A stretch of DNA of 64,000 nucleotides from Crossiella sp. SN42 (GTDB lineage: Bacteria; Actinomycetota; Actinomycetes; Mycobacteriales; Pseudonocardiaceae), in assembly GCF_023897065.1 (NCBI RefSeq), contig NZ_JAMHIV010000004.1, positions 186,001-250,000 on the forward strand. The letters run 5' to 3'. The notes below the pieces were generated by a model. That model saw only the letters and a program-made list of their open reading frames with translations. It made no database searches and was not told the origin of the DNA. Of this stretch, positions 1-64,000 are shown piece by piece. Position numbers and translations under genes: made by a program. Each line of letters opens with the position of its first letter. Positions within the stretch are counted from its first letter, which is position 1.

Positions 1-41
1 AGTCCGTCGATGTGCCCAGGGTGCAGATCGAACCGAGACAT
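1..41 (-). CDS. Start of a leftward gene, cut by the window edge
   Basis: Only the first 13 codons are in the window; they read MSRFDLHPGHIDG. The ATG (complement of 39-41) follows an AAGGGA ribosome-binding site about eight bases upstream, which is why I accept it. It would be the next gene downstream in the leftward run that starts with the PP-loop genes. Nothing can be said about function. Confidence 0.45.
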   Translation of the reverse strand, partial: MSRFDLHPGHIDG

Positions 42-192
42 GGTGGTATCCCTTCAAACGAGCGGAACTTGCGGTGGGTGGTCAGTTCGCGTTGTTGCGG
101 CTCTGGCGTTCAATGAGGGCTTGCTGAACGACGGCGACGGCTGTGTCGATGCGGTGTTCCAGCCGGTCGAGCGCCTCATCGGTGTGGTCGGC

Positions 193-1389
193 TCAGGCCT
201 CGGCGAAGCTGTCGAGCTCCTTGTCCCGCGTCTGGGCGGGAGCGACCGTGTAGAACTCCTCCAAACTCGGATAGATCCCGTCGTCGCGCCTGCGTAGCCA
301 CAGTCGGCGGTGGGTGTCTCGATCGCCATGACGGGCCGGTGCTCCGGCGATCTCCTCGTTCTTCGTCACCGCGATGTCGGCGAGTCGGCCGACGTCGGTC
401 AGCGCGGTGTGAACAGTGCCGTGTGCTCCGAGCAGGACGCTGTCCACGGACCGGATCGCGGTGGCTTGCGCGTGGTAGAGCCGGCGCACTCGGTAGACGG
501 CCCACGGCATCGTCTTCATCCGAGCGACGGCGAGGGTGATGGGCTCGGTCACCTGGTCACGGTGCAGTCGCGTGATCAGTGACCTGCCGGGCCCGAACAG
601 GCCCGATCGAGGGTTGAGCGCCAAACAGACGTACTCATCGATGATGTGCTGTGCCGCTTCGGTTGGGAGCGCGGCGAACCGTGCGCGTTGCTCAGGCCAG
701 CCAGGCTTGTTGCCAGCGTACGGGCAATGCCGGCAGCAGCTTTTCGGCCACTCCACACCGAGCCTGCGGTACAGGTAGTCCAGGCAGTCCTGCCGGCTCC
801 ATCCCCATTCGTAGATCGGGTACGCCGGGACACGCTGTCCGCCCATGGAGTACGCGGAGTCGCGCGTGATCCTGGTGTACTCGTGGATGTTGAAACCGAG
901 CGCGTGGATGTAGGGCCTGTCGCCGAACTCGTTGGCACGCCAGGCATCTTGCGGTGCACCCTTCGCCTTTTGGCTGCACTTCCTGACTCCGCCGAGCTGC
1001 GGCATGGTGCCGGTGACGCGGTTCTCGTGGGAGAGCTTGTACACCCCGTTGAGGTGCAGTCGGTACGGCTGCCGGGAGTCCTGAAGTACGGCGACACCGT
1101 CCTTTTTGGTCGGCCCTCGGCGGGCGACTTCGACCAGGCGAACGTTGTGCTTGCGGAGCACGGGAAGAACGTAGTGCTGGACCAGTCTTCCGGTGGTGCT
1201 CCACTCGTCGCCTGTCTGCGCGATGACGACGACCAGGTTCGAGAAGTCCGGTGCGATCGTGTCAGGTTGAGTGGCCGGGTCGGTGAGCATGCGGAGGATT
1301 CCGGCAGTTGATTCCGCGCCCATCCCGTACGACCAGACGTAGGGCATCATCTCGCGAGATCCGGCGTTGGTTGGGGTCCTCCTTTGCAT
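193..1389 (-). CDS. PP-loop / PAPS-reductase-like protein (variant motif)
   Basis: A 398-aa protein of the adenine-nucleotide alpha-hydrolase (PAPS reductase) superfamily. Near the N-terminus (about residues 19-29) it has SYGMGAESTAG, an SxGxxS-type PP-loop in which the usual Lys-Asp of SGGKDS is replaced by Ala-Glu. A KCSQKAKG segment sits near residue 140 and a Cys cluster CCRHCPYAG near residue 220. Such stand-alone members occur in actinophages and mobile elements; some relatives act in sulfur chemistry (DndC in phosphorothioation), but the dnd/ssp partners are not visible here. The start ATG has GAGGACGAC just upstream. It is the third gene of a leftward run with 1451-1978 and 2100-3350. 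The substrate is unknown, and it could be a nucleotide-binding protein without reductase activity. Confidence 0.8.
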   Translation of the reverse strand: MQRRTPTNAGSREMMPYVWSYGMGAESTAGILRMLTDPATQPDTIAPDFSNLVVVIAQTGDEWSTTGRLVQHYVLPVLRKHNVRLVEVARRGPTKKDGVAVLQDSRQPYRLHLNGVYKLSHENRVTGTMPQLGGVRKCSQKAKGAPQDAWRANEFGDRPYIHALGFNIHEYTRITRDSAYSMGGQRVPAYPIYEWGWSRQDCLDYLYRRLGVEWPKSCCRHCPYAGNKPGWPEQRARFAALPTEAAQHIIDEYVCLALNPRSGLFGPGRSLITRLHRDQVTEPITLAVARMKTMPWAVYRVRRLYHAQATAIRSVDSVLLGAHGTVHTALTDVGRLADIAVTKNEEIAGAPARHGDRDTHRRLWLRRRDDGIYPSLEEFYTVAPAQTRDKELDSFAEA

Positions 1390-1450
1390 GTCGTCCTCCG
1401 TAGTGATGTCGTTGCGGGGCAGTTGATCCGCGACGGGTCGGCTGCGTTGG

Positions 1451-1978
1451 CTAGAAGATGTTCGGCAGGCGCCAGGTGATGGGCCGGATACGCAGAGGTC
1501 GTGTGCCGGCGTAGGAGGCTGCGAGGTTGCCGTGGTCGGTGATGACTCGATAGCTGGGGAGCCACACGGCGAACCACGGTTCGGCGGCAGCGCCTTGGCG
1601 GGCCGCTGTGTCGGGTGCCGGGAGCATGTCCGTGTCCAGGCGCGGCAGGGACGAGCGATAGTGGTCCAGTCGCCCGGCGATCATCGGGCAGGAAACGCTG
1701 GTGTACGCGGCGCACCAGGGGTGTAGCGCTGGCTCGTTCGTGCACTGCCGTGGCAGGTCGGACAGTCGCATCATCAGCACGGCGCGGTGCTGGAGCGGCT
1801 GGCCGCACACTCCGCACCACCGGTTGAGCAAGGCGTGGTCCATCCGATCGCGATCGAGCGATCCGAACAGGTATCGCCCGTTGGCCGTGCGAGGCGTGAC
1901 CCAGGGCACGACCAGTCCGCCCAAAGTCGGAAGGTGCTGTAGCGACAACGGAATCGGGGGCACGGTAACATCGCTCAT
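1451..1978 (-). CDS. Cys-rich hypothetical protein between the two PP-loop genes
   Basis: A 175-aa protein that I do not recognise by name. It carries CGVCGQPL at about residues 55-62 and HPWC...SCPM at about residues 86-99, spaced as expected for a small metal-binding cluster. The ATG at 1976-1978 is chosen because AGGAGAAGG lies directly upstream. An upstream extension in the same frame exists but is Arg/Pro/Ser-rich and lies antisense-like inside the 2100-3350 gene, so it is a shadow. The location between two PP-loop proteins suggests a partner, perhaps a zinc protein, but this is inference only. Confidence 0.7.
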   Translation of the reverse strand: MSDVTVPPIPLSLQHLPTLGGLVVPWVTPRTANGRYLFGSLDRDRMDHALLNRWCGVCGQPLQHRAVLMMRLSDLPRQCTNEPALHPWCAAYTSVSCPMIAGRLDHYRSSLPRLDTDMLPAPDTAARQGAAAEPWFAVWLPSYRVITDHGNLAASYAGTRPLRIRPITWRLPNIF

Positions 1979-2099
1979 GATCCTTCTCCTGTTCTCTCTG
2001 GGGTTGGCGCGTCGCGCACGCACGCGAAGGCCGGTGTGTGACGCTGAAGGTGGATGAATGACGGCTGGGCGAAATGCCCGTCGGATTCGCTGCGGGCTC

Positions 2100-3350
2100 T
2101 CAGGCTGCGCGTGGCCTGGTGTCGCGTGCGTGCCCGTTGGTGTGGCTGCTGATGCGGAGTTCGAGCCGAACGGTTTGGTTGTGGCAGCGGTACAAGGCGC
2201 GTGGGTCGAGCCAGTCGGTGTCCCGGTTGTCGTCCGGCGCGAGGCCGACGGCGGTGGGTATGCCGAGATCGGTATCGGTGTCGGTGAACAACGTGCCGGC
2301 GCCGAGCGTGATCTCCTCGCCGACCGTCGGCGTGACGGGTGCCAGGGACCGCGCGATGTCGCCACAGTGCTCGGAGCGACGGGTCTCGACCACGATGGCG
2401 ACGAGTCGTCCCGGTTGGCCGACGGGTGCGTTCTCGAACGAGACGTAGTCCTCGGCATCCGGACCGGTGAGCAGGAATACGGTGCCGTAACGGTCGGACT
2501 GGCGTTCGAGCTTCGGCCACCACAGTTGGCCCTGGCCGAGTTCGATCGTGGCTGTCTCCTCGGTGTGCTCCGCGGTTGCGGCTTGCTCGGCGGCGGCGAT
2601 GATCTCGGCCATGGACAGGTCGTTGCGGAACCGGTGCCCGATCTCGGCTTCCAGTTCGGCGTACTCGGCGGCCAACCTCGGGCGTAGTTGTGCGGCGCGA
2701 ACGAGATCCGCGCGGCTGCCGAGAACACAGAGCGAACACGACAGTCGGGTCATGCCCTGGTCGTAGGCCGGGTGGTACGGCACGCCGGACGCCAGGATGC
2801 GTTGCCATACCTGGGTTTCGGTCCAGTCGTGGATCGGAAGCCAGGTATCGACGGTGCGTCGGCCGCTGCTGGCGGCCTCGTCACGGCTCAGGCGAGCCTT
2901 CTTCAGCCGTGCCCGCGATTCCTCGGCGCGTAGGCCCATGCAGTTCAGCACGCGGGCCGGACGGCCCAGATCGCCGAGCTCGATGACCAGTTGCGTGATG
3001 AGTTTCCTTGCGGGGCCTCGCTTCTGGTCCGAAGTGCAGTAGCGAGCCGAGGCAGAAGGCCAGCGCCCCCGGCGGCGAACCTGATCGAGGAGCAGTCCTT
3101 GCTCGCGGTGGCGCTGTTCGTAGCGCACCCCGTAGTGGTCGGCCTGCTTGCGGGCGAGTTCACTTGTACCGGGCCACTCGACGTGGCCGAGCGCGCAGTG
3201 CAGGACTGTGATGCGATCGAGGACTCCCGCGGCCTCGGCGAGGGTACAGATTTCGTCGAGCATTGCTTGTGAGTCCTTGCCGCCGCTGCTGTTGGCGAGG
3301 ATGACGTCATAGGCGGCGAGGTTCGGCATGTCGGTAGTTGACGCGTGCAT
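2100..3350 (-). CDS. PAPS-reductase / DndC-like PP-loop protein with extra C-terminal domain
   Basis: A 416-aa protein. Visible in order: canonical PP-loop NSSGGKDSQ at about residues 20-28; ARYCTSDQKRGP near 103; GLRAEESRARL near 140; PIHDWTETQVW near 174; YDQGMTRLSCSLCVLGSRADL near 197-217. This is the usual motif order of the phage-type PAPS-reductase family. The last 150 residues, after a short acidic helix rich in Ala/Glu, are an additional region I cannot assign; it contains WW, VFLLTG and a Thr/Asp-rich stretch. The start has AAGGGGTG upstream. It is probably the first gene of the PP-loop set and may be cotranscribed with 1451-1978 and 193-1389. The reaction is unknown; ATP-dependent activation of a substrate is the family expectation. 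Confidence 0.85.
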   Translation of the reverse strand: MHASTTDMPNLAAYDVILANSSGGKDSQAMLDEICTLAEAAGVLDRITVLHCALGHVEWPGTSELARKQADHYGVRYEQRHREQGLLLDQVRRRGRWPSASARYCTSDQKRGPARKLITQLVIELGDLGRPARVLNCMGLRAEESRARLKKARLSRDEAASSGRRTVDTWLPIHDWTETQVWQRILASGVPYHPAYDQGMTRLSCSLCVLGSRADLVRAAQLRPRLAAEYAELEAEIGHRFRNDLSMAEIIAAAEQAATAEHTEETATIELGQGQLWWPKLERQSDRYGTVFLLTGPDAEDYVSFENAPVGQPGRLVAIVVETRRSEHCGDIARSLAPVTPTVGEEITLGAGTLFTDTDTDLGIPTAVGLAPDDNRDTDWLDPRALYRCHNQTVRLELRISSHTNGHARDTRPRAA

Positions 3351-3466
3351 GAGTCACCCCTTCATCAACGGGACGAGATTGGGTGTCCTGAGTGGACTAA
3401 CGGTGGCGCCGTCCGGCGGCGCGCGAATGGGCGCGAGGGCGCGCCGGCGCTCGCGTGATGGGGTTG

Positions 3467-3733
3467 TCAGCCCTCGAAGGTGACGTCGTCCTGGACGCAG
3501 ATGCGCAGTGGGACAGTGCTGTCCTTGTCGTTGCGCTGTAGCCACGGCTCGGTGTCGTCGAGATCGATCGATACTCGGACCTGCCGGCTGGCCGGGTCGA
3601 CGTAAAGCGTGACGTGGACTCCGGCGACGGTGATCGTCGGCCGTTCGTCCTCGTTCGTCATCGGCTCGAAAGTGTCTGCACGGTTGGCCGTATCGGCGAG
3701 GGCGGGCAGATCGGTGTTGCCGGTGCTGTTCAT
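3467..3733 (-). CDS. Small acidic hypothetical protein
   Basis: An 88-aa acidic protein. The C-terminal half has a beta-rich pattern (TITVAGVHVTLYVDPASRQV, then VRVSIDLDD) and the protein ends VQDDVTFEG. The ATG at 3731-3733 follows a strong GAGGAGATCACC site; the longer upstream frame is Thr/Arg/Pro-rich and has no such site. I do not recognise the family. It sits in the leftward accessory run, upstream of the PP-loop genes. Confidence 0.65.
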   Translation of the reverse strand: MNSTGNTDLPALADTANRADTFEPMTNEDERPTITVAGVHVTLYVDPASRQVRVSIDLDDTEPWLQRNDKDSTVPLRICVQDDVTFEG

Positions 3734-3854
3734 GGTGATCTCCTCGGTCGGCGGGCGGCCGTTATCGCCGGCCCGCGCGGACGCGGGCCGGTGTGGCGTG
3801 GGTGCGGGTGGGGTGGTCCGGCCGCGTGGCCGGGGGGGACCGCGGCGCCTGGTG

Positions 3855-4286
3855 CTAGCGGTTGGCGTTTGGGTCGCGCTGCGCCGTGGTGATGTCGCGG
3901 TGGTCCGTGCTGCGGTAGCTGGTGTCGCGGTCGGTCGTGGGCGTCCAGCCCAGTGCGGCCAGCAGCGGCCGGACACCGGCCCACCAGCCACCAGGAAACC
4001 GCCGGAAGAGCCATTCCTCGGCGGTGTAACGGTCTAGGTCGGCAGTGGGCCGCGGGATCACGATCGAGGTGGGACGTAAGGTGAACATGTCGATCGTGAT
4101 CACGAGAGCGCGGAAGGTGCCGCCGGGAGCGGTGCCGACCTTGGTGGCGCTGGGTGCCGCGTTGATCATCGTGGCGTGGTAACGGGTGGCGTCACCGGGG
4201 GTCCACCAAGCCCAGCGCTGGCGTTCCGTGGGGTTGTTGATCTCGGCGATGAGTTGCCGGGCGGCGTGAATGTTGTCGGTAGTCAC
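3855..4286 (-). CDS. Hypothetical protein
   Basis: A 143-aa protein with no recognised family. It has a Trp-rich N-terminal part (ERQRWAWWTPGDATRYH), a central beta-rich section (FRALVITIDMFTLRPTSIVI) and EEWLFRRFPGGWW near residue 90. No signal peptide or membrane segment is evident. The polar, Thr/Asp/Arg-rich tail after about residue 115 looks disordered. It lies about 120 bases upstream of the 88-aa gene in the same leftward run. Confidence 0.6.
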   Translation of the reverse strand: MTTDNIHAARQLIAEINNPTERQRWAWWTPGDATRYHATMINAAPSATKVGTAPGGTFRALVITIDMFTLRPTSIVIPRPTADLDRYTAEEWLFRRFPGGWWAGVRPLLAALGWTPTTDRDTSYRSTDHRDITTAQRDPNANR

Positions 4287-4402
4287 GACGATTGCAGATC
4301 CTTCGGATGTCTCAGCGCAGGCAGCGCAATGCCCTTCCTTGGGTGGACTTCTCGTGCTGGGGAGGGCATCGCGCCGATGTGCGTAGCCGGTTGACGGAGT
4401 GG

Positions 4403-4786
4403 TCAGGATTGGCAGTGTCGCCGGATGGCGTGGGCGACGGCGTCAGTGATCGTGTCGCCCTTGGTCTGCGCGCTCGCGTGTTGGTAGAGCGACCAGGACC
4501 GGACGCAGTCGCGATCGTCGCAGTGGATGCCGACGTGTCCGTCGTCGTTTTTCTGGAGTATCAGGGGAAGGCGGTGCCGCTCGGGCTCCGGCCGTCGGGA
4601 CGTGCTGTTCGATACGGTGAGGCGCGAGCCGTCCTGAAAACCTACGTCGACTCCGCGTTCGGCGAGGTGTTGCACGATGTTGCTGACCAGGTGTTGTGTG
4701 TTGATCTTGCCGACGGCCGAGCCGGGCCGGGCGGGATCTTTGATGTAGTTGTAAACCAGGCCTTCCAGCGTTTCGACCAGAATCAT
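4403..4786 (-). CDS. Hypothetical protein
   Basis: A 127-aa protein starting MILVETLEGLVYNYI. It has a C-terminal CDDRDCVRSWSLYQ motif followed by an Ala/His-rich helix. I chose the ATG at 4784-4786 because the sequence becomes protein-like there; upstream the same frame is Pro/Arg-rich and implausible. No good ribosome-binding site is visible, so either the start is wrong or translation is coupled. The stretch 4787-4950 contains a short plausible reading in another frame (beginning KSYAHLNLSRARLNDVHA), so a frameshift or decayed piece there is possible. Confidence 0.5.
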   Translation of the reverse strand: MILVETLEGLVYNYIKDPARPGSAVGKINTQHLVSNIVQHLAERGVDVGFQDGSRLTVSNSTSRRPEPERHRLPLILQKNDDGHVGIHCDDRDCVRSWSLYQHASAQTKGDTITDAVAHAIRRHCQS

Positions 4787-4952
4787 CGGTAGGGCACCAT
4801 TGTCGGGAAGCGGATCGGTGGGTGGGGAGATCGGCGGGCGAGCGACTGGCGCGGCAAGTGGCGTTCCATTCCTCGTCGAGCGCCTCGGCAAGGCTCGCGG
4901 GCATGCACGTCGTTCAGGCGCGCCCGTGACAGGTTGAGGTGGGCGTAGGACT

Positions 4953-5579
4953 TCACGAACACCAGGACCCTTTTCCTTGTGGCGGGGTGTCACGCGCGAA
5001 TCTGGCGAGCACGCGGGGTGGCAGGGCGGTGGTGGTCCAGCCGTGGAGGTCGAAGACCTGGCGGGCGTGAGTGCGGCAGTAGAGGTCGACGGCACGGCCC
5101 TGACCGGCGTGGGTGGCACGGCGGTGGCAGTAGCGCGGGGGCCGGCCGTTGCCGAACTCGGTTTGCCAGGTGCACACGCGCAGCCGGTGGACGCGGATGA
5201 CGAGGCCAGGCCCGCCGTTGACGCCCGTCCAGCGGCCTCCGTGGGTGTCGGTGGCGTGCCAGACGTAGCGGGTCCACAGCCCACCGGATGGGGTGTAGGC
5301 GCGCCGCCCGACCTGGTGGCCCTCGGCGGGGTCGATCGTGGCCAGGTGCCCGCCGGGCCAGGTGGTCAGCGCGTCGCCAGCCGAGGACACGTAGGCGATG
5401 AAGATGTTCGCTCGGGTCATGGCCTCGCGTTCGCGTTCGTTCGAGCACGGGTAGCAGCTCGTGGTGCCGGTGGTCGGGGCGATCGCACGGCCGGCCCCGG
5501 TGCCGCCGGGGTCCAGGGTGATGGGGTGGCCGCAGTCGAGGACGTCCGACATAGAGGTGGATAAGGACGAGGAGGTCAT
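4953..5579 (-). CDS. Actinobacterial/phage-type orphan protein with CGH and CxxC motifs
   Basis: A 208-aa protein. The N-terminal part contains LDCGHPITLDPGGTG and, about 20 residues later, TSCYPCSNEREREAM, a CxxH...CxxC arrangement suggesting metal binding. Next comes IFIAYVSSAGDALTTWPGGHLATI, then RYVWHATDTHGGRWTGVNGGPGLVIRVHRLR. From memory this pattern (CGH, CYxC, wPG, then a W-G-x-GPG core) recurs in small proteins of actinobacterial mobile elements and actinophages; I cannot name a Pfam family with certainty. The C-terminal third has more Cys (RVCTW, YCHRR, LYCRTH). Function unknown. The start ATG has GGAAAGGA upstream, with a rather long spacing. Confidence 0.65.
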   Translation of the reverse strand: MTSSSLSTSMSDVLDCGHPITLDPGGTGAGRAIAPTTGTTSCYPCSNEREREAMTRANIFIAYVSSAGDALTTWPGGHLATIDPAEGHQVGRRAYTPSGGLWTRYVWHATDTHGGRWTGVNGGPGLVIRVHRLRVCTWQTEFGNGRPPRYCHRRATHAGQGRAVDLYCRTHARQVFDLHGWTTTALPPRVLARFARDTPPQGKGSWCS

Positions 5580-5719
5580 GGCGGTGTCGGTCCTTTCCGA
5601 CCGCAGGTGGTGCAGCAGCGGGACCAGAGGTCACCTGCCCGGCCGGTCGGGCGGGCAAGCCAGACCAGATCAAGGCGTGGTCGGCCGTCGTGTAGGCGGC
5701 ACGGGACAGAATGGTGTGG

Positions 5720-6148
5720 TTAGGCCAGCAGCCGTCGACGGAACGCAGGCGACTCCTGGCACGGGTCGAGGTGGCGCGGATCGGCACCCTCACGGGCTCG
5801 CCAGGTGACCTCCCACCACCAGCGCAGCAGCGCGCGGACCGCGCGGACTCGGCTCGGGGCGTTCGGCAGGAAGTAGACGAGTCCCCCGCCGTCGAGGAGG
5901 TGGGCACGGTCGCGGTAGGCGGTGGGTGACCATCGGCCGCGAGTTCGGACCAGGCCACCGATGACATTGACCGGCTGGTGAATGCCGTAGGACTCGGCGG
6001 CGCGCTCGTCGATGGCGACGATGTGGACAGTGTGGCCACCGGTCGCGTCCACGATCTGAGTCAAGGTCGCCGTGCCGTAGCGGGAGTCTCGGCCGTTGAC
6101 CCACAGCGTCACGCCGTCAGTGGTGCGGGTGTGCGTGGTGTCAGACAT
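5720..6148 (-). CDS. Hypothetical protein
   Basis: A 142-aa orphan. The N-terminus contains a beta-rich segment (VTLWVNGRDSRYGTATL, then HTVHIVAIDERAAESYG), the middle has DRAHLLDGGGLVYFLP, and the C-terminus is Trp/Arg-rich (ALLRWWWEVTWRAREG). The ATG is preceded by AAGAGG at suitable spacing. It belongs to the leftward accessory run and has no recognisable domain. Confidence 0.55.
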   Translation of the reverse strand: MSDTTHTRTTDGVTLWVNGRDSRYGTATLTQIVDATGGHTVHIVAIDERAAESYGIHQPVNVIGGLVRTRGRWSPTAYRDRAHLLDGGGLVYFLPNAPSRVRAVRALLRWWWEVTWRAREGADPRHLDPCQESPAFRRRLLA

Positions 6149-6264
6149 GGGAAATGCCTCTTTCGAGAAATGCTCAAGGTGCCGGTTGGTTCGGCGGGTG
6201 TCGGCTGGCGCTCAGCTCACACTCGTCCTGGGACCTCGTGCGTGAGCGGATTAACGATCGCCAT

Positions 6265-7149
6265 TCAGCGGCACTGGCCGGTGATCCGGACCAGGTGAGC
6301 CATGTCGACCACCGGGCCAGCCCAGTAGCGGACGTGGGCCGGTTCGTTGCCGATTCCCCAGATATAGAGCCGGAAATCGGGGTCGCTCGGGCACGCCCAC
6401 ACGGAGGTGTTGCCCGCGCCATCGGGCTTGCGGTCTCCGAATTCGTCGCACCGGTCGGTGTCGATAGCGGTCCACGGTCCGGCCCGGAGGTGCTCGAACA
6501 CCCGAACGTAGGGAGCGTCGAACGGCACGGCATGCGCTTTCTGCTGGACCGCGACCCAATCGGCCAGCGCCGATGTAGACAACGACCGTGGGGAGGTGAT
6601 CACGACGCGCACGGCGTCGACGTCGGTGAGCCGACCGTGGTCGCTGCTGTCCGCGTAGGCCAGTGCGCACGGCCCGGTGAACCACAACGTGATCCACTGC
6701 GGGCCCCGATGCCATCCGCGCGTATCGCCGCGTCGGTCTCCCAGCTCCGTAATCGGGATCGGCGGTAACACGCCGTCCAGGCCCCGGTCAGGTCGGGGGG
6801 TCCATCCGTGTGCCCGGAGGTCGCCATCCACGGTCAGGTACATCATGTCCGTGGTCCGGGCGCCGGAGTAGCCGCGTGCCGCGCGGCTCAAAGTCCTCGC
6901 CAAACCGTTCATGCGGCCGGTGACGTTGCGTAGGCGCTGCACCGGCATCGGGTGCGCGCTCAGCGCGTCGTCGTGCAGGTCGGCCACCTGGCATCGGAGT
7001 TCCTCTGCAAGTCCGGCCAGGCTGGTGATGCTGCCGGCCTGCACACGGTTCACTGTCTCCAGGGATCTGGTCCGCGCGCGCTCTCGGTCGAACTCCGCGC
7101 GCAGCAGGTCGAGAGCGGTCGGGTGGTTGGTGGCCATCGGGGTGCTCAC
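6265..7149 (-). CDS. Hypothetical protein, coupled to the small gene upstream
   Basis: A 294-aa orphan. Residues about 10-60 form an Arg/Glu/Leu-rich helix that may be a coiled coil; the central and C-terminal parts are beta-rich with repeated Trp (RGWHRGPQWITLWFTGP, then FRLYIWGIGN and RYWAGPVVDMAHLV). Its ATG overlaps the TGA of 7146-7328 (ATGA), which indicates translational coupling and one transcript. No membrane segment or signal peptide. I do not recognise the family. Confidence 0.65.
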   Translation of the reverse strand: MSTPMATNHPTALDLLRAEFDRERARTRSLETVNRVQAGSITSLAGLAEELRCQVADLHDDALSAHPMPVQRLRNVTGRMNGLARTLSRAARGYSGARTTDMMYLTVDGDLRAHGWTPRPDRGLDGVLPPIPITELGDRRGDTRGWHRGPQWITLWFTGPCALAYADSSDHGRLTDVDAVRVVITSPRSLSTSALADWVAVQQKAHAVPFDAPYVRVFEHLRAGPWTAIDTDRCDEFGDRKPDGAGNTSVWACPSDPDFRLYIWGIGNEPAHVRYWAGPVVDMAHLVRITGQCR

Positions 7150-7328
7150 TTTCGTCGGGCGGAAGGTGTGAATGTGTTGCGGTGATAGGGATAGAGGCGC
7201 TGTTCGGTGAGCACGCGGTTGAGCTGATCAAGGCGGCACTCGACGTCTGCAGTCGCACGCATGGCGTCGCCGGACGGAGTCCAGGCGAGGGCATCGCCTG
7301 GGTCTGTGATCTCAACCCTGGCGAGCAT
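7146..7328 (-). CDS. Small hypothetical protein coupled to the next gene
   Basis: A 60-aa protein (MLARVEITDPGDALAW...). I start it at the ATG of 7328 because GAGGG lies just upstream; a GTG at 7349 would add seven residues. It overlaps the next gene by four bases (ATGA), so the two are probably made together. No recognised domain. Confidence 0.5.
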   Translation of the reverse strand: MLARVEITDPGDALAWTPSGDAMRATADVECRLDQLNRVLTEQRLYPYHRNTFTPSARRK

Positions 7329-7386
7329 CGCCGCACCCTCGCCGGTCACACCTAGTCGGTGGAGGGGCGAGACCTCGCGCGTGTAG

Positions 7387-8205
7387 TCAGTCGCTGGTGA
7401 GGATCAGTCGCGCCGCGGCACGGGCATCGCCATTGCACTGTCGTCGACATCCTTCCTTGAGCTGGCCGATGTCAATGCCCAGAGGATCGGTGTAGTCGGT
7501 GGACATACCCACCGGTGTCCACATGGGAGGGTGCTCGGAGTCGGGCTCTGGAATGGTGTCCTGGTGGTTGAGGCAGTGTGGATAGAGGTCCTCGAACAGC
7601 CCGCAGCTGATCGCATGGACGCTGGCCGCGCCTGAGAACCATTCCTCGCCGCTGGGTTCCTGTGTCGCGGCTGCACCTGGGCGACGGCCTTGGATCAGCG
7701 TGCCCTTGTCGTTGAGTGGATGGCCAAAGCGGTGGCTGATGACCCGGTGCAGATCGTCTGGGCTGGAGGCAGGTGCCGTTGAGCCATCCAGCAGGGCTCG
7801 GGCGTATCTCCGTGCGGCATCGTGGATTGATGGCTCCCAATCACCGAGGATGGTGCGGATCGTCTTGGTGAGCTGGGTGGTGGTGGCTGATGGCGGGTCG
7901 ATGCGCCTCCAGCACAGCCCGAGGCCGGAGATGTCGAAGTAGCCGTGCTGGTCGGAAGAGAACCACTGCTGGCGGGCATCGGCTGCGGTCCAGTAGTAGG
8001 ACTGGCCGTGGCGGATCAGTTGTGGCTTGGCAGACTCGGCTCGGAGGTGTTCCAGTAGATGCTGCATACCTTCTGTGGTGAGGCTAGGCGCGGGGTGTCC
8101 GTCACGCAGTTGGGGCGCTACCCGCGCAGACAGCACCAGGCCGCGGTCGTCGGCAAGTGTCACCAACGCTTCGGTGTGAGCGACAGGGTTTCGAGGATCG
8201 GCCAC
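7387..8205 (-). CDS. Hypothetical protein
   Basis: A 272-aa protein with a GTG start preceded by AAGGAG at ideal spacing. Features: RHGQSYYWTAADARQQW near residue 85, GLGLCWRRIDPP near 115, and an acidic C-terminal part ending with a Cys pair (GCRRQCNGDARAAARLIL). The same WxRIDPP phrase appears near the C-terminus of the 8855-9757 protein, so the two could share a small domain. Function unknown. Confidence 0.6.
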   Translation of the reverse strand: MADPRNPVAHTEALVTLADDRGLVLSARVAPQLRDGHPAPSLTTEGMQHLLEHLRAESAKPQLIRHGQSYYWTAADARQQWFSSDQHGYFDISGLGLCWRRIDPPSATTTQLTKTIRTILGDWEPSIHDAARRYARALLDGSTAPASSPDDLHRVISHRFGHPLNDKGTLIQGRRPGAAATQEPSGEEWFSGAASVHAISCGLFEDLYPHCLNHQDTIPEPDSEHPPMWTPVGMSTDYTDPLGIDIGQLKEGCRRQCNGDARAAARLILTSD

Positions 8206-8854
8206 GGGGCTCCTTCAGTACGGACGGGTGTCCGTGGGTACGGGTCAGATGTCGACATTGCTGAGGTGCGTCTTAAACGCCAGGGAGCTGGTGCAGCGGC
8301 TGTGAACCTCGTGTACGAACGGGGGTGCCGGCGGTCGCTGTTGTCGTCGGCACCCTGGTTCGTCGGGAACCACGGCCACGCCTCAAGGGGGTGGTGGCGC
8401 GGGTGCTGGGCAGCCGCGATTGGTGTGTAGGGTGCGGGTGGCTCGCTGGGTACCAGTGGGGTTCCACGCGGCTCAGGCGCTGTAGGTGGTCTGGGCCGGA
8501 AAGGTGTCTAGCGCTGTCATGTCGAGCAGCAGCTCGCGCCTTCGGAGGCAGTCGCCGCCGGGAGTATGGCCACCAGCAAGTCGCATGTCCTGCCTCCGGT
8601 GACGGCAAGTAGGAACGACGCGCCGTTGAGGAAGTCACGAGAACTGCGGCACGCTGGGCCGACAGCTGCGTTTTCGGCTGGATTCGCGGCGTAGCAAGGC
8701 AGTTGCGTCCTGGGCCGATGTCCACCTGGCGCGCGGCGCGAGCTGTGCTAGACCATCAGGTAGCGGACTCACTCCGACCGCTCGACGCCGGGCTGACCGG
8801 CAGACAAGGACACCCGTATGGGCGGGATCAGCGACCCTGCGGTAAGCGCAGCTT
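8206..8854. other. About 650 bases without a supportable gene
   Basis: All frames are broken or Arg/Pro-rich. One minus-strand frame around 8230-8480 has good G/C third positions and a Pro/Trp-rich reading (PLEAWPWFPTNQGADDNSD) but no start codon that I can justify. It may be decayed coding sequence. Confidence 0.4.
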
Positions 8855-9757
8855 TCACCTTGGCCCCTCGTTGTCATGCTCGGGTCGGCGGGGAGCGGTG
8901 CCGGTACTTAGAGGTGCCGTGCCGGTTGAAGCACTATGGGTAAGCACTGGCGGGTCGATGCGCTCCCATCCGACGAGTGTGCTGCGGTAGAACACCTCGT
9001 TGACCGAGACGACGTCACCGATCCGCAGCGCTCGATTGCCGTTGCTGAGGTAGAGCAACGTCTGCGGATCAAGGAGGCCACGGTCATTGCTGAAGTTGAA
9101 CAGGTGGAAGGCCCGCCGGAGAAGGTTCTCGACACCGGAGCAGGTGCTGTCGTTGTAGCGGAACACCTCCACCGCGCACCCGTCGCTGACGGCGTGAAAG
9201 ACCCGGACCTGTGTTCCACTGTCGCCGTCGCAGCCGAGGCCAAGTTCGGCACGCAGTGTTCGGGTCATAGCCAGCGCCAGATCGGCGAGATGCTTCTGCC
9301 AAGTGTCGACAGACAACAGCACCTGCGCGAGCCGCCACCAGTCACCCCCGCTCAGATCGATGTCGAAGTGTCTTCCCTCCATGCCTTTGCCCGCTGTCAG
9401 GACGGTGGCATGGTTGGTCTCCCGCACCGCAAGGCCCCGGGTGATGTCCCAGACCAGCATGTCCGCGGTGACGACGTCGGGTCCGACTAGCGGCACATCG
9501 CATGCCGCGGCACCTTCGAGGTGGGAGGGCAGCACGGCGGGCAGGGCCAGGATCGTGGCGACGACCTCATGTGCGTCGTAATAGGCAAGGTCGTCGCAGT
9601 CCAGCACAAGCGCATTTTCGACCGTGCCAGCAGCACCGGTGGCCAGGAAGAGGATGCTGCTGCGGTGATGCAAGACCACGGACCGCGAATGGTCCGGCTC
9701 GATGCAGATTCGTCTGCTGCGACCGGGACGGAACAAGGCGGTTACGGACTCGTTCAT
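8855..9757 (-). CDS. Hypothetical protein
   Basis: A 300-aa orphan. It has an N-terminal beta-rich part (RSVVLHHRSSILFLATG), then VENALVLDCDDLAYYDAHEVVATILALPAVLP, a central GGDWWRLAQVLLSVDTW, and a C-terminal region containing GDVVSVNEVFYRSTLVGWERIDPP. The WERIDPP phrase resembles WRRIDPP in 7387-8205. The last 30 residues are low-complexity and polar, ending in the Thr/Pro-rich PLSTGTAPRRPE. No obvious ribosome-binding site precedes the ATG. Soluble, function unknown. Confidence 0.55.
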   Translation of the reverse strand: MNESVTALFRPGRSRRICIEPDHSRSVVLHHRSSILFLATGAAGTVENALVLDCDDLAYYDAHEVVATILALPAVLPSHLEGAAACDVPLVGPDVVTADMLVWDITRGLAVRETNHATVLTAGKGMEGRHFDIDLSGGDWWRLAQVLLSVDTWQKHLADLALAMTRTLRAELGLGCDGDSGTQVRVFHAVSDGCAVEVFRYNDSTCSGVENLLRRAFHLFNFSNDRGLLDPQTLLYLSNGNRALRIGDVVSVNEVFYRSTLVGWERIDPPVLTHSASTGTAPLSTGTAPRRPEHDNEGPR

Positions 9758-10192
9758 GAGATGAGATCAGTCTTTCCGGGTGAGCTGTCAACGAGTGAGG
9801 GCATGTGGTCATGTGCGGTAGCCGGGTGACGGCGCTGCGCACTAGATCAACGAAGGAGCGTCTTCAGCGTGATCACAGCGAGCTTCGCGATGCTCCCGCA
9901 TAGTCCGAAGTGGACAGTGTCGATGAGAAATGCTGGCTCAGCAGAGGCTTCTCGTCTGGGCCGAGGTGCTTGAGCTGGATACTCAGCTACTGGGTGGTTG
10001 GCACCCGATGCGATCCGTGCCGCGCGCCTCATAGGTTTCGACTAACTCTGGTGGCATGCCGTCGGTGATGCGGTGACCGGAGAGCTTGTGCCAGGCGATG
10101 GTCCGAGTTTCAGTCACGCCGAACTGCCGCGGCTGGTGCCCTGCACGGTCGTGCCGGAGTGGCAGTCATGGTGAATGGTCAGCTCGCCAGCA
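9758..10192. other. Intergenic, no supportable gene
   Basis: A minus-strand frame of 61 codons (9847-10032) ends with the plausible stretch LIDTVHFGLCGSIAKLAVITL but lacks a ribosome-binding site and has an Arg/Ala/Pro-rich start. I leave it as undecided sequence, possibly decayed. Confidence 0.35.
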
Positions 10193-10720
10193 TCAGCCAT
10201 CGGTAGCCCCTTGCCCGGCTGGCTGCGGGGCACCGGCGGCAACGTCCCAGGCGGCAGGGGCATCGGCGATCCGCTTCAGCGTGTCGAAGGTGAGCGTGTG
10301 TTCGGAGTGCCACTGACGACCAGTGCAGTCGTTGCGGAAGACGTGCAACTCCTCCGCGGTGAACAGGTACAGCCACTCGTACTTGGGGTCGGTTGTCTCA
10401 TCGAGCATGCCGACTGCTGGGCTTCCCACCACGTCGGCGTAGCAGAAGCCGAGCCCTCCGTACGGCTGGATGTAGGCGGGCCGGTTCTCGGCGGTAATCC
10501 CGTTGGTCAGTTCGGCACTGGCCGCGGCCGGGTCGATCACAGACCAGTCGTTGGACAGGATCGCCGTAACCATCTGGTCGATCTCGCCGTTGTGGTAGCG
10601 GTGCAACGCCTCGGCCAGGGCAGGCACTAGGCAGACGGGATCACCGCCTTGGTGGCAGTACCGGGCTCGGTAGATCGTTGCGCACTCCCCGAGGGAGCCG
10701 ATCAGGGATGGTGTGGCCAT
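10193..10720 (-). CDS. Hypothetical protein
   Basis: A 175-aa protein with GGAAGGA just before the ATG. It contains CATIYRARYCHQGGDPVCLVPALAEALHRY near the N-terminus (three Cys in 22 residues) and an aromatic central part (YIQPYGGLGFCYADVVG, then YEWLYLFTAEELHVF). The C-terminus is Ala/Gly-rich and polar. The aromatic beta-type core resembles immunity-like or binding domains in general, but I cannot name a family. It is the last well-supported gene before the decayed 10.7-12.7 kb stretch. Confidence 0.6.
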   Translation of the reverse strand: MATPSLIGSLGECATIYRARYCHQGGDPVCLVPALAEALHRYHNGEIDQMVTAILSNDWSVIDPAAASAELTNGITAENRPAYIQPYGGLGFCYADVVGSPAVGMLDETTDPKYEWLYLFTAEELHVFRNDCTGRQWHSEHTLTFDTLKRIADAPAAWDVAAGAPQPAGQGATDG

Positions 10721-10920
10721 GGGTGTCCTTCCGTTTTCTTATGTCAGCCAGGGGAAAATGGCCAAGTGACATTGCCGTCACGATGTCGAGGGATGTACGG
10801 CGCGGGCCTGCTAGGAAAGAAGACCAGTGAGTCGTCGAGTTCACTGGACGGAGGGCTACGCCGGAGAGCGCACAGACATAGCTGGGTACGGGGAGACTGA
10901 CGTCCTCGGGCGGTGAGTGG

Positions 10921-11148
10921 CTACCGCTTCACACCGGGGCCTTCGTAGGCCGCGGCACGGAAGTCCAGAACAGCCGCGCGGGATGCAGAGCCTGCTGTGA
11001 CACACCAATCGAACCAGCCGGACAGCTGGAGGCCTGAGCGGGATTGCTTGGTGGCGCTGAGGTCGGCGAGCCAGACCGGCTTCTGCCGCTGGTGCCTGAT
11101 GAGTAAGCGGGCGCGGGCGGCCAGGGCGTTGCAGGTAGGTGACTCCAC
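10921..11148 (-). pseudogene. Possible gene fragment
   Basis: A 75-codon frame beginning with GTG. Its middle reads like real protein (LIRHQRQKPVWLADLSATKQSRSGL, FDWCVTAGSASRAAVLDFRAA), but there is no ribosome-binding site and the neighbouring sequence is not coding. I treat it as a short relic or an unrecognised small gene. Confidence 0.3.
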
Positions 11149-11320
11149 CGCGCAGTGCCCTGGCCGCCCGCGTCTGCTTTCATGAGGTCACCAGCGGCAG
11201 AATCGGTCGCCGCGGCGCGAACCGCCACCAGTGTTACGACGCTGGAGCGAATGCATCCGCTATGGTGCAGCGCTTGGCTGCAGCGATAGCCTCAATGGCG
11301 AACATGGAAGGCCGTCCCAA

Positions 11321-11653
11321 TCAGTATTGCGGCTCCCTGCCTCGTTCCTCTGGCCTCCTCGGCCGCAGCGCCCCTCTCGGCACCAGGTGCTTGAGGGCCA
11401 GGGGTGGCACCGTGCTCTCCGCCCGGCCCGCGATGCAGAAGGACACCAGCCCGGCCCAGTAGCCCTCCTCGGTGCGCAGCCAGGCGTGCAGGGTGCCCGG
11501 CACCCGGCCGCTGACCACCAGGCCCTGCTGGCGGATGAGCAGGGTGGCGGAGGAGGCGTCGCCGAGGAAGCCGTGCCGGTACAGCTCGTTGAGGTCCACC
11601 CAGACCGGTCTGCTGCGGTCGTAGACCCGGCCGAGGGAGGGAGCGAGTTGCAC
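11321..11653 (-). CDS. Hypothetical protein, possibly truncated
   Basis: A 110-codon frame with a GTG start. The middle is convincing (RPVWVDLNELYRHGFLGDA, LLIRQQGLVVSGRVPGTL, HAWLRTEEGYWAGLVSFCIAG), while the last 15 residues are Arg/Pro-rich. No clear ribosome-binding site is present, so the true start may lie elsewhere or the gene may be a relic. The family is not recognised. Confidence 0.45.
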   Translation of the reverse strand: MQLAPSLGRVYDRSRPVWVDLNELYRHGFLGDASSATLLIRQQGLVVSGRVPGTLHAWLRTEEGYWAGLVSFCIAGRAESTVPPLALKHLVPRGALRPRRPEERGREPQY

Positions 11654-12749
11654 CGTTCGGTGGTCAGCGCTTCCTCGATCCGCTCGGCCTACGCACGAAC
11701 CGAGAACTGCACAGATTCACACCGTCCCCTGTCTCCCACACCGCGCGCCACACCTCAGGCCCAGCGTGCCGAGCCGGCGGGGCGCGACCGGAGTGGACAA
11801 CCGGGCGTCCGGAGCGACAGCGGAACGGGGTTGCCGGATGGGCTGTGCTTCGCACGAGACACGCCGCACCCCCTCGCCACTGACGTTGCCCCGATTGGGC
11901 AGTAGGGCACCTTGTCATACCCTGATTTCGACTTTGTGCCTTAGCGTCCTACCGCATGCGAAGACACCGACAAGTCGGGCGCACGCGCCAAGCTAGGGCA
12001 CCACCGCGCCCAGCGGATCATCGCGACCCTTGCTCCACACAGATGCAGCGTGGTCGAAAAACGACCAAATCAGCGGCCCATCCGCCCCATAGGGCATCGT
12101 GGCCGCGTGCAGCCATCCGCAGACGCCCCAACTCGCCAGCGGCGACAGCCCCGACGTCATGCAGAAGATCACCGGATGCCAGATTTTCTGGCATCCGGGC
12201 AGTTTCGGTCTCCGTTGAGGCACACTGGTTCGACACCAGCCGCACGTCGGCTGGGTGAACTACGTCGTCCTCAATCCATGTGGACAATGGCGGGTTCGCC
12301 CTGCCCCTACCGTCCGGCTCAACAGGGCGACCAGAGAGGGAAACCCATGGCGGCCGAAGTCAACGGCGCTGCTCCCGCAGCGATGCCCCTTCGGAGTCCG
12401 CGCGAACACCGACGCGCAACCCAGCCAGGTCCAGAGAACTCCGGTCAACCCGCGGCCGTCAGAACCAGCTGACCACCACAGGTATCCGTTAGGTAGAGCC
12501 AGATCAGGCTGTAACTCCGCGTGTGGCCTACTCGGTGCATGACATCGGCGAACCTGCGGGCACGTGCTTGCCACGGTGGCAACGGGCACGGTGGCGTCAT
12601 GCGCAAAGATCAACCGTCCGCTGTCAGCCCGAATATCCGACATCCAGAGCGGAGCGCTATGCTGCGGCGGCTAGACCACCCCTGGACAAGTACAACCCTG
12701 TTGCCACAACAGCGGGGTTCCTAACCATGTCCGGGGGACAGGAGTGGCA
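11654..12749. other. About 1.1 kb of poorly coding DNA
   Basis: No frame gives a convincing protein in this stretch. Short plausible pieces occur on the minus strand (around 12000-12160 and 12300-12640) but none has a start signal and one runs through a perfect hairpin. I read it as decayed or regulatory DNA separating the leftward accessory run from the next gene block. Confidence 0.4.
12172..12198. terminator. Perfect 12-bp hairpin with 3-base loop
   Basis: CCGGATGCCAGA pairs perfectly with TCTGGCATCCGG across a TTT loop. There is no long T tract in either direction. It stands alone in non-coding DNA, so it may be an intrinsic terminator of the actinomycete (I-shaped, U-poor) type, or a protein-binding palindrome. 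Confidence 0.5.
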
Positions 12750-13079
12750 ATGTCTTGGTCTGACCTGATGACCGGCGGCCCGTGGGTGCTGATCGTTCTC
12801 GGCGGGTTCCCTCTGCTGGCCCTGACCGTGATCGTGGCCCTGCTTCTTGGGCGAGGCCGGTCAGTTGATCGGCCTGTATCTGCCAGCTTTCGCATGCTCC
12901 GCGGCCTAGTCGACTTCAATGTGCAGTTCGGCGCTTCCCCGGAGCCGCGAGCGGGCGACGCTACACCGCCCAGCCTCGAAGGCGGGCCAGGTTCACGTCC
13001 GGCGCCAACGCCAAGAACGTCCCGTCAGCGGAAACGCACCCGAGGCCGACGGCGTGCTGCCAACGGCGGCCCGAGTTGA
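12750..13079 (+). CDS. Small single-pass membrane protein
   Basis: The ATG at 12750 has AGGAG seven bases upstream. The protein starts MSWSDLMTGGPW, has one hydrophobic segment at about residues 12-34 (VLIVLGGFPLLALTVIVALLL), then RGRSVDRPVSASFRMLRGLVDFNV. After about residue 75 the frame runs antisense over the relic at 12961-13155 and becomes Pro/Arg-rich, so the original C-terminus was probably shorter and has been replaced. Function unknown; likely an inner-membrane protein with a short cytoplasmic tail. Confidence 0.5.
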   Translation: MSWSDLMTGGPWVLIVLGGFPLLALTVIVALLLGRGRSVDRPVSASFRMLRGLVDFNVQFGASPEPRAGDATPPSLEGGPGSRPAPTPRTSRQRKRTRGRRRAANGGPS

Positions 13080-13155
13080 CACGTCCCATGTGGACAGACA
13101 GCGCACGGTCGAGCGCGTCGGCAGCATGCCGCGCCGTCTGGCCGCCCAGCGCGAG
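12961..13155 (-). pseudogene. Relic (C-terminal end) of a VHMGRVN-family protein, copy 1
   Basis: Reading the minus strand down to the TAG at 12961-12963 gives LALGGQTARHAADALDRALS, VHMGRVNSGRRWQHAVGLGC, VSADGTFLALAPDVNLARL and RGWAV. The VHMGRVNS...SADGTFL...P..NL pattern is the C-terminal end of an actinobacterial/actinophage protein family that I remember as queuine tRNA-ribosyltransferase-like (DUF7221, label uncertain). The N-terminal three quarters are absent; the relic abuts the end of 13160-14518. It matches the second relic at 52183-52476 in 35 of 54 aligned residues by my hand count. Confidence 0.7.
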
Positions 13156-13159
13156 GGGG

Positions 13160-14518
13160 CTACGGCAGGGTGGCGTGGGCGAGGTCGCGCACGCTCAGGT
13201 CGCCTTCTGGAGTGGTGACGGTCGGTGAGATCCAGGCGTGTGAGATCGCGCCGTTGCCGGACAGCAGGATGCGAGGCATGGGATAGACCCCAGCGAGGTG
13301 GCCGGTGTAGCCGGGCACGGAGGCGGCGAGATCTCGGGCGACCCCGAGAGTGCGGCGGTCGGCAGGGCTGTCCACGGCCAGCGTCACTGTCCTGCTGGTG
13401 GCCGGGCGGCCGAGTCCGGGCCGCAGCAGGCGTGAGACAGCTGAGTAGAGCGCGAGCTGGGCAGGGTCTGCGGGGCGGATGAGGGTGAGCATGCGGGCCC
13501 AGATGGGGTCGGTCTCCAGGAGTGCCAGTAGCCGTGGCAGATCGACGTGAGTCGGCGAGGTGTGCAGTTGCCGTCGAAGAGTGGGTTTCAGCGGACTGAG
13601 GCCGGCGGGCTCGTGGATCGGTACGTCGATTCGTCCTGCTCCTGCCAGCCCGCGTTGCACGTAGTACTTGAGCAGGCCCCGCAGTCGAGTGGAACGCGCT
13701 TCGTTCTCGGCCCACCAGTGGGCCAGTACCGCCTGGTTGGCTACTGGCGCCTGTGCGGCATGGTGAAGCAAGTGTAGATAGGGCTGGAGGTCGGGCACAT
13801 CCAGCCAGATGACCACGAGCTGGCTCAGCGGCAGTGTGGAGACCAGGTCGGTGATCGCGGCCGCGAGCCGGACGATGAGCTCCCATTCATACAAGGTGAG
13901 GTGGTCGTCAACGGCGACGTGCGCGACCGGTGTGAAGCTGCCTGGGTCGGCGTGCAGGCCGGCGGCGCGGTGGCCATCGTGGGAACGCAGGCTCACGGCG
14001 GTCGGGCTGAGCAGGGAGGCGCCGGTGATCAGGTGCAGTTCGTCAACGTCGGCGATGGTCTCGGGGAGCGTCTCGGTGGCCTGGGCCGCCATGTGGTGCG
14101 TGCGTGTGCCGACTGTCAGAGGGTTGTAGGCGATGCCTTCGCTCGCGGTGCTGTGACAGAGGGCGGTGCCTTGCAGGGCTGTGTTTTCCAGCTCCAGCAG
14201 TTGGACTAGGCGTGTGAGTCGATGTTCGTTGAGGCGCAGCATCTGGCTGGCGCGGGCCTGGCGCTGTGTGTCGAGGGCGCTGTTGTGTTTGTGCGGCCCA
14301 CACGCTCGGGTGGTGTAGACCAGCGGGAGGTCGGGGATCGGTTCGATGGTGTCCGACGGTTCGAGCGGATACCACCGGAGTGAGTTCGTGGCCTGGATGG
14401 TGGGTCGTGGTGTGATGATGCCGAGTCGTGGTGCGGCTGCCCCGTTGTCCCGTGGTGAGAGTGGATGGTGATCGCGCACGTCGACGGGTTTGTTGTTGTT
14501 TCCCTTGGGGACGGTCAT
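13160..14518 (-). CDS. Orphan 452-aa protein coupled to an FMN dehydrogenase
   Basis: Soluble 452-aa protein that I do not recognise. It has a polar N-terminal tail (about 45 residues), a Leu/His-rich centre (LYEWELIVRLAAAITDLVSTLPLSQLVVIWLDVPDLQPYL), and a C-terminal beta-rich part (TVTLAVDSPADRRTLGVARDLAASVPGYTGHLAGVYPMP, then ILLSGNGAISHAWISPTV). Its ATG overlaps the stop of the FMN-dependent dehydrogenase (ATGA at 14515-14518) and is served by GAGGTG inside that gene's end, so the two are translationally coupled and very likely work together. It could be a biosynthetic enzyme of an uncharacterised family; no catalytic motif is evident to me. Confidence 0.75.
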   Translation of the reverse strand: MTVPKGNNNKPVDVRDHHPLSPRDNGAAAPRLGIITPRPTIQATNSLRWYPLEPSDTIEPIPDLPLVYTTRACGPHKHNSALDTQRQARASQMLRLNEHRLTRLVQLLELENTALQGTALCHSTASEGIAYNPLTVGTRTHHMAAQATETLPETIADVDELHLITGASLLSPTAVSLRSHDGHRAAGLHADPGSFTPVAHVAVDDHLTLYEWELIVRLAAAITDLVSTLPLSQLVVIWLDVPDLQPYLHLLHHAAQAPVANQAVLAHWWAENEARSTRLRGLLKYYVQRGLAGAGRIDVPIHEPAGLSPLKPTLRRQLHTSPTHVDLPRLLALLETDPIWARMLTLIRPADPAQLALYSAVSRLLRPGLGRPATSRTVTLAVDSPADRRTLGVARDLAASVPGYTGHLAGVYPMPRILLSGNGAISHAWISPTVTTPEGDLSVRDLAHATLP

Positions 14519-15858
14519 GTTTCACCTCGCGGTTGCCTCGACTGGATGAGCCCGGGATTGTCGCGAGTGGCCGTTGGCCACGGAGTCGTCAGCAGGCTGG
14601 GTGATCGTGGCCGGGAGTGCAGGCGACTGGGGTGGAGTTGAGAGGGAGAGCAGACACCGGCCAGGGCCATGGTGTGGTCGTAGTCGGCGAGCAGGTTGGC
14701 CAGCACATGGTGGACTCCGTCGTAGCCGTCCAGGGCCACGCCGAGGGCGTAGGGCAGGCCGACGAGCACGGCCTTGGCGCCCAGGGCCAGGGCGATGAAC
14801 ATGTCCAGGCCGCTACGAATGCCGCCGTCGAGTAGCACTGGCACGTCGCGTGCTGCGTGCACCACGGCAGGGAGGGCTTCCAGTGTGGACAGTGTGCCGT
14901 CGAGCTGACGGCCGCCGTGATTGGACACGATGACGCAGTCGGCTCCGCAGTCCAACGCGTTGCGTGTGTCGCGTGCGGTGAGAATCCCCTTCACCGCAAG
15001 GCGTCCCGGCCACCGTCGCCGGAGCAGCGTCAGGTCGTGCCAGGTTCGGGAGCTGTCGGTGGACAATCGGGCGAAGGCTCTGCCTACCGAGGCTGGGTCA
15101 TCGGGATCCTCCACGAGGGCCTGGAAGTGGGGGTCACTGCGGTAGGCAGCCGCACCGCATCCTCGATCGAAGGGCCAGGCCGCGGCGTCCAAGGTGCGGG
15201 GGCGCCAGCCGGGAAGCGCGGTGTCGACGTTGACGACCAGGACCTCGAATCCCGCCTTCTCGGCGCGAGTGAGCAAGCTGGTGTTGAGCTGATCGCTGGC
15301 GCTGAAGAGCAGTTCGAACCAACGCCGGTCCCGGCCTTGGGGAACCAGTTGCTGGATGTCCTCGGGGGTGACCGAGGCCGCGGGACTGAGGATCCAGGGC
15401 AGGCCGAGGTCGGCTGCAGCCTCTGCGATGTGGACATCAGCACTCGGGTGCGCCATGTCCAGCCCACCGATGGGGGCCAACATCAGCGGAGCGGCCATGG
15501 GCGTGCCCAGCACGGTGATCTGGTGGTCACGGATGTCGGCTCCAGCCAGGACATCGGGAATGATGGCGTGGTCGTGGAAAGCGCGACGATTGGCCGCGGC
15601 CGTCCGTCCAGCCCCTGCGGTGCCGCACAGGTAGGCCAGCACGTTCCTGCCACGTTCGTCCTGAGACAGGGTGGCTTCCACCAGGGCCTGGAACTCATCC
15701 AGGCCGGTTGGCCAGAACGGCACTTTGCCGCGCCGTCCGCCCTCCATGAGGTGGGTGTGCTGAGCGCGCAGGGGGTTGCGCTGATCATCGCCGGCCCAGC
15801 TGCCGCGACGATCGGTTGGGTCCCATGAGCGATGCGGGCCATTCTGTTCGCTTGCCAT
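14515..15858 (-). CDS. FMN-dependent alpha-hydroxy-acid dehydrogenase/oxidase
   Basis: A 447-aa member of the lactate/glycolate/mandelate oxidase family (TIM barrel, FMN). Visible: PMAAPLMLAPIGGLDMAHPSAD (FMN-binding strand, about residues 118-140), GLPWILSPAASVTPEDI, VLVVNVDTALPGWRPR near 220, the catalytic/FMN block VKGILTARDTRNALDCGADCVIVSNHGGRQLDG at about residues 285-320 (SNHGGRQLDG contains the active-site His), and VLLDGGIRSGLDMFIALALGAKAVLVGLPYALG. About 70 N-terminal and 45 C-terminal residues are extra and polar. The family oxidises 2-hydroxy acids to 2-oxo acids, here of unknown substrate. The start has GGAGTG upstream. It forms a coupled pair with 13160-14518 and is divergent from the regulator at 16422. 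Confidence 0.93.
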   Translation of the reverse strand: MASEQNGPHRSWDPTDRRGSWAGDDQRNPLRAQHTHLMEGGRRGKVPFWPTGLDEFQALVEATLSQDERGRNVLAYLCGTAGAGRTAAANRRAFHDHAIIPDVLAGADIRDHQITVLGTPMAAPLMLAPIGGLDMAHPSADVHIAEAAADLGLPWILSPAASVTPEDIQQLVPQGRDRRWFELLFSASDQLNTSLLTRAEKAGFEVLVVNVDTALPGWRPRTLDAAAWPFDRGCGAAAYRSDPHFQALVEDPDDPASVGRAFARLSTDSSRTWHDLTLLRRRWPGRLAVKGILTARDTRNALDCGADCVIVSNHGGRQLDGTLSTLEALPAVVHAARDVPVLLDGGIRSGLDMFIALALGAKAVLVGLPYALGVALDGYDGVHHVLANLLADYDHTMALAGVCSPSQLHPSRLHSRPRSPSLLTTPWPTATRDNPGLIQSRQPRGET

Positions 15859-16421
15859 TCAACACTCCGTTCGCTTTTGCAAACATCGTAGCGGTTACGC
15901 AAGCCCCTTCGGCAACCGTGGACGAGCCAGGCGGATCTGCAGAGCCGGGCCTGCATGGAGTCGTCGGCGTCACCCCTGCCGCTGACCGCACCGCGTGGAG
16001 CACGCAGCGGCCACGGCGGCTGCACGATCCAAGGGGTGTTGCACCTGTTCCTGACACAGTGCTCGAAGCACAAGCAGGGGCGACCACGGGAACGGCGGAT
16101 GCAGGACCGCAGGCGGCGCAGGGGGTAAGCCTCGGGGCGGGCGGGGTGTTGTCAGGCAGCCGTGGCTCACCCGTTTGGACGGCGTCGGTAATCGGTTTCC
16201 TTGATATAACCGCCGCTCTTCTCCCTTGCAGGTTCAACTCACTCTGATTGCGATGTCAAGGCGTATTGGGTGTCGTTGCGGGTACAACTGCTGCGGATGT
16301 GGCTTATGCTCAGGCCGCGCTGTCTGGGGAGCACAGCGGTCGAGCGGTCAGGGGAACCGATGCAGACGACACTGATGACGGCCCGGTTGGGTTGCGGAGT
16401 AGACCGCCTGCGGGTGTCTTA
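15859..16421. other. Divergent regulatory region
   Basis: About 560 bases between the leftward FMN-dehydrogenase operon and the rightward large regulator. I see no gene. It should contain promoters for both directions and probably the regulator's operator. An in-frame extension of the regulator back to an ATG at 16248 is possible but has no ribosome-binding site. Confidence 0.5.
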
Positions 16422-18941
16422 ATGAGGGTTACGGCACTACACCCGGCTGAACCGAACAAGTTTGTCGGTCGACGAGAGTTGTTGGCCGCGATCGCTCAGG
16501 ATTGGCTGGACGGCCGCCGAGTGGTTTCCCTCGTTGGCGTCTCAGGCGTAGGAAAGACCCGGCTTGCCGTAGCGGCGGCTCGGCACGCGGTCAAGGCTGA
16601 TGATCATGCGCGCGAAACCGGCCGGACGCTGCTGTTCCCGGACGGCGTGTGGTTGGTGAGGTTGGTGGAAGCACGCGATCTCGAAACGCTGGTCGCTGCG
16701 GTAGCGCGAGCGCTCAGTCTCGCCGACCTAGGTCCGAGCCAGCACCAGAGACTCTTGGAGCTTCTCCAGGAGTCGCAGCTTCTGTTGGTGCTGGACAACT
16801 GCGAGCACGTGCGGGCCGAAGTAGCCGAACTGCTCAACGACCTGCTGCGGCAAGCGCCCGGCGTACGGGTACTGGCCACCAGCGTCAGGTGGCTGGGGAT
16901 CGCCGGCGACACTCCCCGTGTGGTGAGACCGCTGTCTGTGCCTACGGTCGACGACACCTCGGGGGAACTGAGCGAGGCCATGCAGCTGCTGTGGGACCGG
17001 GCGTGCGCTGAGGGTTACGACCTGGCCAGCGCCTCTCCTGCTGAGCGTGCGGCTGCAGCCGAGGTCTGTCGCTTGCTGAGCGGCGTTCCCCTGGCCATCG
17101 AACTCAGTTCGCTGTATCTGGCTGATGCGACGGTCCAGGAGACCCTGAGCTTCCTGCGGAGAGAGCTGACCGCACGGAGATTCAGCGTCCTCACAGCCGA
17201 TGACCGACAGGATCTGCCCGATCGCCAGAAGGACATGGAGCATGTTCTGGCCCTGCACTACGACAGCTGCTCGGCACCGGAGCAGAAGCTCTGGGAGCGT
17301 ATGTCGGTGTGGAGCGACGGCTGCGAGCGTAATGACGCGGCCGCAGTGTGTTCCGACCTGGATGATGATGGGCAGCCGACCGGGCACATCGATGGCGAGC
17401 CGGTGCGCTGGCTGCTCAATAGATTGGTCAGGAAGTCGGTGCTGCTTGCTGATCGCAACAGCAAGCGGGGCCAGGTCCGCTACCGCCAGCTGGAGATCCT
17501 TCGCCTGTACGGGCATAGCATGTTGGAGCGGCGTGGCGAGGTTCTTGAGCTGCGTCGTCGTCACGCCCACCACTTTCACGCCCTCGCTAGGACCGCAGCG
17601 TTGGGATGGCCCAGCGGTGGCGAACTCGGGTACTTGACCGGCGCGCGGGCTAACGTCGACAACTACTACTCCGCGTTGTCCTTCTGCGCCACCACCCCGG
17701 GCGAAGAGATCACCGGCGTAGAGATCTGCCTGTTCCTGGCAGAGCTGCGATTCCCCTGGTACGGCGGGGAACTGCGGGCCATGTGGCGACGAGTGCAGAT
17801 AGCTTCTGCTGCGCTGGAGCGAGCCGGCGTTGCCGGTGTCGACCGCGTACGCGTGCTGGAGCTGCTGCACTCCGCCGCGGCGGCGGAGGGCTGGATGGCG
17901 CTGTGCATGGGGGAGCAGGACCTCGCGCGGGCGTGCCTCGATCGCTGCATTCGACTGGCCGAGACGCAGCCAGCACTAGCGAAACTGCCGGACCGAGCGT
18001 TCCTGGAAGGGGCGTTCGCGTTCCTGGTCACCGGCGATCAACGGCGAGCGGTCTCGCAGCTGAAGCTGGCCCGCCGCGGACACGCCCAACACCCTGAACG
18101 GCGTGGCAGTTGGCACAACGCACTGTTGATCTTGGCGATCACCTGCGCCTTCGGTGACGATGTCCAGCTAGCGCGCACCGTGATCCACCATTGCCTGGAG
18201 GAAGCCAAGCATTTGCGGGCCCCGTGGGCGATCAGCTGGGCCGAGTGGGCTCTTGCCGTCTCGCTGTTGCGCCACGACGGGTCTGACAGTGCCTTACAGC
18301 AAGCAGACCAGATCGTCGATCGCATCTTGCCGGACCAGCACGAGATGGAGGACCAGTGGGGATACGGCTGGTCCTGGTCGGCGAAAGTGTGGATCAGCGC
18401 CAGGCGGAAGCAGTACCACCAGGCGGCCTTTTTCGCCGGCTGGGCTCGTCAGATGCAGCACAGGCTCGGAGTGGTGCTGCGCGGTATCGAGCCCTACAGC
18501 GCGGAGACGGTGCGCGCGGAGAACGATGCGAGGAAGCACCTGGGCGGTCGGCGCTTCGAGGCATTGAACGACCGCGGTGCGCGAAGTTCAGATGAGGAAA
18601 GCTTGCGGTTGCTGCGCTTCCCTAACGCTGCCGAGTTCTCCGAGGTCGCCGCGAGTACGGTGCTGACGCCCGCCGAAGAGCAGGTCGCTGCGATGGTTGC
18701 CCTGGGGTATGGGAACAAGCGGATCGCCGAGGAGCGCCACACGTCGCTGCGCACGGTTGAGACCCAGATCAGTAGCGCGATCAGCAAACTTGCGATCAAG
18801 GAAGACAATCCCCGCCGTCACCGAGATGCGTTGATCGCCTGGGCCAAGGAAAACCTTGAGGTGAGGATTGCCGAGATCAGCCACGCCGAGCAGGGCCGCA
18901 ATCGAGCCGGATTCGCAGGCGATCCCACGGCGAACTCGTAG
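16422..18941 (+). CDS. Large STAND-type ATPase regulator with C-terminal LuxR HTH
   Basis: About 839 aa. FVGRRELL just after the N-terminus, Walker A GVSGVGKTR near residue 40, LLLVLDNCEHV (Walker B type) near 125, and GVPLAIELSSL near 225 mark an NB-ARC-like STAND ATPase. The middle is TPR-like helical sequence. The C-terminus has a LuxR helix-turn-helix: LTPAEEQVAAMVALGYGNKRIAEERHTSLRTVETQISSAISKL at about residues 747-790. These regulators often sit beside secondary-metabolite genes and activate them. It is divergent from the FMN-dehydrogenase pair, the likely target. The start is uncertain: I prefer the ATG at 16422, shortly before FVGR; the ATG at 16248 would add 58 residues without homology. 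Confidence 0.9.
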   Translation: MRVTALHPAEPNKFVGRRELLAAIAQDWLDGRRVVSLVGVSGVGKTRLAVAAARHAVKADDHARETGRTLLFPDGVWLVRLVEARDLETLVAAVARALSLADLGPSQHQRLLELLQESQLLLVLDNCEHVRAEVAELLNDLLRQAPGVRVLATSVRWLGIAGDTPRVVRPLSVPTVDDTSGELSEAMQLLWDRACAEGYDLASASPAERAAAAEVCRLLSGVPLAIELSSLYLADATVQETLSFLRRELTARRFSVLTADDRQDLPDRQKDMEHVLALHYDSCSAPEQKLWERMSVWSDGCERNDAAAVCSDLDDDGQPTGHIDGEPVRWLLNRLVRKSVLLADRNSKRGQVRYRQLEILRLYGHSMLERRGEVLELRRRHAHHFHALARTAALGWPSGGELGYLTGARANVDNYYSALSFCATTPGEEITGVEICLFLAELRFPWYGGELRAMWRRVQIASAALERAGVAGVDRVRVLELLHSAAAAEGWMALCMGEQDLARACLDRCIRLAETQPALAKLPDRAFLEGAFAFLVTGDQRRAVSQLKLARRGHAQHPERRGSWHNALLILAITCAFGDDVQLARTVIHHCLEEAKHLRAPWAISWAEWALAVSLLRHDGSDSALQQADQIVDRILPDQHEMEDQWGYGWSWSAKVWISARRKQYHQAAFFAGWARQMQHRLGVVLRGIEPYSAETVRAENDARKHLGGRRFEALNDRGARSSDEESLRLLRFPNAAEFSEVAASTVLTPAEEQVAAMVALGYGNKRIAEERHTSLRTVETQISSAISKLAIKEDNPRRHRDALIAWAKENLEVRIAEISHAEQGRNRAGFAGDPTANS

Positions 18942-18979
18942 TAGTCGCCGAACCGGTAGGGGCGGGGCAGAATCGAGAT

Positions 18980-19816
18980 GTGCGCACTGCCTCGCGGTGG
19001 GAGATCGCCTGCAGTCACGCCGACGCCTGGCTGGATCTGCTGGCCCCGGCTACACCCGAGGCCGCACTGGGGGCGCTGACCACCTCGCCGCTGTGCAACG
19101 CCGCCGTGCTGGCCGCCCGCACGGCCATGGACCTGACCGTCGGGGCACACCAGCAGGCTCAGCACCGCGACGAACTGCGCGACGTACTCGCTCTGTGTGC
19201 CTACCTCGCACCGCGCGGTCCTGACCGGCCGAGCTTGACGCAGCTGGCCTACCAGGTCGCCACCCCAGCCGAATACACCGGTCGCACAGCGGCCGGGCGC
19301 CTGCAAGGTCGGCTCACCGAGGCTGGCCACCGCCCGCGTGCCGGGCCGGACCCGGTGGACCGGCTGTGGTGGCTCCGCTCCTCGGGAGGCATTCTCCAAG
19401 CATGGAAGCAGAAGATCGCGGCCACCGGTGGCGGTGACGACTTGCCGATCCTGCGCGGGCTCGGTGAGGCGGCCTCTTTCACCGCCTACGTGCTGGACCG
19501 AACGTTGCTGGCCGAGTACGGCGGCCGGCGGCCGGGCAGCGCGGTCACCATCGCCACTCCGCCACCCGAGGCGGTCATCCCCGCAGGCACCCAAGCCGAG
19601 ATCCATCAGGTGCACTGGGCCGTCGATGACGAGGCCGCCGACCTGGCCTCTGCCCCACCTGCCCACTACACGGTGCTGCTCGAGCTGGACGAGGTGGCCG
19701 CGATCTCCGCCCCTGCGCCCTACCGATTCGTGCTGCTCCCGTCCGAGGTGCTCGCTGACAGCGCGCACACGCAGGCACAGCGTGCCGCGGGGCACCTGCT
19801 GGAGGGCGACTGCTGA
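18980..19816 (+). CDS. Hypothetical protein downstream of the regulator
   Basis: A 278-aa soluble protein (GTG start, weak GAG upstream). It is Ala-rich and helical in the first half (LDLLAPATPEAALGALTTSPLCNAAVLAARTAMDLTVG), contains PDPVDRLWWLRSSGGILQAWKQKIAATGG in the middle and a beta-rich end (HYTVLLELDEVAAISAPAPYRFVLLPSEVLAD). It lies 38 bases after the regulator and is co-directional, so it is probably on the same transcript. Family not recognised. Confidence 0.6.
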   Translation: MRTASRWEIACSHADAWLDLLAPATPEAALGALTTSPLCNAAVLAARTAMDLTVGAHQQAQHRDELRDVLALCAYLAPRGPDRPSLTQLAYQVATPAEYTGRTAAGRLQGRLTEAGHRPRAGPDPVDRLWWLRSSGGILQAWKQKIAATGGGDDLPILRGLGEAASFTAYVLDRTLLAEYGGRRPGSAVTIATPPPEAVIPAGTQAEIHQVHWAVDDEAADLASAPPAHYTVLLELDEVAAISAPAPYRFVLLPSEVLADSAHTQAQRAAGHLLEGDC

Positions 19817-19946
19817 GCAGCGCTCCGGCAGGTGCCCCTGCCACCGGCGCGAGCTGCAGCTAGAGCTGTTCGAAACGACGAAGTTTGCCGGATCCTGCTG
19901 GAGGCGTTAGGACTACCACCTGTGTGACAGCAACGGAGGAGGCGAA

Positions 19947-20264
19947 GTGAGTACCGAAAGTGCGATCGTCAATTACGAAGCCAAGCGCAGGTTGCAGAAT
20001 AGGTTCCAGGACCACTTAACCCAGCTGGCACGTCAGCGTCAGGCTCGGGCGGAGCTCGTTCAAACTCCGTATGGACTCGAGTGCGCATGGGCCGGATTCG
20101 AGCGCAGCAAGATGCTCGATCTAATCAACGACGAACGACGTCGGCTCGGCAAGAACATGATCAACCAGGACGACGTGGACCGCGAGGAGCGGCAGGCTTG
20201 CGGGCATGTCGACTACCTCTTCAAATTCAGCCTCTACTGTGCAGAGTTGGTTCTCCAGGGGTGA
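19947..20264 (+). CDS. Small helical hypothetical protein
   Basis: A 105-aa protein with a GTG start after a strong GGAGGAGG site. The sequence is charged and mostly helical (YEAKRRLQNRFQDHLTQLARQRQARAEL), with KMLDLINDERRRLGKNMINQDDVDREERQACGHVDYLF in the C-terminal half. No membrane segment. Possibly a small DNA-binding or adaptor protein, but no motif proves it. Confidence 0.6.
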   Translation: MSTESAIVNYEAKRRLQNRFQDHLTQLARQRQARAELVQTPYGLECAWAGFERSKMLDLINDERRRLGKNMINQDDVDREERQACGHVDYLFKFSLYCAELVLQG

Positions 20265-20693
20265 AAATCGACAAGGTCGAGCCGGACTCGTCTAGCTGAT
20301 CATGGCCGCTGTGTGCCCCGACCGACCAGTACGACGCGCACGCGCTCGCCCAGCGTGCCGACGGCTTCGGCATCAGCCCGTCTGATGTTGCTGGAGCACG
20401 AAGGCGGGTGGCGCTCGTCGACCCTGCCCGAGCGAGCATGAGCGGGTGGAGATCAGCTTCCCGCGGCCGCGGCGGCGAGCATGGACTTGAGGTTGCCGAG
20501 CCCCACCGCGATAGGGGCACTCTGGTGCGGGCTCACCGCCGGGCTCTGCGAGCAGGCTGGTGACCGAACCCAGATGGGGTCGTGGCCGCCTCCCTCGGCC
20601 AGCCAGGTCACCGAGATTCGGTCCTTGGCCGGGCACCAGCCCGCCGCCCAGGTTGCGGTGGCGACACGTACACCACTCCGTCATCGCCGACCA
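20265..20693. other. Intergenic between convergent genes
   Basis: About 430 bases between the rightward 105-aa gene and the leftward P450. Frames are Arg/Gly/Pro-rich and give no supportable gene; the stretch 20450-20690 could be a decayed gene because short protein-like pieces alternate between frames. Confidence 0.35.
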
Positions 20694-22025
20694 CTAATCA
20701 GCATTTAGCACTACCGGAATCTCCCTATACCCATGCATGATCGCACTATGTTGACGTTGCAGCAGCGACTGCGGACATCCTAGGCGAAGCTTCGGGAACC
20801 TGGCCGACAGCTCTTCCAACGCAATTGAAGTCTCCAACCGAGCCAGGCCCGCTCCGAGACAGTAGTGCGGACCGGAACCGAACGCTAGGTGCGATTGCCC
20901 AGATGGACTGTCGAGATTGAGCCGATCCGCCGCCGTATGCATCTGTTCATCACGATTGGCAGATAACAGATGGATCAGAACCAGCTCACCCGCCGGAATG
21001 GTAACATCACTGTATACGACCGACTCCGCAGTATACCTATGCGTAGCCATACGAACTGCTCCGTCATATCGAGCGACTTCCTCTACCACACGTTCGACAA
21101 ACGAGGGATCGGACGCGAGCCTTTGCCAGGACCGCGGATCCCCCTGAAGTGCAACCACAGCATTGCCGATGAGGTTGGCGGTTGTCTCATGCCCGGCAAC
21201 AAAAAGCAGAAATAGACTATCGACAAGTTCGCGGTCGGTGAGGTGATCCAGATCGCCGCGCCCTGTCGCAAGATCACTCAAAAGGTCGTTTCCAGGATTC
21301 GACCTTTTGCGCCGGATCAGTTCGACAAAGTATTCCTCCATTTCTTCCGAGGCCGCCACATTGATCTCTTGCCTATCTTCCATCAGCGCATTGGTCCACG
21401 AGCGGAAACTGGTGAAGTCACTCGAGTCGATGCCAAGAAGTTCACAGATTACGGTAACCGGCAGCCGGAAGGAGAACGACGAGACCAGGTCAACCGAGTC
21501 TACAGATGCCATCTGATCAAGCAGGTAGTGACAGTGGCGTCGTATTCGCGGAGCCAGAGCGCGCATCTGCCGCGCACTGAATACTCGCGACACAAAACTG
21601 CGCATGCGCCGATGCTGCGCATCCTCAGCGAACAGCATATGTTCGCCGAACATTCTGCTCAAATTGGTTGATTCGCCCGCCTCGGCTAACTGTGGCTGTA
21701 AGATAGCTGTCAGCCTTTGGTGATCCTTGCGGAGCCTGCGATCGTGCAGGGCAGTGTGCGCATCGTGGGCTCGGCTGATGATCCATGCCTTGGTACCGTT
21801 GATCAATGTCGCCGGATAGACCGGTGCAGAATGGCGGAGTTGCTCTGCGACCTGGTGGGCCTGTTGGTAGTAGTCGGGCGAGAAGAGCGGCGGGTGGATG
21901 GTTGCCGAGTGTGACGTTCGGTGATCATCTTCGTAGGGACAGCTTCCGCTGCCTCGCACGGGGGTCTCTGGCTCTGTTCGTGGATGCCTTCCGGGGTTGT
22001 CGGAACGACGGTCAGGGTGCTGCAT
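20694..22025 (-). CDS. Cytochrome P450
   Basis: A bacterial class I P450 of about 443 aa. Visible: HMLFAEDAQHRRMRSFVSRVFS (helix C, with the RR-type heme contacts), LLFVAGHETTANLIGNA (I-helix A/G-GxE/D-T-T motif), EEVARYDGAVRMATHRYTAE (near the ExxR/K-helix exit), and heme loop FGSGPHYCLGAGLARLE with the proximal Cys. It needs a ferredoxin and reductase, neither of which is adjacent. Codon use is clearly less G/C-biased than in neighbouring genes, suggesting separate acquisition. The ATG at 22025 has GGGGAGG seven bases upstream; however, the first 35 residues in this frame look unnatural while the overlapping frame (MQCSTLTVVPTTPEGIHEQ) looks better, so the true N-terminus or a frameshift is unresolved. 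Confidence 0.92.
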   Translation of the reverse strand: MQHPDRRSDNPGRHPRTEPETPVRGSGSCPYEDDHRTSHSATIHPPLFSPDYYQQAHQVAEQLRHSAPVYPATLINGTKAWIISRAHDAHTALHDRRLRKDHQRLTAILQPQLAEAGESTNLSRMFGEHMLFAEDAQHRRMRSFVSRVFSARQMRALAPRIRRHCHYLLDQMASVDSVDLVSSFSFRLPVTVICELLGIDSSDFTSFRSWTNALMEDRQEINVAASEEMEEYFVELIRRKRSNPGNDLLSDLATGRGDLDHLTDRELVDSLFLLFVAGHETTANLIGNAVVALQGDPRSWQRLASDPSFVERVVEEVARYDGAVRMATHRYTAESVVYSDVTIPAGELVLIHLLSANRDEQMHTAADRLNLDSPSGQSHLAFGSGPHYCLGAGLARLETSIALEELSARFPKLRLGCPQSLLQRQHSAIMHGYREIPVVLNAD

Positions 22026-22848
22026 TGCATGTCCTCCCCTAGGCTCAGCTCCGCGTGCGTGTTCGGGAGCCCGCGAAGCGACATGCTCAGCATCACCGTG
22101 CGCAACCAGAAATGCATCCGTGTAAGTAGTCGGGACTCGCGTCCGTAGTCCGTAAGCCGCCGTACGTGCAGCGTACGTACATCACGTTCTGCAGTGGCGG
22201 CATCAGCTGCGATGTCCGCGAGGTAAGTCACCACCGGGCCTCGGTGCGTGTGAAGTTGCGCCAACCAGTTGCAACACGCTTTATCTCGGCGGATGAGCTG
22301 ACTGTGAACCAGCGGCGGCGTCTACGTGCAGACTTCGCGGCTGGCGCCGGTGCGTAGCCGAAGATTCGTCACCCCAGTGGCCGCTGTTCGGTAACCGGCA
22401 GTAGCCCTATGGGCCGAATGGGTCATAGTGAATGAGCGGTGACGCTTGGGGAGCTGGATCGCCTACTGTCCGATTGTGAACGCAGGGGAAGTGCGGACGC
22501 GGCGAAGAGTTCGTCGCCAGTGCGAGCAATAGCGCGAGCCCGACTGTTGACTCCCATGATCATGTGCGGCAGTGCTCTGCGGTGTCACCAGCATGTGGCA
22601 CCGCAGAGCGGTCCCGACGATAAGCAGCTATGGGATGGGCTGCAGGCTCGGCCCATACGTCGCGTCGTAGGTGACTAAGGAGCTATTGACGCCGAGTCAC
22701 CCGTCGCAGGTCATGGTGAGCTGCCGGGCAGGTGAGAACGCGTGGGGATGCCCTCCTCGTGCGCTACATAGGGGTGGATTATCACCGCCGTACGGTCGAG
22801 TTCCTGCGCTGACCGCCGCGGTGATAGCGACACAGAAACAGGGGTTGT
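22026..22848. other. Upstream region of the P450 and the GGDEF gene
   Basis: About 820 bases between two divergent genes. On the minus strand, 22026-22264 holds an open frame (starting MAQLHTHRGPVVTYLADIAA) that continues into the P450 N-terminus in another frame; it may be a small overlapping gene. Positions 22161-22178 carry CGTACGT twice at an 11-base interval, a possible operator. The rest (22300-22848) shows no supportable gene. Confidence 0.4.
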
Positions 22849-24270
<1,422 letters not shown>

Positions 24271-24453
24271 CCGGGCAGTCGAGCGTGTCCGTGGTGTGGA
24301 CCGGGCGCCCGTCGCCCTCGGGGGGTAGAACGTGCGGACGCCCGGCCGAGTCTGCGTCGTCTCCTGGAGCGGCTGCGTTACTCAACGCTCGTCAGGGGTT
24401 GCTGATGTCCAGTCAGAAGAGCCTTGCGGAGCGGGGATAGCGGAGCCCTGGGG

Positions 24454-24487
24454 CGGCGTGGGCGCCCCCCTGCGGACGCCCACGCCG
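24454..24487 (+). terminator. 11-bp hairpin after the GGDEF gene
   Basis: CGGCGTGGGCG pairs perfectly with CGCCCACGCCG over a 12-base loop, about 180 bases downstream of the diguanylate cyclase stop. No T tract. Probable terminator of the actinomycete type. Confidence 0.5.
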
Positions 24488-25192
24488 ATTCCCCGTCCCA
24501 TGACTACAAGGCCTGTCCCAAAGGCCACGGGTACCCCGTCTACCCGCCGACGACGCCATCCAACGCGTCGTCCTCACCGTTGTTGAAGGAGCACGATCGC
24601 CGTGCTCCGACAACGGATGTAGCCATGCCCCGAACGGGGCAACACCAGATCTACTTGACTACCTAACGTCATAGCAACACCGGACACCCAATCGGCCGTA
24701 TGTACCAACCAGATAGACAGCGCGCAGATGCGGAACGTAGTTGCTACCGCTGGTACATACGTATGCTCCCGTACGTGGATTGCACTGATATTGATCTCCA
24801 TCCGGGGTTCCTCCCAGATCAACCCGGATTTGCGAGCCTCCGCACGGCACCAACCATGGAGACGCCAGCTTCCGCTTGCGATCACAGTGCGTGTGCGTTT
24901 GCTTTCAGAAACGATAGGGACTATAGTCCATAAGGGTGAATCGACGTTCGATCCCGCTGGAGCAGTGGCGGTCACGTTGGGTGACATGCAAAGGTCGGTT
25001 CAACACGAGGTTTCCACAAGCAACGGGGGGCAACTTGCGATCATCAGTGTCACGCCGCAAGCACACGAAGCTGCTGCCGAAGGCGCCATCTCCGCAGTAG
25101 CCCCTAGAGCGGAAGATCGCCGTCCTCCCGTATCGCTGACGGTGCATCTTCTCCAGACGCCGGTTCCGTGACTGTGGCGGCACGGAGCCGGC

Positions 25193-25233
25193 CCCCGCGG
25201 CCGGCCTTCCTCCCCCATGGGTCGGCCGCGGGG
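25193..25233 (+). terminator. 11-bp G/C hairpin
   Basis: CCCCGCGGCCG pairs perfectly with CGGCCGCGGGG over a 19-base loop, 140 bases before the phosphatase gene. It would end any transcript from the preceding region. Confidence 0.45.
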
Positions 25234-25372
25234 TCTCCCCCAGTGCTGGTTTCACGTCGCCGTTGGCTCGAGCCAGCACCGTTGCGCCAGCCTCAGCACT
25301 TCCCAGGTCTGAGGCTGCCGCACCCCATTCACTGCAGTTCCCTGCACTGCACCACATTTGGGAGCTGTACCG

Positions 25373-26281
25373 ATGACAGTGCTCGGTGAAGAGCGCGATC
25401 TCGATGTGATCGAACTGCGGCGCGTCTGCGAAGTGGTGGCCAGAGACAGCGGCGCGCTCGCGTCAGCGGCGCGAGCCCGTGCCAGCGGCTACTCCCCCGG
25501 CCCTTTGACCACGGTGGAAACGAAGTCGTCACCGTCGGATCTGGTGACCCAGATCGATCGCGATGTCGACGACTTCGTCCGTGAGCTCCTAGGGCGCGAG
25601 CGACCTGGCGAGAAGGTGCGCAGCGAAGAGCGCGGCGGAGCCTACTCGGAGTGGGGTATCACCTGGGTTGTCGACCCGATCGACGGCACGGTGAACTTCG
25701 TGCGAGGGCTGCCCTTCTGGGCAGTGTCGATCGCTGCGGTCTACCGCGGGATCACCGTCGCCGCATGCGTGCACGCCCCAGCATTGGGGTGGACTTTCAT
25801 CGCTGCTGAAGGACACGGCGCGTACTGGAGGGACGGCACCAGCCTGCTCAGCCCACTGGTGCTGGACGACAAGGGCACCTTCGATCTCGCTGCCGGACTC
25901 GTCGCTACGGGCCTGTCGTACAACGCCGTGCAGAAGGCAAAGCAAGGCCGGCTGCTGCCGGTGTTGATCGAACACAGCGGTGACATCCGTCGTTGCGGCT
26001 CAGCCGCACTAGACCTGTGCATGGTCGCTGCCGGCGTTGTGGACGCGTATTTCGAGCACGGGCTCAGTGACCACGACTGGCGTGGAGGCGGCCTCATCGC
26101 CCAGGAGGCGGGCGCACTCGTCCGGCTACCGGCGGAGGAGTCCTGCGTGATCGACGACGGCTTGGGGACGGACTGCGTCTTTGCCTCAGCTCCTCATGTC
26201 GAGGCGGACCTGGAGCGGCTGCTGCGCGCCGGCGGCGCCGCTGAGCTCTCGCTTGCCGACCCCGCACCCGTTCATCCCTGA
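25373..26281 (+). CDS. Inositol monophosphatase-like phosphatase
   Basis: About 302 aa, of the Mg-dependent IMPase/FBPase superfamily. Visible: VTQIDRDVDDFVRELL, EERGG (metal ligand Glu pair), DPIDGTVNFVRGLPFWAVSIA at about residues 101-122 (the DPxDGTxNF metal-binding signature), and a C-terminal HDWRGGGLIAQEAGALV, the counterpart of the usual WDxAAGxxLxxEAGG. The first Asp of that motif is shifted relative to the common form, so specificity may differ (inositol phosphate, histidinol phosphate or PAP-type substrates are all possible). The ATG at 25373 has GGGAGC upstream; a TTG at 25358 would add five residues. Confidence 0.9.
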   Translation: MTVLGEERDLDVIELRRVCEVVARDSGALASAARARASGYSPGPLTTVETKSSPSDLVTQIDRDVDDFVRELLGRERPGEKVRSEERGGAYSEWGITWVVDPIDGTVNFVRGLPFWAVSIAAVYRGITVAACVHAPALGWTFIAAEGHGAYWRDGTSLLSPLVLDDKGTFDLAAGLVATGLSYNAVQKAKQGRLLPVLIEHSGDIRRCGSAALDLCMVAAGVVDAYFEHGLSDHDWRGGGLIAQEAGALVRLPAEESCVIDDGLGTDCVFASAPHVEADLERLLRAGGAAELSLADPAPVHP

Positions 26282-26331
26282 CCCGGTGTGGCCTCGATGT
26301 GGCCACCGCCCACTGTCCTGAAGGGACGCTC

Positions 26332-26934
26332 ATGTTTCTCACCAGTTCCGTGGCCCTCGGTGGAGGGGCTGCGGATGAACCAGACCGGGAGACGTGCGGG
26401 ACACGTGCCGTGCGCATCCACGACAACCTCCCGTGGTGGGTACACCGCAGCATCTCCGGTCACCTGCAGGCTCCACGGCGCCCTGCCTCGGTGGCGCGGA
26501 TGCGCTGTGCCCACATCCCGTGGCGCGCCATCTATGAGCGGGACCCGTCGCTGTTCTGGCTGGATCCGTTGTCCACACCTGACATGGCCTCGCTGTGGGC
26601 TGCGATCCATGTGGCGGAAGCCGCTGCTGTCTCGCTGGTCCTGGACGTCGAGCTTGCTCAACCTTCTCCGGGCACGTGCCCGCGGTTGCACGTTGTCGGC
26701 ATCGGTACGACTGAGGTAGTGACCGAGCCGTTGTGGTACGCCTTGGCCCCGCTGCTGCAGCGCGCGACCGCGTTTGTCACCAGCGCGGCGGAACCTGTCG
26801 CGCTGCCCCCGGGGCTGCCAGCATGCGCAGGTTGGTTCTCATCGGCGGAACCCGGCACCTGGTGGTGCTACGTGCAGCTGGACAGACCTAAGTCCAGTCC
26901 TCCGCGTCGGACCTTGCGAGATTCGCGATGGTAA
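26332..26934 (+). CDS. Hypothetical protein
   Basis: A 200-aa protein without recognisable domain. It has NLPWWVHRSISGHLQAPRRPASVARMRCAHIPWRAIYERDP in the first half, an Ala-rich helical segment (MASLWAAIHVAEAAAVSLVLDVELAQ) and PACAGWFSSAEPGTWWCYVQLD near the end. I start it at the ATG of 26332 because AGGGA lies five bases upstream; a GTG at 26299 would add 11 residues. It overlaps the next gene by seven bases, indicating a shared transcript. Confidence 0.6.
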   Translation: MFLTSSVALGGGAADEPDRETCGTRAVRIHDNLPWWVHRSISGHLQAPRRPASVARMRCAHIPWRAIYERDPSLFWLDPLSTPDMASLWAAIHVAEAAAVSLVLDVELAQPSPGTCPRLHVVGIGTTEVVTEPLWYALAPLLQRATAFVTSAAEPVALPPGLPACAGWFSSAEPGTWWCYVQLDRPKSSPPRRTLRDSRW

Positions 26935-27359
26935 CGCGCGGAGAAGCGAAGCAAGAAACGGCGGCCAACCGTGGCCGCAGGGCGGAAGCGATTGCTGCCG
27001 GCCTGGGCTGTTCGTTGTTGCTCTTCAGCATAGGGCTCTCGGTAAACCAGGCTGGGTCGTCGGTCTTCAAGGCACGCTCGTCAGGGGAGAACTCTGCTCA
27101 GACCGTGCGCACAACAGGTGTGGCCAGCGTTGTGCCGGATTCCGGAGGTTGCCTACGCCTGAGAGGCGATGGCGGCCGCTCCTGGCTCCTGTTGGGTACG
27201 GCCGCGCCGGCGATCAGCGATGCCGTTATCGGTTCGCGAGCCGGACAGGCTCGGATACGTGTCACAGGGCATGTCACCGCGGCAAGCAGGTCGTGGCCGG
27301 CCAGGTGCGGGTCTGGTCCGGCCCTTGCGTGTGACCGGGTGGAGATTATGCGCGAATAG
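26928..27359 (+). CDS. Membrane-anchored or exported small protein
   Basis: A 143-aa protein. A basic N-terminus is followed by one hydrophobic segment at about residues 20-40 (AEAIAAGLGCSLLLFSIGLSV), then a beta-rich extracytoplasmic part with two Cys (GGCLRLRGDGGRSWLLLG near 75, ARCGSGPALACDRVEI at the end), compatible with a small OB-like or disulfide-stabilised domain. The segment lacks a clean signal-peptidase site, so a membrane anchor is more likely than secretion. It overlaps the preceding gene and is followed by a terminator-like hairpin, ending the operon. Confidence 0.55.
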   Translation: MVTRGEAKQETAANRGRRAEAIAAGLGCSLLLFSIGLSVNQAGSSVFKARSSGENSAQTVRTTGVASVVPDSGGCLRLRGDGGRSWLLLGTAAPAISDAVIGSRAGQARIRVTGHVTAASRSWPARCGSGPALACDRVEIMRE

Positions 27360-27381
27360 ACCGTTGCTGCGGCCCCAAACC

Positions 27382-27409
27382 GGGCTATCGCCTAACGCGG
27401 CGATAGCCC
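27382..27409 (+). terminator. 11-bp hairpin ending the 25.4-27.4 kb operon
   Basis: GGGCTATCGCC pairs perfectly with GGCGATAGCCC across a six-base loop, 22 bases after the stop of the membrane-anchored protein. No T tract. Confidence 0.6.
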
Positions 27410-27602
27410 CATTCGCCGCGCCCATTATCATTCCGAGCGACCAGAAATGAATGGCGCTCAAGCTTGACGGGCACCATTCGCTGATGCACAGTGACCTTGT
27501 CGGTTATGAGCCGATGTCGTGTGTAGAGACAGAGTTCAGCCCGCTCGCCCGCTTCCCCGGCGGGCGCAGAAGGCGTAAGACGCGCTGGAGTTGAATTCGC
27601 AG

Positions 27603-27633
27603 CCGGGGGCCTTGTTCATCTCAGGGCCCCCGG
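27603..27633 (+). promoter_or_regulatory. 9-bp G/C hairpin just before the S53 protease gene
   Basis: CCGGGGGCC pairs with GGCCCCCGG over a 13-base loop, 32 bases before the start codon. It lies either in the 5' untranslated region of the protease or just upstream of its promoter. Confidence 0.35.
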
Positions 27634-27665
27634 TAACCCCAATCGTTCTATTCAAAGGTGCGCGC

Positions 27666-29609
27666 ATGCGATTCGCGTTATCACGATGGACCGTAGTGGC
27701 CGCCGCAGCCGGTGTTCTCGCCGGATCCGCTGCCGGTGCTCCTGCGGCCGCCGCCGAACCCGATCGACTCGAGGTCACCGGCGTCCGCCCCGCTTGGGCA
27801 ACCCCGCAGGCACGCAGTGGCGACCTCCGACCTGAGCAACAACTCTCCATCGCGCTGACCCTGCCGCTGCGAGACCCTGGTGCGGCACAGGCTTTGGCAA
27901 GGTCGGTATCCGAGCCAGGCCCCTCCTACCGACGGTTCCTCGACTCCGCGGAGTTCCGGAACCGATTCGGGCCCACAGCCGATCTCCTCGAGCAGGTCCA
28001 GACGTGGGCGCGCGCGGCCGGCCTGCAGGTCACCGCGACGACGACGGCCGGTCGGATGGTGACAGCTCGCGGCAGTGCGTCGGTGATCCAGCGAGCCTTC
28101 CAGACCACTCTGGGACGGTTTCGGCTCCCGGCGGGGACCGCGGGCAATGATGCAGAGGTCTTGGTGCATGCGCCGAGCAGCCCGGTGACGCTGCCTCGGA
28201 GCTTGCGGGCCATGGGTGTCAGCGTGCTCGGTTTGGACAGCGCGAGTTCGCTGCACCGGCCGATGTGGGCTCGCTCCACGGTCACCAAGCGCCCGGAAAG
28301 CAGCGTCGAACAAGCAGGGAGCTCGACCTACTGCGCCCCGTACTGGAGGGCGGAGAACAACACCTCGGTGCCCCAGCGCTACCCCGGGCGGCAGTCAAAC
28401 CACAACTGTGGCTACGGCTACGCCCAATCCAGAGCGATCCACCAGCTGAACAACTCGCACACCGGTAAGGGCGCCAGCGTCGGGATCGTCGGCGCCTACA
28501 ACCTGTCCACGATCCTCGCAGACGTCAACCGCAACGCCGCATCGGCAGGCGCGCCGCGGTTGAAGGCCGAGCAGTACATCGATCGGTCCCAGCGGGAGAT
28601 CCACGACCCTTCGTGCACCAACCGCGACTCGTGGCTGGGCGAGCAGGCCCTGGACGTGACCGCGGTGCGTAACAGCGCGCCCGAATCGAAGATCTACTAC
28701 TACGGTGCGGCGAACTGCACCGGCCTGTACGAGAGCCTGGCGCGCGCGGTGTCGGACAACGAAGCCGACGTTCTCTCACTGTCGTGGGGCACTACCTACG
28801 AGGCCGTTTCGGAAGCCACTCGCACTGAGCTGACGCAACTGGCGGTGCAGGCAGCCATCCAGGGGCAGTCGATCGTGGTCAGCAGCGGAGACAGCGGTGA
28901 CAACAGCACGGCGAATCCGGCGCGCGTGGCCAGCCCGAGCTTTCCCGCGATCAATCCCTGGGTCAGCTCGGTCGGTGGCACGACGGTCGCGCTGCGCCGC
29001 GACAACGGCGTGGAGTTCGCCACCGGCTGGCAGAACACCGGCTACACCCAGGCCGGCGGCACCTGGCGCCCGCTTCAGGGCCGTGACGGTGCCTTCGCCG
29101 GAGGCGGGGGTGGTGGAATCTCGGCGCTCTACGAGCAGCCCGAGTGGCAGCGAGAGGTGGTTCCGCAGGAGATCGCTGGCGGCCGCCGGGTGATGCCGGA
29201 TATCGCTTCGGCAGGCGATGCCAACACCGGCGTGCTGGTCGGATACACGACCGCCCAAGGCTATGCCGAAGGGCCGTACGGCGGCACGTCATGGTCAGCG
29301 CCGACGGTGGCGGCGCTGGTGGCTGATGCCAAGCAGCAGAGCGGAACGCGGACCGGCTTCCTGAATCCAGCCTTGTACGGCATGGCGGGCACCGATGCCT
29401 TCCTGGATGTGCGGCCGGTACAAGCCGGAGTCTGGCAGGACTACCTGCCGCGCTACCCCGGCAGCTCGACTCCGACCGAGCGCGGCAGCTACCTCAGCGT
29501 CAAGGACGAGAAGCCGCAGAGCTTGCAGAGCGCACCGGGCTGGGATGCGGTCACCGGACTGGGCATGCCCGCCGGCGCGAAGTTCCTCGACAGGCTCAGC
29601 GCACGTTGA
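27666..29609 (+). CDS. Secreted S53 family (sedolisin/kumamolisin-type) serine protease
   Basis: About 647 aa. A signal peptide covers roughly residues 1-35 (basic start, VVAAAAGVLAGSAAGAPAAAAEP). An N-terminal pro-domain follows (PLRDPGAAQALARSVSEPGPSYRRFLDSAEFRNRFGPT; the FLxxxEFxxxFxPT signature of pro-kumamolisin). The catalytic domain shows Glu and Asp in GEQALDV (about residues 326-330), the oxyanion Asp in VSSGDSGD (about 408) and the nucleophile Ser in GGTSWSAP (about 541). These enzymes are self-activated acid endopeptidases acting outside the cell. I use the ATG at 27666, with AAAGGTG upstream; a longer frame from 27591 would destroy the signal peptide. Confidence 0.95.
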   Translation: MRFALSRWTVVAAAAGVLAGSAAGAPAAAAEPDRLEVTGVRPAWATPQARSGDLRPEQQLSIALTLPLRDPGAAQALARSVSEPGPSYRRFLDSAEFRNRFGPTADLLEQVQTWARAAGLQVTATTTAGRMVTARGSASVIQRAFQTTLGRFRLPAGTAGNDAEVLVHAPSSPVTLPRSLRAMGVSVLGLDSASSLHRPMWARSTVTKRPESSVEQAGSSTYCAPYWRAENNTSVPQRYPGRQSNHNCGYGYAQSRAIHQLNNSHTGKGASVGIVGAYNLSTILADVNRNAASAGAPRLKAEQYIDRSQREIHDPSCTNRDSWLGEQALDVTAVRNSAPESKIYYYGAANCTGLYESLARAVSDNEADVLSLSWGTTYEAVSEATRTELTQLAVQAAIQGQSIVVSSGDSGDNSTANPARVASPSFPAINPWVSSVGGTTVALRRDNGVEFATGWQNTGYTQAGGTWRPLQGRDGAFAGGGGGGISALYEQPEWQREVVPQEIAGGRRVMPDIASAGDANTGVLVGYTTAQGYAEGPYGGTSWSAPTVAALVADAKQQSGTRTGFLNPALYGMAGTDAFLDVRPVQAGVWQDYLPRYPGSSTPTERGSYLSVKDEKPQSLQSAPGWDAVTGLGMPAGAKFLDRLSAR

Positions 29610-29656
29610 CTTCGGGCCCAGACCTGTAATCCCACATCCACCCGTTGGGCCCGGGG

Positions 29657-29690
29657 GCGGGAGGCGGGGCAGATCAGCCTCGCCTCCCGC
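29657..29690 (+). terminator. 10-bp hairpin after the protease gene
   Basis: GCGGGAGGCG pairs with CGCCTCCCGC across a 14-base loop, 48 bases after the protease stop. Actinomycete-type terminator without T tract. Confidence 0.6.
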
Positions 29691-29746
29691 AGCTGTGGAC
29701 AGCACAGCACACCGATCGTGGGGCGCACCACTGAGGAGGATGCCCG

Positions 29747-30724
29747 TTGGCACCTGAGACCCAAGGCAGGAACCGTGATCGTGCCGCCGAGACAACCACG
29801 CTCGTTGAGGATCTCGTTGACGTGGCCGCAGGCCGTGAGGACCAAGCCGGAACTCCCGGGGCACAGGAACGAGCGCGTCGGGCGCGCCGCAGTGCCGGGC
29901 TGGGACTTCTGGCGGTTGCGTGCACGGTGTCCGTGGCGGTCTACGCCGTGGCGACCAGTGCGCACGTCGATCATCCTGCGGCTCTGCGAGGGCAGCTGCG
30001 CGTGGCGGAGCCGGAACGTACTCACCTCTCGACCACTCCTGCCTTCCCCGTCGATGCGGCGATCATGGAGGGGCTGCCCGAAGCGACGACCTGGGCGACC
30101 ACGCCGCAGGCGCCCGTGGACACTGCCCCCACGACCGTCCCAGATGGACTCCTGGTGACGCCGAAACGGCTGGTTCCGATTTTCGATTCGGTGGGAGGCA
30201 ACCCGATCGCCAAGATCGGCCCGCGGCAACTGGACGGCCCCACCGCGGTGCCAGTGCTGGAGACGGCACCTGGCTGGCTGAGGATCGCGCTGCCGTCGCG
30301 ACCCCACGGTGCCACCGGCTGGATCACCGACTGGGAGGAGGACCTGGAGGTCAGCCAGACCGACCGGCGCATCATGGTGGATCTCCACCGGCGCGAGCTG
30401 AGCCTGTACCAGGCACAGCAGGTCGTTGGACGCTGGAAGGTGGGCATCGGCAAGGACAGTGCTCCAACACCTGTCGGACGCACCTTCGTTCTGGCCCAGG
30501 TTGCCCCAGCGAACATCAAGTACAGCCCGTTCATCGTGGTGCTGGGAACTCATTCTCTGACTCACGAGAAGTTCGGTGCCGGGCCAGGAACCGTTGGTGT
30601 GCACGGGTGGCCTCGCCAGGACGGGATCGGCACCGCCACAAGTGATGGCTGCATCCGCATCGGCCCAGAAGGCCTGCGCGCACTCGGTGACGTTCCTATC
30701 GGGACGCCCGTGTTGATCAGCTGA
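29747..30724 (+). CDS. Membrane-anchored L,D-transpeptidase (YkuD)
   Basis: A 325-aa protein that cross-links or remodels peptidoglycan (L,D-transpeptidation). The N-terminal 48 residues are cytoplasmic, then one membrane segment (SAGLGLLAVACTVSVAVYAVA, about 49-70), a Thr/Pro-rich linker, an SH3-like region (VPIFDSVGGNPIAKIG, then WLRIALP) and the YkuD catalytic domain with GVHGWPRQ and SDGCIRIG; the Cys at about residue 302 is the nucleophile. The start is TTG: GAGGAGG lies at an ideal seven bases, and no ATG or GTG is available in frame. Near a T4SS operon such an enzyme may help envelope passage, but it may equally be general cell-wall cargo. Confidence 0.92.
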   Translation: MAPETQGRNRDRAAETTTLVEDLVDVAAGREDQAGTPGAQERARRARRSAGLGLLAVACTVSVAVYAVATSAHVDHPAALRGQLRVAEPERTHLSTTPAFPVDAAIMEGLPEATTWATTPQAPVDTAPTTVPDGLLVTPKRLVPIFDSVGGNPIAKIGPRQLDGPTAVPVLETAPGWLRIALPSRPHGATGWITDWEEDLEVSQTDRRIMVDLHRRELSLYQAQQVVGRWKVGIGKDSAPTPVGRTFVLAQVAPANIKYSPFIVVLGTHSLTHEKFGAGPGTVGVHGWPRQDGIGTATSDGCIRIGPEGLRALGDVPIGTPVLIS

Positions 30725-30804
30725 GCTTCTCAGTACGACGAAGGACAACGCCAACCCACACAACAGTCTCTGGTAGCAGAGACCGGGAAGCTTAAAGGGG
30801 AACC

Positions 30805-31473
30805 ATGTCTACTCAACCGGGTGTGCGTGTCGCAGGCGTGAGTGTCGCTGTCCTGGCCGCGGTTATGGCGACAAGTCCAGTGGCCCAGGCCGATGCAGGC
30901 TCCAGCGCGTACGCACTGGCAGCCTCCGGGACGAGCACGATCCCGCCGACGGGAACCGCGGCATCGGTCCAATCCAAGGATGGAGCGATCCGCGCCAGCA
31001 ACCTCCGGGCGAGCGCCAGCCCAGGTCGAGCATCAGCAAGCGTCGGTTCGGTCAGCCTCGGCAAGACCGTCATCGGTTCGGCGGTGTCGGCAACATGTAC
31101 CCAGGGGCAAGGCACCGTCACGTCCGCGAGTGGCCACAAGGCGCCCAACACGATCCAGAAGATCGGCGCGGTCACCGTCACCTACAACGTCCAGACGCGT
31201 ACCCCGGACGGTCGACTGTCCATTGTGGGCGCACGGGCCTCCATGCCAGGCCAGACCGTGACGATGGCAGTAGTCACCTGTGGGACCGCGGACACTCCCC
31301 CGCCGTCCTCGCCACCGCCGTCCTCAGTGCCTCAGCCGAGCACCAAGCCAGCCCCCGGGAAACCAGCACCCAGCACGAAGGCCGCGGAACGGAAGCCCGC
31401 CACCACGCTGCCGAAAAAGCCGGCCGCCAGGCCGCACACCATCCGTATCCCGAGGTTCGACGTGACCGGATAA
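30805..31473 (+). CDS. Secreted protein with Pro/Lys-rich tail
   Basis: A 222-aa protein with a signal peptide (VRVAGVSVAVLAAVMATSPVAQADA, cleavage after about residue 30). The mature part is Ser/Ala/Gly/Val-rich and beta-like (GSVSLGKTVIGSAVSATCTQGQG, KIGAVTVTYNVQTRTPDGRLSIVGARA) with two Cys (CTQ near 98, CGT near 159) that could form a disulfide. From about residue 163 it is a Pro/Ser/Lys-rich low-complexity tail. AAGGGG precedes the ATG. Function unknown: a cell-surface or secreted structural protein. Confidence 0.75.
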   Translation: MSTQPGVRVAGVSVAVLAAVMATSPVAQADAGSSAYALAASGTSTIPPTGTAASVQSKDGAIRASNLRASASPGRASASVGSVSLGKTVIGSAVSATCTQGQGTVTSASGHKAPNTIQKIGAVTVTYNVQTRTPDGRLSIVGARASMPGQTVTMAVVTCGTADTPPPSSPPPSSVPQPSTKPAPGKPAPSTKAAERKPATTLPKKPAARPHTIRIPRFDVTG

Positions 31474-31478
31474 CTACA

Positions 31479-31519
31479 CGGCGGCGACCAACACAGTCCA
31501 CTGTGGTCGGTCGCCGCCG
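31479..31519 (+). terminator. Long hairpin after the secreted-protein gene
   Basis: CGGCGGCGACC pairs perfectly with GGTCGCCGCCG; within the loop ACAGT and ACTGT can pair too, giving an almost continuous stem. It begins six bases after the stop codon at 31473 and ends 16 bases before the MFS start. Confidence 0.7.
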
Positions 31520-31534
31520 GAAAGGCTTTACGTT

Positions 31535-32932
31535 GTGATGCAACAGGAATCCGTCCTGGCGACCGATCGGGACGACCAGCAGGGCCGGGTCCAGGCCGGT
31601 GTGCTCGTGTCGCTGTGCCTAGGTGTAGTGCCGCAGGCGCTGGCCTCATCGGCGCTGGCGGTGGCTATGCCCTCGATTCAGGATGAGTTCCAAGCAGGAC
31701 CGCACCTTGCCTGGGTGATCTCCTCGACGTACCTGGCAACCGGGGTCGGCGCGATCATCACCGGGCGGTTGAGCGATCTGTTTGGTGCCCGCCGAGTGCT
31801 GCTGTGTGGCCTTGGCGTGGCCTCGGTCGCCACTGTGGCGGCCATGCTCGCTCCCACCCTCGCCACCTTGATCGCTGCCAGAGCCGTCGCGGGCCTGGGA
31901 ACCAGTGCGCCGTTGCCCGCCGCGCTGGCGCTGCTGCGGCGCGCCCGACCACAACAGGACCACGCGGCCAGCTCCGGGCTCGGTGTGATCGCCGCGTCGA
32001 TGCAGGTCACCATCGCCCTCGGACCGCCCCTCGGAGGCCTGCTCGTCGAGCTCGGAGGGTGGCGATCGATTCTCGCGGTGACGCTTCCGCTGATGGCGGC
32101 CGCGGCGGGGTGCGTGTACACCTTCGTGCCCGCAGATGCCGTGGCCGCGCGGTCCGCCGGCTGGTGGAGGACGCTCGACGTGCCGGGCATGATCGTCATG
32201 GCGTGCACCACCACTGTGATCATGGTGTTCCTGCTGCAACTCAACAACGGTCTGGCGTGGGACGTCGCGGCCGGGTTGGCTCTTCAGCTCGTGATTTTGG
32301 TCTGGTGGTCGCGCAGAGCCGAACAACCCTTCGTCCGCCTCAACCTGGCTGCGGATCCCACACTCAGCCGGACATTTCTGTGCAATGCGGGGTTCTATCT
32401 TTCCTACTACGCGATCTTCTACGGCTTCCCGCTCTATCTCATCGGCAAAGGCCTTTCGCCCACGATGGCAGGTCTGATCATGCTTCCGATCGCCGCGTCC
32501 ACCGCGGTGACCTCCGTTGTGGCCGCCCGCGGGGCGCGGCGTCGCGGCCCCGGGCATGTTCTGCTGGTCGGCTCGGTCGCACTGCTGCTCAGCGGCTTGG
32601 CGATCGTGGCCGTGATCTCGCGGCACCCCATCGATCTGCAGGCCTTTCTCGCGCTCGGCGCGCTCATCGGCGTACCGGCGGGATGCCTGGCGATCGGCTA
32701 TCAGGCGCGCACGGTGGCTGCGGCTCCCGCTGCTGACGTGGGTGCCGCCGCTGGACTTCTCCGCTCCGCGCAGTACGTCGGAGCCGTTGCAGCCTCGGCA
32801 GTTCTCCCTCTGCTGAGCCTCGATGCTGGCGGTGACGCATCCGGGCTCGGCTGGACTGTGGCCGGCGTGGGCGCTGCCCTGGTGGCGATGCGCCCATGCC
32901 GGCCACAGGGCCAGGGGGGTGGGAGCTCATGA
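31535..32932 (+). CDS. MFS drug-exporter-type transporter (DHA2-like)
   Basis: A 465-aa polytopic membrane protein with about 14 hydrophobic segments. Motif A is recognisable as GRLSDLFGARRVLL after the second segment, and a motif-C-like GLGTSAPLPAALALL and GVIAASMQVTIALGPPLGGLLVELGGWR follow, as in proton-driven multidrug efflux pumps (H+ antiporters of the DHA2 group). The start is GTG at 31535 or the adjacent ATG. Its TGA overlaps the ATG of the TcpC-like gene (ATGA at 32929-32932), so this exporter is translationally coupled to the type IV secretion operon, which is unusual. Confidence 0.9.
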   Translation: MMQQESVLATDRDDQQGRVQAGVLVSLCLGVVPQALASSALAVAMPSIQDEFQAGPHLAWVISSTYLATGVGAIITGRLSDLFGARRVLLCGLGVASVATVAAMLAPTLATLIAARAVAGLGTSAPLPAALALLRRARPQQDHAASSGLGVIAASMQVTIALGPPLGGLLVELGGWRSILAVTLPLMAAAAGCVYTFVPADAVAARSAGWWRTLDVPGMIVMACTTTVIMVFLLQLNNGLAWDVAAGLALQLVILVWWSRRAEQPFVRLNLAADPTLSRTFLCNAGFYLSYYAIFYGFPLYLIGKGLSPTMAGLIMLPIAASTAVTSVVAARGARRRGPGHVLLVGSVALLLSGLAIVAVISRHPIDLQAFLALGALIGVPAGCLAIGYQARTVAAAPAADVGAAAGLLRSAQYVGAVAASAVLPLLSLDAGGDASGLGWTVAGVGAALVAMRPCRPQGQGGGSS

Positions 32933-34092
32933 ACAGCCGCCGATGGGCCGCACGACAGCGCGGGACGCCGCCGGGAGTCCCTGGTGCACGCGATGGCACT
33001 CCGGTGCAACGGGCTCAGGCTCATCAGGTTGCGGGGTCCCGTCCTCCGGGCCAGAGCGGGGCACCACGGCAGGGATGGTCGGACAGCGACGCCCAGACTC
33101 CGCCAGCAGGGAGCTCGGCGCCACCGGCATGGTCCATCGTGACTGGACGGCGTCGGCTCGGCCTCTGGCTGCACATCCGTCGTCTGCTGGTCGGCCTGGT
33201 GGCCGTGGTCGTCGCTGCGGCGGGTGTCTTCAGCATCGCGTCCTCGGTAGCGGTGTGGCTTCATGAACCGCCATTGCCTGCCAAGCCAGCACAGCTGGCG
33301 AACTCCGTCGAGGCATTCGCCGAGGCATTCGCGGTCGACTATCTCTCCTGGGACGCCGCAAGCCGCCCACACCGGGAGGCCGCACTGGCCCGCTACGCCG
33401 CGGCCGGCGCCAAGATCGACGGCTGGGACGGTGCGGGCCGACAGTGGGCGGACAGCCCCAACTCGGTGGCCACCACGCGAGATGGCCACCGCGCCATCGT
33501 GCTGACCCGAGTCCGGGTCATCCCCGCCGTCCCCTCGGAGCGAGAAGCGACGCACCCAGGCCAGACGACAGGGTCAGCACCACCTGGTGCCGCCGCAGCG
33601 CCGGGGCCGCCGGCGCACGGCTGGATCGCCGCCCCAGCGCGATGGATGTCCCTCGGTGTGGTGGTCGGCATCGACGGGGAGCGGATGTCGGTGTCGACCC
33701 CGCCTGTCCCGCTGGGCTCGCCGCCCACGACCGTGCCCCCGCCCACCATGGACAACGCCGGCGGGGGTGAGGACGCTGAGTTCGCTGCGGCGAGCCGTGA
33801 GACCGTCACCAGACACATCCAGGCCTACGCAGCTGGCGATCTGGACTACGTCCGTGCCACCGGCACTCGTTTCCGAGGGCTCGATCGCACGGTGACGCCT
33901 GAGCAAGTCGGACAGTGGCGCGCGAGCAAGCATGGAGAACCCGCCGGCCGAGTGGGCGTAGCCACCATCACGTGGCAAATCACCGGTGGCATAGGGAAGA
34001 TCACCGGTCACTATCGCATCGAACTGCGCTTGCACGGTGACCGTTGGTATCTCGCTGATATTGGCGCAGAGAGCGGGGTGACTACCGCATGA
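32929..34092 (+). CDS. TcpC/VirB8-like conjugation membrane protein
   Basis: About 387 aa. The N-terminal 85 residues are polar and Pro/Gln-rich (cytoplasmic), then one membrane segment (LLVGLVAVVVAAAGVFSIASSVAVWL) and an extracytoplasmic part with two similar halves: NSVEAFAEAFAVDYLSWDAASRPHREAALARYAA and the later VTRHIQAYAAGDLDYVRATGTRFRGL. This tandem NTF2-like layout is that of TcpC, the VirB8-related channel component of Gram-positive conjugation systems. A GGGAG site precedes the ATG. It is the first secretion gene of the operon and overlaps the next gene by ATGA. Confidence 0.85.
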   Translation: MNSRRWAARQRGTPPGVPGARDGTPVQRAQAHQVAGSRPPGQSGAPRQGWSDSDAQTPPAGSSAPPAWSIVTGRRRLGLWLHIRRLLVGLVAVVVAAAGVFSIASSVAVWLHEPPLPAKPAQLANSVEAFAEAFAVDYLSWDAASRPHREAALARYAAAGAKIDGWDGAGRQWADSPNSVATTRDGHRAIVLTRVRVIPAVPSEREATHPGQTTGSAPPGAAAAPGPPAHGWIAAPARWMSLGVVVGIDGERMSVSTPPVPLGSPPTTVPPPTMDNAGGGEDAEFAAASRETVTRHIQAYAAGDLDYVRATGTRFRGLDRTVTPEQVGQWRASKHGEPAGRVGVATITWQITGGIGKITGHYRIELRLHGDRWYLADIGAESGVTTA

Positions 34093-34355
34093 TCAGCATC
34101 ATCTTCGCCGCTGACCTCGCCCTGCAACTCAAACCGACCTCTGGCGTGGAACTGCGGAACATTCTTCTAGGAGTCATGGCAAGTCTCATCGCGATCCTGA
34201 TGGCGTACAGGGCTATGGCCGCATACGCAGCTGGCCACTATGGCCAGATGGTGACCAGCGTGCTGGCTGGCGCGCTCGCGGCGGGCTTCGTGGTCTTTCC
34301 CGACCAAGCAATGACTGTGGTGAAGGGTTTGTGGACCGCGGTGTTTGGTGGATGA
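34089..34355 (+). CDS. Small two-pass membrane protein of the T4SS operon
   Basis: An 88-aa protein with hydrophobic segments at about residues 25-45 (ILLGVMASLIAILMAYRAMA) and 57-77 (MVTSVLAGALAAGFVVFP). Size, topology and position just before the TcpE/PrgI-like gene suggest a VirB2/TcpD-like small channel subunit; there is no sequence proof. The ATG overlaps the stop of the TcpC-like gene. Confidence 0.75.
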   Translation: MISIIFAADLALQLKPTSGVELRNILLGVMASLIAILMAYRAMAAYAAGHYGQMVTSVLAGALAAGFVVFPDQAMTVVKGLWTAVFGG

Positions 34356-34358
34356 GCG

Positions 34359-34772
34359 ATGCCGCTGACACTTCCCACCGACACCGAGCACGCGAACTAC
34401 GCGACTCGGCAGTACGAGCTTTTCAACAAGCCGATCGCTAAGGGGATCGATCGCACCAAGATGACCATCTTCGCCGTCAGCGCGGGGATCTGGTTCCCCC
34501 TCGTGGCGTTGCTGGGTGTTAGCCCGTTCTGGCGGCTGGGGCCCTCGATCTACCTGATCCCGGTGGCTGCCTTCGTCATCCTCGGTACACGCACGGACAA
34601 CTCGGGACGGATGGCGATGGTCGAGTGGTACGACCGCATCCGCTACCGCTTGCCGGGACGGCGCAGGATCGTCACCGATCCGCTCGTGTCCGCGGATGCG
34701 CATAGCCGGGTCGCGATCGAGCTTGTCCTGGCAGCAGAGATCGCACACACCTTGCCAGGACAACAGGAGTGA
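34359..34772 (+). CDS. TcpE/PrgI-like (VirB3-type) membrane protein
   Basis: A 137-aa protein with two adjacent membrane segments at about residues 36-75 (FAVSAGIWFPLVALLGVSPFW, then IYLIPVAAFVILGT) flanked by polar ends. YNATRQYELFN-like start (NYATRQYELFNKPIAKGIDR) and WYDRIRYRLPGRRRI after the membrane part are typical for the PrgI/TcpE group, which contacts the VirB4 ATPase encoded next. It starts three bases after the preceding stop. Confidence 0.8.
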   Translation: MPLTLPTDTEHANYATRQYELFNKPIAKGIDRTKMTIFAVSAGIWFPLVALLGVSPFWRLGPSIYLIPVAAFVILGTRTDNSGRMAMVEWYDRIRYRLPGRRRIVTDPLVSADAHSRVAIELVLAAEIAHTLPGQQE

Positions 34773-34794
34773 ATCGCCAACGTGAGGAGGGCAT

Positions 34795-37302
34795 GTGAGA
34801 CGGTGGTTTCGTCGACAGCGACAGACCTGGCGCCGGGTCGCTGACCGACCGGCCGCGCCGCGCCTCATCGTCGACGGTGCCGAGGTGACCGACCAGGCGA
34901 TCTGGGCGTGGGTACAGATTCCGACGTTGTCGACGTACCTGCTCGAGGACGAACAGCTCGCCCAGACGACCATGGCGCACGCCTCAGCACTGGCAGCGCT
35001 GCTGCCCGAGCGGGCCGAATGGCATCTGAAGATCATCTGGGATCGGCATCGCGGGACGGAGTACCTGGCGAGCTGGGAGGGCGTGGACAGTGTGCGAGCG
35101 CCGAGGGCCGATGCCTACCTGGCGCTGGGTGCTCACCGCATCGACCGCAACGCCGAGGTCGGATACTTCCGCCGTCGTGTGGTCTTGCTGGGGGTGCGCT
35201 GGCCCGAAACCAGGCCCACAGGTCAGCACGGTCTCCCGCGCGATCTCAACCCGGAGCCGGACCCACGGCACGCATTGCAGCGCGCCCACAAGCGGCTGGC
35301 CGAGGTGGAGCAGGCGATCGGACGGTGGCACAGACAGATGGAAGCCAGTGTCCTGCACGCACACCCCGCCTCCGCCTCTCGCATTGCCTGGTCTTACGCG
35401 CGGGAGTTGCGGCGCGATATCGGCCTGACTCTCCCGGAGCAGCAGCTCCTGTCCGGAGGCGCGCTGGTGTCCATCGCCGAGGGCAGAATGGATCCCACAC
35501 GCTCGGAGGACTACGTGGTCGTGACGGACCGGGCGACCGGTGAGTCCCGCTATGTGAGCGTGTTGTGCAGTGCTACCAACGGCTTTCCGGTGGCCGAGCT
35601 GAGTCTTCCCGGTGGCGAGTGGCTGGGGATGATCCTCAACGACGTGCCGGATGTGGATGTGTCCGTGCGCGGTGTCCACTATGGACCTTCGGGGTCGGTC
35701 GAGTTGCTCGGTCAGGCACGGGATGTAGTGCGCAGCCAACGTCGTGAAGCCGCCGCTGTTGGCGAGGATCCTCTTGAGGCGGCGGAGGCGGAGGCGGCCT
35801 TGGTCGCTCGACGGCAGGAGGCTCAACGGCGGCTGGACGTGCAGATCACCTGTCATCCCCGGTGGGTGGTCTCGGCGGAGTCACCAGCGGAGTTGGAAGA
35901 GCGCGTGTCCCAGCTGACCAAGACCTACGTAGGCACGGTCGAGCTGCATCGGCCCCGGGCGATTCAGGACCTGTTGTGGATGGAACTGCTGCCGGGCGAT
36001 CAGTCGCGTGTTCCCGAGTTCGCTCAGGAACAACCCATGCGCACGCTGGTGGGCGGCTGGCCGCACGGAGGGTCCACCGTCGGTGACGCGACCGGTCCCT
36101 ATCTCGGGGAGAATCTCGGGGCGTCTCCCGGTCCGGTGCAGGCACATCTGGTCTCCCGGCAAGGAGAGCACCGTACTCAACCCACGACGATCGCGGTGAC
36201 CGGTCGTTCCGGCGAGGGCAAGAGCACGCTGGTCATGATGCTGCTTCTCGGTGCGCTGACTGAAGGGGCGTGGGCGCTGTTGGTCGATCCCAAGGGGGAT
36301 CTGAGCGGGATCGTCGCGGTCGCACGTGACGTGCTCGGTGTTGACGTCCAGGTCATGCGGGTGATGGATCCGCGGTGCTCGGGAATGATGGATCCCATGC
36401 GCACGGCCCGCAGTGCCGATGAAGCGAGGCGCTTCACCCTGGATGCCCTGCTTGGCGCCCTCTCACCTGGTGACCGGGCACGGGGAGAGAACGTCCTGGA
36501 GAACGCCGTCGATGCGGTTCTCCAGCGGCCGCCGGAAACCTGGTCCTCGCCGGCGGTAATCGGCGAGTTGATAGCCGCCTCAGGCGGGGACCTTGCTGCC
36601 CGCACCGCGCACGAGCTCGGAGAGACTCTTCGGCTGCGTGCCCGGCAGCCATCGATGCGCGCTGTGCTCGGTCCGGCTGCGCCCGACTCCGTCGCGCTGA
36701 TGACCGGCCGTGGTCTGGTCTATCTGGACCTGTCCGGTCTGGACTTGCCTCGTCACTCCCCCGACCCCGAGCGATGGTCGGTGCCGGAGCGGTGTGCGAT
36801 GGCGACCTTCCATGTGGCGCTGGCCTACGCCAGCGTGCAAGGACAACGAATCCGGGAGCTGAAGAAGGTTGTGGCCATCGCCGAGCTGCACCTCATCACC
36901 TCCTACCCCGCAGGGGAAGCGCTGGTGAGCTGGGTGGCCCGCACAGGCCGGGCGAACCAGTTGTACCTGCTTCTCGACACCCACGTCGCAGCGGATCTGC
37001 TGCGAGTTCAGGGTTTGGCCGAGCAGATCGTGATGGCCTTCAGCTTCGCAGCCTCAGGGCAATCGGAGCAGGACGCTCAGGCTGAGCTGTTGCGGCGCGC
37101 GGAATCTGGGCCGCGAATCCGAGCCGCGTTGTCGTCTCTGGCAACCGGGGAGTGCATCATCCGTGACCGGAGGGGCAACCTCGCGCCGCTGTATGTGGAT
37201 CGGCTCTCACTGCCGATCGCGCGGGCACTGTCCACCACAGCCGGAGACGACCGCCCGGATCTCATCGACGATCCGCCTGGGGCTATGGCGAACGAGGGCT
37301 AG
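34795..37302 (+). CDS. VirB4/TcpF-like conjugation ATPase
   Basis: An 835-aa cytoplasmic ATPase that energises the type IV secretion channel. Walker A TGRSGEGKSTLVM at about residues 468-480, Walker B-like WALLVDPKGDLSG at about 490-502, and a later VVAIAELHLIT near 693 corresponding to the HerA/VirB4-type second acidic motif. The N-terminal 450 residues contain a charged, Ala/Glu-rich helix (EAAEAEAALVARRQEAQRRL). The start is GTG after a GAGGAGGG site; the ATG two bases earlier is out of frame and stops at once. Length is typical for the family. Confidence 0.93.
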   Translation: MRRWFRRQRQTWRRVADRPAAPRLIVDGAEVTDQAIWAWVQIPTLSTYLLEDEQLAQTTMAHASALAALLPERAEWHLKIIWDRHRGTEYLASWEGVDSVRAPRADAYLALGAHRIDRNAEVGYFRRRVVLLGVRWPETRPTGQHGLPRDLNPEPDPRHALQRAHKRLAEVEQAIGRWHRQMEASVLHAHPASASRIAWSYARELRRDIGLTLPEQQLLSGGALVSIAEGRMDPTRSEDYVVVTDRATGESRYVSVLCSATNGFPVAELSLPGGEWLGMILNDVPDVDVSVRGVHYGPSGSVELLGQARDVVRSQRREAAAVGEDPLEAAEAEAALVARRQEAQRRLDVQITCHPRWVVSAESPAELEERVSQLTKTYVGTVELHRPRAIQDLLWMELLPGDQSRVPEFAQEQPMRTLVGGWPHGGSTVGDATGPYLGENLGASPGPVQAHLVSRQGEHRTQPTTIAVTGRSGEGKSTLVMMLLLGALTEGAWALLVDPKGDLSGIVAVARDVLGVDVQVMRVMDPRCSGMMDPMRTARSADEARRFTLDALLGALSPGDRARGENVLENAVDAVLQRPPETWSSPAVIGELIAASGGDLAARTAHELGETLRLRARQPSMRAVLGPAAPDSVALMTGRGLVYLDLSGLDLPRHSPDPERWSVPERCAMATFHVALAYASVQGQRIRELKKVVAIAELHLITSYPAGEALVSWVARTGRANQLYLLLDTHVAADLLRVQGLAEQIVMAFSFAASGQSEQDAQAELLRRAESGPRIRAALSSLATGECIIRDRRGNLAPLYVDRLSLPIARALSTTAGDDRPDLIDDPPGAMANEG

Positions 37303-37347
37303 CCGCCACAATCTGCCCTCGATTGTCCTCGGCAGTAAGGAGCAACG

Positions 37348-37818
37348 ATGTCCAACCGAGTGTGGAAGCTCGTCCTCGCCGCGGTGGCGGCGGCGGTTGT
37401 CGTGGTGATCAGCCTCGTGATCAGCAGTGGTCCCGATCGAACAGACCCGCAGGCAGTGACGACGACGTTCATCAAGGGCGTGGCCGTAGAGGATCCGGAG
37501 ATCTGTGAACTGGCGGTGCAGGAGGCCCTGCGTACGGCCGAGAAGCGTGGCATCTGCCCGCCCGGAGAGCGTCGAGGTGGCGACTTCACGGCCGGACCCG
37601 TGGTCACCGTCCTCCAGGCCGTGCCGTGCCCTGCTCACGCCGGCCTGGACGTGGAGGTCACCCCGCCGCTGCAGTCCGGCAAGCCGTTCGTGCACGTGCG
37701 TTTAGTGCGGGTGGATGACCAGTGGCGGGTGCGGTCCCTGCTGCACATGAGCGACCGCAACGCCATCCAGCCGTACCAGTGCGCCTCGGCCTGGCCCCCG
37801 ACCTCCGCGGGCCGGTGA
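37348..37818 (+). CDS. Membrane-anchored T4SS-operon protein
   Basis: A 156-aa protein: short basic N-terminus, one membrane segment (KLVLAAVAAAVVVVISLVIS), then an extracytoplasmic domain with four Cys (EICEL, GICPPG, VPCPAH, YQCAS) and a final FVHVRLVRVDDQWRVRSLLHM strand pattern similar to NTF2-like domains. The Cys pairs may form disulfides. AAGGAG precedes the ATG. Likely a small channel accessory resembling a one-domain VirB8-like protein; inferred from topology and position. Confidence 0.7.
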   Translation: MSNRVWKLVLAAVAAAVVVVISLVISSGPDRTDPQAVTTTFIKGVAVEDPEICELAVQEALRTAEKRGICPPGERRGGDFTAGPVVTVLQAVPCPAHAGLDVEVTPPLQSGKPFVHVRLVRVDDQWRVRSLLHMSDRNAIQPYQCASAWPPTSAGR

Positions 37819-37819
37819 C

Positions 37820-39988
37820 ATGGGACGAGCGTCAACGGCCTATCCCCGAAAAGTCCACAGGCCCAGCAAGCCTGTCTCGCTTCGCGATGCCCTTGCGCTG
37901 CGCGTCTGCATGCTGCGTGTGGCCCTGCCGCGGCCTGTCAGCTGGCTGCTGGATGACCCGCGCCGTGCCGTGACCTTGATGTGGCTACTCGGCCTCATGA
38001 CTGTGGGACTGGCACAGAGTGCTGTGGCGCAGAACGGGATCATCGTCGGCCCGGACCTGCGCGCTGGGGGCCCACCGACGCTGTTCGAGGCCTACGGTCC
38101 GCTTGACTACAAGTTGCTGATCAAGCCGGATGACGACGCATCAGGTTGGTTCAACCTGGGAAAACTGGCCCACAACATCGTCGGGTGGCTCAACAACCTG
38201 CTGCTGTGGATCTCCTTGGGCCTGCTCTACGGCGCCCTGGCGCTGCTGCAGTGGATGCTCGCACTGACGATCTATCAGGACAACGCCGGTCAGATCGACC
38301 TGGCCGTGCGGGTGATCGCCGACCACGTCTTCTGGCCGTTGATCGGCGTGACCGTCGGCATCGGCGCCCTGATCTCCTACGCCAAATGGCGAGGAGACGG
38401 ACGAGAGTTCGTCGGCGACATCGCTTGGGTTCTCTCCGCAGCGGTGCTCGGCGCAGGGTTCGCGGCCGGCCCGTCAACGCTGGTGGGGTTGGTTGACCAG
38501 GCCCGCCAGATGATGGCGAACGGGATTATCGACGGCACCACCGGCTACCTCAAGATCAGCGGCAACCCCGTCGGGTTCGCCGACCCCGATCTGTCGGGCA
38601 ACACAGCCCAGGCCGGCTCGCGCAAGCTGACCAACGGCCTGTGGAGCACATTCGGCGGCACCCCATGGTGCTTGGCAATGTTCTCCGACGTGGAGATCTG
38701 CAAGGTGGCAGGCCGCCACGCGCTGGCCAACGACGACACCTGGCGCCGGTGGATGAAGTTGCTCGATGACGAGGACCCGGTTCCGGAGTTCAAAGATCGC
38801 ACTGACTGGATCCGCGGCCAGGACCCCACCCGGACCGGCATGGTCGCGATCTTGTTGCTGGTCATCCTTCCCCTGGCCTTTCACCTCCTCAAGCTGGTCG
38901 TGGCCGGGCTGATGGCCATCGTCGGCTGGCTACTCGTACTGATCATCGGGCTCGTCTTCCTGACGTGGTGGCCCATTCCTGGTTGGTGCCGCGAGATGGG
39001 CGTCCGCTACTGGACCTACCTCCTCGGGCTCCAGCTGCAGGCACTGTTCATCACGGCTGTGGTGGCGGCCGTGATGGTCATCGCATCGATCATCACCGCA
39101 TCGACCCACCGGTACGGGTTCTTCATGGTGTCGGTCCTCAACATCATGTTGCTGGTAGCCGCCGCGCGCACGAAAGCCTGGCTGGACATGCTCACCACGG
39201 TGGGCGGCGGATCGTCGATGGGCTATGCCTCGGCTCTGCTGCTGAACTCGGCGTTGCGGGGCACTGGGCGCGCTGCGATGGGCATGCTCGGCTACGGCAT
39301 GTCGAAAGCCAGCGGCGCGGCCGCGGGCCTGCGGCGGGAACTGGCGAGCCCGCAGCGTGTGCCAGCTTCGCTGATGAGGCCTGGGCGAGTTGCGATGCGC
39401 CCAGCCCTGGACTCCGGCCCCACACCACAGCGCCCAGGTGACCAAGGCAAGCGCGATCGGGCAGCAGAGACCCCCCAGCGAACCCCGGCGGAGCTCAAGA
39501 GACTCAGGGAGGACATGCGGGCTCATCAGGAACAGTACGAGCACGCGCGGGACAAGACCCGCCCCCTGCAGGACCGAATGCGCGACCGGTTCCGCATGGC
39601 TGCGCGCGACTGGCGGGTGCCGGAACGGTTCCTCCCTCCCGAGGCCAAGGAAAGAACCGGCGCAGGCGCCAGGACCGCCAGTGCCGGAGGTGCGGACGAT
39701 CTCAAGGACGCCGCAGCGAGCGGCGGTGGCGGGCCGGAGGACGCCGCAGCCGGAGAGTCGGCGAAACGACGACGTGGCGCGCCTCTGGACCCGGACGACA
39801 GTCCAGATCCCGAGGTCCACAAGATCACCACGATGGGTCCCGACGAGGAACCCGACAAGCCTCCGAAGGGCCGGGGAACACGCGCAACGGGAGATGAACG
39901 CACCACGCGGCAGCGGCCTCCAGAACAAGCCCCGCCACCGAAGCAGAGTCCGCCACCTGATGACACCACAGGGGATGGTCGATCGTGA
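37820..39988 (+). CDS. VirB6/TrbL-like polytopic conjugation protein
   Basis: A 722-aa protein. A possible first segment lies at about residues 50-70 (LMWLLGLMTVGLAQSAVAQ), followed by an extracytoplasmic loop and then seven or more strongly hydrophobic segments between about 115 and 465 (for example LLLWISLGLLYGALALLQWMLAL, ILLLVILPLAFHLLKLVVAGLMAIVGWLLVLIIG, TAVVAAVMVIASIITA). The C-terminal 230 residues are hydrophilic, charged and Pro-rich, probably cytoplasmic. This layout is that of VirB6/TrbL-type channel proteins in Gram-positive conjugation systems. It starts one base after the preceding gene and overlaps the next start by four bases. Confidence 0.85.
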   Translation: MGRASTAYPRKVHRPSKPVSLRDALALRVCMLRVALPRPVSWLLDDPRRAVTLMWLLGLMTVGLAQSAVAQNGIIVGPDLRAGGPPTLFEAYGPLDYKLLIKPDDDASGWFNLGKLAHNIVGWLNNLLLWISLGLLYGALALLQWMLALTIYQDNAGQIDLAVRVIADHVFWPLIGVTVGIGALISYAKWRGDGREFVGDIAWVLSAAVLGAGFAAGPSTLVGLVDQARQMMANGIIDGTTGYLKISGNPVGFADPDLSGNTAQAGSRKLTNGLWSTFGGTPWCLAMFSDVEICKVAGRHALANDDTWRRWMKLLDDEDPVPEFKDRTDWIRGQDPTRTGMVAILLLVILPLAFHLLKLVVAGLMAIVGWLLVLIIGLVFLTWWPIPGWCREMGVRYWTYLLGLQLQALFITAVVAAVMVIASIITASTHRYGFFMVSVLNIMLLVAAARTKAWLDMLTTVGGGSSMGYASALLLNSALRGTGRAAMGMLGYGMSKASGAAAGLRRELASPQRVPASLMRPGRVAMRPALDSGPTPQRPGDQGKRDRAAETPQRTPAELKRLREDMRAHQEQYEHARDKTRPLQDRMRDRFRMAARDWRVPERFLPPEAKERTGAGARTASAGGADDLKDAAASGGGGPEDAAAGESAKRRRGAPLDPDDSPDPEVHKITTMGPDEEPDKPPKGRGTRATGDERTTRQRPPEQAPPPKQSPPPDDTTGDGRS

Positions 39989-40968
39989 GCACGGACGATC
40001 CGGAACAGCCCATGGGGAGGAAACAGCGAGGACGCACGTCAGCGAGCGCGAGGGCCGTGATGCGCAAGCTCGTTGACAAGGAGCTGCTCGGTCCCTGGCC
40101 TGGGCTGCCGTTCGGAGCCCGAGCGCGTGCACGGCGTGAACGCCACAGGCAGATAGCTCACTCGGTCGGGCGGCGCACGGGCGAACTGCGCGAGGAACTA
40201 CTCATCCAGGTCCGGGAGCCCAGCGTGAGACCTGCACCCGGCGAGCACCAGCCCAGCACGCGCCATCGCGGCCGGGCGGTTGCGCTGTTGTGCGGAACCT
40301 GCGCAGTGGTGCTGGCAGCCGTGGCGCTCGCCCCTGGCGCCTCACCCCCGAAGTCGGAGAACCGCCCGCCCGCGGCGAGGATGTCCCCGCCACACGTGCA
40401 GTCCGCGCCTGGCAGTTCAGCACCGACCACCACCGGCACCGAGGGCTTCTTGCCGCCTGTTCCGCCGATTCCCCCCGGCGGAGTGCCCAGCCAGGCGCCT
40501 CCGCCGCCCCGGGAACGACCATCCGTGGACAGCATTGCCGTGGCGGAGCCCCCTGCCGAGCTGGCGGGACCGCCGGAGCACATGGGGCCAGAAGAGGTCG
40601 CCCGAGCATGGCTGGACCAGTGGTGCTCCTTCGACCACACCGCCCCATTCGGAACGTCAGAAGCTCGGGCCCGTCCCCTGATGACCGACGTGGGCTGGGA
40701 TGAGTTCTCGCCCCATCGCGATGCGGCAATACGGCGCTCCTGGGACAAGACCGTTCAGGCTCGCGAGGTGGGCCGGTGCTCACCCGCGGAATCGATCGTG
40801 CCGCCAGGGCCTGCGCGCACCGCCGAATCGGTAGTCGTGACGGTGGACGCGCAGAGGGTTGTTCGCGCTGGCGATGGAAGCGCCTACGTCGAAGACGTCT
40901 CCGACACTCGGATCGTGGTGCGCTCACACGGCAGGTGGCGCGTGGACATCCGGTCGATGGGCGGGTGA
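39985..40968 (+). CDS. Membrane-anchored T4SS-operon protein with NTF2-like end
   Basis: A 327-aa protein with a GTG start overlapping the stop of the VirB6-like gene (GTGA). It has a basic cytoplasmic part of about 90 residues, one membrane segment (AVALLCGTCAVVLAAVALAPGA, about 93-115), a Pro-rich linker, then an extracytoplasmic domain (EVARAWLDQWCSFDHTAPFGTSEARARPLMTDVGW, closing with DTRIVVRSHGRWRVDIRSM) of the kind seen in single-domain VirB8/TcpC-like proteins. Probable channel-assembly role, inferred from fold pattern and position. Confidence 0.75.
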   Translation: MSTDDPEQPMGRKQRGRTSASARAVMRKLVDKELLGPWPGLPFGARARARRERHRQIAHSVGRRTGELREELLIQVREPSVRPAPGEHQPSTRHRGRAVALLCGTCAVVLAAVALAPGASPPKSENRPPAARMSPPHVQSAPGSSAPTTTGTEGFLPPVPPIPPGGVPSQAPPPPRERPSVDSIAVAEPPAELAGPPEHMGPEEVARAWLDQWCSFDHTAPFGTSEARARPLMTDVGWDEFSPHRDAAIRRSWDKTVQAREVGRCSPAESIVPPGPARTAESVVVTVDAQRVVRAGDGSAYVEDVSDTRIVVRSHGRWRVDIRSMGG

Positions 40969-40974
40969 ACCGTC

Positions 40975-42111
40975 ATGAGGTTGGTCTTCGCCGCCGCGGG
41001 CGGACTTCTTGGACTGGTCCTCGTGGTTGTTGTCAGCGTTGGCGGGTCGGGCGGAAGTGGCCCACCGGCGACCCCTCCACCCGGTGGTTGCGTCACGGAA
41101 GGCCCTGGCGGCGAGGAACCTCCGCACTCGCCGAGGGAGTTGCGGCTCAACGCGAGCCAGATGGCAGCGGCCAGGGTTGTGGTGTCGGTGGGCAAGGGCA
41201 TGGGAATCGCCATGCGCGGCATCGCACTCGGCCTGGCTGTTGCGCTGCAGGAGTCCTCACTGAATCCATCCTCGGTGAAAGGCCGAAGCGCCGGGCTGTT
41301 TCAGCAGCAGGGCGAGTACTACCAACACATCGACCGGCTCGATCCGGCCGCAGCCTCATGGGCCTTCTACGACATGCTGCTCAAGAGAGTCCCGGGCTAC
41401 GCGGACCCGGCGAATGTGAGCTTTGCCGCTGCGGCACAAGAGGTACAGCGGTCAGGCGCCGGCGCCCACTGGTACGCGAGGTATGAACGCTGGGCAACTG
41501 CCATGGCCCACCAGCTCTATGACGGCGCACCGACCGAGCCACGCCCTGGCCAGCCACGCTGCAAGGTCGGAGGAGGCTCAGGCCCTATCAAGGTCCTGAC
41601 TCGCGGGCTGACCGTCGTGCTACCGCCGGAAGCTGGAGTGACCGGAGAAGTGACGGCACCCACAGCACAGGCCGCCACGGCGATTGCCGCGGCCCTGAGC
41701 TACCTCGGCACACCGTATGCCTGGGGCGGGGGTGGAACGAACGGGCCGGGGAAAGGAATCCGAGACAACGGGCAAGGCGATCGACACCGTGACTATGAGA
41801 AGACCGGGTTCGACTGCTCAGGGCTGACCCAGTATGCCTGGGCACAGGCCGGGATCCACATCGCCCGACACTCCGGGACTCAATTCGTCACCGGGAGATC
41901 CAAAGTGGACTGGAACGCAGCCCAGCCCGGAGCACTGTTGTTCTGGACCCGCGCGAAGGTGACGCACGTGGCGATCTTCCTCGGCCGCATCAACAAGCAG
42001 CTCATGATGGTGGAAGCACCTCACTCCGGCTCGGTGGTCAAGGTGAGTCCTGTCCGGGAGGAACTCATGAGGTCCCAAGCCGTGCACAGTTGGACCGATG
42101 TCGCTCGCTGA
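40975..42111 (+). CDS. Two-domain peptidoglycan hydrolase (lytic-transglycosylase-like plus NlpC/P60)
   Basis: A 378-aa protein, equivalent to TcpG/VirB1-type enzymes that open the wall for the channel. Signal/anchor at residues 1-22 (LVFAAAGGLLGLVLVVVVSV). The first domain (about 60-185) has GIALGLAVALQESSLNPSSVKGRSAGLFQQQ, the E-S...GLFQ pattern of a lytic-transglycosylase-like domain. The second is NlpC/P60: YLGTPYAWGGGG, GFDCSGLTQYAWAQAGI with catalytic Cys near residue 280, and THVAIFLG with the catalytic His. The polar insertion around residue 265 is typical. It begins six bases after the preceding stop. Confidence 0.93.
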   Translation: MRLVFAAAGGLLGLVLVVVVSVGGSGGSGPPATPPPGGCVTEGPGGEEPPHSPRELRLNASQMAAARVVVSVGKGMGIAMRGIALGLAVALQESSLNPSSVKGRSAGLFQQQGEYYQHIDRLDPAAASWAFYDMLLKRVPGYADPANVSFAAAAQEVQRSGAGAHWYARYERWATAMAHQLYDGAPTEPRPGQPRCKVGGGSGPIKVLTRGLTVVLPPEAGVTGEVTAPTAQAATAIAAALSYLGTPYAWGGGGTNGPGKGIRDNGQGDRHRDYEKTGFDCSGLTQYAWAQAGIHIARHSGTQFVTGRSKVDWNAAQPGALLFWTRAKVTHVAIFLGRINKQLMMVEAPHSGSVVKVSPVREELMRSQAVHSWTDVAR

Positions 42112-42176
42112 AAGGTGGGCCGCCATAAGGACTCTTGTCACCGCCACATGTCATTCCGTGCTCGTGTGGAGGAGAC

Positions 42177-44165
42177 ATGCCTTTTCGTGTTGGTCGTACC
42201 CGCTTGGTGACACGGCGGGAGCAGCTGCAGCGCGTCATGCTGGGACTGGCCGCGATCATGGGACTGGTCGCCGCAATCTGGCTGGCGACTGGGGTACTGT
42301 CCTGGGTGGACAGTGGGCGGTGGCACTCGCTGACTGTTGAGCTGCGGCCCTTGGTTAAGGACGGCGGTGGTCACGGCCTACTGGGTCTGCCCCGGCCAGG
42401 TGACGGTAAGCCTGGCGAGTCCGCGGTCCAGCTTCCCATTGTTGTTGACTTCGCCGGTGCAGGCGCCGGGACGCTCGGTGTGGCCGCTGTGCTCTGGGCT
42501 CTGTGGTTGCGCTACGCGCTGCTGCCGATGCACCGAGTGTTCCGGGAGCCTGCACGGTGGCAGAACCTAGCGGGCAGGCGGCAGATTCGTGCTGTGCTGG
42601 GCGTACGCGCCAGCCGCCGGACAGGCAAGTGGACACTTCCCTACACGACGCGGTGGCAGCGATTCTGGTTGCCGGCCAACGCGTTCGGGTGGTCGCTCGG
42701 GCGTCCGATGCGGCCTGGGTGGCAGCCTCGCATGTGGATTCCGTTTGAGTGGAGGGTGCGGATCATCGCTCGCTCGGGCTGGGGAAAGACCGAAGCCGTT
42801 CTGGTGCCGACGATCCGCAGCCTTCCCGGCCCGGCGATCGTCGGCTCGATCGAGCCGGCGATTTTCACCCGCACCGTGATAGCCCGGCGATTCCGTCGAC
42901 GTGAGCTGCGCTGGCGGTGGCTGAGCCTAGTTCTGCGTTTGTGGTGCAGGCCGCGGGAGTTCCCTGTGGCGGTGCTCGATTGCACGGACCCGGAAGCACG
43001 GCAGGGCGCTGGGTGGCCTCAGGTCACGTGGAACGTGCTCGTGGGCTGTGAGTCGCTGGATGTTGCGACCCGATACGCCACCGCGCTGGTGCACGGGATT
43101 GAAGCAGGGCCTGGCGAGGAGAGAGGAGTGGGCAACGATGGTTTCTTCCGTCAGTCCGCTTTGGAGGTGCTGGCTGCGTGGTTTCACGCCGCGCGGCTCG
43201 GCGGCCTGGAGATCGAGCATGTGCTGAAGTGGGTAGGCCGCATTGATCACCCGCAGCCGCGGACGGTGTTGGAGCGTCATCCGGATGCGGATCCGGCGGC
43301 CTTGCAGGCGCTGCGGACCCACTTGGACTCTATGGCGGCGGCCGGCACTACCAGCGGCGTGCGCCGCTATGTGAGTCTGGCTGTGCGGTCCCTGGGAACC
43401 GAGGATGCAGCCCGGATCAGTGGGTCCCAGCATGACCGTCACTTCGACATTGAGGACTTCATCCGGCGTGGCGGCACGTTGTACATCTTGGCCTCGCCCG
43501 AACGTCTGCAGCGCGTCGGTCCGCTCGTGGGGCTGTTCGTGGCTGAGGTGTTCATTGGGGCGCAGCGGGTTGCCTTGGCTCAGCCCGAGCCTCATCGGTT
43601 GCCGGAGACGATGATCGGTGTCTTCGATGAACTCTACGAGGGCGTGCCGGTTCCCAATTTGCCGTACATCGTCACGACGTTGCGCAAGTACAACATCTCC
43701 ACGATCCACGCGGTTCAGTCACAGGTGCACGAAGACTCCTTGTATGGCCGTGCGGCACAAGCGCTGAGGGGGTCAGTGCGCTGCACTGTGGTGGGTGGTT
43801 TGGACATGGCCGTTGCGCAAGAGCTGACTCAACGGGCGGGTCCGAGCACGGTGGTGACGCCAACACGTTCGCATCACATCACCGGTCACAGCTCGGAGAC
43901 CGTCACGCGCGAGGAGACTCTGCCGATCTCCGACCAGCAGGCGCTCGGTGATGGTGAGGCGATCGTGGCCGTGGCGGGGCTGCCACTGTTGCTGGCCCGC
44001 TTGCGGTCGACGCATCAACGCTTCTGGCTGAGCAGGAAACTGCGCAAGGAGTCAGCAGCGGTCAGTCGAGCAGTTCGGCAAGCACGAGGCCTCACCACAA
44101 CAGATCGGGCCGGACACAGCGAGGCCGCCAAGCGGGCAGGGTTCGACCGGAGGGACGTGTCGTAG
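42177..44165 (+). CDS. VirD4/TraG-like type IV coupling protein
   Basis: About 662 aa. Two membrane segments at the N-terminus (VMLGLAAIMGLVAAIWLATG near 20-40 and GVAAVLWALWLRYALLPM near 100-118), then the cytoplasmic ATPase: Walker A IIARSGWGKTEAVLVP at about residues 195-210, Walker B IGVFDELYEG near 481, and TLRKYNISTIHAVQSQVHEDSLYG shortly after, as in TraD/VirD4 proteins that hand the relaxase-DNA complex to the channel. I use the ATG at 42177, preceded by GGAGGAG; an in-frame GTG further upstream lacks such a site. Confidence 0.93.
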   Translation: MPFRVGRTRLVTRREQLQRVMLGLAAIMGLVAAIWLATGVLSWVDSGRWHSLTVELRPLVKDGGGHGLLGLPRPGDGKPGESAVQLPIVVDFAGAGAGTLGVAAVLWALWLRYALLPMHRVFREPARWQNLAGRRQIRAVLGVRASRRTGKWTLPYTTRWQRFWLPANAFGWSLGRPMRPGWQPRMWIPFEWRVRIIARSGWGKTEAVLVPTIRSLPGPAIVGSIEPAIFTRTVIARRFRRRELRWRWLSLVLRLWCRPREFPVAVLDCTDPEARQGAGWPQVTWNVLVGCESLDVATRYATALVHGIEAGPGEERGVGNDGFFRQSALEVLAAWFHAARLGGLEIEHVLKWVGRIDHPQPRTVLERHPDADPAALQALRTHLDSMAAAGTTSGVRRYVSLAVRSLGTEDAARISGSQHDRHFDIEDFIRRGGTLYILASPERLQRVGPLVGLFVAEVFIGAQRVALAQPEPHRLPETMIGVFDELYEGVPVPNLPYIVTTLRKYNISTIHAVQSQVHEDSLYGRAAQALRGSVRCTVVGGLDMAVAQELTQRAGPSTVVTPTRSHHITGHSSETVTREETLPISDQQALGDGEAIVAVAGLPLLLARLRSTHQRFWLSRKLRKESAAVSRAVRQARGLTTTDRAGHSEAAKRAGFDRRDVS

Positions 44166-44714
44166 ATGTGGCTGGATGCGTTTGATCCAGCGGATGTAGG
44201 TCCCCTGCTGGAGCTGTACTATGCCGAGCCGGCGCCGGATGAGAAGATGCGTCGGCCGGTGCGTCGGCCGTGGAATCTGGCTGCGCTGGACGAACAGGAG
44301 TCGACTGCTCAAGCACGTCTGTCGCATGCCTTCGCGGCGTCGTGGAACCGGACGTGCGCGGTGCGCGTCTCCGAGCTGATCCCTCCATGCTGGCCACAGC
44401 ATGAGCAGCTGGCGCAGGAACTCGCAGTGATGGTGTGGTCCTGGTACTACGCACATCTCGACGAGCGTGCGGCACCGTTCACCGCGGTTGAGTTTCGGAC
44501 TCGTTACGTTGTGGCTTTCCGGACCCGACTGCCGAAGACCCTCGGAGACAACGGATTGCTGTGCCAAGAAAACCAACATGATCAGCGCTGGCGCGAGGCC
44601 GTGGACAAGCAGCTAGAAGACTTCGAGCAGAGGATGCGCGACGACCAGGCCGATCAAGATGCGACTTGGCGCGTGTCCAGCCTCGACTTCGGTTTCGCCG
44701 TCGAACGTGCGTGA
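44166..44714 (+). CDS. Hypothetical protein, last gene of the T4SS operon
   Basis: A 182-aa soluble protein beginning directly after the stop of the coupling-protein gene. It is Trp- and Glu-rich (MWLDAFDPADVGPLLELYYAEPAPDEKMRRPVRRPWNLAAL), mostly helical, with SELIPPCWPQHEQLAQELAVMVWSWYY in the middle and a charged coiled-coil-like segment (KQLEDFEQRMRDDQADQDATW) near the end. Perhaps an adaptor to the coupling protein; no family recognised. A truncated transposase follows within about 30 bases. Confidence 0.7.
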   Translation: MWLDAFDPADVGPLLELYYAEPAPDEKMRRPVRRPWNLAALDEQESTAQARLSHAFAASWNRTCAVRVSELIPPCWPQHEQLAQELAVMVWSWYYAHLDERAAPFTAVEFRTRYVVAFRTRLPKTLGDNGLLCQENQHDQRWREAVDKQLEDFEQRMRDDQADQDATWRVSSLDFGFAVERA

Positions 44715-44745
44715 ATCCAGAAGCTGCGCCTTCCCGAACAGTACG

Positions 44746-45093
44746 GCGGTCGGCAGCGATCCGGTCGATCGGTAACAGGATGCCGTCGAGGATGACGTAG
44801 ACCTTGCGCGTGGCTATCCGTGTCGCGCCGGCCAGGTCCGGGGCGAGGCCCGCCAGGAGTTGGACCGCCTCGTGGATGTAACGACAGACGGTAGCCAGGC
44901 CGACGCGGAACCCGGCGGCAAGGCGGGTGTAGGTGTCACCACAGCGCAGGTGGACCAGGACAAGCAAGGCTTGGCGGCCGGGGTCGAGATTCCGCCGCCT
45001 GCTGCCGATCCGCCATCGATGCGAGCTCAACTTCCGGGCGAGGAACCGGAGGTGCGAACTGGACAGGTCGATCGCGGGTGGGCAGACAAGCAC
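44746..45093 (-). pseudogene. Truncated IS5-type transposase (N-terminal part only)
   Basis: The minus-strand reading LDPGRQALLVLVHLRCGDTYTRLAAGFRVGLATVCRYIHEAV, then RKVYVILDGILLPIDRIAADR, is the HTH_Tnp_4 and start of DDE_Tnp_4 domain of IS5-family (IS112-like) transposases. The first catalytic Asp (LDG) is present, but similarity stops shortly after IAADR at about 44746, losing the rest of the catalytic domain. The end abuts the T4SS operon, so the element was probably truncated when the region to its right was inserted or deleted. Not expected to be active. Confidence 0.8.
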
Positions 45094-45307
45094 GCGAAGC
45101 TCTTGGTGATTGCCTTGCTCTTGGTCGAGAAGTCATCTACCAGGAGCTTCGCCAGTCTCCACCACGGCCGCAGCCCACACCGCCAGGTTGGAAAGAACTC
45201 ACTGACGGGCGACCACCAGCCACGTCCGACCCGAGCAGTGGCAGCTCGCGCAGACGCCCCCGACAGGTGCGGATCTGCCACATCCACCGCTCACTCAACC
45301 GGACGCC

Positions 45308-45336
45308 TTCACGCCTCGCGTTCGCTTCGCTACCGT
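45308..45336 (+). promoter_or_regulatory. Predicted promoter of the radical SAM operon
   Basis: TTCACG at 45308-45313 (four of six matches to TTGACA), a 17-base spacer and TACCGT at 45331-45336 (TANNNT type). Six bases separate the -10 from the ATG at 45343, so the transcript would begin at or next to that ATG. Confidence 0.45.
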
Positions 45337-45342
45337 GCGTAG

Positions 45343-45405
45343 ATGAGCTTGTGCTCCACGCAAGCCCTGATCAATGCGAAGGGGGCGCTAATTCTTTGTC
45401 TCTGA
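45343..45405 (+). CDS. Leu-rich 20-residue mini-ORF (leader peptide or precursor peptide)
   Basis: Encodes MSLCSTQALINAKGALILCL. Five of 20 codons are Leu, three of them near the end (CTA, CTT, CTC), including CTA and CTT that are rare in high-GC actinomycetes. It has no ribosome-binding site but starts where transcription from the predicted promoter would start, as in leaderless mRNAs. It lies 45 bases before the radical SAM gene. By analogy with the leuS leader on the other side of the cassette it may be a leucine-sensing leader peptide; alternatively it may be the substrate peptide of the radical SAM enzyme. Both are inference. Confidence 0.45.
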   Translation: MSLCSTQALINAKGALILCL

Positions 45406-45450
45406 CTGCTGCGCGCACTCGCTTATCTGACCAGGGAGATAGGAGTGAAC

Positions 45451-46881
45451 ATGTCCACCGCGATTCAAAATCTGCCGCCACTTCAGCAGCAAATCCTCCG
45501 GGAGAACTTCGACTACTCAAGCCCTTTCTATCGTGGCCGCGACCTGCATGCGATGCTCGACTGTGCATGCGCTCCGGAACTGCCCCTGGCATCTCCTCCG
45601 TTGCGAGGTATGCCGGTCCCGCAAGACGTACCGCTCAGCGTTCCGTTCAACGCGAAGCTTCGTGAAGAGTTCTTCGGTGGCATCCTGTACGACTGCGACC
45701 AGCACCGACACTACATGGTCGACTTGGCCGCGTACCGAATGCTTCGGGCTGCGACGCAGGGCGGGCGCATCGGACGCGAACTTGTGGCGGACACCGCTCG
45801 TGGCGGGGCAAGCGAGGCCACTCTCACCGCATTGGTGAGCAACGGCCTGCTCGCCCCGAATGCCAGCGCCAAGACCATCGAGCACTTCCCGGCACGCGAT
45901 CTTAGCTTCGACTACCTACAGAGCCCGATCATCGTCGAGGTCGAGGTCACCTACGGGTGCTTCCGTGCCTGCCGTCACTGCGCATATGAGTCATCGCCCG
46001 AGGCCCGCATGCCGAACGAACTGACGGCGGAGCAATGGGCGACGGTCTTCAGGAAGCTCGCCGACGCGGGTGTCCTCATCGTCCAGCTTACGGGCGGAGA
46101 TCCGCTCTTCCGGGATGACTCGTTCGACATCGTCGATGCCGCCGACGACGCCGGGCTCAGCGTCTACGTCCGTAGCGACACGGTGGCGCTCAACGCCGCC
46201 AACTTGAGCCGTATCAAGGGGCTACGCCACCTGTGGCACATCGGGACCAGCCTCGACGGTGCCGATGCAGCAACGCACGACTGGATACGCGGACGCGGCG
46301 CGTTTGACGTGTTCAAGCAGCGAGTCAGCGCCCTGGCGTTCGAGGGCGTCGACGTGTCGGTCGGGGCCACGCTCCACAAGAACAACTACACGACCCTCCG
46401 CCAGATGGGGCAGCTCTCGGCCGAACTGGGTGCGCAGTGGTTCGACATCGGCTTCCTGTCACCAGTCGGACGAGGCGTCAACCTGGAGCACCTTGTTCTG
46501 GACAGTGACGAGATCGCCCGGAGCCTCAATTCCTACCTGGACGGCATCCGAGCAGGCGAGTACGCACCGTCACACGCTCACTACCTACACCGTGCACAGC
46601 AAGACAAGCCGTTCGAGGACCTGGCCGAACTGGTCGACATGCTCCCCTACGTCACCGAATGGCCGTTCAGCCGGCTGCGCCTGAACCCCACGGGATCGTC
46701 CTACACCGCGGGCAAGCTCAAGGGTTCCGACTACGCGGGCGGATACAACGCGCTGAGCAACTCGATCGAACACATCTGGGATAACAGCCCGAACCTGCGG
46801 CAGCTCCGCCAGATCGGTGCTGGGCGGCGTGTTCACAGCCTTGACTATCGCCTCCTTCGTTCGAGCCACGAGTTCATGTGA
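45451..46881 (+). CDS. Radical SAM enzyme with PqqD-like N-terminal region
   Basis: About 476 aa. The radical SAM 4Fe-4S motif is CFRACRHC (CxxxCxxC) at about residues 169-176, preceded by VEVEVTYG. VLIVQLTGGDPLFRDDSF (GGxP-like) and VYVRSDTVALN follow. Residues about 70-140 (FGGILYDCDQHRHYMVDLAAYRMLRAAT...LTALVSNGLL) resemble a PqqD-like peptide-recognition winged helix, as in RiPP maturases. No SPASM/Twitch cysteines are seen at the C-terminus. The ATG at 45451 has AGGAG five bases upstream (a GTG at 45445 is possible). It heads a three-gene cassette with a methyltransferase and an M14 peptidase, so peptide modification is likely but unproven. Confidence 0.88.
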   Translation: MSTAIQNLPPLQQQILRENFDYSSPFYRGRDLHAMLDCACAPELPLASPPLRGMPVPQDVPLSVPFNAKLREEFFGGILYDCDQHRHYMVDLAAYRMLRAATQGGRIGRELVADTARGGASEATLTALVSNGLLAPNASAKTIEHFPARDLSFDYLQSPIIVEVEVTYGCFRACRHCAYESSPEARMPNELTAEQWATVFRKLADAGVLIVQLTGGDPLFRDDSFDIVDAADDAGLSVYVRSDTVALNAANLSRIKGLRHLWHIGTSLDGADAATHDWIRGRGAFDVFKQRVSALAFEGVDVSVGATLHKNNYTTLRQMGQLSAELGAQWFDIGFLSPVGRGVNLEHLVLDSDEIARSLNSYLDGIRAGEYAPSHAHYLHRAQQDKPFEDLAELVDMLPYVTEWPFSRLRLNPTGSSYTAGKLKGSDYAGGYNALSNSIEHIWDNSPNLRQLRQIGAGRRVHSLDYRLLRSSHEFM

Positions 46882-46901
46882 CCCATCCGTTCGATGACCG
46901 C

Positions 46902-46934
46902 AGCGTCCGGACGCCTCTCGGGCGTCCGGACGCT
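46902..46934 (+). terminator. 14-bp hairpin between the radical SAM and methyltransferase genes
   Basis: AGCGTCCGGACGCC pairs perfectly with GGCGTCCGGACGCT over a five-base loop. It lies 20 bases after the radical SAM stop and 17 bases before the methyltransferase start, so it may cause partial termination or set mRNA stability and expression ratio within the operon. Confidence 0.65.
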
Positions 46935-46951
46935 CGTGCATGGAGGAATTA

Positions 46952-47695
46952 GTGACCGAGAGCTTCGAGTTCCCAGGTGAGTACTACGAGATCATCCGGC
47001 GAGACTTCCGCAACCTGGCGGCCGAGACCGACTTTTTCGCCTCCTACCTGCCCAACGGCGGCCGGGTTCTGGACCTCGGCTGCGGAACGGGTACCAACCT
47101 CCGTGCCCTACACCAGCTCGGACACACCTGCATCGGCGTGGACCAGAGTCGCAGCTTCATCGACTACGCCAAGAACGCGGGCGGTGAGATCGAATACGTT
47201 CACGGGCGAGCGGTCGACTTCGAGACCAGCGAGAAGTTCGACCTCATCTACACCGTCTTCGTGACACTCAACTACCTACGGCGGGATGAGGTCGGACCAC
47301 TGCTTGCCAAGGTCCGTACCTGGCTACGACCTGGCGGCCGGTTTGTCGTGGACATCGGCCACATGCTCAACTTCGTGGACAGCTACCAGCCGTACATCAT
47401 CGCGCACCATAAGCACGACGGGGTCCTCATCACCCGTCTCATTCGCCACATGGTCAACGCGCACGAGGCCAACTGGCGACACGAGGAGACCCTCATCGTC
47501 CGGCAGCGAGACGACCAAGTCTCGATGTACGACAACTTCTTCGACCAGATGGCCCTGACCGCCCCGGAGCTTCGCAACCTGTTGCAGTGCGCCGGGTTGG
47601 AGGTCGTAGAAGAGTTCGGGAGCTTCCGCAAGGATCCGCCAGCACGGCAGGGCAAGGGACACCTGATCTTTGTCGCCGTTCACGCCGATGGATAA
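46952..47695 (+). CDS. Class I SAM-dependent methyltransferase
   Basis: About 247 aa. Motif I VLDLGCGTGTNLRAL at about residues 39-53 binds SAM; CIGVDQSRSFIDYA is motif II; FDLIYTVFVTLNYL (motif IV-like) and LRPGGRFVVDIGHMLNF (post-motif) follow. Substrate unknown. The GTG at 46952 is chosen because GGAGG lies five bases upstream; an ATG at 46940 is in frame but has no such site. Overlap of its stop with the next start (eight bases) shows coupled translation with the M14 peptidase. Confidence 0.9.
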   Translation: MTESFEFPGEYYEIIRRDFRNLAAETDFFASYLPNGGRVLDLGCGTGTNLRALHQLGHTCIGVDQSRSFIDYAKNAGGEIEYVHGRAVDFETSEKFDLIYTVFVTLNYLRRDEVGPLLAKVRTWLRPGGRFVVDIGHMLNFVDSYQPYIIAHHKHDGVLITRLIRHMVNAHEANWRHEETLIVRQRDDQVSMYDNFFDQMALTAPELRNLLQCAGLEVVEEFGSFRKDPPARQGKGHLIFVAVHADG

Positions 47696-48785
47696 GACCC
47701 GGGCCGCGCTGTTCCTGGAGACCTCGTTCCCCACCGGCAACGGCCTCGTCGTGATCCGCGACGACGAAGTCCTGCTGGATCGTGAGCTTCGCGATTCGAC
47801 GGGTGACCGGTGGTACTGGCACGTTCGAGCGACGGCCGCCCAGGACACCGAACTGCGGGTGCGCCTGGCAAGACCGCTGCTACTCGGTCAGTTCGGACCG
47901 GCGGCGCGAACAGCCGACGAGTATCACTGGCTGTGGCCCATCGCTGGACCGGACACCGCCTTCGATCTCCAGATCGCTGCGGGTACCACCGTCTACGCCA
48001 GCGCCACGATTCCCTATGGCGCGCACGAGATGGCTGGCTTTCGACGGCGGCTCGGCAGCGCGCTGTGGTGGGGAGACTTGACGACCAGCGAAGGCGGTCG
48101 AGGGGTCCCCGTGGTGAAGGTCCGTGCGCCGGAGTCGCGCCGCGTGATCCTGCTGACCGGCCGTCACCACGCCTGCGAAGCCATGGCGTCCTTCGTTCTG
48201 GAAGGGGCGATCGAAGAGTTCGTCGCCCTGCGGCGCGACGGAGACGCGACAGCCCGTACCTCCGAGCTGATCGCGCTGCCCATGATGGACGTGGACGGTG
48301 TCCACGATGGGGACCAAGGCAAGGCCCGAACGCCGTGGGACCATAACCGCGACTACGGGCCGACGAGCCGGTATCAGGCCGTCTCAGCGCTCCGCTCGAT
48401 GTTGGCGAACGAGCGACGCGCTGTGTACGCGCTCGATCTGCACACGCCTGGTCTTCGTGGGCCTATCGAGGAGCGGCCCTACGTCGTGGCCTCAGCCGAT
48501 CCTGGCGACGCCGAGACAGCCGCGGAACTGCTGAACCTGTTGAACGCCGCCGATGGCCGCGCGCGAGGCGGCTCGCGTTTACTGTTGTTCGAGTATGAGT
48601 GGAACTCGTCTTCGTCCTCGGGGCAGCGGTGCTGCGCCGCATGGCTACGAAGCCTGCCCTTGACGCGGCTGGCAACGACGATCGAGTACCCGAACGCGGT
48701 CGACCGGGGCCAGCCGATCAACCCAGCAGACGCGCGGGACTTCGGTGCGATCCTCATGCGCTCGCTGCTGACCATGGTCGAGTAG
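47688..48785 (+). CDS. M14-family zinc metallopeptidase
   Basis: About 365 aa. The zinc site is visible as HHACEA (HxxE, about residues 161-164) and LDLHTPG (third ligand His near 252); TIEYPNA near 335 supplies a Glu where M14 enzymes have the catalytic Glu. The N-terminal 140 residues form a beta-rich domain (RWYWHVRATAAQDTELRVRLARPLLLG), as in cytosolic-carboxypeptidase-like M14 enzymes. It likely trims or deconjugates a peptide or an amino-acid amide. The ATG overlaps the methyltransferase stop. Last gene of the cassette; a strong bidirectional hairpin follows. Confidence 0.85.
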   Translation: MDKTRAALFLETSFPTGNGLVVIRDDEVLLDRELRDSTGDRWYWHVRATAAQDTELRVRLARPLLLGQFGPAARTADEYHWLWPIAGPDTAFDLQIAAGTTVYASATIPYGAHEMAGFRRRLGSALWWGDLTTSEGGRGVPVVKVRAPESRRVILLTGRHHACEAMASFVLEGAIEEFVALRRDGDATARTSELIALPMMDVDGVHDGDQGKARTPWDHNRDYGPTSRYQAVSALRSMLANERRAVYALDLHTPGLRGPIEERPYVVASADPGDAETAAELLNLLNAADGRARGGSRLLLFEYEWNSSSSSGQRCCAAWLRSLPLTRLATTIEYPNAVDRGQPINPADARDFGAILMRSLLTMVE

Positions 48786-48795
48786 CGAGCGTTCG

Positions 48796-48830
48796 CGTGG
48801 TGGCCTGCGGCCCCTTGGCAGGCCACCACG
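48796..48830. terminator. 13-bp bidirectional terminator between convergent genes
   Basis: CGTGGTGGCCTGC pairs perfectly with GCAGGCCACCACG over a nine-base loop, between the M14 peptidase stop (48785) and the leuS stop (48839). Serves both transcripts. Confidence 0.75.
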
Positions 48831-48838
48831 CCCACAAC

Positions 48839-51370
48839 TCATCCCACGACGATGTTCACCAGCCGGCCCGGCACGACAACCACGCGCTTGACCGACCGGT
48901 CGCCGACCGCCTGCTCAACCTCTTCCAGTTGAAGCGCGGCCTCTCGGATAGCGTCCTCGGACGCGTCCTGGGGAACGCTGATACGGCCCCGCACCTTGCC
49001 GTTGACCTGACAGGCCAGCTGGACCGTCTCGGTGCGCAACAGCGCCTCGTCGGGCTCCGGCCATGGCTGCTTCCAGACGTGCTCGCCCGTAAGCATGTAG
49101 TAGCACTCGCTGGCCATATGCGGCGCGAACGGGAGCAACAGCGAGGCGGCGGTGCTTAGGGCGAACTTCACCGTGTCACGGTCGATGCCCTCCTGCAGGG
49201 CCTTGCTGCATTCGTTGGTCAGCTCCATCAACGCCGCGATGGCTGTGTTGAAAGCGAACCGGCCCGACATGTCATCGGTGACCTTCTTAACCGCCCACGC
49301 GACCTTCCGGCGCAGCGCGAGGTCAAGCTCAGGATCAGCCGCGCCGCCGATGGTGGCCAGCTCGGAGGTCGCCACCTGAGTCGTGAACCGCAACAACCGC
49401 CGCAGGAAGCGGTACACGCCCTCGACGCCCGTGTCCGACCAGTCAGCGCCGGCATCCGGCGGCCCCATGAACAGGACGTAGCACCTCGCCGTGTCGGCAC
49501 CGTACTTCTCGATGATCGTCCGAGGGGACACCACATTCCCCTTGGACTTCGACATCTTGGCACCGTTCCTGGTGATCATTCCCTGCGTGAACAGGGCACC
49601 GAAGGGCTCCTGAACCGGCAGGTGTCCGAGGTCGGCCAGCGCCTTGCACAGGAATCGCGAATACAGTAGATGCAAGATCGCGTGCTCGATGCCGCCGATG
49701 TACTGGTTGATCGGCATCCAGCGCTGTGCCGCGTCTATGCCCAACGGCGCCTGCTCGTTTTTCGGATCGCAGTAGCGCAGGTAGTACCAGGACGAGTCCA
49801 CGAAGGTATCCATCGTGTCGGTCTCGCGCCGGGCAGGTCCGTCGCAGTGCGGGCAGCGCGTAGCTACCCAATCCGCGGCAGCAGCCAGTGGAGACTTGCC
49901 CTTCGGGGTGTAGTCCTCGATGTCCGGAAGCCGCACGGGCAGCTGGTTCTCGGGCACCGGCACCAGGCCGCACGAGTCGCAGTAGACGACCGGGATCGGG
50001 CAGCCCCAGTACCGCTGCCGAGACAGCAACCAGTCGCGCAGCTTGTACTGCACAGTGGCTTTGCCGTGGTCTTGCTGCTCCAGCCACGCGATGATCGTCT
50101 TCTTCGCCTCGGCAACGCCCATCCCGTTCAGGAAGCCCGAGTTGATCGCTGGGCCCTCGGCGGTGTAAGCCTCGCCGTCGAAGCCCTCGCTCGTCTCGAC
50201 TGTCCGGATGATCGGCAGGCCAAAGGCGGCGGCGAAGTCCCAGTCCCGCTGGTCCTGGCCGGGCACGGCCATGATCGCGCCGGTACCGTAGCCCATCAGC
50301 ACATAGTCGGCGATGAACACGGGAATCTGCTCGCCGTTGACCGGGTTGGTGGCGTATCCGCCCGTGAACACCCCGGTCTTGTCCTTGCTCTCCTGGCGGT
50401 CCAGCTCGGACTTGAGACCGGTCGCCGTGCGGTACGCGGCCACCGCCTCGGCTGGTGTCGCCGCGCCCGCCGTCCACTGGCTGTCGACTCCGGACGGCCA
50501 GGCGTTTGGGACGATTTTGTCGACAAGAGGATGCTCAGGAGCCAGTACCAGGTACGTCGCGCCGAACACCGTGTCTGGCCGGGTCGTGAAGACCTCGATG
50601 TCGGTCCCACCAGCGGGGAACCGGATCGTAGAGCCCTCCGAGCGGCCGATCCAGTTCTGCTGCATCAGCTTGACGTGCGTGGGCCAGTCCAACCCGTCCA
50701 GGTCGTTCAGCAGCCTCTCCGCGTACTGAGTGATGCGGAAGAACCACTGCTCCAACTGCCGTTGCTCGACCAGGCTGCCGCAGCGTTCACAGCGCCCGTT
50801 CACGACCTGTTCGTTCGCCAGGACCGTCGCGTCCTTGGGGCACCAGTTGACGGCCGCCTGCTTGCGATACGCCAGTCCGGCCTTAAACAACTGGAGGAAG
50901 ATCCACTGAGTCCAGCGGTAGTACTCGGGAGAGTGCGTACTGATTTCGCGGGTCCAGTCGATCGAGATGCCCCACTGCTTGAACTGCTCCCGGAACGACG
51001 CGATCGACTCGTCCGTCGAGGTGCGCGGGTGCTTCCCAGTCCGGATGGCGTGATTCTCGGCGGGCAGACCGAAGGCGTCATACCCCATCGGGTGAAGCAC
51101 GTAGTAGCCCTGGCGACGCATGAAATGAGCCACGGCGTCGCCGACGGCGTAGTTCTTGAGGTGGCCAACGTGCGGCTCGCCGCTGGTGTACGGCAGCATC
51201 TCCAGCACGTATGCGGTCTTGTCCGCAGGGGCGGTGTTGGATACCTCCCAGGACCGCTCGTCACGCCACACGCGCTGCCAGCGCTCGTCGATGGCACGGG
51301 GGTCGAAGTCTTCGTCCGTACTGACGCCCGGGACCGCTCCGGTCATGCCTTCTGACCCTTCACCCACCAT
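48839..51370 (-). CDS. leuS: Leucyl-tRNA synthetase (short, non-housekeeping type)
   Basis: About 843 aa. Charges tRNA-Leu with leucine. Class I signatures: MLPYTSGEPHVGHLKNYA (HIGH box), KMSKSKGN (about residue 605), and an intact CP1 editing domain with TTRPDTVFGATY and GYGTGAIMAVPGQDQRDWDFA, including the conserved Asp. A zinc-type WCPKDATVLANEQV...CERCG and CDSCGLVPVP...CPHCDG are present. Actinobacterial housekeeping LeuRS are, from memory, about 950-970 aa, so this looks like an additional copy of another lineage. I use the ATG at 51370, with GAGGTGG eight bases upstream (a GTG at 51382 is possible). Expression appears controlled by an attenuator (51428-51512). It faces the radical SAM cassette. 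Confidence 0.97.
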   Translation of the reverse strand: MVGEGSEGMTGAVPGVSTDEDFDPRAIDERWQRVWRDERSWEVSNTAPADKTAYVLEMLPYTSGEPHVGHLKNYAVGDAVAHFMRRQGYYVLHPMGYDAFGLPAENHAIRTGKHPRTSTDESIASFREQFKQWGISIDWTREISTHSPEYYRWTQWIFLQLFKAGLAYRKQAAVNWCPKDATVLANEQVVNGRCERCGSLVEQRQLEQWFFRITQYAERLLNDLDGLDWPTHVKLMQQNWIGRSEGSTIRFPAGGTDIEVFTTRPDTVFGATYLVLAPEHPLVDKIVPNAWPSGVDSQWTAGAATPAEAVAAYRTATGLKSELDRQESKDKTGVFTGGYATNPVNGEQIPVFIADYVLMGYGTGAIMAVPGQDQRDWDFAAAFGLPIIRTVETSEGFDGEAYTAEGPAINSGFLNGMGVAEAKKTIIAWLEQQDHGKATVQYKLRDWLLSRQRYWGCPIPVVYCDSCGLVPVPENQLPVRLPDIEDYTPKGKSPLAAAADWVATRCPHCDGPARRETDTMDTFVDSSWYYLRYCDPKNEQAPLGIDAAQRWMPINQYIGGIEHAILHLLYSRFLCKALADLGHLPVQEPFGALFTQGMITRNGAKMSKSKGNVVSPRTIIEKYGADTARCYVLFMGPPDAGADWSDTGVEGVYRFLRRLLRFTTQVATSELATIGGAADPELDLALRRKVAWAVKKVTDDMSGRFAFNTAIAALMELTNECSKALQEGIDRDTVKFALSTAASLLLPFAPHMASECYYMLTGEHVWKQPWPEPDEALLRTETVQLACQVNGKVRGRISVPQDASEDAIREAALQLEEVEQAVGDRSVKRVVVVPGRLVNIVVG

Positions 51371-51427
51371 GGTTGTTGCCACCTCGGTTACGTCGCCGGT
51401 TCGCGACTGACATCAGCCGCGAACATG

Positions 51428-51451
51428 AAAAAACCCCTCGTATAAGAGGGG
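51428..51451 (-). terminator. Rho-independent terminator of the leuS attenuator
   Basis: On the minus strand CCCCTC pairs with GAGGGG around a six-base loop, followed immediately by six T. It stands between the leader peptide and the leuS start, so transcription would stop here unless an alternative structure forms. Confidence 0.85.
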
Positions 51452-51453
51452 TA

Positions 51454-51483
51454 GCCGTGCTGTCGCTGTCGCTTCAGCACGGC
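51454..51483 (-). promoter_or_regulatory. Antiterminator-capable hairpin of the leuS leader
   Basis: GCCGTGCTG (51475-51483) pairs perfectly with CAGCACGGC (51454-51462). The 5' arm contains the last codons and the stop of the leader peptide. Upstream GAGG can extend the helix by pairing with CCTC of the terminator stem, which would disrupt the terminator. A ribosome at the leader stop would mask the 5' arm; a ribosome stalled on the Leu codons would leave it free. This is the geometry of classical amino-acid attenuation. Confidence 0.65.
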
Positions 51484-51512
51484 CTCATAAGGAGCAGGAA
51501 GGCTCCGTTCAT
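51474..51512 (-). CDS. leuS leader peptide with three consecutive Leu codons
   Basis: Encodes MNGAFLLLMRPC and a TGA; the Leu codons are CTG, CTC and CTT. There is no ribosome-binding site, but the -10 box TACACT ends six bases before the ATG, so the transcript should begin at the ATG (leaderless). A small inverted repeat (GGAGC/GCTCC) spans the Leu codons. The peptide ends inside the 5' arm of the antiterminator hairpin. It should sense charged leucyl-tRNA by ribosome stalling. Confidence 0.7.
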   Translation of the reverse strand: MNGAFLLLMRPC

Positions 51513-51518
51513 ATCCAG

Positions 51519-51547
51519 AGTGTAGCGCTAGGTGACGACTCGGTCGC
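51519..51547 (-). promoter_or_regulatory. Predicted promoter of leuS and its leader
   Basis: Minus strand: -10 TACACT (complement of 51519-51524), 17-base spacer, weak -35 GCGACC (complement of 51542-51547; three of six matches). Spacing to the leader ATG is six bases. Confidence 0.45.
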
Positions 51548-51638
51548 AGCACCCCTACCACATAGCACCGTGCCAGCCAAGCGGCGTGTCTGTGGCACGT
51601 CGCGCGGGGTGCACGGCGTTCTGCCACGATATGGCGGC

Positions 51639-52157
51639 ATGACGGACGAGATCGTCGACCGCGAGGTCGAGCACGATGTTGCCTGGAGGATGACTGTCGA
51701 GCTGTTCAACCGTCCCACCTGGCCAACGGCCATGTGGAGCGGTTCGCCAGCCGACGCGGCACGTCAACTTTTCGAGTTCGGTGACGTCATCGTTGACCTT
51801 GTGAAGCCGGTCCGTGACCGGGCGCCGCTCGTTCTTGAGCACGCGATCCAACTTGTGAGGTCGGCCGTAGTCTGTGCGAGCCTGCTGGACGAGCACGATA
51901 TTGAGCGGATCAGTTCCGCCGATCGGGCAGGAGCACTCTGTGACAGCCTTGCCCCCTTCGTCGCGGTCGCCACCCGCGTGCTCAACGACCTTGCGGATCA
52001 GTTCGGTTTCCGAACTGTGCTCATGCCCAGCCCAGCGCAGCGCCGGAACCTATCCCTGGGTCATGAAGGGTTCGATCACCACGCGCTGAAGGACGGTATC
52101 CAGGCCCTCGTGTACTGGTCGGACGACAAGCGCCAGTCGCATCAGACGACCGTATGA
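51639..52157 (+). CDS. Hypothetical protein, divergent from leuS
   Basis: A 172-aa soluble, helical protein (MTDEIVDREVEHDVAWRMTVELFNRPTWPTAMWSGSPADAARQLFEF...). It contains PLVLEHAIQLVRSAVVCASLLDEHDIERI and a final GIQALVYWSDDKRQSHQ. I start it at the ATG of 51639, where the sequence becomes protein-like; no ribosome-binding site is visible, and the gene may be leaderless. It shares its upstream region with the divergent leuS leader. Family not recognised. Confidence 0.6.
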   Translation: MTDEIVDREVEHDVAWRMTVELFNRPTWPTAMWSGSPADAARQLFEFGDVIVDLVKPVRDRAPLVLEHAIQLVRSAVVCASLLDEHDIERISSADRAGALCDSLAPFVAVATRVLNDLADQFGFRTVLMPSPAQRRNLSLGHEGFDHHALKDGIQALVYWSDDKRQSHQTTV

Positions 52158-52182
52158 CCTGAGGAGCTCGGCCCTCGTCGCG

Positions 52183-52476
52183 CACGTTCGCATCCGGCTC
52201 GACTGCGAGGAACGTCCCGTGGACCGACGCGCACCCGATCCCTGCGACGTAACGCCAACGATGCCCCGAGTTGACCCGTCCCATGTGGACAGACTGGCCG
52301 CGGTCCAGCGCGTCGGTAGCGAGCCGCGCGGCCTGGTTGCCGAGCTTCCACCCCCTGGTGTGGCCGAGGAACAACACGTCCACCACCGACCAAGGCACGT
52401 CCGCCGCCGTCATCCCGTCCCGGGCGACCAGCGCCGCTCGGAACCCGCGCTCACGGATCGGCTCCAACCACGGAGC
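52183..52476 (-). pseudogene. Relic of a VHMGRVN-family protein, copy 2
   Basis: Minus-strand reading APWLEPIRERGFRAALVARD, then DVPWSVVDVLFLGHTRGWKLGNQAARLATDALDRGQ and VHMGRVNSGHRWRYVAGIGC...GTFLAVEPDANV. This is the C-terminal half of the same family as the relic at 12961-13155. The N-terminal half is missing: a TAG directly precedes APWLEP, and unrelated sequence lies upstream. Frame continues past the conserved end into unrelated residues. Not expected to be functional. Confidence 0.7.
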
Positions 52477-52584
52477 CTACCGGGCCAGCATTACCAACAT
52501 TCCGAACACGAATAGCCCGGTGACCCAGTCCGACTTGACCACGAGCTGTCGGGCGAAGGTGGCCGCGGTGAAACGGCAGGCCAC
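52477..52584 (-). CDS. Possible 35-aa membrane peptide or gene fragment
   Basis: Minus-strand GTG frame reading VACRFTAATFARQLVVKSD then WVTGLFVFGMLVMLAR and TAG. It has the composition of a short single-pass membrane peptide and G/C third positions, but no good ribosome-binding site. Its stop lies directly before relic copy 2 in the same frame, so it may be part of a rearranged gene. Confidence 0.3.
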   Translation of the reverse strand: MACRFTAATFARQLVVKSDWVTGLFVFGMLVMLAR

Positions 52585-52704
52585 CTTCGATCGGGCTGTA
52601 TCGTCGCGTCAGCGCACACGACCCGGCCCTGGCCGCCGTCCAGTGGCTGGCGGCTGAGACAGCCTGGACAAAGCCTGAGCGGATAGCTACCCAGCACCTC
52701 GGCG

Positions 52705-52851
52705 TTAGGCCACCGGCGCTCCTTCCTGGCCGCCGCTGACAGCGTGAACGGAGCCCTCGGCCTTGACGGAGGCGACCGGTTCAGCCTGGAGCAAGTCGCC
52801 GACCTCACAGCCCAGAGCGGCACGGATCTTGATGAGGTCCTCCAGTCGGAG
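52705..52851 (-). pseudogene. C-terminal relic of a Cro/C1-type HTH regulator
   Basis: Directly after the relaxase stop, in the same frame, the minus strand reads LRLEDLIKIRAALGCEVGDL, then LQAEPVASVKAEGSVHAVSG and a stop. LEDLIKIRAALGCEVGDLLQAEP is the typical last part of an HTH_26/Xre-type domain (L..L.KI..AL.C.VGDLL). The DNA-binding helices are missing. It indicates a recombination junction at the 3' end of the relaxase gene. Confidence 0.6.
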
Positions 52852-55800
52852 TTAGGGCTCGGGTGCTGGGATGGGCTGAGGTGGCGGCTCGGGGTCGATG
52901 TCGACGACCGGGTGTGGTGTGGGAGTCGCCTGGTGGTCGGCGATGGGTGGCGGTAGCTGGGGTTGGTGGACGGTGATGTGGTCGCGGGCGGCGCCGCGGC
53001 GGGTGAGCTCTTCGGCGTGACGCACGGGATCGGGTTGGTCGTCGCGTAGTTGTTTCTCTTCGCGCAACTCCACCAGGTTGATCGATTCGTGTACGACGCG
53101 CTGGAAGACGAGTTCGTGATGCTGTTTCGCGGTTTGGGCGGTGGCGTGGTCTTCGGCTACTGCCTTGGCGCGTGCGTGATCCTCGAAGTCCTTCTGCAGG
53201 GCGCGGTGTCGGATGATGATCCGTTGGTAGTTGTCCGGTGGGCCGATGAGGCGGGTGATCTCGGAGGCTTCTTCAGCGAGTTGTTCGGCGCTGTGGAGGG
53301 ATTCTCGTCGGACTCGTTCGGCCTCGGCGATGGTGTGTTCGATGCGGGCGTTTGCATCGCGGGAGAGGTTGCCTGCGGCGCGGTCGTAGAGAGCTGTGGT
53401 GAACCGCTGTTGCGCGGCTTCGGCGGTTTGGCGGTGGCGCTGGTAGCCGGCGTAGAGCTCGAGGCCGCGTTCGGCGAGTGCGGCGCGTTCGCTCCAGGTG
53501 TCGAGTTCGTCGATGAGTGAGGTGAGCTTGGGGCCGGTCTCGTTGTCGGCCTGGTCGAGGAGATGAGCGGCCTGGTCCTCGGCGAGCCGGCGTTGTGTCT
53601 CCAGGTGTTGCAGGGCGCGCTCGGTGACGGCGATGCGGTTGTCCAGTTCCTCGTGGGTGAGGTGACCGTAGGGACGCTGTTGCCAAGCGGCGCCGGAGGG
53701 CGGTTGCCGGGTTGGCCGTTGTGCTGTGTGGTCCTGGCCGACAGTGGACTGAGATTCGGGCTCGGGTTGTTCGCCGGGCTCCTGCGCTGGTTGTGGCGCT
53801 GGCGCTGGTGGCGTTGGTGTTGGTGGTTCCGGACTTGCCGGTTCGGTGGGCGTGGGCTCGGCGAGGGGCTGGGTCGCCTCGGGTTCCTGCTGTGGTGCGT
53901 TGTCCGGGGCCGGGGCGTGGTGGTAGTGCTGGTCGAGTTGGGGCAGGTTCCGCGTGAAGGAAAAAACAAGGTAGGCCCCGGGCCGGCGGGCGGTGGCGAC
54001 GTTGTCGGGGTTGATTTTGACGATGGCGTTGCGGACGTCGTCCGGGTCGATGTTGTAGTCGTTGAGCGCGAGATGGATGCGCTGAGCGAGCACGGAGAAG
54101 GTGGGGCTGGTGACGACAGCGTGGACCGCGGGGTGGGTTCCCCAGATGTCGTCGAGGGCGTCTCGGGCTAGGTCGAGTCGTCGTTGGTGTTCGGCTTGTT
54201 GTTCGGCGGCACGTGCTTCGGCGTCGTGGCGTGCTTGGTCTCGTTCGGCCAGTTTGCGTAGGGCGTAGGCGGTGAAGGTCGCGGGGTCTCGGATCTGGGG
54301 TTTGGCGATCTGGCTGAGGTTGAGACGGCTGAGGAGGTCGTGGACGTCGCGGCCGTGGCTGTGCTGGCGCTTCATCATGTGGACGAGGGCGTCGAAGCGG
54401 TCGCTGTTGATGACGCGATCGGCGAGTTCGGGGGCTGCTTCCCATGCCTCACGCAGGATGTCGGCGGCCTGGTCTTGCTCTTGTTGTTGTTCTGCTTCAC
54501 GTTCCGCTTTGTCTTCGGTTTGGCGGATCTTGCGTACGGCGTCGCCGATGCAGAAGATCAGGAAGCCGTTTTTGTCGGCGAACTGGTCTGTGGCGAGGGT
54601 TTCGATGGGGACGTGTTCGAGGACGGCGCGTTGGTCGAAGCCGGCGTAGGTGGCTTCGTCGAGGTGCTCGATGACGCGGTTGAACTTGCTCTCGGTGCTC
54701 ATGCGTTCGATGAGCGGGTAGTGGTCGGGCCAGAGGTCTTGGAGGAGTTCGACGACTTCGCGGTGGCGGCGGGCGAGGTGGTGCTGCTGTTCTGTGCGTT
54801 GTTGTTGTTCTTGGCGTTGTTGGACGCGCTCGGGTTCGTCTCGGGTTCGGTTGAGGTGGCTGCCGATGAGGTTGCCGTCCTCGTCGACGAATTCGGGGTC
54901 TTGTAGGTCGACGACGATGGGCCGGTCGTCGCCGTGGGTGGCGGTTTGGCGGGCGCGGTCGGCGATCTGGGCGATGACGCGGTCTTGGAGGTCTCGGCCG
55001 GCGGGGGTTCCGTAGAGGTGGGTGTGGTCGTCGGTTTCGTAGTCTTGGCGGGCGGCGAAGATGAAGACGGTGTTGCTGTGGCGTGAGGTGGCGACGTGGA
55101 AGCCTGCTGTGTCGGCACCGTGGGCGTAGAACAGGACGGTGCCGCCGCGGTCGAATCCGGCGGGCAGTGTCCAGGTGTTGTTGACGGTCAGGCCTTCTGC
55201 TTTGTGGATGGTCATGCAGTAGGCGAGGCTGAGGCCGCCGTTTTCGATGTAGTCGGGGTGGAGGTCGGCGGTCATGGTGCGGCGGCCTTCGGTGGTGTCT
55301 TGTTCCCATTCGACGCGGATGCTGCCGCGGTCTCCGAGGCCGGTGACGACGCCGCGGTAGCCGTTGAGGACGGGGTCGCCGGTGGTGTGGTACTCGGTTC
55401 TGTCGTTGGCGCGCATCATGACGTGATCGCCGAGGTGGATGGTGAGTTCTCGGCCGGCGCCGAGGTTGTAGGTGCGGCTGTCCCCGAGCTCGTCGTGGTG
55501 CAGGCGTAGTGCTTGGGCGGCGGCGTTGAGTCTGTCGACGGTCTCGTTGGTGGCGGCGAGGAGGATGAGGCCACGGAGCTCGGTGTGCGCGTCGGGTGTG
55601 TGCGTGCGTTGTTCGAGCCAGGTGGAGAGCATGGCGGCGTAGGCTTCGTCGCCGGATTCTTTGATGATGAGTCGTTCGTTGTCGCGCCAGAGGTTGAGGG
55701 CGTCGACGTAGTCTCCGTGGCGCCAGGCCTTGATGGCGGCTCGTTCGTCTTCGAGTTTCTGCCGGCGGTTGTTGCGGAGGGTCGCGCCGTTGACGATTTC

Positions 55801-58026
55801 GTGGACGTGGCCGAACAGGCTTCCGCAGCCGACGCCTCGGAGCTGGTTGCGGTCGCCGACCTCGATGATTTTGGTTCCTGTTCGGCGGGCTTCTTGGTAG
55901 AGGACGGAGCGGTCGCGGTCGTCGGAGAGGTTGGCCTCGTCGACGATGAGGACGTCGATGCCTGTCAAGCCGCGGAGATCGGCAGTGGATTCGTTGGCAG
56001 GGCCGAAGATTCGGTAGCGCCACTGAGCGACGGTGCGGGAGTGGACGCCGGATTCGACTTCGAGGTTGGCGGCTGCGACGGCGGCGGTTGCCGCGCCGGC
56101 GACGGTGAAGCCGGCGGCGGTGTAGATGGCGCGTAGGACATCCATGGTGGTGGTTTTGCCGGTACCTGGTCCGCCTTGGATGGTGTCGAGTGCGCGTCCG
56201 CGGCTGGCGATGTGGCGTAGCGCGGCGGCTTGTTCGTCTGCGAGAGGGTGACCGCGGGCGACTTCTGCGGTGTCGAGTGTGAGCTCGATGGTGTCGGGTG
56301 GGATGGCCAGGTGTGGGAGTGCGTCGTCGGGGTTGTGCTTGGCTGCGCGGAGGATGACCTTTTCAGCTTCCAGGACATCTTCGGTGGAGTAGGCCTCGGC
56401 GTTGGCCATGTGGGCGGCGGCGAGTCCGGCGGTGCCGCCTTGGTGGTCTTCGCCGTCGGTCGCGCTCCGTCGGGGTAGCTGGATGAAGCCAGCTTTGGCG
56501 AGGATTGTGTCGGTGAGTCGCTCGATTTCGAGTGGAGAGGCGAATCCTTCGCGGACTGCGTCGGCGACGCGGGCTAGGGCGTCGACTCGGGAGAATCGCC
56601 TGCTGTGTCCGGTCAGTCCGGTGTCGGGGTCGAGCAGCTGCTGGGTGATTTCGTCGATGCTGAGTGGGGGCGGGGCTTCGTCGCGGTGGTGCAGGGTTCG
56701 TGCGATGTGCAGGAGGGGGTTGTGTCCGGCGTCGCGTTCGATGCTCTGCCAGACGTGGCGGAGTAGCTCGTCGTCTGCTTGGGCAGTGGCGTCCTTGGAG
56801 CGCCGGGTCTGGGTTTCGGCTTTGCGTCGTTGAGCTTGGGTGGCTTGGGGCGGGTCGATGCCCATGGCGGTGAGGGCGGCGTGGATCTCGTCTTGGCGGC
56901 GGGAGAAGCGGTCGATGGTGTGCTGCGGGATGCCGGTGATTTCCCAGGCTCCGGTTCGTTGGGATCGTTCCCAGCGGATGCCGAAACGCTTGTTGGTTTC
57001 GTACCGGATGAGGGCCTGTGCGATGGCGCCGGCGGCGGCGGCATGTCGGATGAGGTCGCGGCCACCCGAGGCGATGGTGCTCCACTGTCCGTCCTCGCCG
57101 AGGGCGAGGTTGGCGATGACGACGTGGACGTGCCAGTGCGGGTCTCCGTAGAGGGCGCCTGCGACGGGGCGGGCTGCCCGGTGCGTCATCTTCCATCCCA
57201 GGAACCCTTCTGCGGGTATGGCTTTGGCGCTTTTGCCTGCTCCGTGTTTGCCGCGCAGGACGTAGCAGGTGGTGGATTCCAGCCAGGCCATGGCGCGGTC
57301 GATGGCGTGGGCGTAGATGTCTTCGAGCTGTTGTGCCATGGGCTGGCGGGCGAAGGCGAGCAGGAGGCTGGCACTTTTGCTGATGGTGAAGGTGATGTCG
57401 TAGCCGGCGTTGCCGACGGCGATCCGGCGCTTCACTCGGGTGGTGACAACGGTTCCGTCGTCGTCGAGGGTCTCGACGGTCTCGAAGAGGTTGGCCGCCG
57501 CGGCGGTGAAGACGCCGCTGCCCCAGACTTCTTCGACGTCGAGTTGTGCGGCGTCGGCCAGTCGACCGGCGCGGTCGGCTGCCAGGTAGGCGCGGTCGCC
57601 GCGGCGGTTGACTTCGCGGGTTGCCGTCTCGTACCAGGAGATCAGTAGCTTGTCGTGGTCGAGGACGTCCTCGACGTCGGCGGCGCCTTCTGCAGCTACG
57701 GCGTGGATGTGCTGCAGAAGGGGTCGGGCACGGACTTTCGCATCGTGGGGTACAGCGAGCTTGGGGCGCACCAGTTGTTCGCCGGTGAGCGGGTGCCGGC
57801 CGACGCGGAGGCGGCGTGCTGCGGTGCGGTGGGAGGTGGTGAGCTCGGATCCGGCGCGGATGCCGACAGTGGCTAATCCTTTGCCCAGCCATACAAGCGG
57901 TCGTTCGCGGGAGTCCACGCGGTAGGCGTGTTGGGCGTCGTCACTGTCTGGCTGGCAGGGGTGACCGAGGCCCAGGCGGTAGTCCCATTGCGCTGGGCTT
58001 TGACCGATGACTGTTACGTGGGCCAG
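52852..58026 (-). CDS. MobF-family relaxase-helicase (TraA/TrwC-like)
   Basis: About 1724 aa. It nicks DNA at oriT and unwinds it for conjugation. The three-His metal motif is GDPHWHVHVVIANL; the helicase has Walker A IQGGPGTGKTTTMDV, DVLIVDEANLSD (Walker B) and a late MTIHKAEGLTVNNTW. A Pro/Glu/Thr-rich linker and about 250 residues of Arg/Glu/Ala coiled coil form the C-terminus. Coding sequence clearly extends upstream of the first GTG (57918): VTVIGQSPAQWDYRLGLGHPC matches the family N-terminus and holds the likely catalytic Tyr. The only possible start there is CTG at 58026, since no ATG, GTG or TTG exists before the upstream stop. The start is therefore uncertain; 57918 would give a relaxase without that Tyr. 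Confidence 0.92.
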   Translation of the reverse strand: MAHVTVIGQSPAQWDYRLGLGHPCQPDSDDAQHAYRVDSRERPLVWLGKGLATVGIRAGSELTTSHRTAARRLRVGRHPLTGEQLVRPKLAVPHDAKVRARPLLQHIHAVAAEGAADVEDVLDHDKLLISWYETATREVNRRGDRAYLAADRAGRLADAAQLDVEEVWGSGVFTAAAANLFETVETLDDDGTVVTTRVKRRIAVGNAGYDITFTISKSASLLLAFARQPMAQQLEDIYAHAIDRAMAWLESTTCYVLRGKHGAGKSAKAIPAEGFLGWKMTHRAARPVAGALYGDPHWHVHVVIANLALGEDGQWSTIASGGRDLIRHAAAAGAIAQALIRYETNKRFGIRWERSQRTGAWEITGIPQHTIDRFSRRQDEIHAALTAMGIDPPQATQAQRRKAETQTRRSKDATAQADDELLRHVWQSIERDAGHNPLLHIARTLHHRDEAPPPLSIDEITQQLLDPDTGLTGHSRRFSRVDALARVADAVREGFASPLEIERLTDTILAKAGFIQLPRRSATDGEDHQGGTAGLAAAHMANAEAYSTEDVLEAEKVILRAAKHNPDDALPHLAIPPDTIELTLDTAEVARGHPLADEQAAALRHIASRGRALDTIQGGPGTGKTTTMDVLRAIYTAAGFTVAGAATAAVAAANLEVESGVHSRTVAQWRYRIFGPANESTADLRGLTGIDVLIVDEANLSDDRDRSVLYQEARRTGTKIIEVGDRNQLRGVGCGSLFGHVHEIVNGATLRNNRRQKLEDERAAIKAWRHGDYVDALNLWRDNERLIIKESGDEAYAAMLSTWLEQRTHTPDAHTELRGLILLAATNETVDRLNAAAQALRLHHDELGDSRTYNLGAGRELTIHLGDHVMMRANDRTEYHTTGDPVLNGYRGVVTGLGDRGSIRVEWEQDTTEGRRTMTADLHPDYIENGGLSLAYCMTIHKAEGLTVNNTWTLPAGFDRGGTVLFYAHGADTAGFHVATSRHSNTVFIFAARQDYETDDHTHLYGTPAGRDLQDRVIAQIADRARQTATHGDDRPIVVDLQDPEFVDEDGNLIGSHLNRTRDEPERVQQRQEQQQRTEQQHHLARRHREVVELLQDLWPDHYPLIERMSTESKFNRVIEHLDEATYAGFDQRAVLEHVPIETLATDQFADKNGFLIFCIGDAVRKIRQTEDKAEREAEQQQEQDQAADILREAWEAAPELADRVINSDRFDALVHMMKRQHSHGRDVHDLLSRLNLSQIAKPQIRDPATFTAYALRKLAERDQARHDAEARAAEQQAEHQRRLDLARDALDDIWGTHPAVHAVVTSPTFSVLAQRIHLALNDYNIDPDDVRNAIVKINPDNVATARRPGAYLVFSFTRNLPQLDQHYHHAPAPDNAPQQEPEATQPLAEPTPTEPASPEPPTPTPPAPAPQPAQEPGEQPEPESQSTVGQDHTAQRPTRQPPSGAAWQQRPYGHLTHEELDNRIAVTERALQHLETQRRLAEDQAAHLLDQADNETGPKLTSLIDELDTWSERAALAERGLELYAGYQRHRQTAEAAQQRFTTALYDRAAGNLSRDANARIEHTIAEAERVRRESLHSAEQLAEEASEITRLIGPPDNYQRIIIRHRALQKDFEDHARAKAVAEDHATAQTAKQHHELVFQRVVHESINLVELREEKQLRDDQPDPVRHAEELTRRGAARDHITVHQPQLPPPIADHQATPTPHPVVDIDPEPPPQPIPAPEP

Positions 58027-58081
58027 CTTGTCCGATCCCGGGTCGGTCGACGCTTAGTCGCGTCGTTGAGGGCCCACATCC

Positions 58082-58100
58082 GTATCCCGTTGAGGGATAC
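58082..58100. promoter_or_regulatory. Inverted repeat between relaxase and accessory gene
   Basis: GTATCCC and GGGATAC separated by five bases (gttga). It lies 56 bases upstream of the relaxase coding start, in the divergent intergenic region; likely an operator or part of oriT. A dyad of this kind is typical for repressors controlling transfer genes. Confidence 0.45.
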
Positions 58101-58353
58101 CATAGTACTGGCCTTGGTGTTTCGCCACCGGGATCGACCCTGGCTGAGATAGGCGTGGCGAAGGTGAGTAGCTGCCTGGCCGAAGGTCGCGGCCGGCGGT
58201 GATGTGCTGGCGGCGACCTGGTGACGGGCGGCCACTGCGCGGCTGGAACTCGAGGCCGGCGGCTGGCGCGCTGCGGTAAAGGCGAGTGCAGCGCAGGTCG
58301 TGCTTACACTGGGATGCGGGTGGGTGTGGCTGGGAAGCCTGGGAGGGCTGGGA

Positions 58354-58947
58354 ATGCGCACCCGCAAGCGGTCGGCACGAGAGCTGGCGGCGGAGCTGGC
58401 TGAGGAACATCGAGCGTCCTTTCAACAGAGGGCGGAAGCGCTGGTACAGGTGAAGGATTCCGCAGCGCTGGTCGGCAGGGTCCAGGGCGAGACAGAGGAG
58501 CGGCTGAAGGCCGCTCGCGATCGGGCGCAGCAGCGGCGGAGTGACCTGGAGGCGGAGCTGAAGCGGCGGATCGCGGAGCTGCGAGAGCGTTACGGAGCCG
58601 GTAAGACCAAAGTGGACACATGGCTGGCCGAGGTGAGCGCCGGGATTCAGCAGCGGCGCAGAGAGGCCGAGCTGACAGCAGGGCGCGCGGTTCTGGATGC
58701 GCTGGAACTGGAGGGGTCGCTGGAGGCGATCGCGCGGCGCACCGGCGGTGATGCCCGGGAGTTGGGCAAGTGGATGAAGCTTGCGCAACGGGACCACGCT
58801 GAGCCGGGTTCATCCGGCGCGGCAGAGGTGCCAGCGCCCGCGTCGCAACATCCGGACGGGACGGCCGTGGCAGCGGATGACGTGGCGGAGCCGGACGGCG
58901 GTGCTGGCGGGCAGGATGCGGAGCTGGAGACGCGGCCGCAGTGGTGA
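58354..58947 (+). CDS. Coiled-coil mobilisation accessory-like protein
   Basis: About 197 aa, divergent from the relaxase. The N-terminus MRTRKRSARELAAELAEEHRASF is followed by a long charged helix (residues about 25-100, rich in Glu/Arg/Gln, e.g. QGETEERLKAARDRAQQRRSDLEAELKRRIAEL) and an EAIARRTGGDARELGKWMKLAQ segment that could bind DNA; the last 50 residues are disordered. Such proteins often assist relaxases at oriT (MobC-like in role, not proven by sequence). The ATG at 58354 follows GGGAGG at good spacing. Confidence 0.7.
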   Translation: MRTRKRSARELAAELAEEHRASFQQRAEALVQVKDSAALVGRVQGETEERLKAARDRAQQRRSDLEAELKRRIAELRERYGAGKTKVDTWLAEVSAGIQQRRREAELTAGRAVLDALELEGSLEAIARRTGGDARELGKWMKLAQRDHAEPGSSGAAEVPAPASQHPDGTAVAADDVAEPDGGAGGQDAELETRPQW

Positions 58948-59000
58948 TCTGGTCAAGGCCGCGAGGGGCAGCACCGCGCCAGCGGTTCCGCTTTTGATGT

Positions 59001-59160
59001 CCTGGCCGCGAAGCGGCCAGGACCAATGAGACAGTGGCGCAGCCCCGAGCTTGCGAGGGGCTGCGCCTCCGCTTCCCGGCGAGCGTGCTCGCCCGGGGGC
59101 CGGAGCGCGAGGGCGGCCGCCCTCGCTGTGGTTTGGCGGGCTCGATGCCCGTCAAACCAC
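59001..59160. repeat. Cluster of four inverted repeats (oriT candidate)
   Basis: In 160 non-coding bases there are: CCTGGCCGC/GCGGCCAGG with a three-base loop (59001-59021); GCGCAGCCCC/GGGGCTGCGC (59037-59066); the perfect 20-base palindrome GCGAGGGCGGCCGCCCTCGC (59107-59126); and GTGGTTTGGCGGGC/GCCCGTCAAACCAC with one mismatch (59128-59160). One may serve as terminator for the two convergent genes, but four in a row suggest a structured site such as oriT or an origin. Confidence 0.6.
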
Positions 59161-59207
59161 GCTCCGCGACGCTGACCCGGCCCGGGGTGGGCTGGGTCAG
59201 CGGTGGG

Positions 59208-60059
59208 TTAGAACGGGGGCGGGGTGTAGGCGCGGAGTTGCCGCAGGGCTTCGGCGCGGCTTGGGCTTTGGGCTGCGCCGATCGGCATGTTCAGGCGGTT
59301 GTAGGCCACGGCAAACCAGATGGTGGCTCCGGCGTCCTCGGGCAGCCAGGGATCTTGTAGTTCTTCCCGTGGCACCTCGGCCACGGTGACGTGCCCACCG
59401 GAGCGGTTGACGTGGTCGGGGTTGAGCCTGGGCGCGTTGTGCCAGATGTGTTCGCACCGCACGTAGGGGTTCGGGTCTCCGTCGTGGGTGATGTAGGTCA
59501 GGGTGTCGCAGCGGTAGCAGGGGTCCGGGGTGTAACCCTCGTAGAGGGCGCGGACGGTGAGGTTCACGCGTTCATCGCGAGTGGCGCTGAACCACTCGCG
59601 TGTGGTGGGCAGTCTGAAGCGGTCAACGGTGAGGGTGCGAATGGTGTCGTTGATGTGGTTGTCTGCCTGGACAGGGGCGGTCGCGATGGGGCGTCCGGTG
59701 TCGTCTCGGACGGTGAGTTGTTCGTAGCCGCTGCTGTGGCGGTGAACCCTGAGCACTGAGTAGGAGCCTGAGTAGTTCGCGATGAGTTCGAGGTGCTTTG
59801 GGCAGGTAGGGAACTGGGGACCGTCCAGGTGCTGGGCGAGAGTGAGGATTGACAGGGCTTTCGTGTGCAGGGCGGCCCTGTCCAGTGGGGTCAGGGCGTC
59901 GTAGGAGCGGTTAAGGACGCGGCAGGTTTCTCGGATAGCTGCGAAGGTGATGCGCTTGCGGCACAGTGGCGATGCGGCGCAGAGGATCTCGTGTGCGTGG
60001 GCCAGGCTGACGCGATGACACGCGCGAATGGCGACGATGGCGGCAAGGGTCGGGTACAC
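59208..60059 (-). CDS. Hypothetical protein
   Basis: A 283-aa soluble orphan. The N-terminal half is helical with several Cys (ACHRVSLAHAHEILCAASPLCRKRITFAAIRETCRVL); the middle is beta-rich (YSGSYSVLRVHRHSSGYEQLTVRDDTGRPIATAP); a CYRCDTLTYITHDGDPNPYVRCEH segment gives a CxxC...C-x-x-H metal-binding pattern; and the end has AGATIWFAVAYNRLNMPIG. It belongs to the leftward group at 59-63 kb. Function unknown. Confidence 0.65.
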   Translation of the reverse strand: MYPTLAAIVAIRACHRVSLAHAHEILCAASPLCRKRITFAAIRETCRVLNRSYDALTPLDRAALHTKALSILTLAQHLDGPQFPTCPKHLELIANYSGSYSVLRVHRHSSGYEQLTVRDDTGRPIATAPVQADNHINDTIRTLTVDRFRLPTTREWFSATRDERVNLTVRALYEGYTPDPCYRCDTLTYITHDGDPNPYVRCEHIWHNAPRLNPDHVNRSGGHVTVAEVPREELQDPWLPEDAGATIWFAVAYNRLNMPIGAAQSPSRAEALRQLRAYTPPPF

Positions 60060-60133
60060 GCGCTACCTCCGGTTGGTTGGTCTGTGGTGGGGAGGGAGGC
60101 CCGCCCCTTGGGTGGGGGCGGGCCTCGGGCGTG

Positions 60134-61207
60134 TCAGGCGGCGTTGCTGGTGGCCTGCTGGCTGAGGTGGTTCTTGGCTTCCACTGCGGCGCGGATCGCG
60201 CGCTGGATGGCGGGGTTCTTGTCCTTGCGGCGGGCGGGGTTTCGCTTGTAGTCCTCGGAGACGATCTCGCCGAAGGCGGTGATGGCTGCAAGGCCGTAGG
60301 TGCCGTCGCTCTGGCGCTTGGCGTAAGCCTGGCGAAGGGCCATGGTGATAGTGGAGTCGCTGGCCGCGAGGTTGGGGATCTGTTCACGGACCGCGCGAAG
60401 GATGGCGGGGTGGGCGTTGGCGGGGGTTGCGGTGGTGCGAGGCTGCGGAAGGGGGGTGTCGCACCTGGCGTCGCGTGCGGCGGTGAGCGCCTGGTGAATC
60501 GCGGGGTCCATGTAGGCGCGGACTTCGGGGTTGTTCCGGTAGTCCTCGGACAGGATCCACCCGGCTGCGCACAGCCCAGAGTTGATGTTCTTGTCTTGGC
60601 TCCAGGCTGCGCGGGCGGCCTTGATCGCGGCGTCAATGTCGCGGTCGGTCAGGCTGCGGGAGCGGATGACCTTGCGGAAGGCGGCGAGTTCGGCCGCGCT
60701 GGTGGTGATGGTGGCGGTAGAGAGCGGGCTATGCGTGGGGGCGGCCTGGGTGGGGGCGGGTTCGGCGGTGCGGGTCTCCACCGGCGCGGCGGGCGGGATG
60801 ACGGCCACGGGGGCGGGTACGACCACCTCAGCGGGGGCGTCGGGGTCGCTCGGGTCCTGGGCGACGGTGACGCCGGGGACGGCGATGATGGGCTGGGGGC
60901 GCTGGGGGAGGTCAGCGGCGGCCAGCTCGACGACGCGCTTTTCTCCCGTCACTGCGCGCTCGGTGTCCTCGACCGGGGTCGGGGTGAGCGGGTGGGGTTC
61001 GGCGGGTGAGGGGGTAGCGGCCCGGTCGGCGCAGTTCTCGCACTGGTCGCCCTTCTTGCGCTCGGCGGGGGTGAGTTCGAGGTTGCAGCTTGAGCAGCTA
61101 GGGGCGGGGTTGGCTGGGTCGAAGTCCTTAATGGCCGTTTCGATAGCCGGGTCGAGTTCATCAACGTAGGCGTCGAAGTCCACCGCTTCTTGCAACTGCT
61201 GCGACAT
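60134..61207 (-). CDS. Hypothetical protein with N-terminal zinc ribbon and repeated domain
   Basis: A 357-aa protein. Residues about 37-60 hold CSSCNLELTPAERKKGDQCENC, a CxxC...CxxC zinc ribbon. A Pro/Ala/Val-rich linker follows. The C-terminal half has two similar blocks: IDAAIKAARAAWSQDKNINSGLCAAGWILSEDYRNNPEVRAYMDPAIHQAL and ITMALRQAYAKRQSDGTYGLAAITAFGEIVSEDYKRNPARRKDKNPAIQRAI, each ending SEDY+xNP...NPAI/DPAI. This internal duplication is clear by eye. The ATG at 61207 has AAGGGGA upstream. Possibly nucleic-acid-binding; no family recognised. Confidence 0.7.
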   Translation of the reverse strand: MSQQLQEAVDFDAYVDELDPAIETAIKDFDPANPAPSCSSCNLELTPAERKKGDQCENCADRAATPSPAEPHPLTPTPVEDTERAVTGEKRVVELAAADLPQRPQPIIAVPGVTVAQDPSDPDAPAEVVVPAPVAVIPPAAPVETRTAEPAPTQAAPTHSPLSTATITTSAAELAAFRKVIRSRSLTDRDIDAAIKAARAAWSQDKNINSGLCAAGWILSEDYRNNPEVRAYMDPAIHQALTAARDARCDTPLPQPRTTATPANAHPAILRAVREQIPNLAASDSTITMALRQAYAKRQSDGTYGLAAITAFGEIVSEDYKRNPARRKDKNPAIQRAIRAAVEAKNHLSQQATSNAA

Positions 61208-61281
61208 GTCGTTTCCCCTTGCGATGTGTATGACAGGTTCCGGAGGTACCAGCCCCGGGCGGGTTATTTCCCGCACTTTCG

Positions 61282-61287
61282 ATTGTA
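61282..61287 (-). promoter_or_regulatory. Possible -10 box for the zinc-ribbon gene
   Basis: TACAAT on the minus strand, about 75 bases before the start of 60134-61207. No good -35 hexamer is present, so this is tentative. Confidence 0.3.
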
Positions 61288-61440
61288 CGCATTTCGGCCC
61301 CGACAGGTGAGCGAATCGGAGTGACTGGTTCGGGTTCACTGAAATAGTCCAGCGCGATTCGCTTCATGCGCAGGTCGAAGCCTGACGACTTTGGCGACTT
61401 TCGAGTTTTCTATACCTCCGCGTTTTCCTGCGGACTGAAG

Positions 61441-61564
61441 GTGCCGCGTCGGCACCTGCCGAGAGTTGGGCTGTGAGCTGCGAGTTTGGGTGAGCAGCCT
61501 CGGACAGTGCCACCTTTTCGGTGGCAACCTGTGGGCAAGTCCGTGCGTTCTACGCGCGGACTTG
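61441..61564. repeat. Three consecutive hairpins in non-coding DNA
   Basis: GTGCCG/CGGCAC with a three-base loop (61441-61455), TGCCACC/GGTGGCA with a five-base loop (61508-61526) and CAAGTCCGTGCG/CGCGCGGACTTG with one mismatch (61536-61564). They lie in about 740 bases without a supportable gene (61208-61948). Possible regulatory RNA, single-strand origin or protein-binding sites. Confidence 0.5.
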
Positions 61565-61948
61565 TCCATAGGGCGGCAGCAGGGCCTGGAACTCAGCCAT
61601 GCTGTTAGTTGAGAGTGGCAATGGGACGCGATCGGGCGTGGTGGCTGACAGGTGTGGCTGGCTGCTGTTTCAAGGGCAGGGCGTGCCACGTTGAGGCTGG
61701 TTCATTTCTTCAGCGGATTGGTGCTGCCACCCTGGGATGGCGAGTCCGGCTTCCCTGCTGTGTTCTTCTCCGCAGCCGGCTGATTCACAGTGGCTGGAAC
61801 TGCGGGGGAAGCGCTGGTAACCACCGGTTCGCCCTCTGGCTGGGAAGTACCCCTGCGCACCGTCCCCGGAGAAGCTCGTGAGCGGTGCCCGCACGGCACC
61901 GTGAAGGACCGATATCGCTGCTGGCGGACAGTCCGCGGTGGTGGGCGC

Positions 61949-62422
61949 TCAGTCGGTCCTGATGGTCGCCGCGGCTTCGGCGGCGGCGTCGCGCTGCTCC
62001 GGCGGCAGGCCGAGCAAAGTCCAGGACTCGGTGAGCAGGCCGCGGCAGCCGTCCTCACCGAGCGCGTTGCGGCGCAGCGTCACGGGGTGGCCAGGCGTGA
62101 TGCCGATGCGCGTGTCGTCCCGGTTGGCGAGCAGCTCTGCCGATGCGCTCCAGCAAGCTGCGTGGAGAGTGCGAGTTCGGGCGAGGACTCCCGTGGGGTC
62201 GGCTAGTTCCTCGTGGCGGAGCACGTTGTAGATGAGCGCTGCCTCGTCGAGTTCGCGGATATAGGCCATGACCTCGCAGTGGGTGTCGTCGAGGCGGTTG
62301 GCCCAGACGGTGGCAGGAACCAGTTCGCGCCAGCCGGGGCTGGGTGCTCCGCTGAGCCACCTCAGGTAGGCGGTGGCGTCGGCGGTGTTGTCCACGGCGG
62401 CGATGGTGAGCTGATCGATCAT
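61949..62422 (-). CDS. Hypothetical protein
   Basis: A 157-aa soluble helical protein (MIDQLTIAAVDNTADATAYLRWLSGAPSPGWRELVPATVWANRLDD...). It has EVMAYIRELDEAALIYNVLRHEELADPTGVLARTRTLHAACWSASAELLANRDD and ends with an Ala-rich helix. GAGGAG precedes the ATG at 62422 at good spacing; the longer upstream frame is Pro/Gly-rich. Function unknown. Confidence 0.65.
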   Translation of the reverse strand: MIDQLTIAAVDNTADATAYLRWLSGAPSPGWRELVPATVWANRLDDTHCEVMAYIRELDEAALIYNVLRHEELADPTGVLARTRTLHAACWSASAELLANRDDTRIGITPGHPVTLRRNALGEDGCRGLLTESWTLLGLPPEQRDAAAEAAATIRTD

Positions 62423-62666
62423 CGGCACTCCTCGTACGGAGTTGATGCACCGGCGATGGCTCCCGATGTCGGTCGGGTCCGGGTGCGTGGATGGGGACTG
62501 TCCACCAGGGCGCGGGGCCGGCGGGGGGCCGTCAGGCTCTCCGCCTGCCCCGCGCCCTGGTTCGCTGTGCACAGCAACGCACTCGCACCACCGGTCAACT
62601 CACCTCATGGTTGGTGTAGCTGTTTTCTGGGGCGAGCGCGGTGGTGGTCCGGTGTGCGCAGCGAGT

Positions 62667-63521
62667 TCACTGGCAGAGGCAGTCGACGAAACCCAGCAGG
62701 GTCGACACGTGATCGGTGACGACTTCCTCGAAAGCCGCACCCTGCTTGTACAGCTGAGGGATGAGCCGATCTGCTGCTGCTCCGGCGCGAAGGATGTGGC
62801 GCAACGCTCCCTCATCGGTGACAGGCAGGTGCAGATGGCTGGGGCTCCCCCACCATGCGGTCAGCTGACGGCAGTAACGGTCAATCTGCGTCTCGGAGGC
62901 AAAGCGAGGAAGCGTGGGCCGCGCTTCCCGTTCCCGGGCGAGGTACTCCTGGGAGTCCATGCGGCTCTGTGCGTGCAGTCCGGCACGCTGGGCGGTGCGG
63001 CTTGCGAGGTCGTAGAGCACCGCGATCCGGGTGAGGGCAGTCGCCTCGTCTTCGTCACTGGTGGCTTCCGAGAAGTTCAGCCAGTAGCGCGTCGCGATGG
63101 CGGTTTGCCAGAACAGGTAGTGGGCGTATCCGGTCAGACTGTTGACGAACTTCTCGAGGGGGGCGTAGCCGGGAAGGCACGTGGCCAGCTGGCGGCAGTT
63201 TCCGTGGATAGCAGTGATCACCCACGGCGTGACTGCCTCCGACGCCGCGTACAGGTTGAACGTCAACGCCTCCTGGACCAGCCGCTCGTTGGCCTCGTTC
63301 ACCTCGTTGACGGTGAGGCAGGCGTTGTGGTCGATGAGGAGGGCTCGACCGCTGCTGGTCTGGATGGTCCAGGTGGCGACGCTGTTGGGCTCGGCGTGCC
63401 TGTCGGGAGCACCGAGTGCTGTCGTCACCTGGTCGAGAGTGGCCGCCACCAGGAAGTGCCTGTCCTCCGGCACGGTCTCGATCTCCGGCTCGACGACGCC
63501 GTCACTGTTGATCACAAGCAT
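62667..63521 (-). CDS. Hypothetical protein
   Basis: A 284-aa soluble protein. N-terminal beta-rich part (LVINSDGVVEPEIETVPEDRHFLVAATLDQVTTALG, then VATWTIQTSSGRALLIDHNACLTV), then a helical C-terminal part (EANERLVQEALTFNLYAASEAVTPWVI, TAWWGSPSHLHLPVTDEGALRHILRAGAAADRLI). GAGGAGACACCC precedes the ATG. It lies downstream of the 19-residue mini-ORF at 63800 and a hairpin. Function unknown. Confidence 0.65.
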   Translation of the reverse strand: MLVINSDGVVEPEIETVPEDRHFLVAATLDQVTTALGAPDRHAEPNSVATWTIQTSSGRALLIDHNACLTVNEVNEANERLVQEALTFNLYAASEAVTPWVITAIHGNCRQLATCLPGYAPLEKFVNSLTGYAHYLFWQTAIATRYWLNFSEATSDEDEATALTRIAVLYDLASRTAQRAGLHAQSRMDSQEYLAREREARPTLPRFASETQIDRYCRQLTAWWGSPSHLHLPVTDEGALRHILRAGAAADRLIPQLYKQGAAFEEVVTDHVSTLLGFVDCLCQ

Positions 63522-63681
63522 GGGTGTCTCCTCAGAACTGGGTGTGAGGCTGCTGAACGGGGAATGGGTCGGCGAGATATCGCCGTGGCCTGCGGTGGCT
63601 CGCGGGGGCGCAGGGGACTAAGGTGGTGTCTGTATGACAGGGCTTGGTCCGTACCAACACGCTCGCGTGAGGGCCAAGCAG

Positions 63682-63718
63682 AAGGCCCGCCAGGTGTCGC
63701 GGACATCTGGCGGGCCTT
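63682..63718. terminator. 12-bp hairpin upstream of the 62667-63521 gene
   Basis: AAGGCCCGCCAG pairs perfectly with CTGGCGGGCCTT over a 13-base loop. It lies 82 bases after the stop of the mini-ORF (minus strand) and could terminate or attenuate transcription into 62667-63521. Confidence 0.6.
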
Positions 63719-63799
63719 CCTTATGCAGGAGCGCAGGTAGCGCTCACCATGTGGTGTGGCCGACTCTCGGGAACGTCGGTGGCCCACCCGAGGCACTGG

Positions 63800-63859
63800 T
63801 TAGTGCCCGCTCTTCTGCCAGTCGCTGCTGTTGCGGAGCGTCATCGTGCTGCTGGGCAT
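63800..63859 (-). CDS. 19-residue mini-ORF with a complete Shine-Dalgarno
   Basis: Encodes MPSSTMTLRNSSDWQKSGH and TAA. The 13 bases AAGGAGGTGATCC directly before the ATG are the exact complement of the 16S rRNA 3' end, and every codon except the stop ends in G or C. Both argue for real translation. It could be a small functional peptide or a leader for the gene downstream, which follows after a strong hairpin. An overlapping frame is also open but has poor codon bias. Confidence 0.5.
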   Translation of the reverse strand: MPSSTMTLRNSSDWQKSGH

Positions 63860-64000
63860 GGATCACCTCCTTGGAGGAGTGGGCGGACTGGTGGACACCA
63901 GTGGTCGCAGGCACTGGTGTTCTCCCGGGGGGAACCGGGACGTGGGGCTGCCTTTGCCCGCCTGGTGTTCGGCGTGGCTAGGGCTGCGGCGTGGAGGCGG

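Follow-up and report, generated by a model that had tools for sequence, protein, structure and literature searches.

A candidate mobile cassette pairing radical SAM, methyltransferase and M14 hydrolase genes with a second leucyl-tRNA synthetase under putative leucine attenuation

A conjugative element in the window (the whole stretch of 64,000 nucleotides analysed) carries genes for a radical SAM enzyme (rSAM), a methyltransferase (MT) and an M14-family hydrolase that converge on a second leucyl-tRNA synthetase (LeuRS) gene. The sequences make it probable, in our judgement, that this is a mobile antibiotic-and-immunity cassette, in which the three enzymes make an inhibitor of LeuRS and the second LeuRS gives leucine-attenuated self-immunity. 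The rSAM and MT would build a small leucine- or leucyl-adenylate-like molecule, the M14 hydrolase would release or trim it, and the product would inhibit the housekeeping LeuRS. The second LeuRS is altered next to its HIGH motif; its residues and gene linkage suggest that it would tolerate the inhibitor and keep tRNA-Leu charged. The conserved leucine-codon leader and terminator ahead of the second leuS would govern its synthesis; a poisoned LeuRS, recognised by a shortage of charged tRNA-Leu, would in this way raise leuS expression.

The cassette and its place on the transfer element

All four cassette genes were confirmed in the window. The rSAM-MT-M14 genes (+) and leuS (-) converge, with transfer genes on one side and a TrwC-type relaxase on the other:

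34795-37302, + strand: AAA_10 ATPase, probably VirB4-like
40975-42111: NlpC/P60 gene, on the flank of the cassette
42135-44165, + strand: VirD4/TraG-like coupling protein of the conjugative element
44479-45093, - strand: truncated transposase with HTH_Tnp_4 as its sole domain; forms the cassette's left border
45451-46881, + strand: rSAM gene, 476 aa, start ATG at 45451
46940-47695, + strand: MT gene, class I SAM methyltransferase, 251 aa
47688-48785, + strand: M14-family zinc hydrolase gene, 365 aa, overlapping the MT stop
48796-48830, no strand: perfect 13-bp inverted repeat (arms 48796-48808 and 48818-48830) separating the convergent gene ends; resembles a terminator without a T run
48839-51382, - strand: second leuS, open reading frame of 847 aa, probable start ATG at 51370
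52852-57918, - strand: TrwC-type relaxase-helicase

This arrangement agrees with the initial annotation, which had set the cassette between a secretion operon (here the VirD4/TraG-like, NlpC/P60 and AAA_10 genes) and the relaxase, with the truncated transposase as a border and a shared terminator between the convergent genes, where the inverted repeat is found. Its view of the set as one inserted cargo unit gains support from G737 (below), a genome of another genus that has these four genes too. Its 'relic' open reading frame at 51570-52157 was not confirmed, matching no Pfam family; nor was a PqqD-like region that it had seen in the rSAM.

The rSAM protein matches PF04055 (E 1.1e-15) and carries CxxxCxxC at residues 170-177, its only cysteines being at 38, 40, 82, 170, 174 and 177. 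An FGG-type region is kept among four aligned relatives, and no PqqD/RRE domain was matched in Pfam. By eye the C-terminus is SPASM-like, without cluster ligands. The rSAM has its radical SAM core in common with the TIGR04053, AhbD, mycofactocin and NirJ models (the best four, scoring 112-85 bits), but it falls under the cut-off of every one of the best 25 of 47 matched families. Unlike those four models, it has no Cys after residue 177, so that the SPASM auxiliary cluster cysteines are absent, and no linked precursor was found for it. The precursor search covered same-strand short open reading frames of 12-90 aa in 1 kb upstream, in the gaps and in short downstream stretches at three loci, and no match exceeded shuffled sequence (best score 45; maxima of 37-56 in 20 shuffles). 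The rSAM may have a remote precursor peptide.

The MT matches PF13649 (E 9.1e-18). The M14 protein shares with zinc carboxypeptidases the PF00246 domain and, by eye, the HxxE...H...E residues, which are invariant in both copies (window and G737), but its PF00246 match is weak (E 2.6e-5; 24.4 bits against a cut-off of 21.6) and its best solved relative has E 0.033. A structure predicted from the one sequence had a mean pLDDT of 35, and the model was set aside.

The second LeuRS and its leader

The second LeuRS matches TIGR00396 (E 8e-298). The initial annotation had made its proposal depend on this not being the only LeuRS of the genome, and the host indeed has two, the housekeeping copy giving piecewise matches of 62, 47 and 38%. 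The second LeuRS belongs to a clade outside the family's housekeeping clade, with support of 99/99 (three members) and 95/99 (nine members). Among 165 columns that do not vary across 26 other LeuRS, 7 were changed in all three clade members first used, and in a larger set (nine clade members, 28 references) 7 of 160 invariant columns were changed. The clade-specific residues of the second LeuRS are F26, T66, P70, H86, S126, L748 and Y761.

Two of these changes fall on core resistance positions of AgnB2, the LeuRS that gives immunity in the agrocin 84 system. T and S occur in 9/9 clade LeuRS found, and P and N at the same positions in 28/28 references, a set that only two of eight extra second-type LeuRS loci (L072-L079) entered because a KMSKS or SMSKS motif was required of each frame. 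The Xenorhabdus LeuRS, the pAtG3_79b plasmid LeuRS and AgnB2 stand outside both the 26 and the 28 references. The T and S coincide with two of AgnB2's three core positions, T42, where the P-to-T change is identical, and A102, where N has become S; AgnB2 T42 corresponds in our alignment to E. coli P44, printed as P45 in the text of PMC5059758. The chance of at least two of the three core positions falling among the clade changes is 0.0046-0.0049, and the whole overlap of clade and AgnB2 changes (three columns) is not significant (P 0.11).

The region upstream of leuS (51427-51524, - strand) holds a leucine leader peptide and a terminator that were absent from the initial annotation:

51519-51524, - strand: -10-like TACACT, 6 nt upstream of the leader's ATG
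51474-51512, - strand: leader peptide MNGAFLLLMRPC, with three Leu codons, CTG CTC CTT
51454-51483, - strand: leader hairpin, arms GCCGTGCTG and CAGCACGGC; the 5' arm overlaps the leader stop codon
51427-51452, - strand: intrinsic terminator in the leuS leader, ACCCCTC-loop-GAGGGGT, then T's

Two genomes of genus g24 (G751 and G757) have leader peptides MSTGFLLLTKPC and MSTGFLLLIGPC with CTG CTC CTT codons identical to those of MNGAFLLLMRPC, terminators, and TACACT ahead of the leader. Their leaders are 0.73-0.74 identical to that of the window, against 0.51-0.54 upstream and 0.60-0.61 downstream. A short open reading frame with Leu codons before a terminator, conserved among genomes, is thus found here, as in a leucine leader-peptide attenuator. 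For the single window leader, an LLL short open reading frame arises in 83 of 3000 shuffles. In folding, the leader hairpin and the terminator coexist, and no clear antiterminator of the classical kind was seen. No T-box or other RNA family was matched in Rfam up to E 1 in 44000-53000. Upstream DNA was read for four g3 sequences (G005, G633 and G626 complete; G625 and G634 too short to tell) and showed no leader of this Leu-codon type. The two substitutions in 9/9 clade members, the Leu-codon leader and the presence of a second LeuRS in the genome together favour the initial annotation's model in which this LeuRS would give self-protection.

Distribution and alternative explanations

The four-gene linkage is known from two genomes. 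In G737, the same genes form an operon, one co-directional block, with identities to the window of 51-53% (rSAM), 59% (MT), 43-46% (M14) and 62-64% (LeuRS); its rSAM carries one in-frame stop. The block is flanked by the genes that flank the housekeeping leuS in a congener (G007), and no LeuRS besides the clade copy was found in G737. The clade LeuRS would stand there in place of the housekeeping enzyme, a natural case of a clade synthetase at the housekeeping locus.

Within the family, 2 of 390 genomes have an M14 match, one of them the own genome, and in both it lies beside clade leuS; no match was found on plasmids. A class sample gave 2/394. One is the own genome; the other, in G192 (E 5.5e-4), is 39% identical over 102 aa within a frame of 1024 aa and was dismissed as a stray domain hit. 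For rSAM, the class sample at E <= 1e-25 gave 3/355, namely the own genome and two partial matches of 36-37%, and a scan of genome contigs gave four weak relatives (25-29%) among 22 stretches. Partial matches in G652 and G794 and a 32% paralogue in G737 (L046) were left uncounted in the family search. G777 has rSAM-MT, and its LeuRS is solely of the P/N housekeeping type. The initial annotation had reasoned that homologues regularly occurring without leuS would count against a single system; the M14 gene, found in the family genomes only beside clade leuS, speaks for such a system, and G777, with rSAM-MT lacking both M14 and clade leuS, speaks against it.

The clade LeuRS also occurs with other neighbours. 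It is the only LeuRS found in five g3 genomes, where the search of 390 family genomes gave no rSAM match at E <= 1e-20 and no M14 match. G751 and G757 carry both LeuRS types; their clade LeuRS is 82% identical to that of the window, and its gene converges on a different operon (A-PCP/P450/TE/amidinotransferase/desaturase/A-PCP), which encodes two A-PCP proteins, a P450, an amidinotransferase, a desaturase and a thioesterase. A LeuRS of this kind, leader included, there adjoins a biosynthetic operon unrelated to the rSAM-MT-M14 set.

Such separations would be expected if the second LeuRS were an acquired resistance to another organism's inhibitor and the three enzymes an unrelated passenger: g3 has the LeuRS without rSAM or M14 matches, the neighbours differ in G751 and G757, and G777 has rSAM-MT without the LeuRS. 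We think this unlikely in view of the confinement of M14, among the 390 family genomes, to the side of clade leuS and of the rSAM and MT genes in the same order, kept at 43-64% protein identity, so that the linkage has survived long divergence.

The second LeuRS might instead be biosynthetic, supplying Leu-tRNA or leucyl adenylate to the rSAM-MT-M14 pathway. Gene linkage in two genera fits this, and passages of PMC9437257 offer a precedent in SbzA, a synthetase relative that can serve biosynthesis. Against it, the clade LeuRS is the sole LeuRS found in G737 and the five g3 genomes, g3 lacks rSAM and M14 matches, the adjoining operon in G751 and G757 is unrelated, and profile searches matched no aminoacyl-tRNA-dependent ligase family in the cassette; a Leu-codon leader, we infer, also suits immunity more than substrate supply. 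The supplier model of the initial annotation is weakened by the genomes in which the clade LeuRS stands alone, and we hold it to be improbable. Still less credible, to the point of being very improbable, is that LeuRS or tRNA-Leu is the substrate that the three enzymes modify and that no small molecule is made. The tight linkage and the lack of a linked precursor peptide would suit such a role, but in g3 the clade LeuRS is the only one found and neither rSAM nor M14 is matched, G777 has rSAM-MT without that LeuRS, and an MFS transporter gene lies next downstream of a Thermus relative of the rSAM.

Beyond the preferred reading, of an inhibitor cassette with its own immune LeuRS, there is an even chance, taken jointly, that a portable leucine-attenuated leuS moves between unrelated pathways (rSAM-MT-M14 and the g24 A-PCP/P450/amidinotransferase operon), that clade leuS marks at least two unknown natural LeuRS inhibitors, that one of these is made without a carrier-protein or adenylation enzyme in the cassette, and that the immune LeuRS is good enough to replace the native one. 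The clade LeuRS would predict the target ahead of any identification of the compound, and the T/S pair near the HIGH motif with the FLLL leader would be a sequence handle for finding producers.

Comparison with agrocin 84 and auxiliary synthetases

To our knowledge, few natural inhibitors of LeuRS have been described, and this analysis documents one, agrocin 84. Its plasmids (pAgK84, NC_006277.2, and the same-sized NZ_CP048507.1) are conjugative and carry a LeuRS, as the conjugative element carries the cassette LeuRS, and around leuS they have genes for an MT, a radical SAM enzyme and an S66 peptidase where the cassette has MT, rSAM and M14. The biosynthetic likeness is at superfamily level only and falls short of orthology: the rSAM proteins are 25% identical over 188 aa (E 7e-5) and the MTs 23% over 122 aa (E 2.5e-7), and the S66 peptidase has no match to M14.

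AgnB2 is 40.4% identical to the second LeuRS and shares the P-to-T change at T42 and a change at A102; at the core residues T42, A102 and Q573 the second LeuRS has T, S and M. AgnB2 has KQSKS, whereas the second LeuRS has an unchanged KMSKS and keeps R at the Q413 position. By alignment the second LeuRS has no LS domain, which AgnB2 lacks too (PMC5059758), a feature that is not specific, the second-type LeuRS L010 also being without it. As in the AgnB2 system, a second LeuRS stands beside a housekeeping one in the host, and also in G751 and G757. The Xenorhabdus LeuRS (from an agrocin-like cluster) and the pAtG3_79b plasmid LeuRS, considered as further T/S carriers, both have P and N. According to the text of PMC5059758, P-to-T and N-to-A changes combined in the LeuRS of A. 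tumefaciens brought no gain in TM84 resistance, so the T/S pair marks where the second LeuRS has changed and is no proof of resistance. Our best reading is that the cassette would work like agrocin 84 immunity while lying outside the AgnB2 type, with the third residue absent and the biosynthetic genes alike only as superfamily members.

Among the matches listed in a search of open-licence PMC papers (titles and the starts of abstracts), no paper was about the gene set or the leader. Leader-peptide control is known for a Streptomyces TrpRS. Auxiliary antibiotic-resistant synthetases include a Streptomyces TrpRS (indolmycin) and the plasmid-borne IleRS2 (mupirocin), each an extra resistant copy beside a housekeeping enzyme and in some cases separately expressed, as passages of PMC9437257 describe. 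Those enzymes serve other amino acids, whereas the gene of the second LeuRS is carried by a transfer element, next to a candidate set of biosynthetic genes.

The four-gene set and its transfer element

The radical SAM (rSAM), methyltransferase (MT), M14-family zinc hydrolase and leuS genes all lie where the initial annotation placed them, with three start codons corrected as follows.

rSAM gene: ATG at 45451
M14 gene: ATG at 47688
leuS: probably ATG at 51370, with GAGGTGG upstream

The set is flanked on one side by VirD4-like, NlpC/P60 and AAA_10 ATPase genes and on the other by a TrwC relaxase gene. The complete genome of a conspecific strain, G624, contains only a housekeeping-type LeuRS and gave no match to the rSAM, the M14 protein or the VirD4 protein (for VirD4, the empty search result alone proves nothing). 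Together, these results are consistent with recent gain of the element by the window's strain.

Among 390 Pseudonocardiaceae genomes searched, full-length rSAM matches were found in three (the window's own, G737 and G777), partial matches in two more, and an M14 match in two (the window's own and G737). The G737 genes run rSAM, MT, M14, leuS, all on the same strand. The neighbours on either side of this cassette, an inositol-phosphate synthase (89%) and a poly(A)-polymerase-type protein (79%), match the flanks of the housekeeping leuS in the congener G007, so the cassette occupies the native leuS locus. One in-frame stop interrupts the G737 rSAM gene (L040 11691-13115), and the pathway may therefore be decaying, or the draft sequence may be in error; an rSAM paralogue (32%) is encoded elsewhere in that genome. 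G777 encodes the rSAM (69-70%) and the MT (65%), and searches of its genome found neither an M14 match nor a clade leuS, i.e. a close relative of the window gene whose product has T and S at two otherwise invariant positions. M14 adjoins such a leuS in 2/2 cases, and the rSAM and MT of G777 occur apart from one. Since the clade LeuRS tracks M14 in this small sample (window, G737 and G777), M14 would fit a step freeing the toxic form.

Among the open-licence PMC papers that literature searches listed, none dealt with the set. Two Thermus thermophilus plasmids (L054 and L055) carry an rSAM relative (32.6% over 83% of the query) with an MFS transporter gene after it, and no MT, peptidase or leuS is annotated in the 17 kb examined.

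The LeuRS clade and its partners

The window LeuRS is not the host's sole copy: a housekeeping LeuRS is encoded on contig C17. A tree of 28 LeuRS separated the window LeuRS with those of G005 and G737 (support 99/99), 15 family housekeeping LeuRS (100/100) and 10 LeuRS of a second short type (100/100); long branches leave the deep placement unsure. At a cut-off of E <= 1e-180, 19 of 386 family genomes gave a match, comprising ten of the second type (47-49%) and nine clade members: the window, G751 and G757 (82%), G737 (64%) and five members of genus g3, G005 among them (65-67%). G751 and G757 retain a housekeeping LeuRS in addition to the clade LeuRS. No second LeuRS was found in the g3 genomes or G737, six drafts with estimated completeness of 87-97%, so that a copy could have been missed in any single one.

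In G751 and G757, leuS ends 6 and 3 bases, respectively, from a conserved convergent operon.

Operon (L083 1234-9043; L084 1796-9488): A-PCP, P450, thioesterase, amidinotransferase, desaturase, A-PCP

The amidinotransferase matches HsvA (E 2.7e-125), and the pocket of the second A domain, read by eye as DAWFLGHVV, is one letter off the leucine code, DAWFLGNVV. The window leuS groups with those of G751 and G757 (100/99), yet the rSAM set is common to the window and G737; the clade's biosynthetic partners have therefore changed, by exchange, gain or loss.

Non-clade short second LeuRS genes mark two candidates for further LeuRS-linked clusters, one near ABC transporter, P450, luciferase-like monooxygenase and MFS genes (L044, G029) and one near GNAT, TauD and RmlD genes (L043, G001).

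The leader upstream of leuS

The window leader has the anatomy of leucine attenuation, in the following order.

-10-like TACACT; six bases; peptide MNGAFLLLMRPC; hairpin, its 5' arm overlapping the peptide's stop codon; intrinsic terminator

The leader peptides of G751 and G757 are MSTGFLLLTKPC and MSTGFLLLIGPC, and three Leu codons, the stop position, hairpin and terminator are common to all three leaders. Compared with the window, these two genomes show an identity of 0.73-0.74 across the leader, against 0.51-0.54 in the DNA upstream of it and 0.60-0.61 in the DNA downstream; the corresponding values for the G751-G757 pair are 0.94, 0.63 and 0.80. When the single window leader was Markov-shuffled, 83 of 3000 shuffles contained a short ORF with LLL, so it is the conservation that provides real evidence. 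RNA folds revealed no route by which stalling prevents the terminator, and the switch itself is thus something we infer.

Clade-specific residues and the agrocin 84 system

In an alignment including E. coli LeuRS and AgnB2, the immunity LeuRS of the agrocin 84 system, 7 of 165 columns invariant in 26 other LeuRS were changed in all three clade members used for that comparison. With nine members and 28 references (AgnB2, which has T and A, is not among them, nor are two plasmid LeuRS that have P and N), 7 of 160 invariant columns were changed: F26, T66, P70, H86, S126, L748 and Y761. P70 sits one residue ahead of the HIGH histidine, and H86 is likewise clade-specific. T66 and S126 align to AgnB2 T42 and A102, which PMC5059758 counts among three core resistance determinants; hitting two or more of these three core positions has a chance of 0.0046-0.0049. 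Against this similarity, the third determinant (KQSKS) is absent from the clade, the overlap taken over all 30 changes of AgnB2 does not reach significance (P 0.11), and, in that paper, A. tumefaciens LeuRS with the double change alone was not protected from the inhibitor TM84. The alignment therefore suggests that the clade LeuRS was remodelled at the same spot as AgnB2, next to the HIGH motif, and the remodelling may be directed against another adenylate-like ligand.

Plasmid leuS genes also occur on pAtG3_79b of Agrobacterium tumefaciens (L056), with transfer genes and near Fic and AAA ATPase genes, with no obvious biosynthetic neighbours in the 20 kb examined, and in an agrocin-like set on the Xenorhabdus bovienii megaplasmid NZ_FO818638.1 (L057: asparagine synthetase A-like, MT, LD-carboxypeptidase, nucleoside phosphorylase, leuS, MFS), whose LeuRS carries P and N where AgnB2 has T42 and A102.

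The window set would work like the agrocin 84 arrangement, each combining a conjugative element, an MT, a radical SAM enzyme, a peptidase and an extra LeuRS. It is not a member of that system: the window genes are related to their agrocin 84 counterparts at the superfamily level only, and the window LeuRS lacks part of the AgnB2 residue set.
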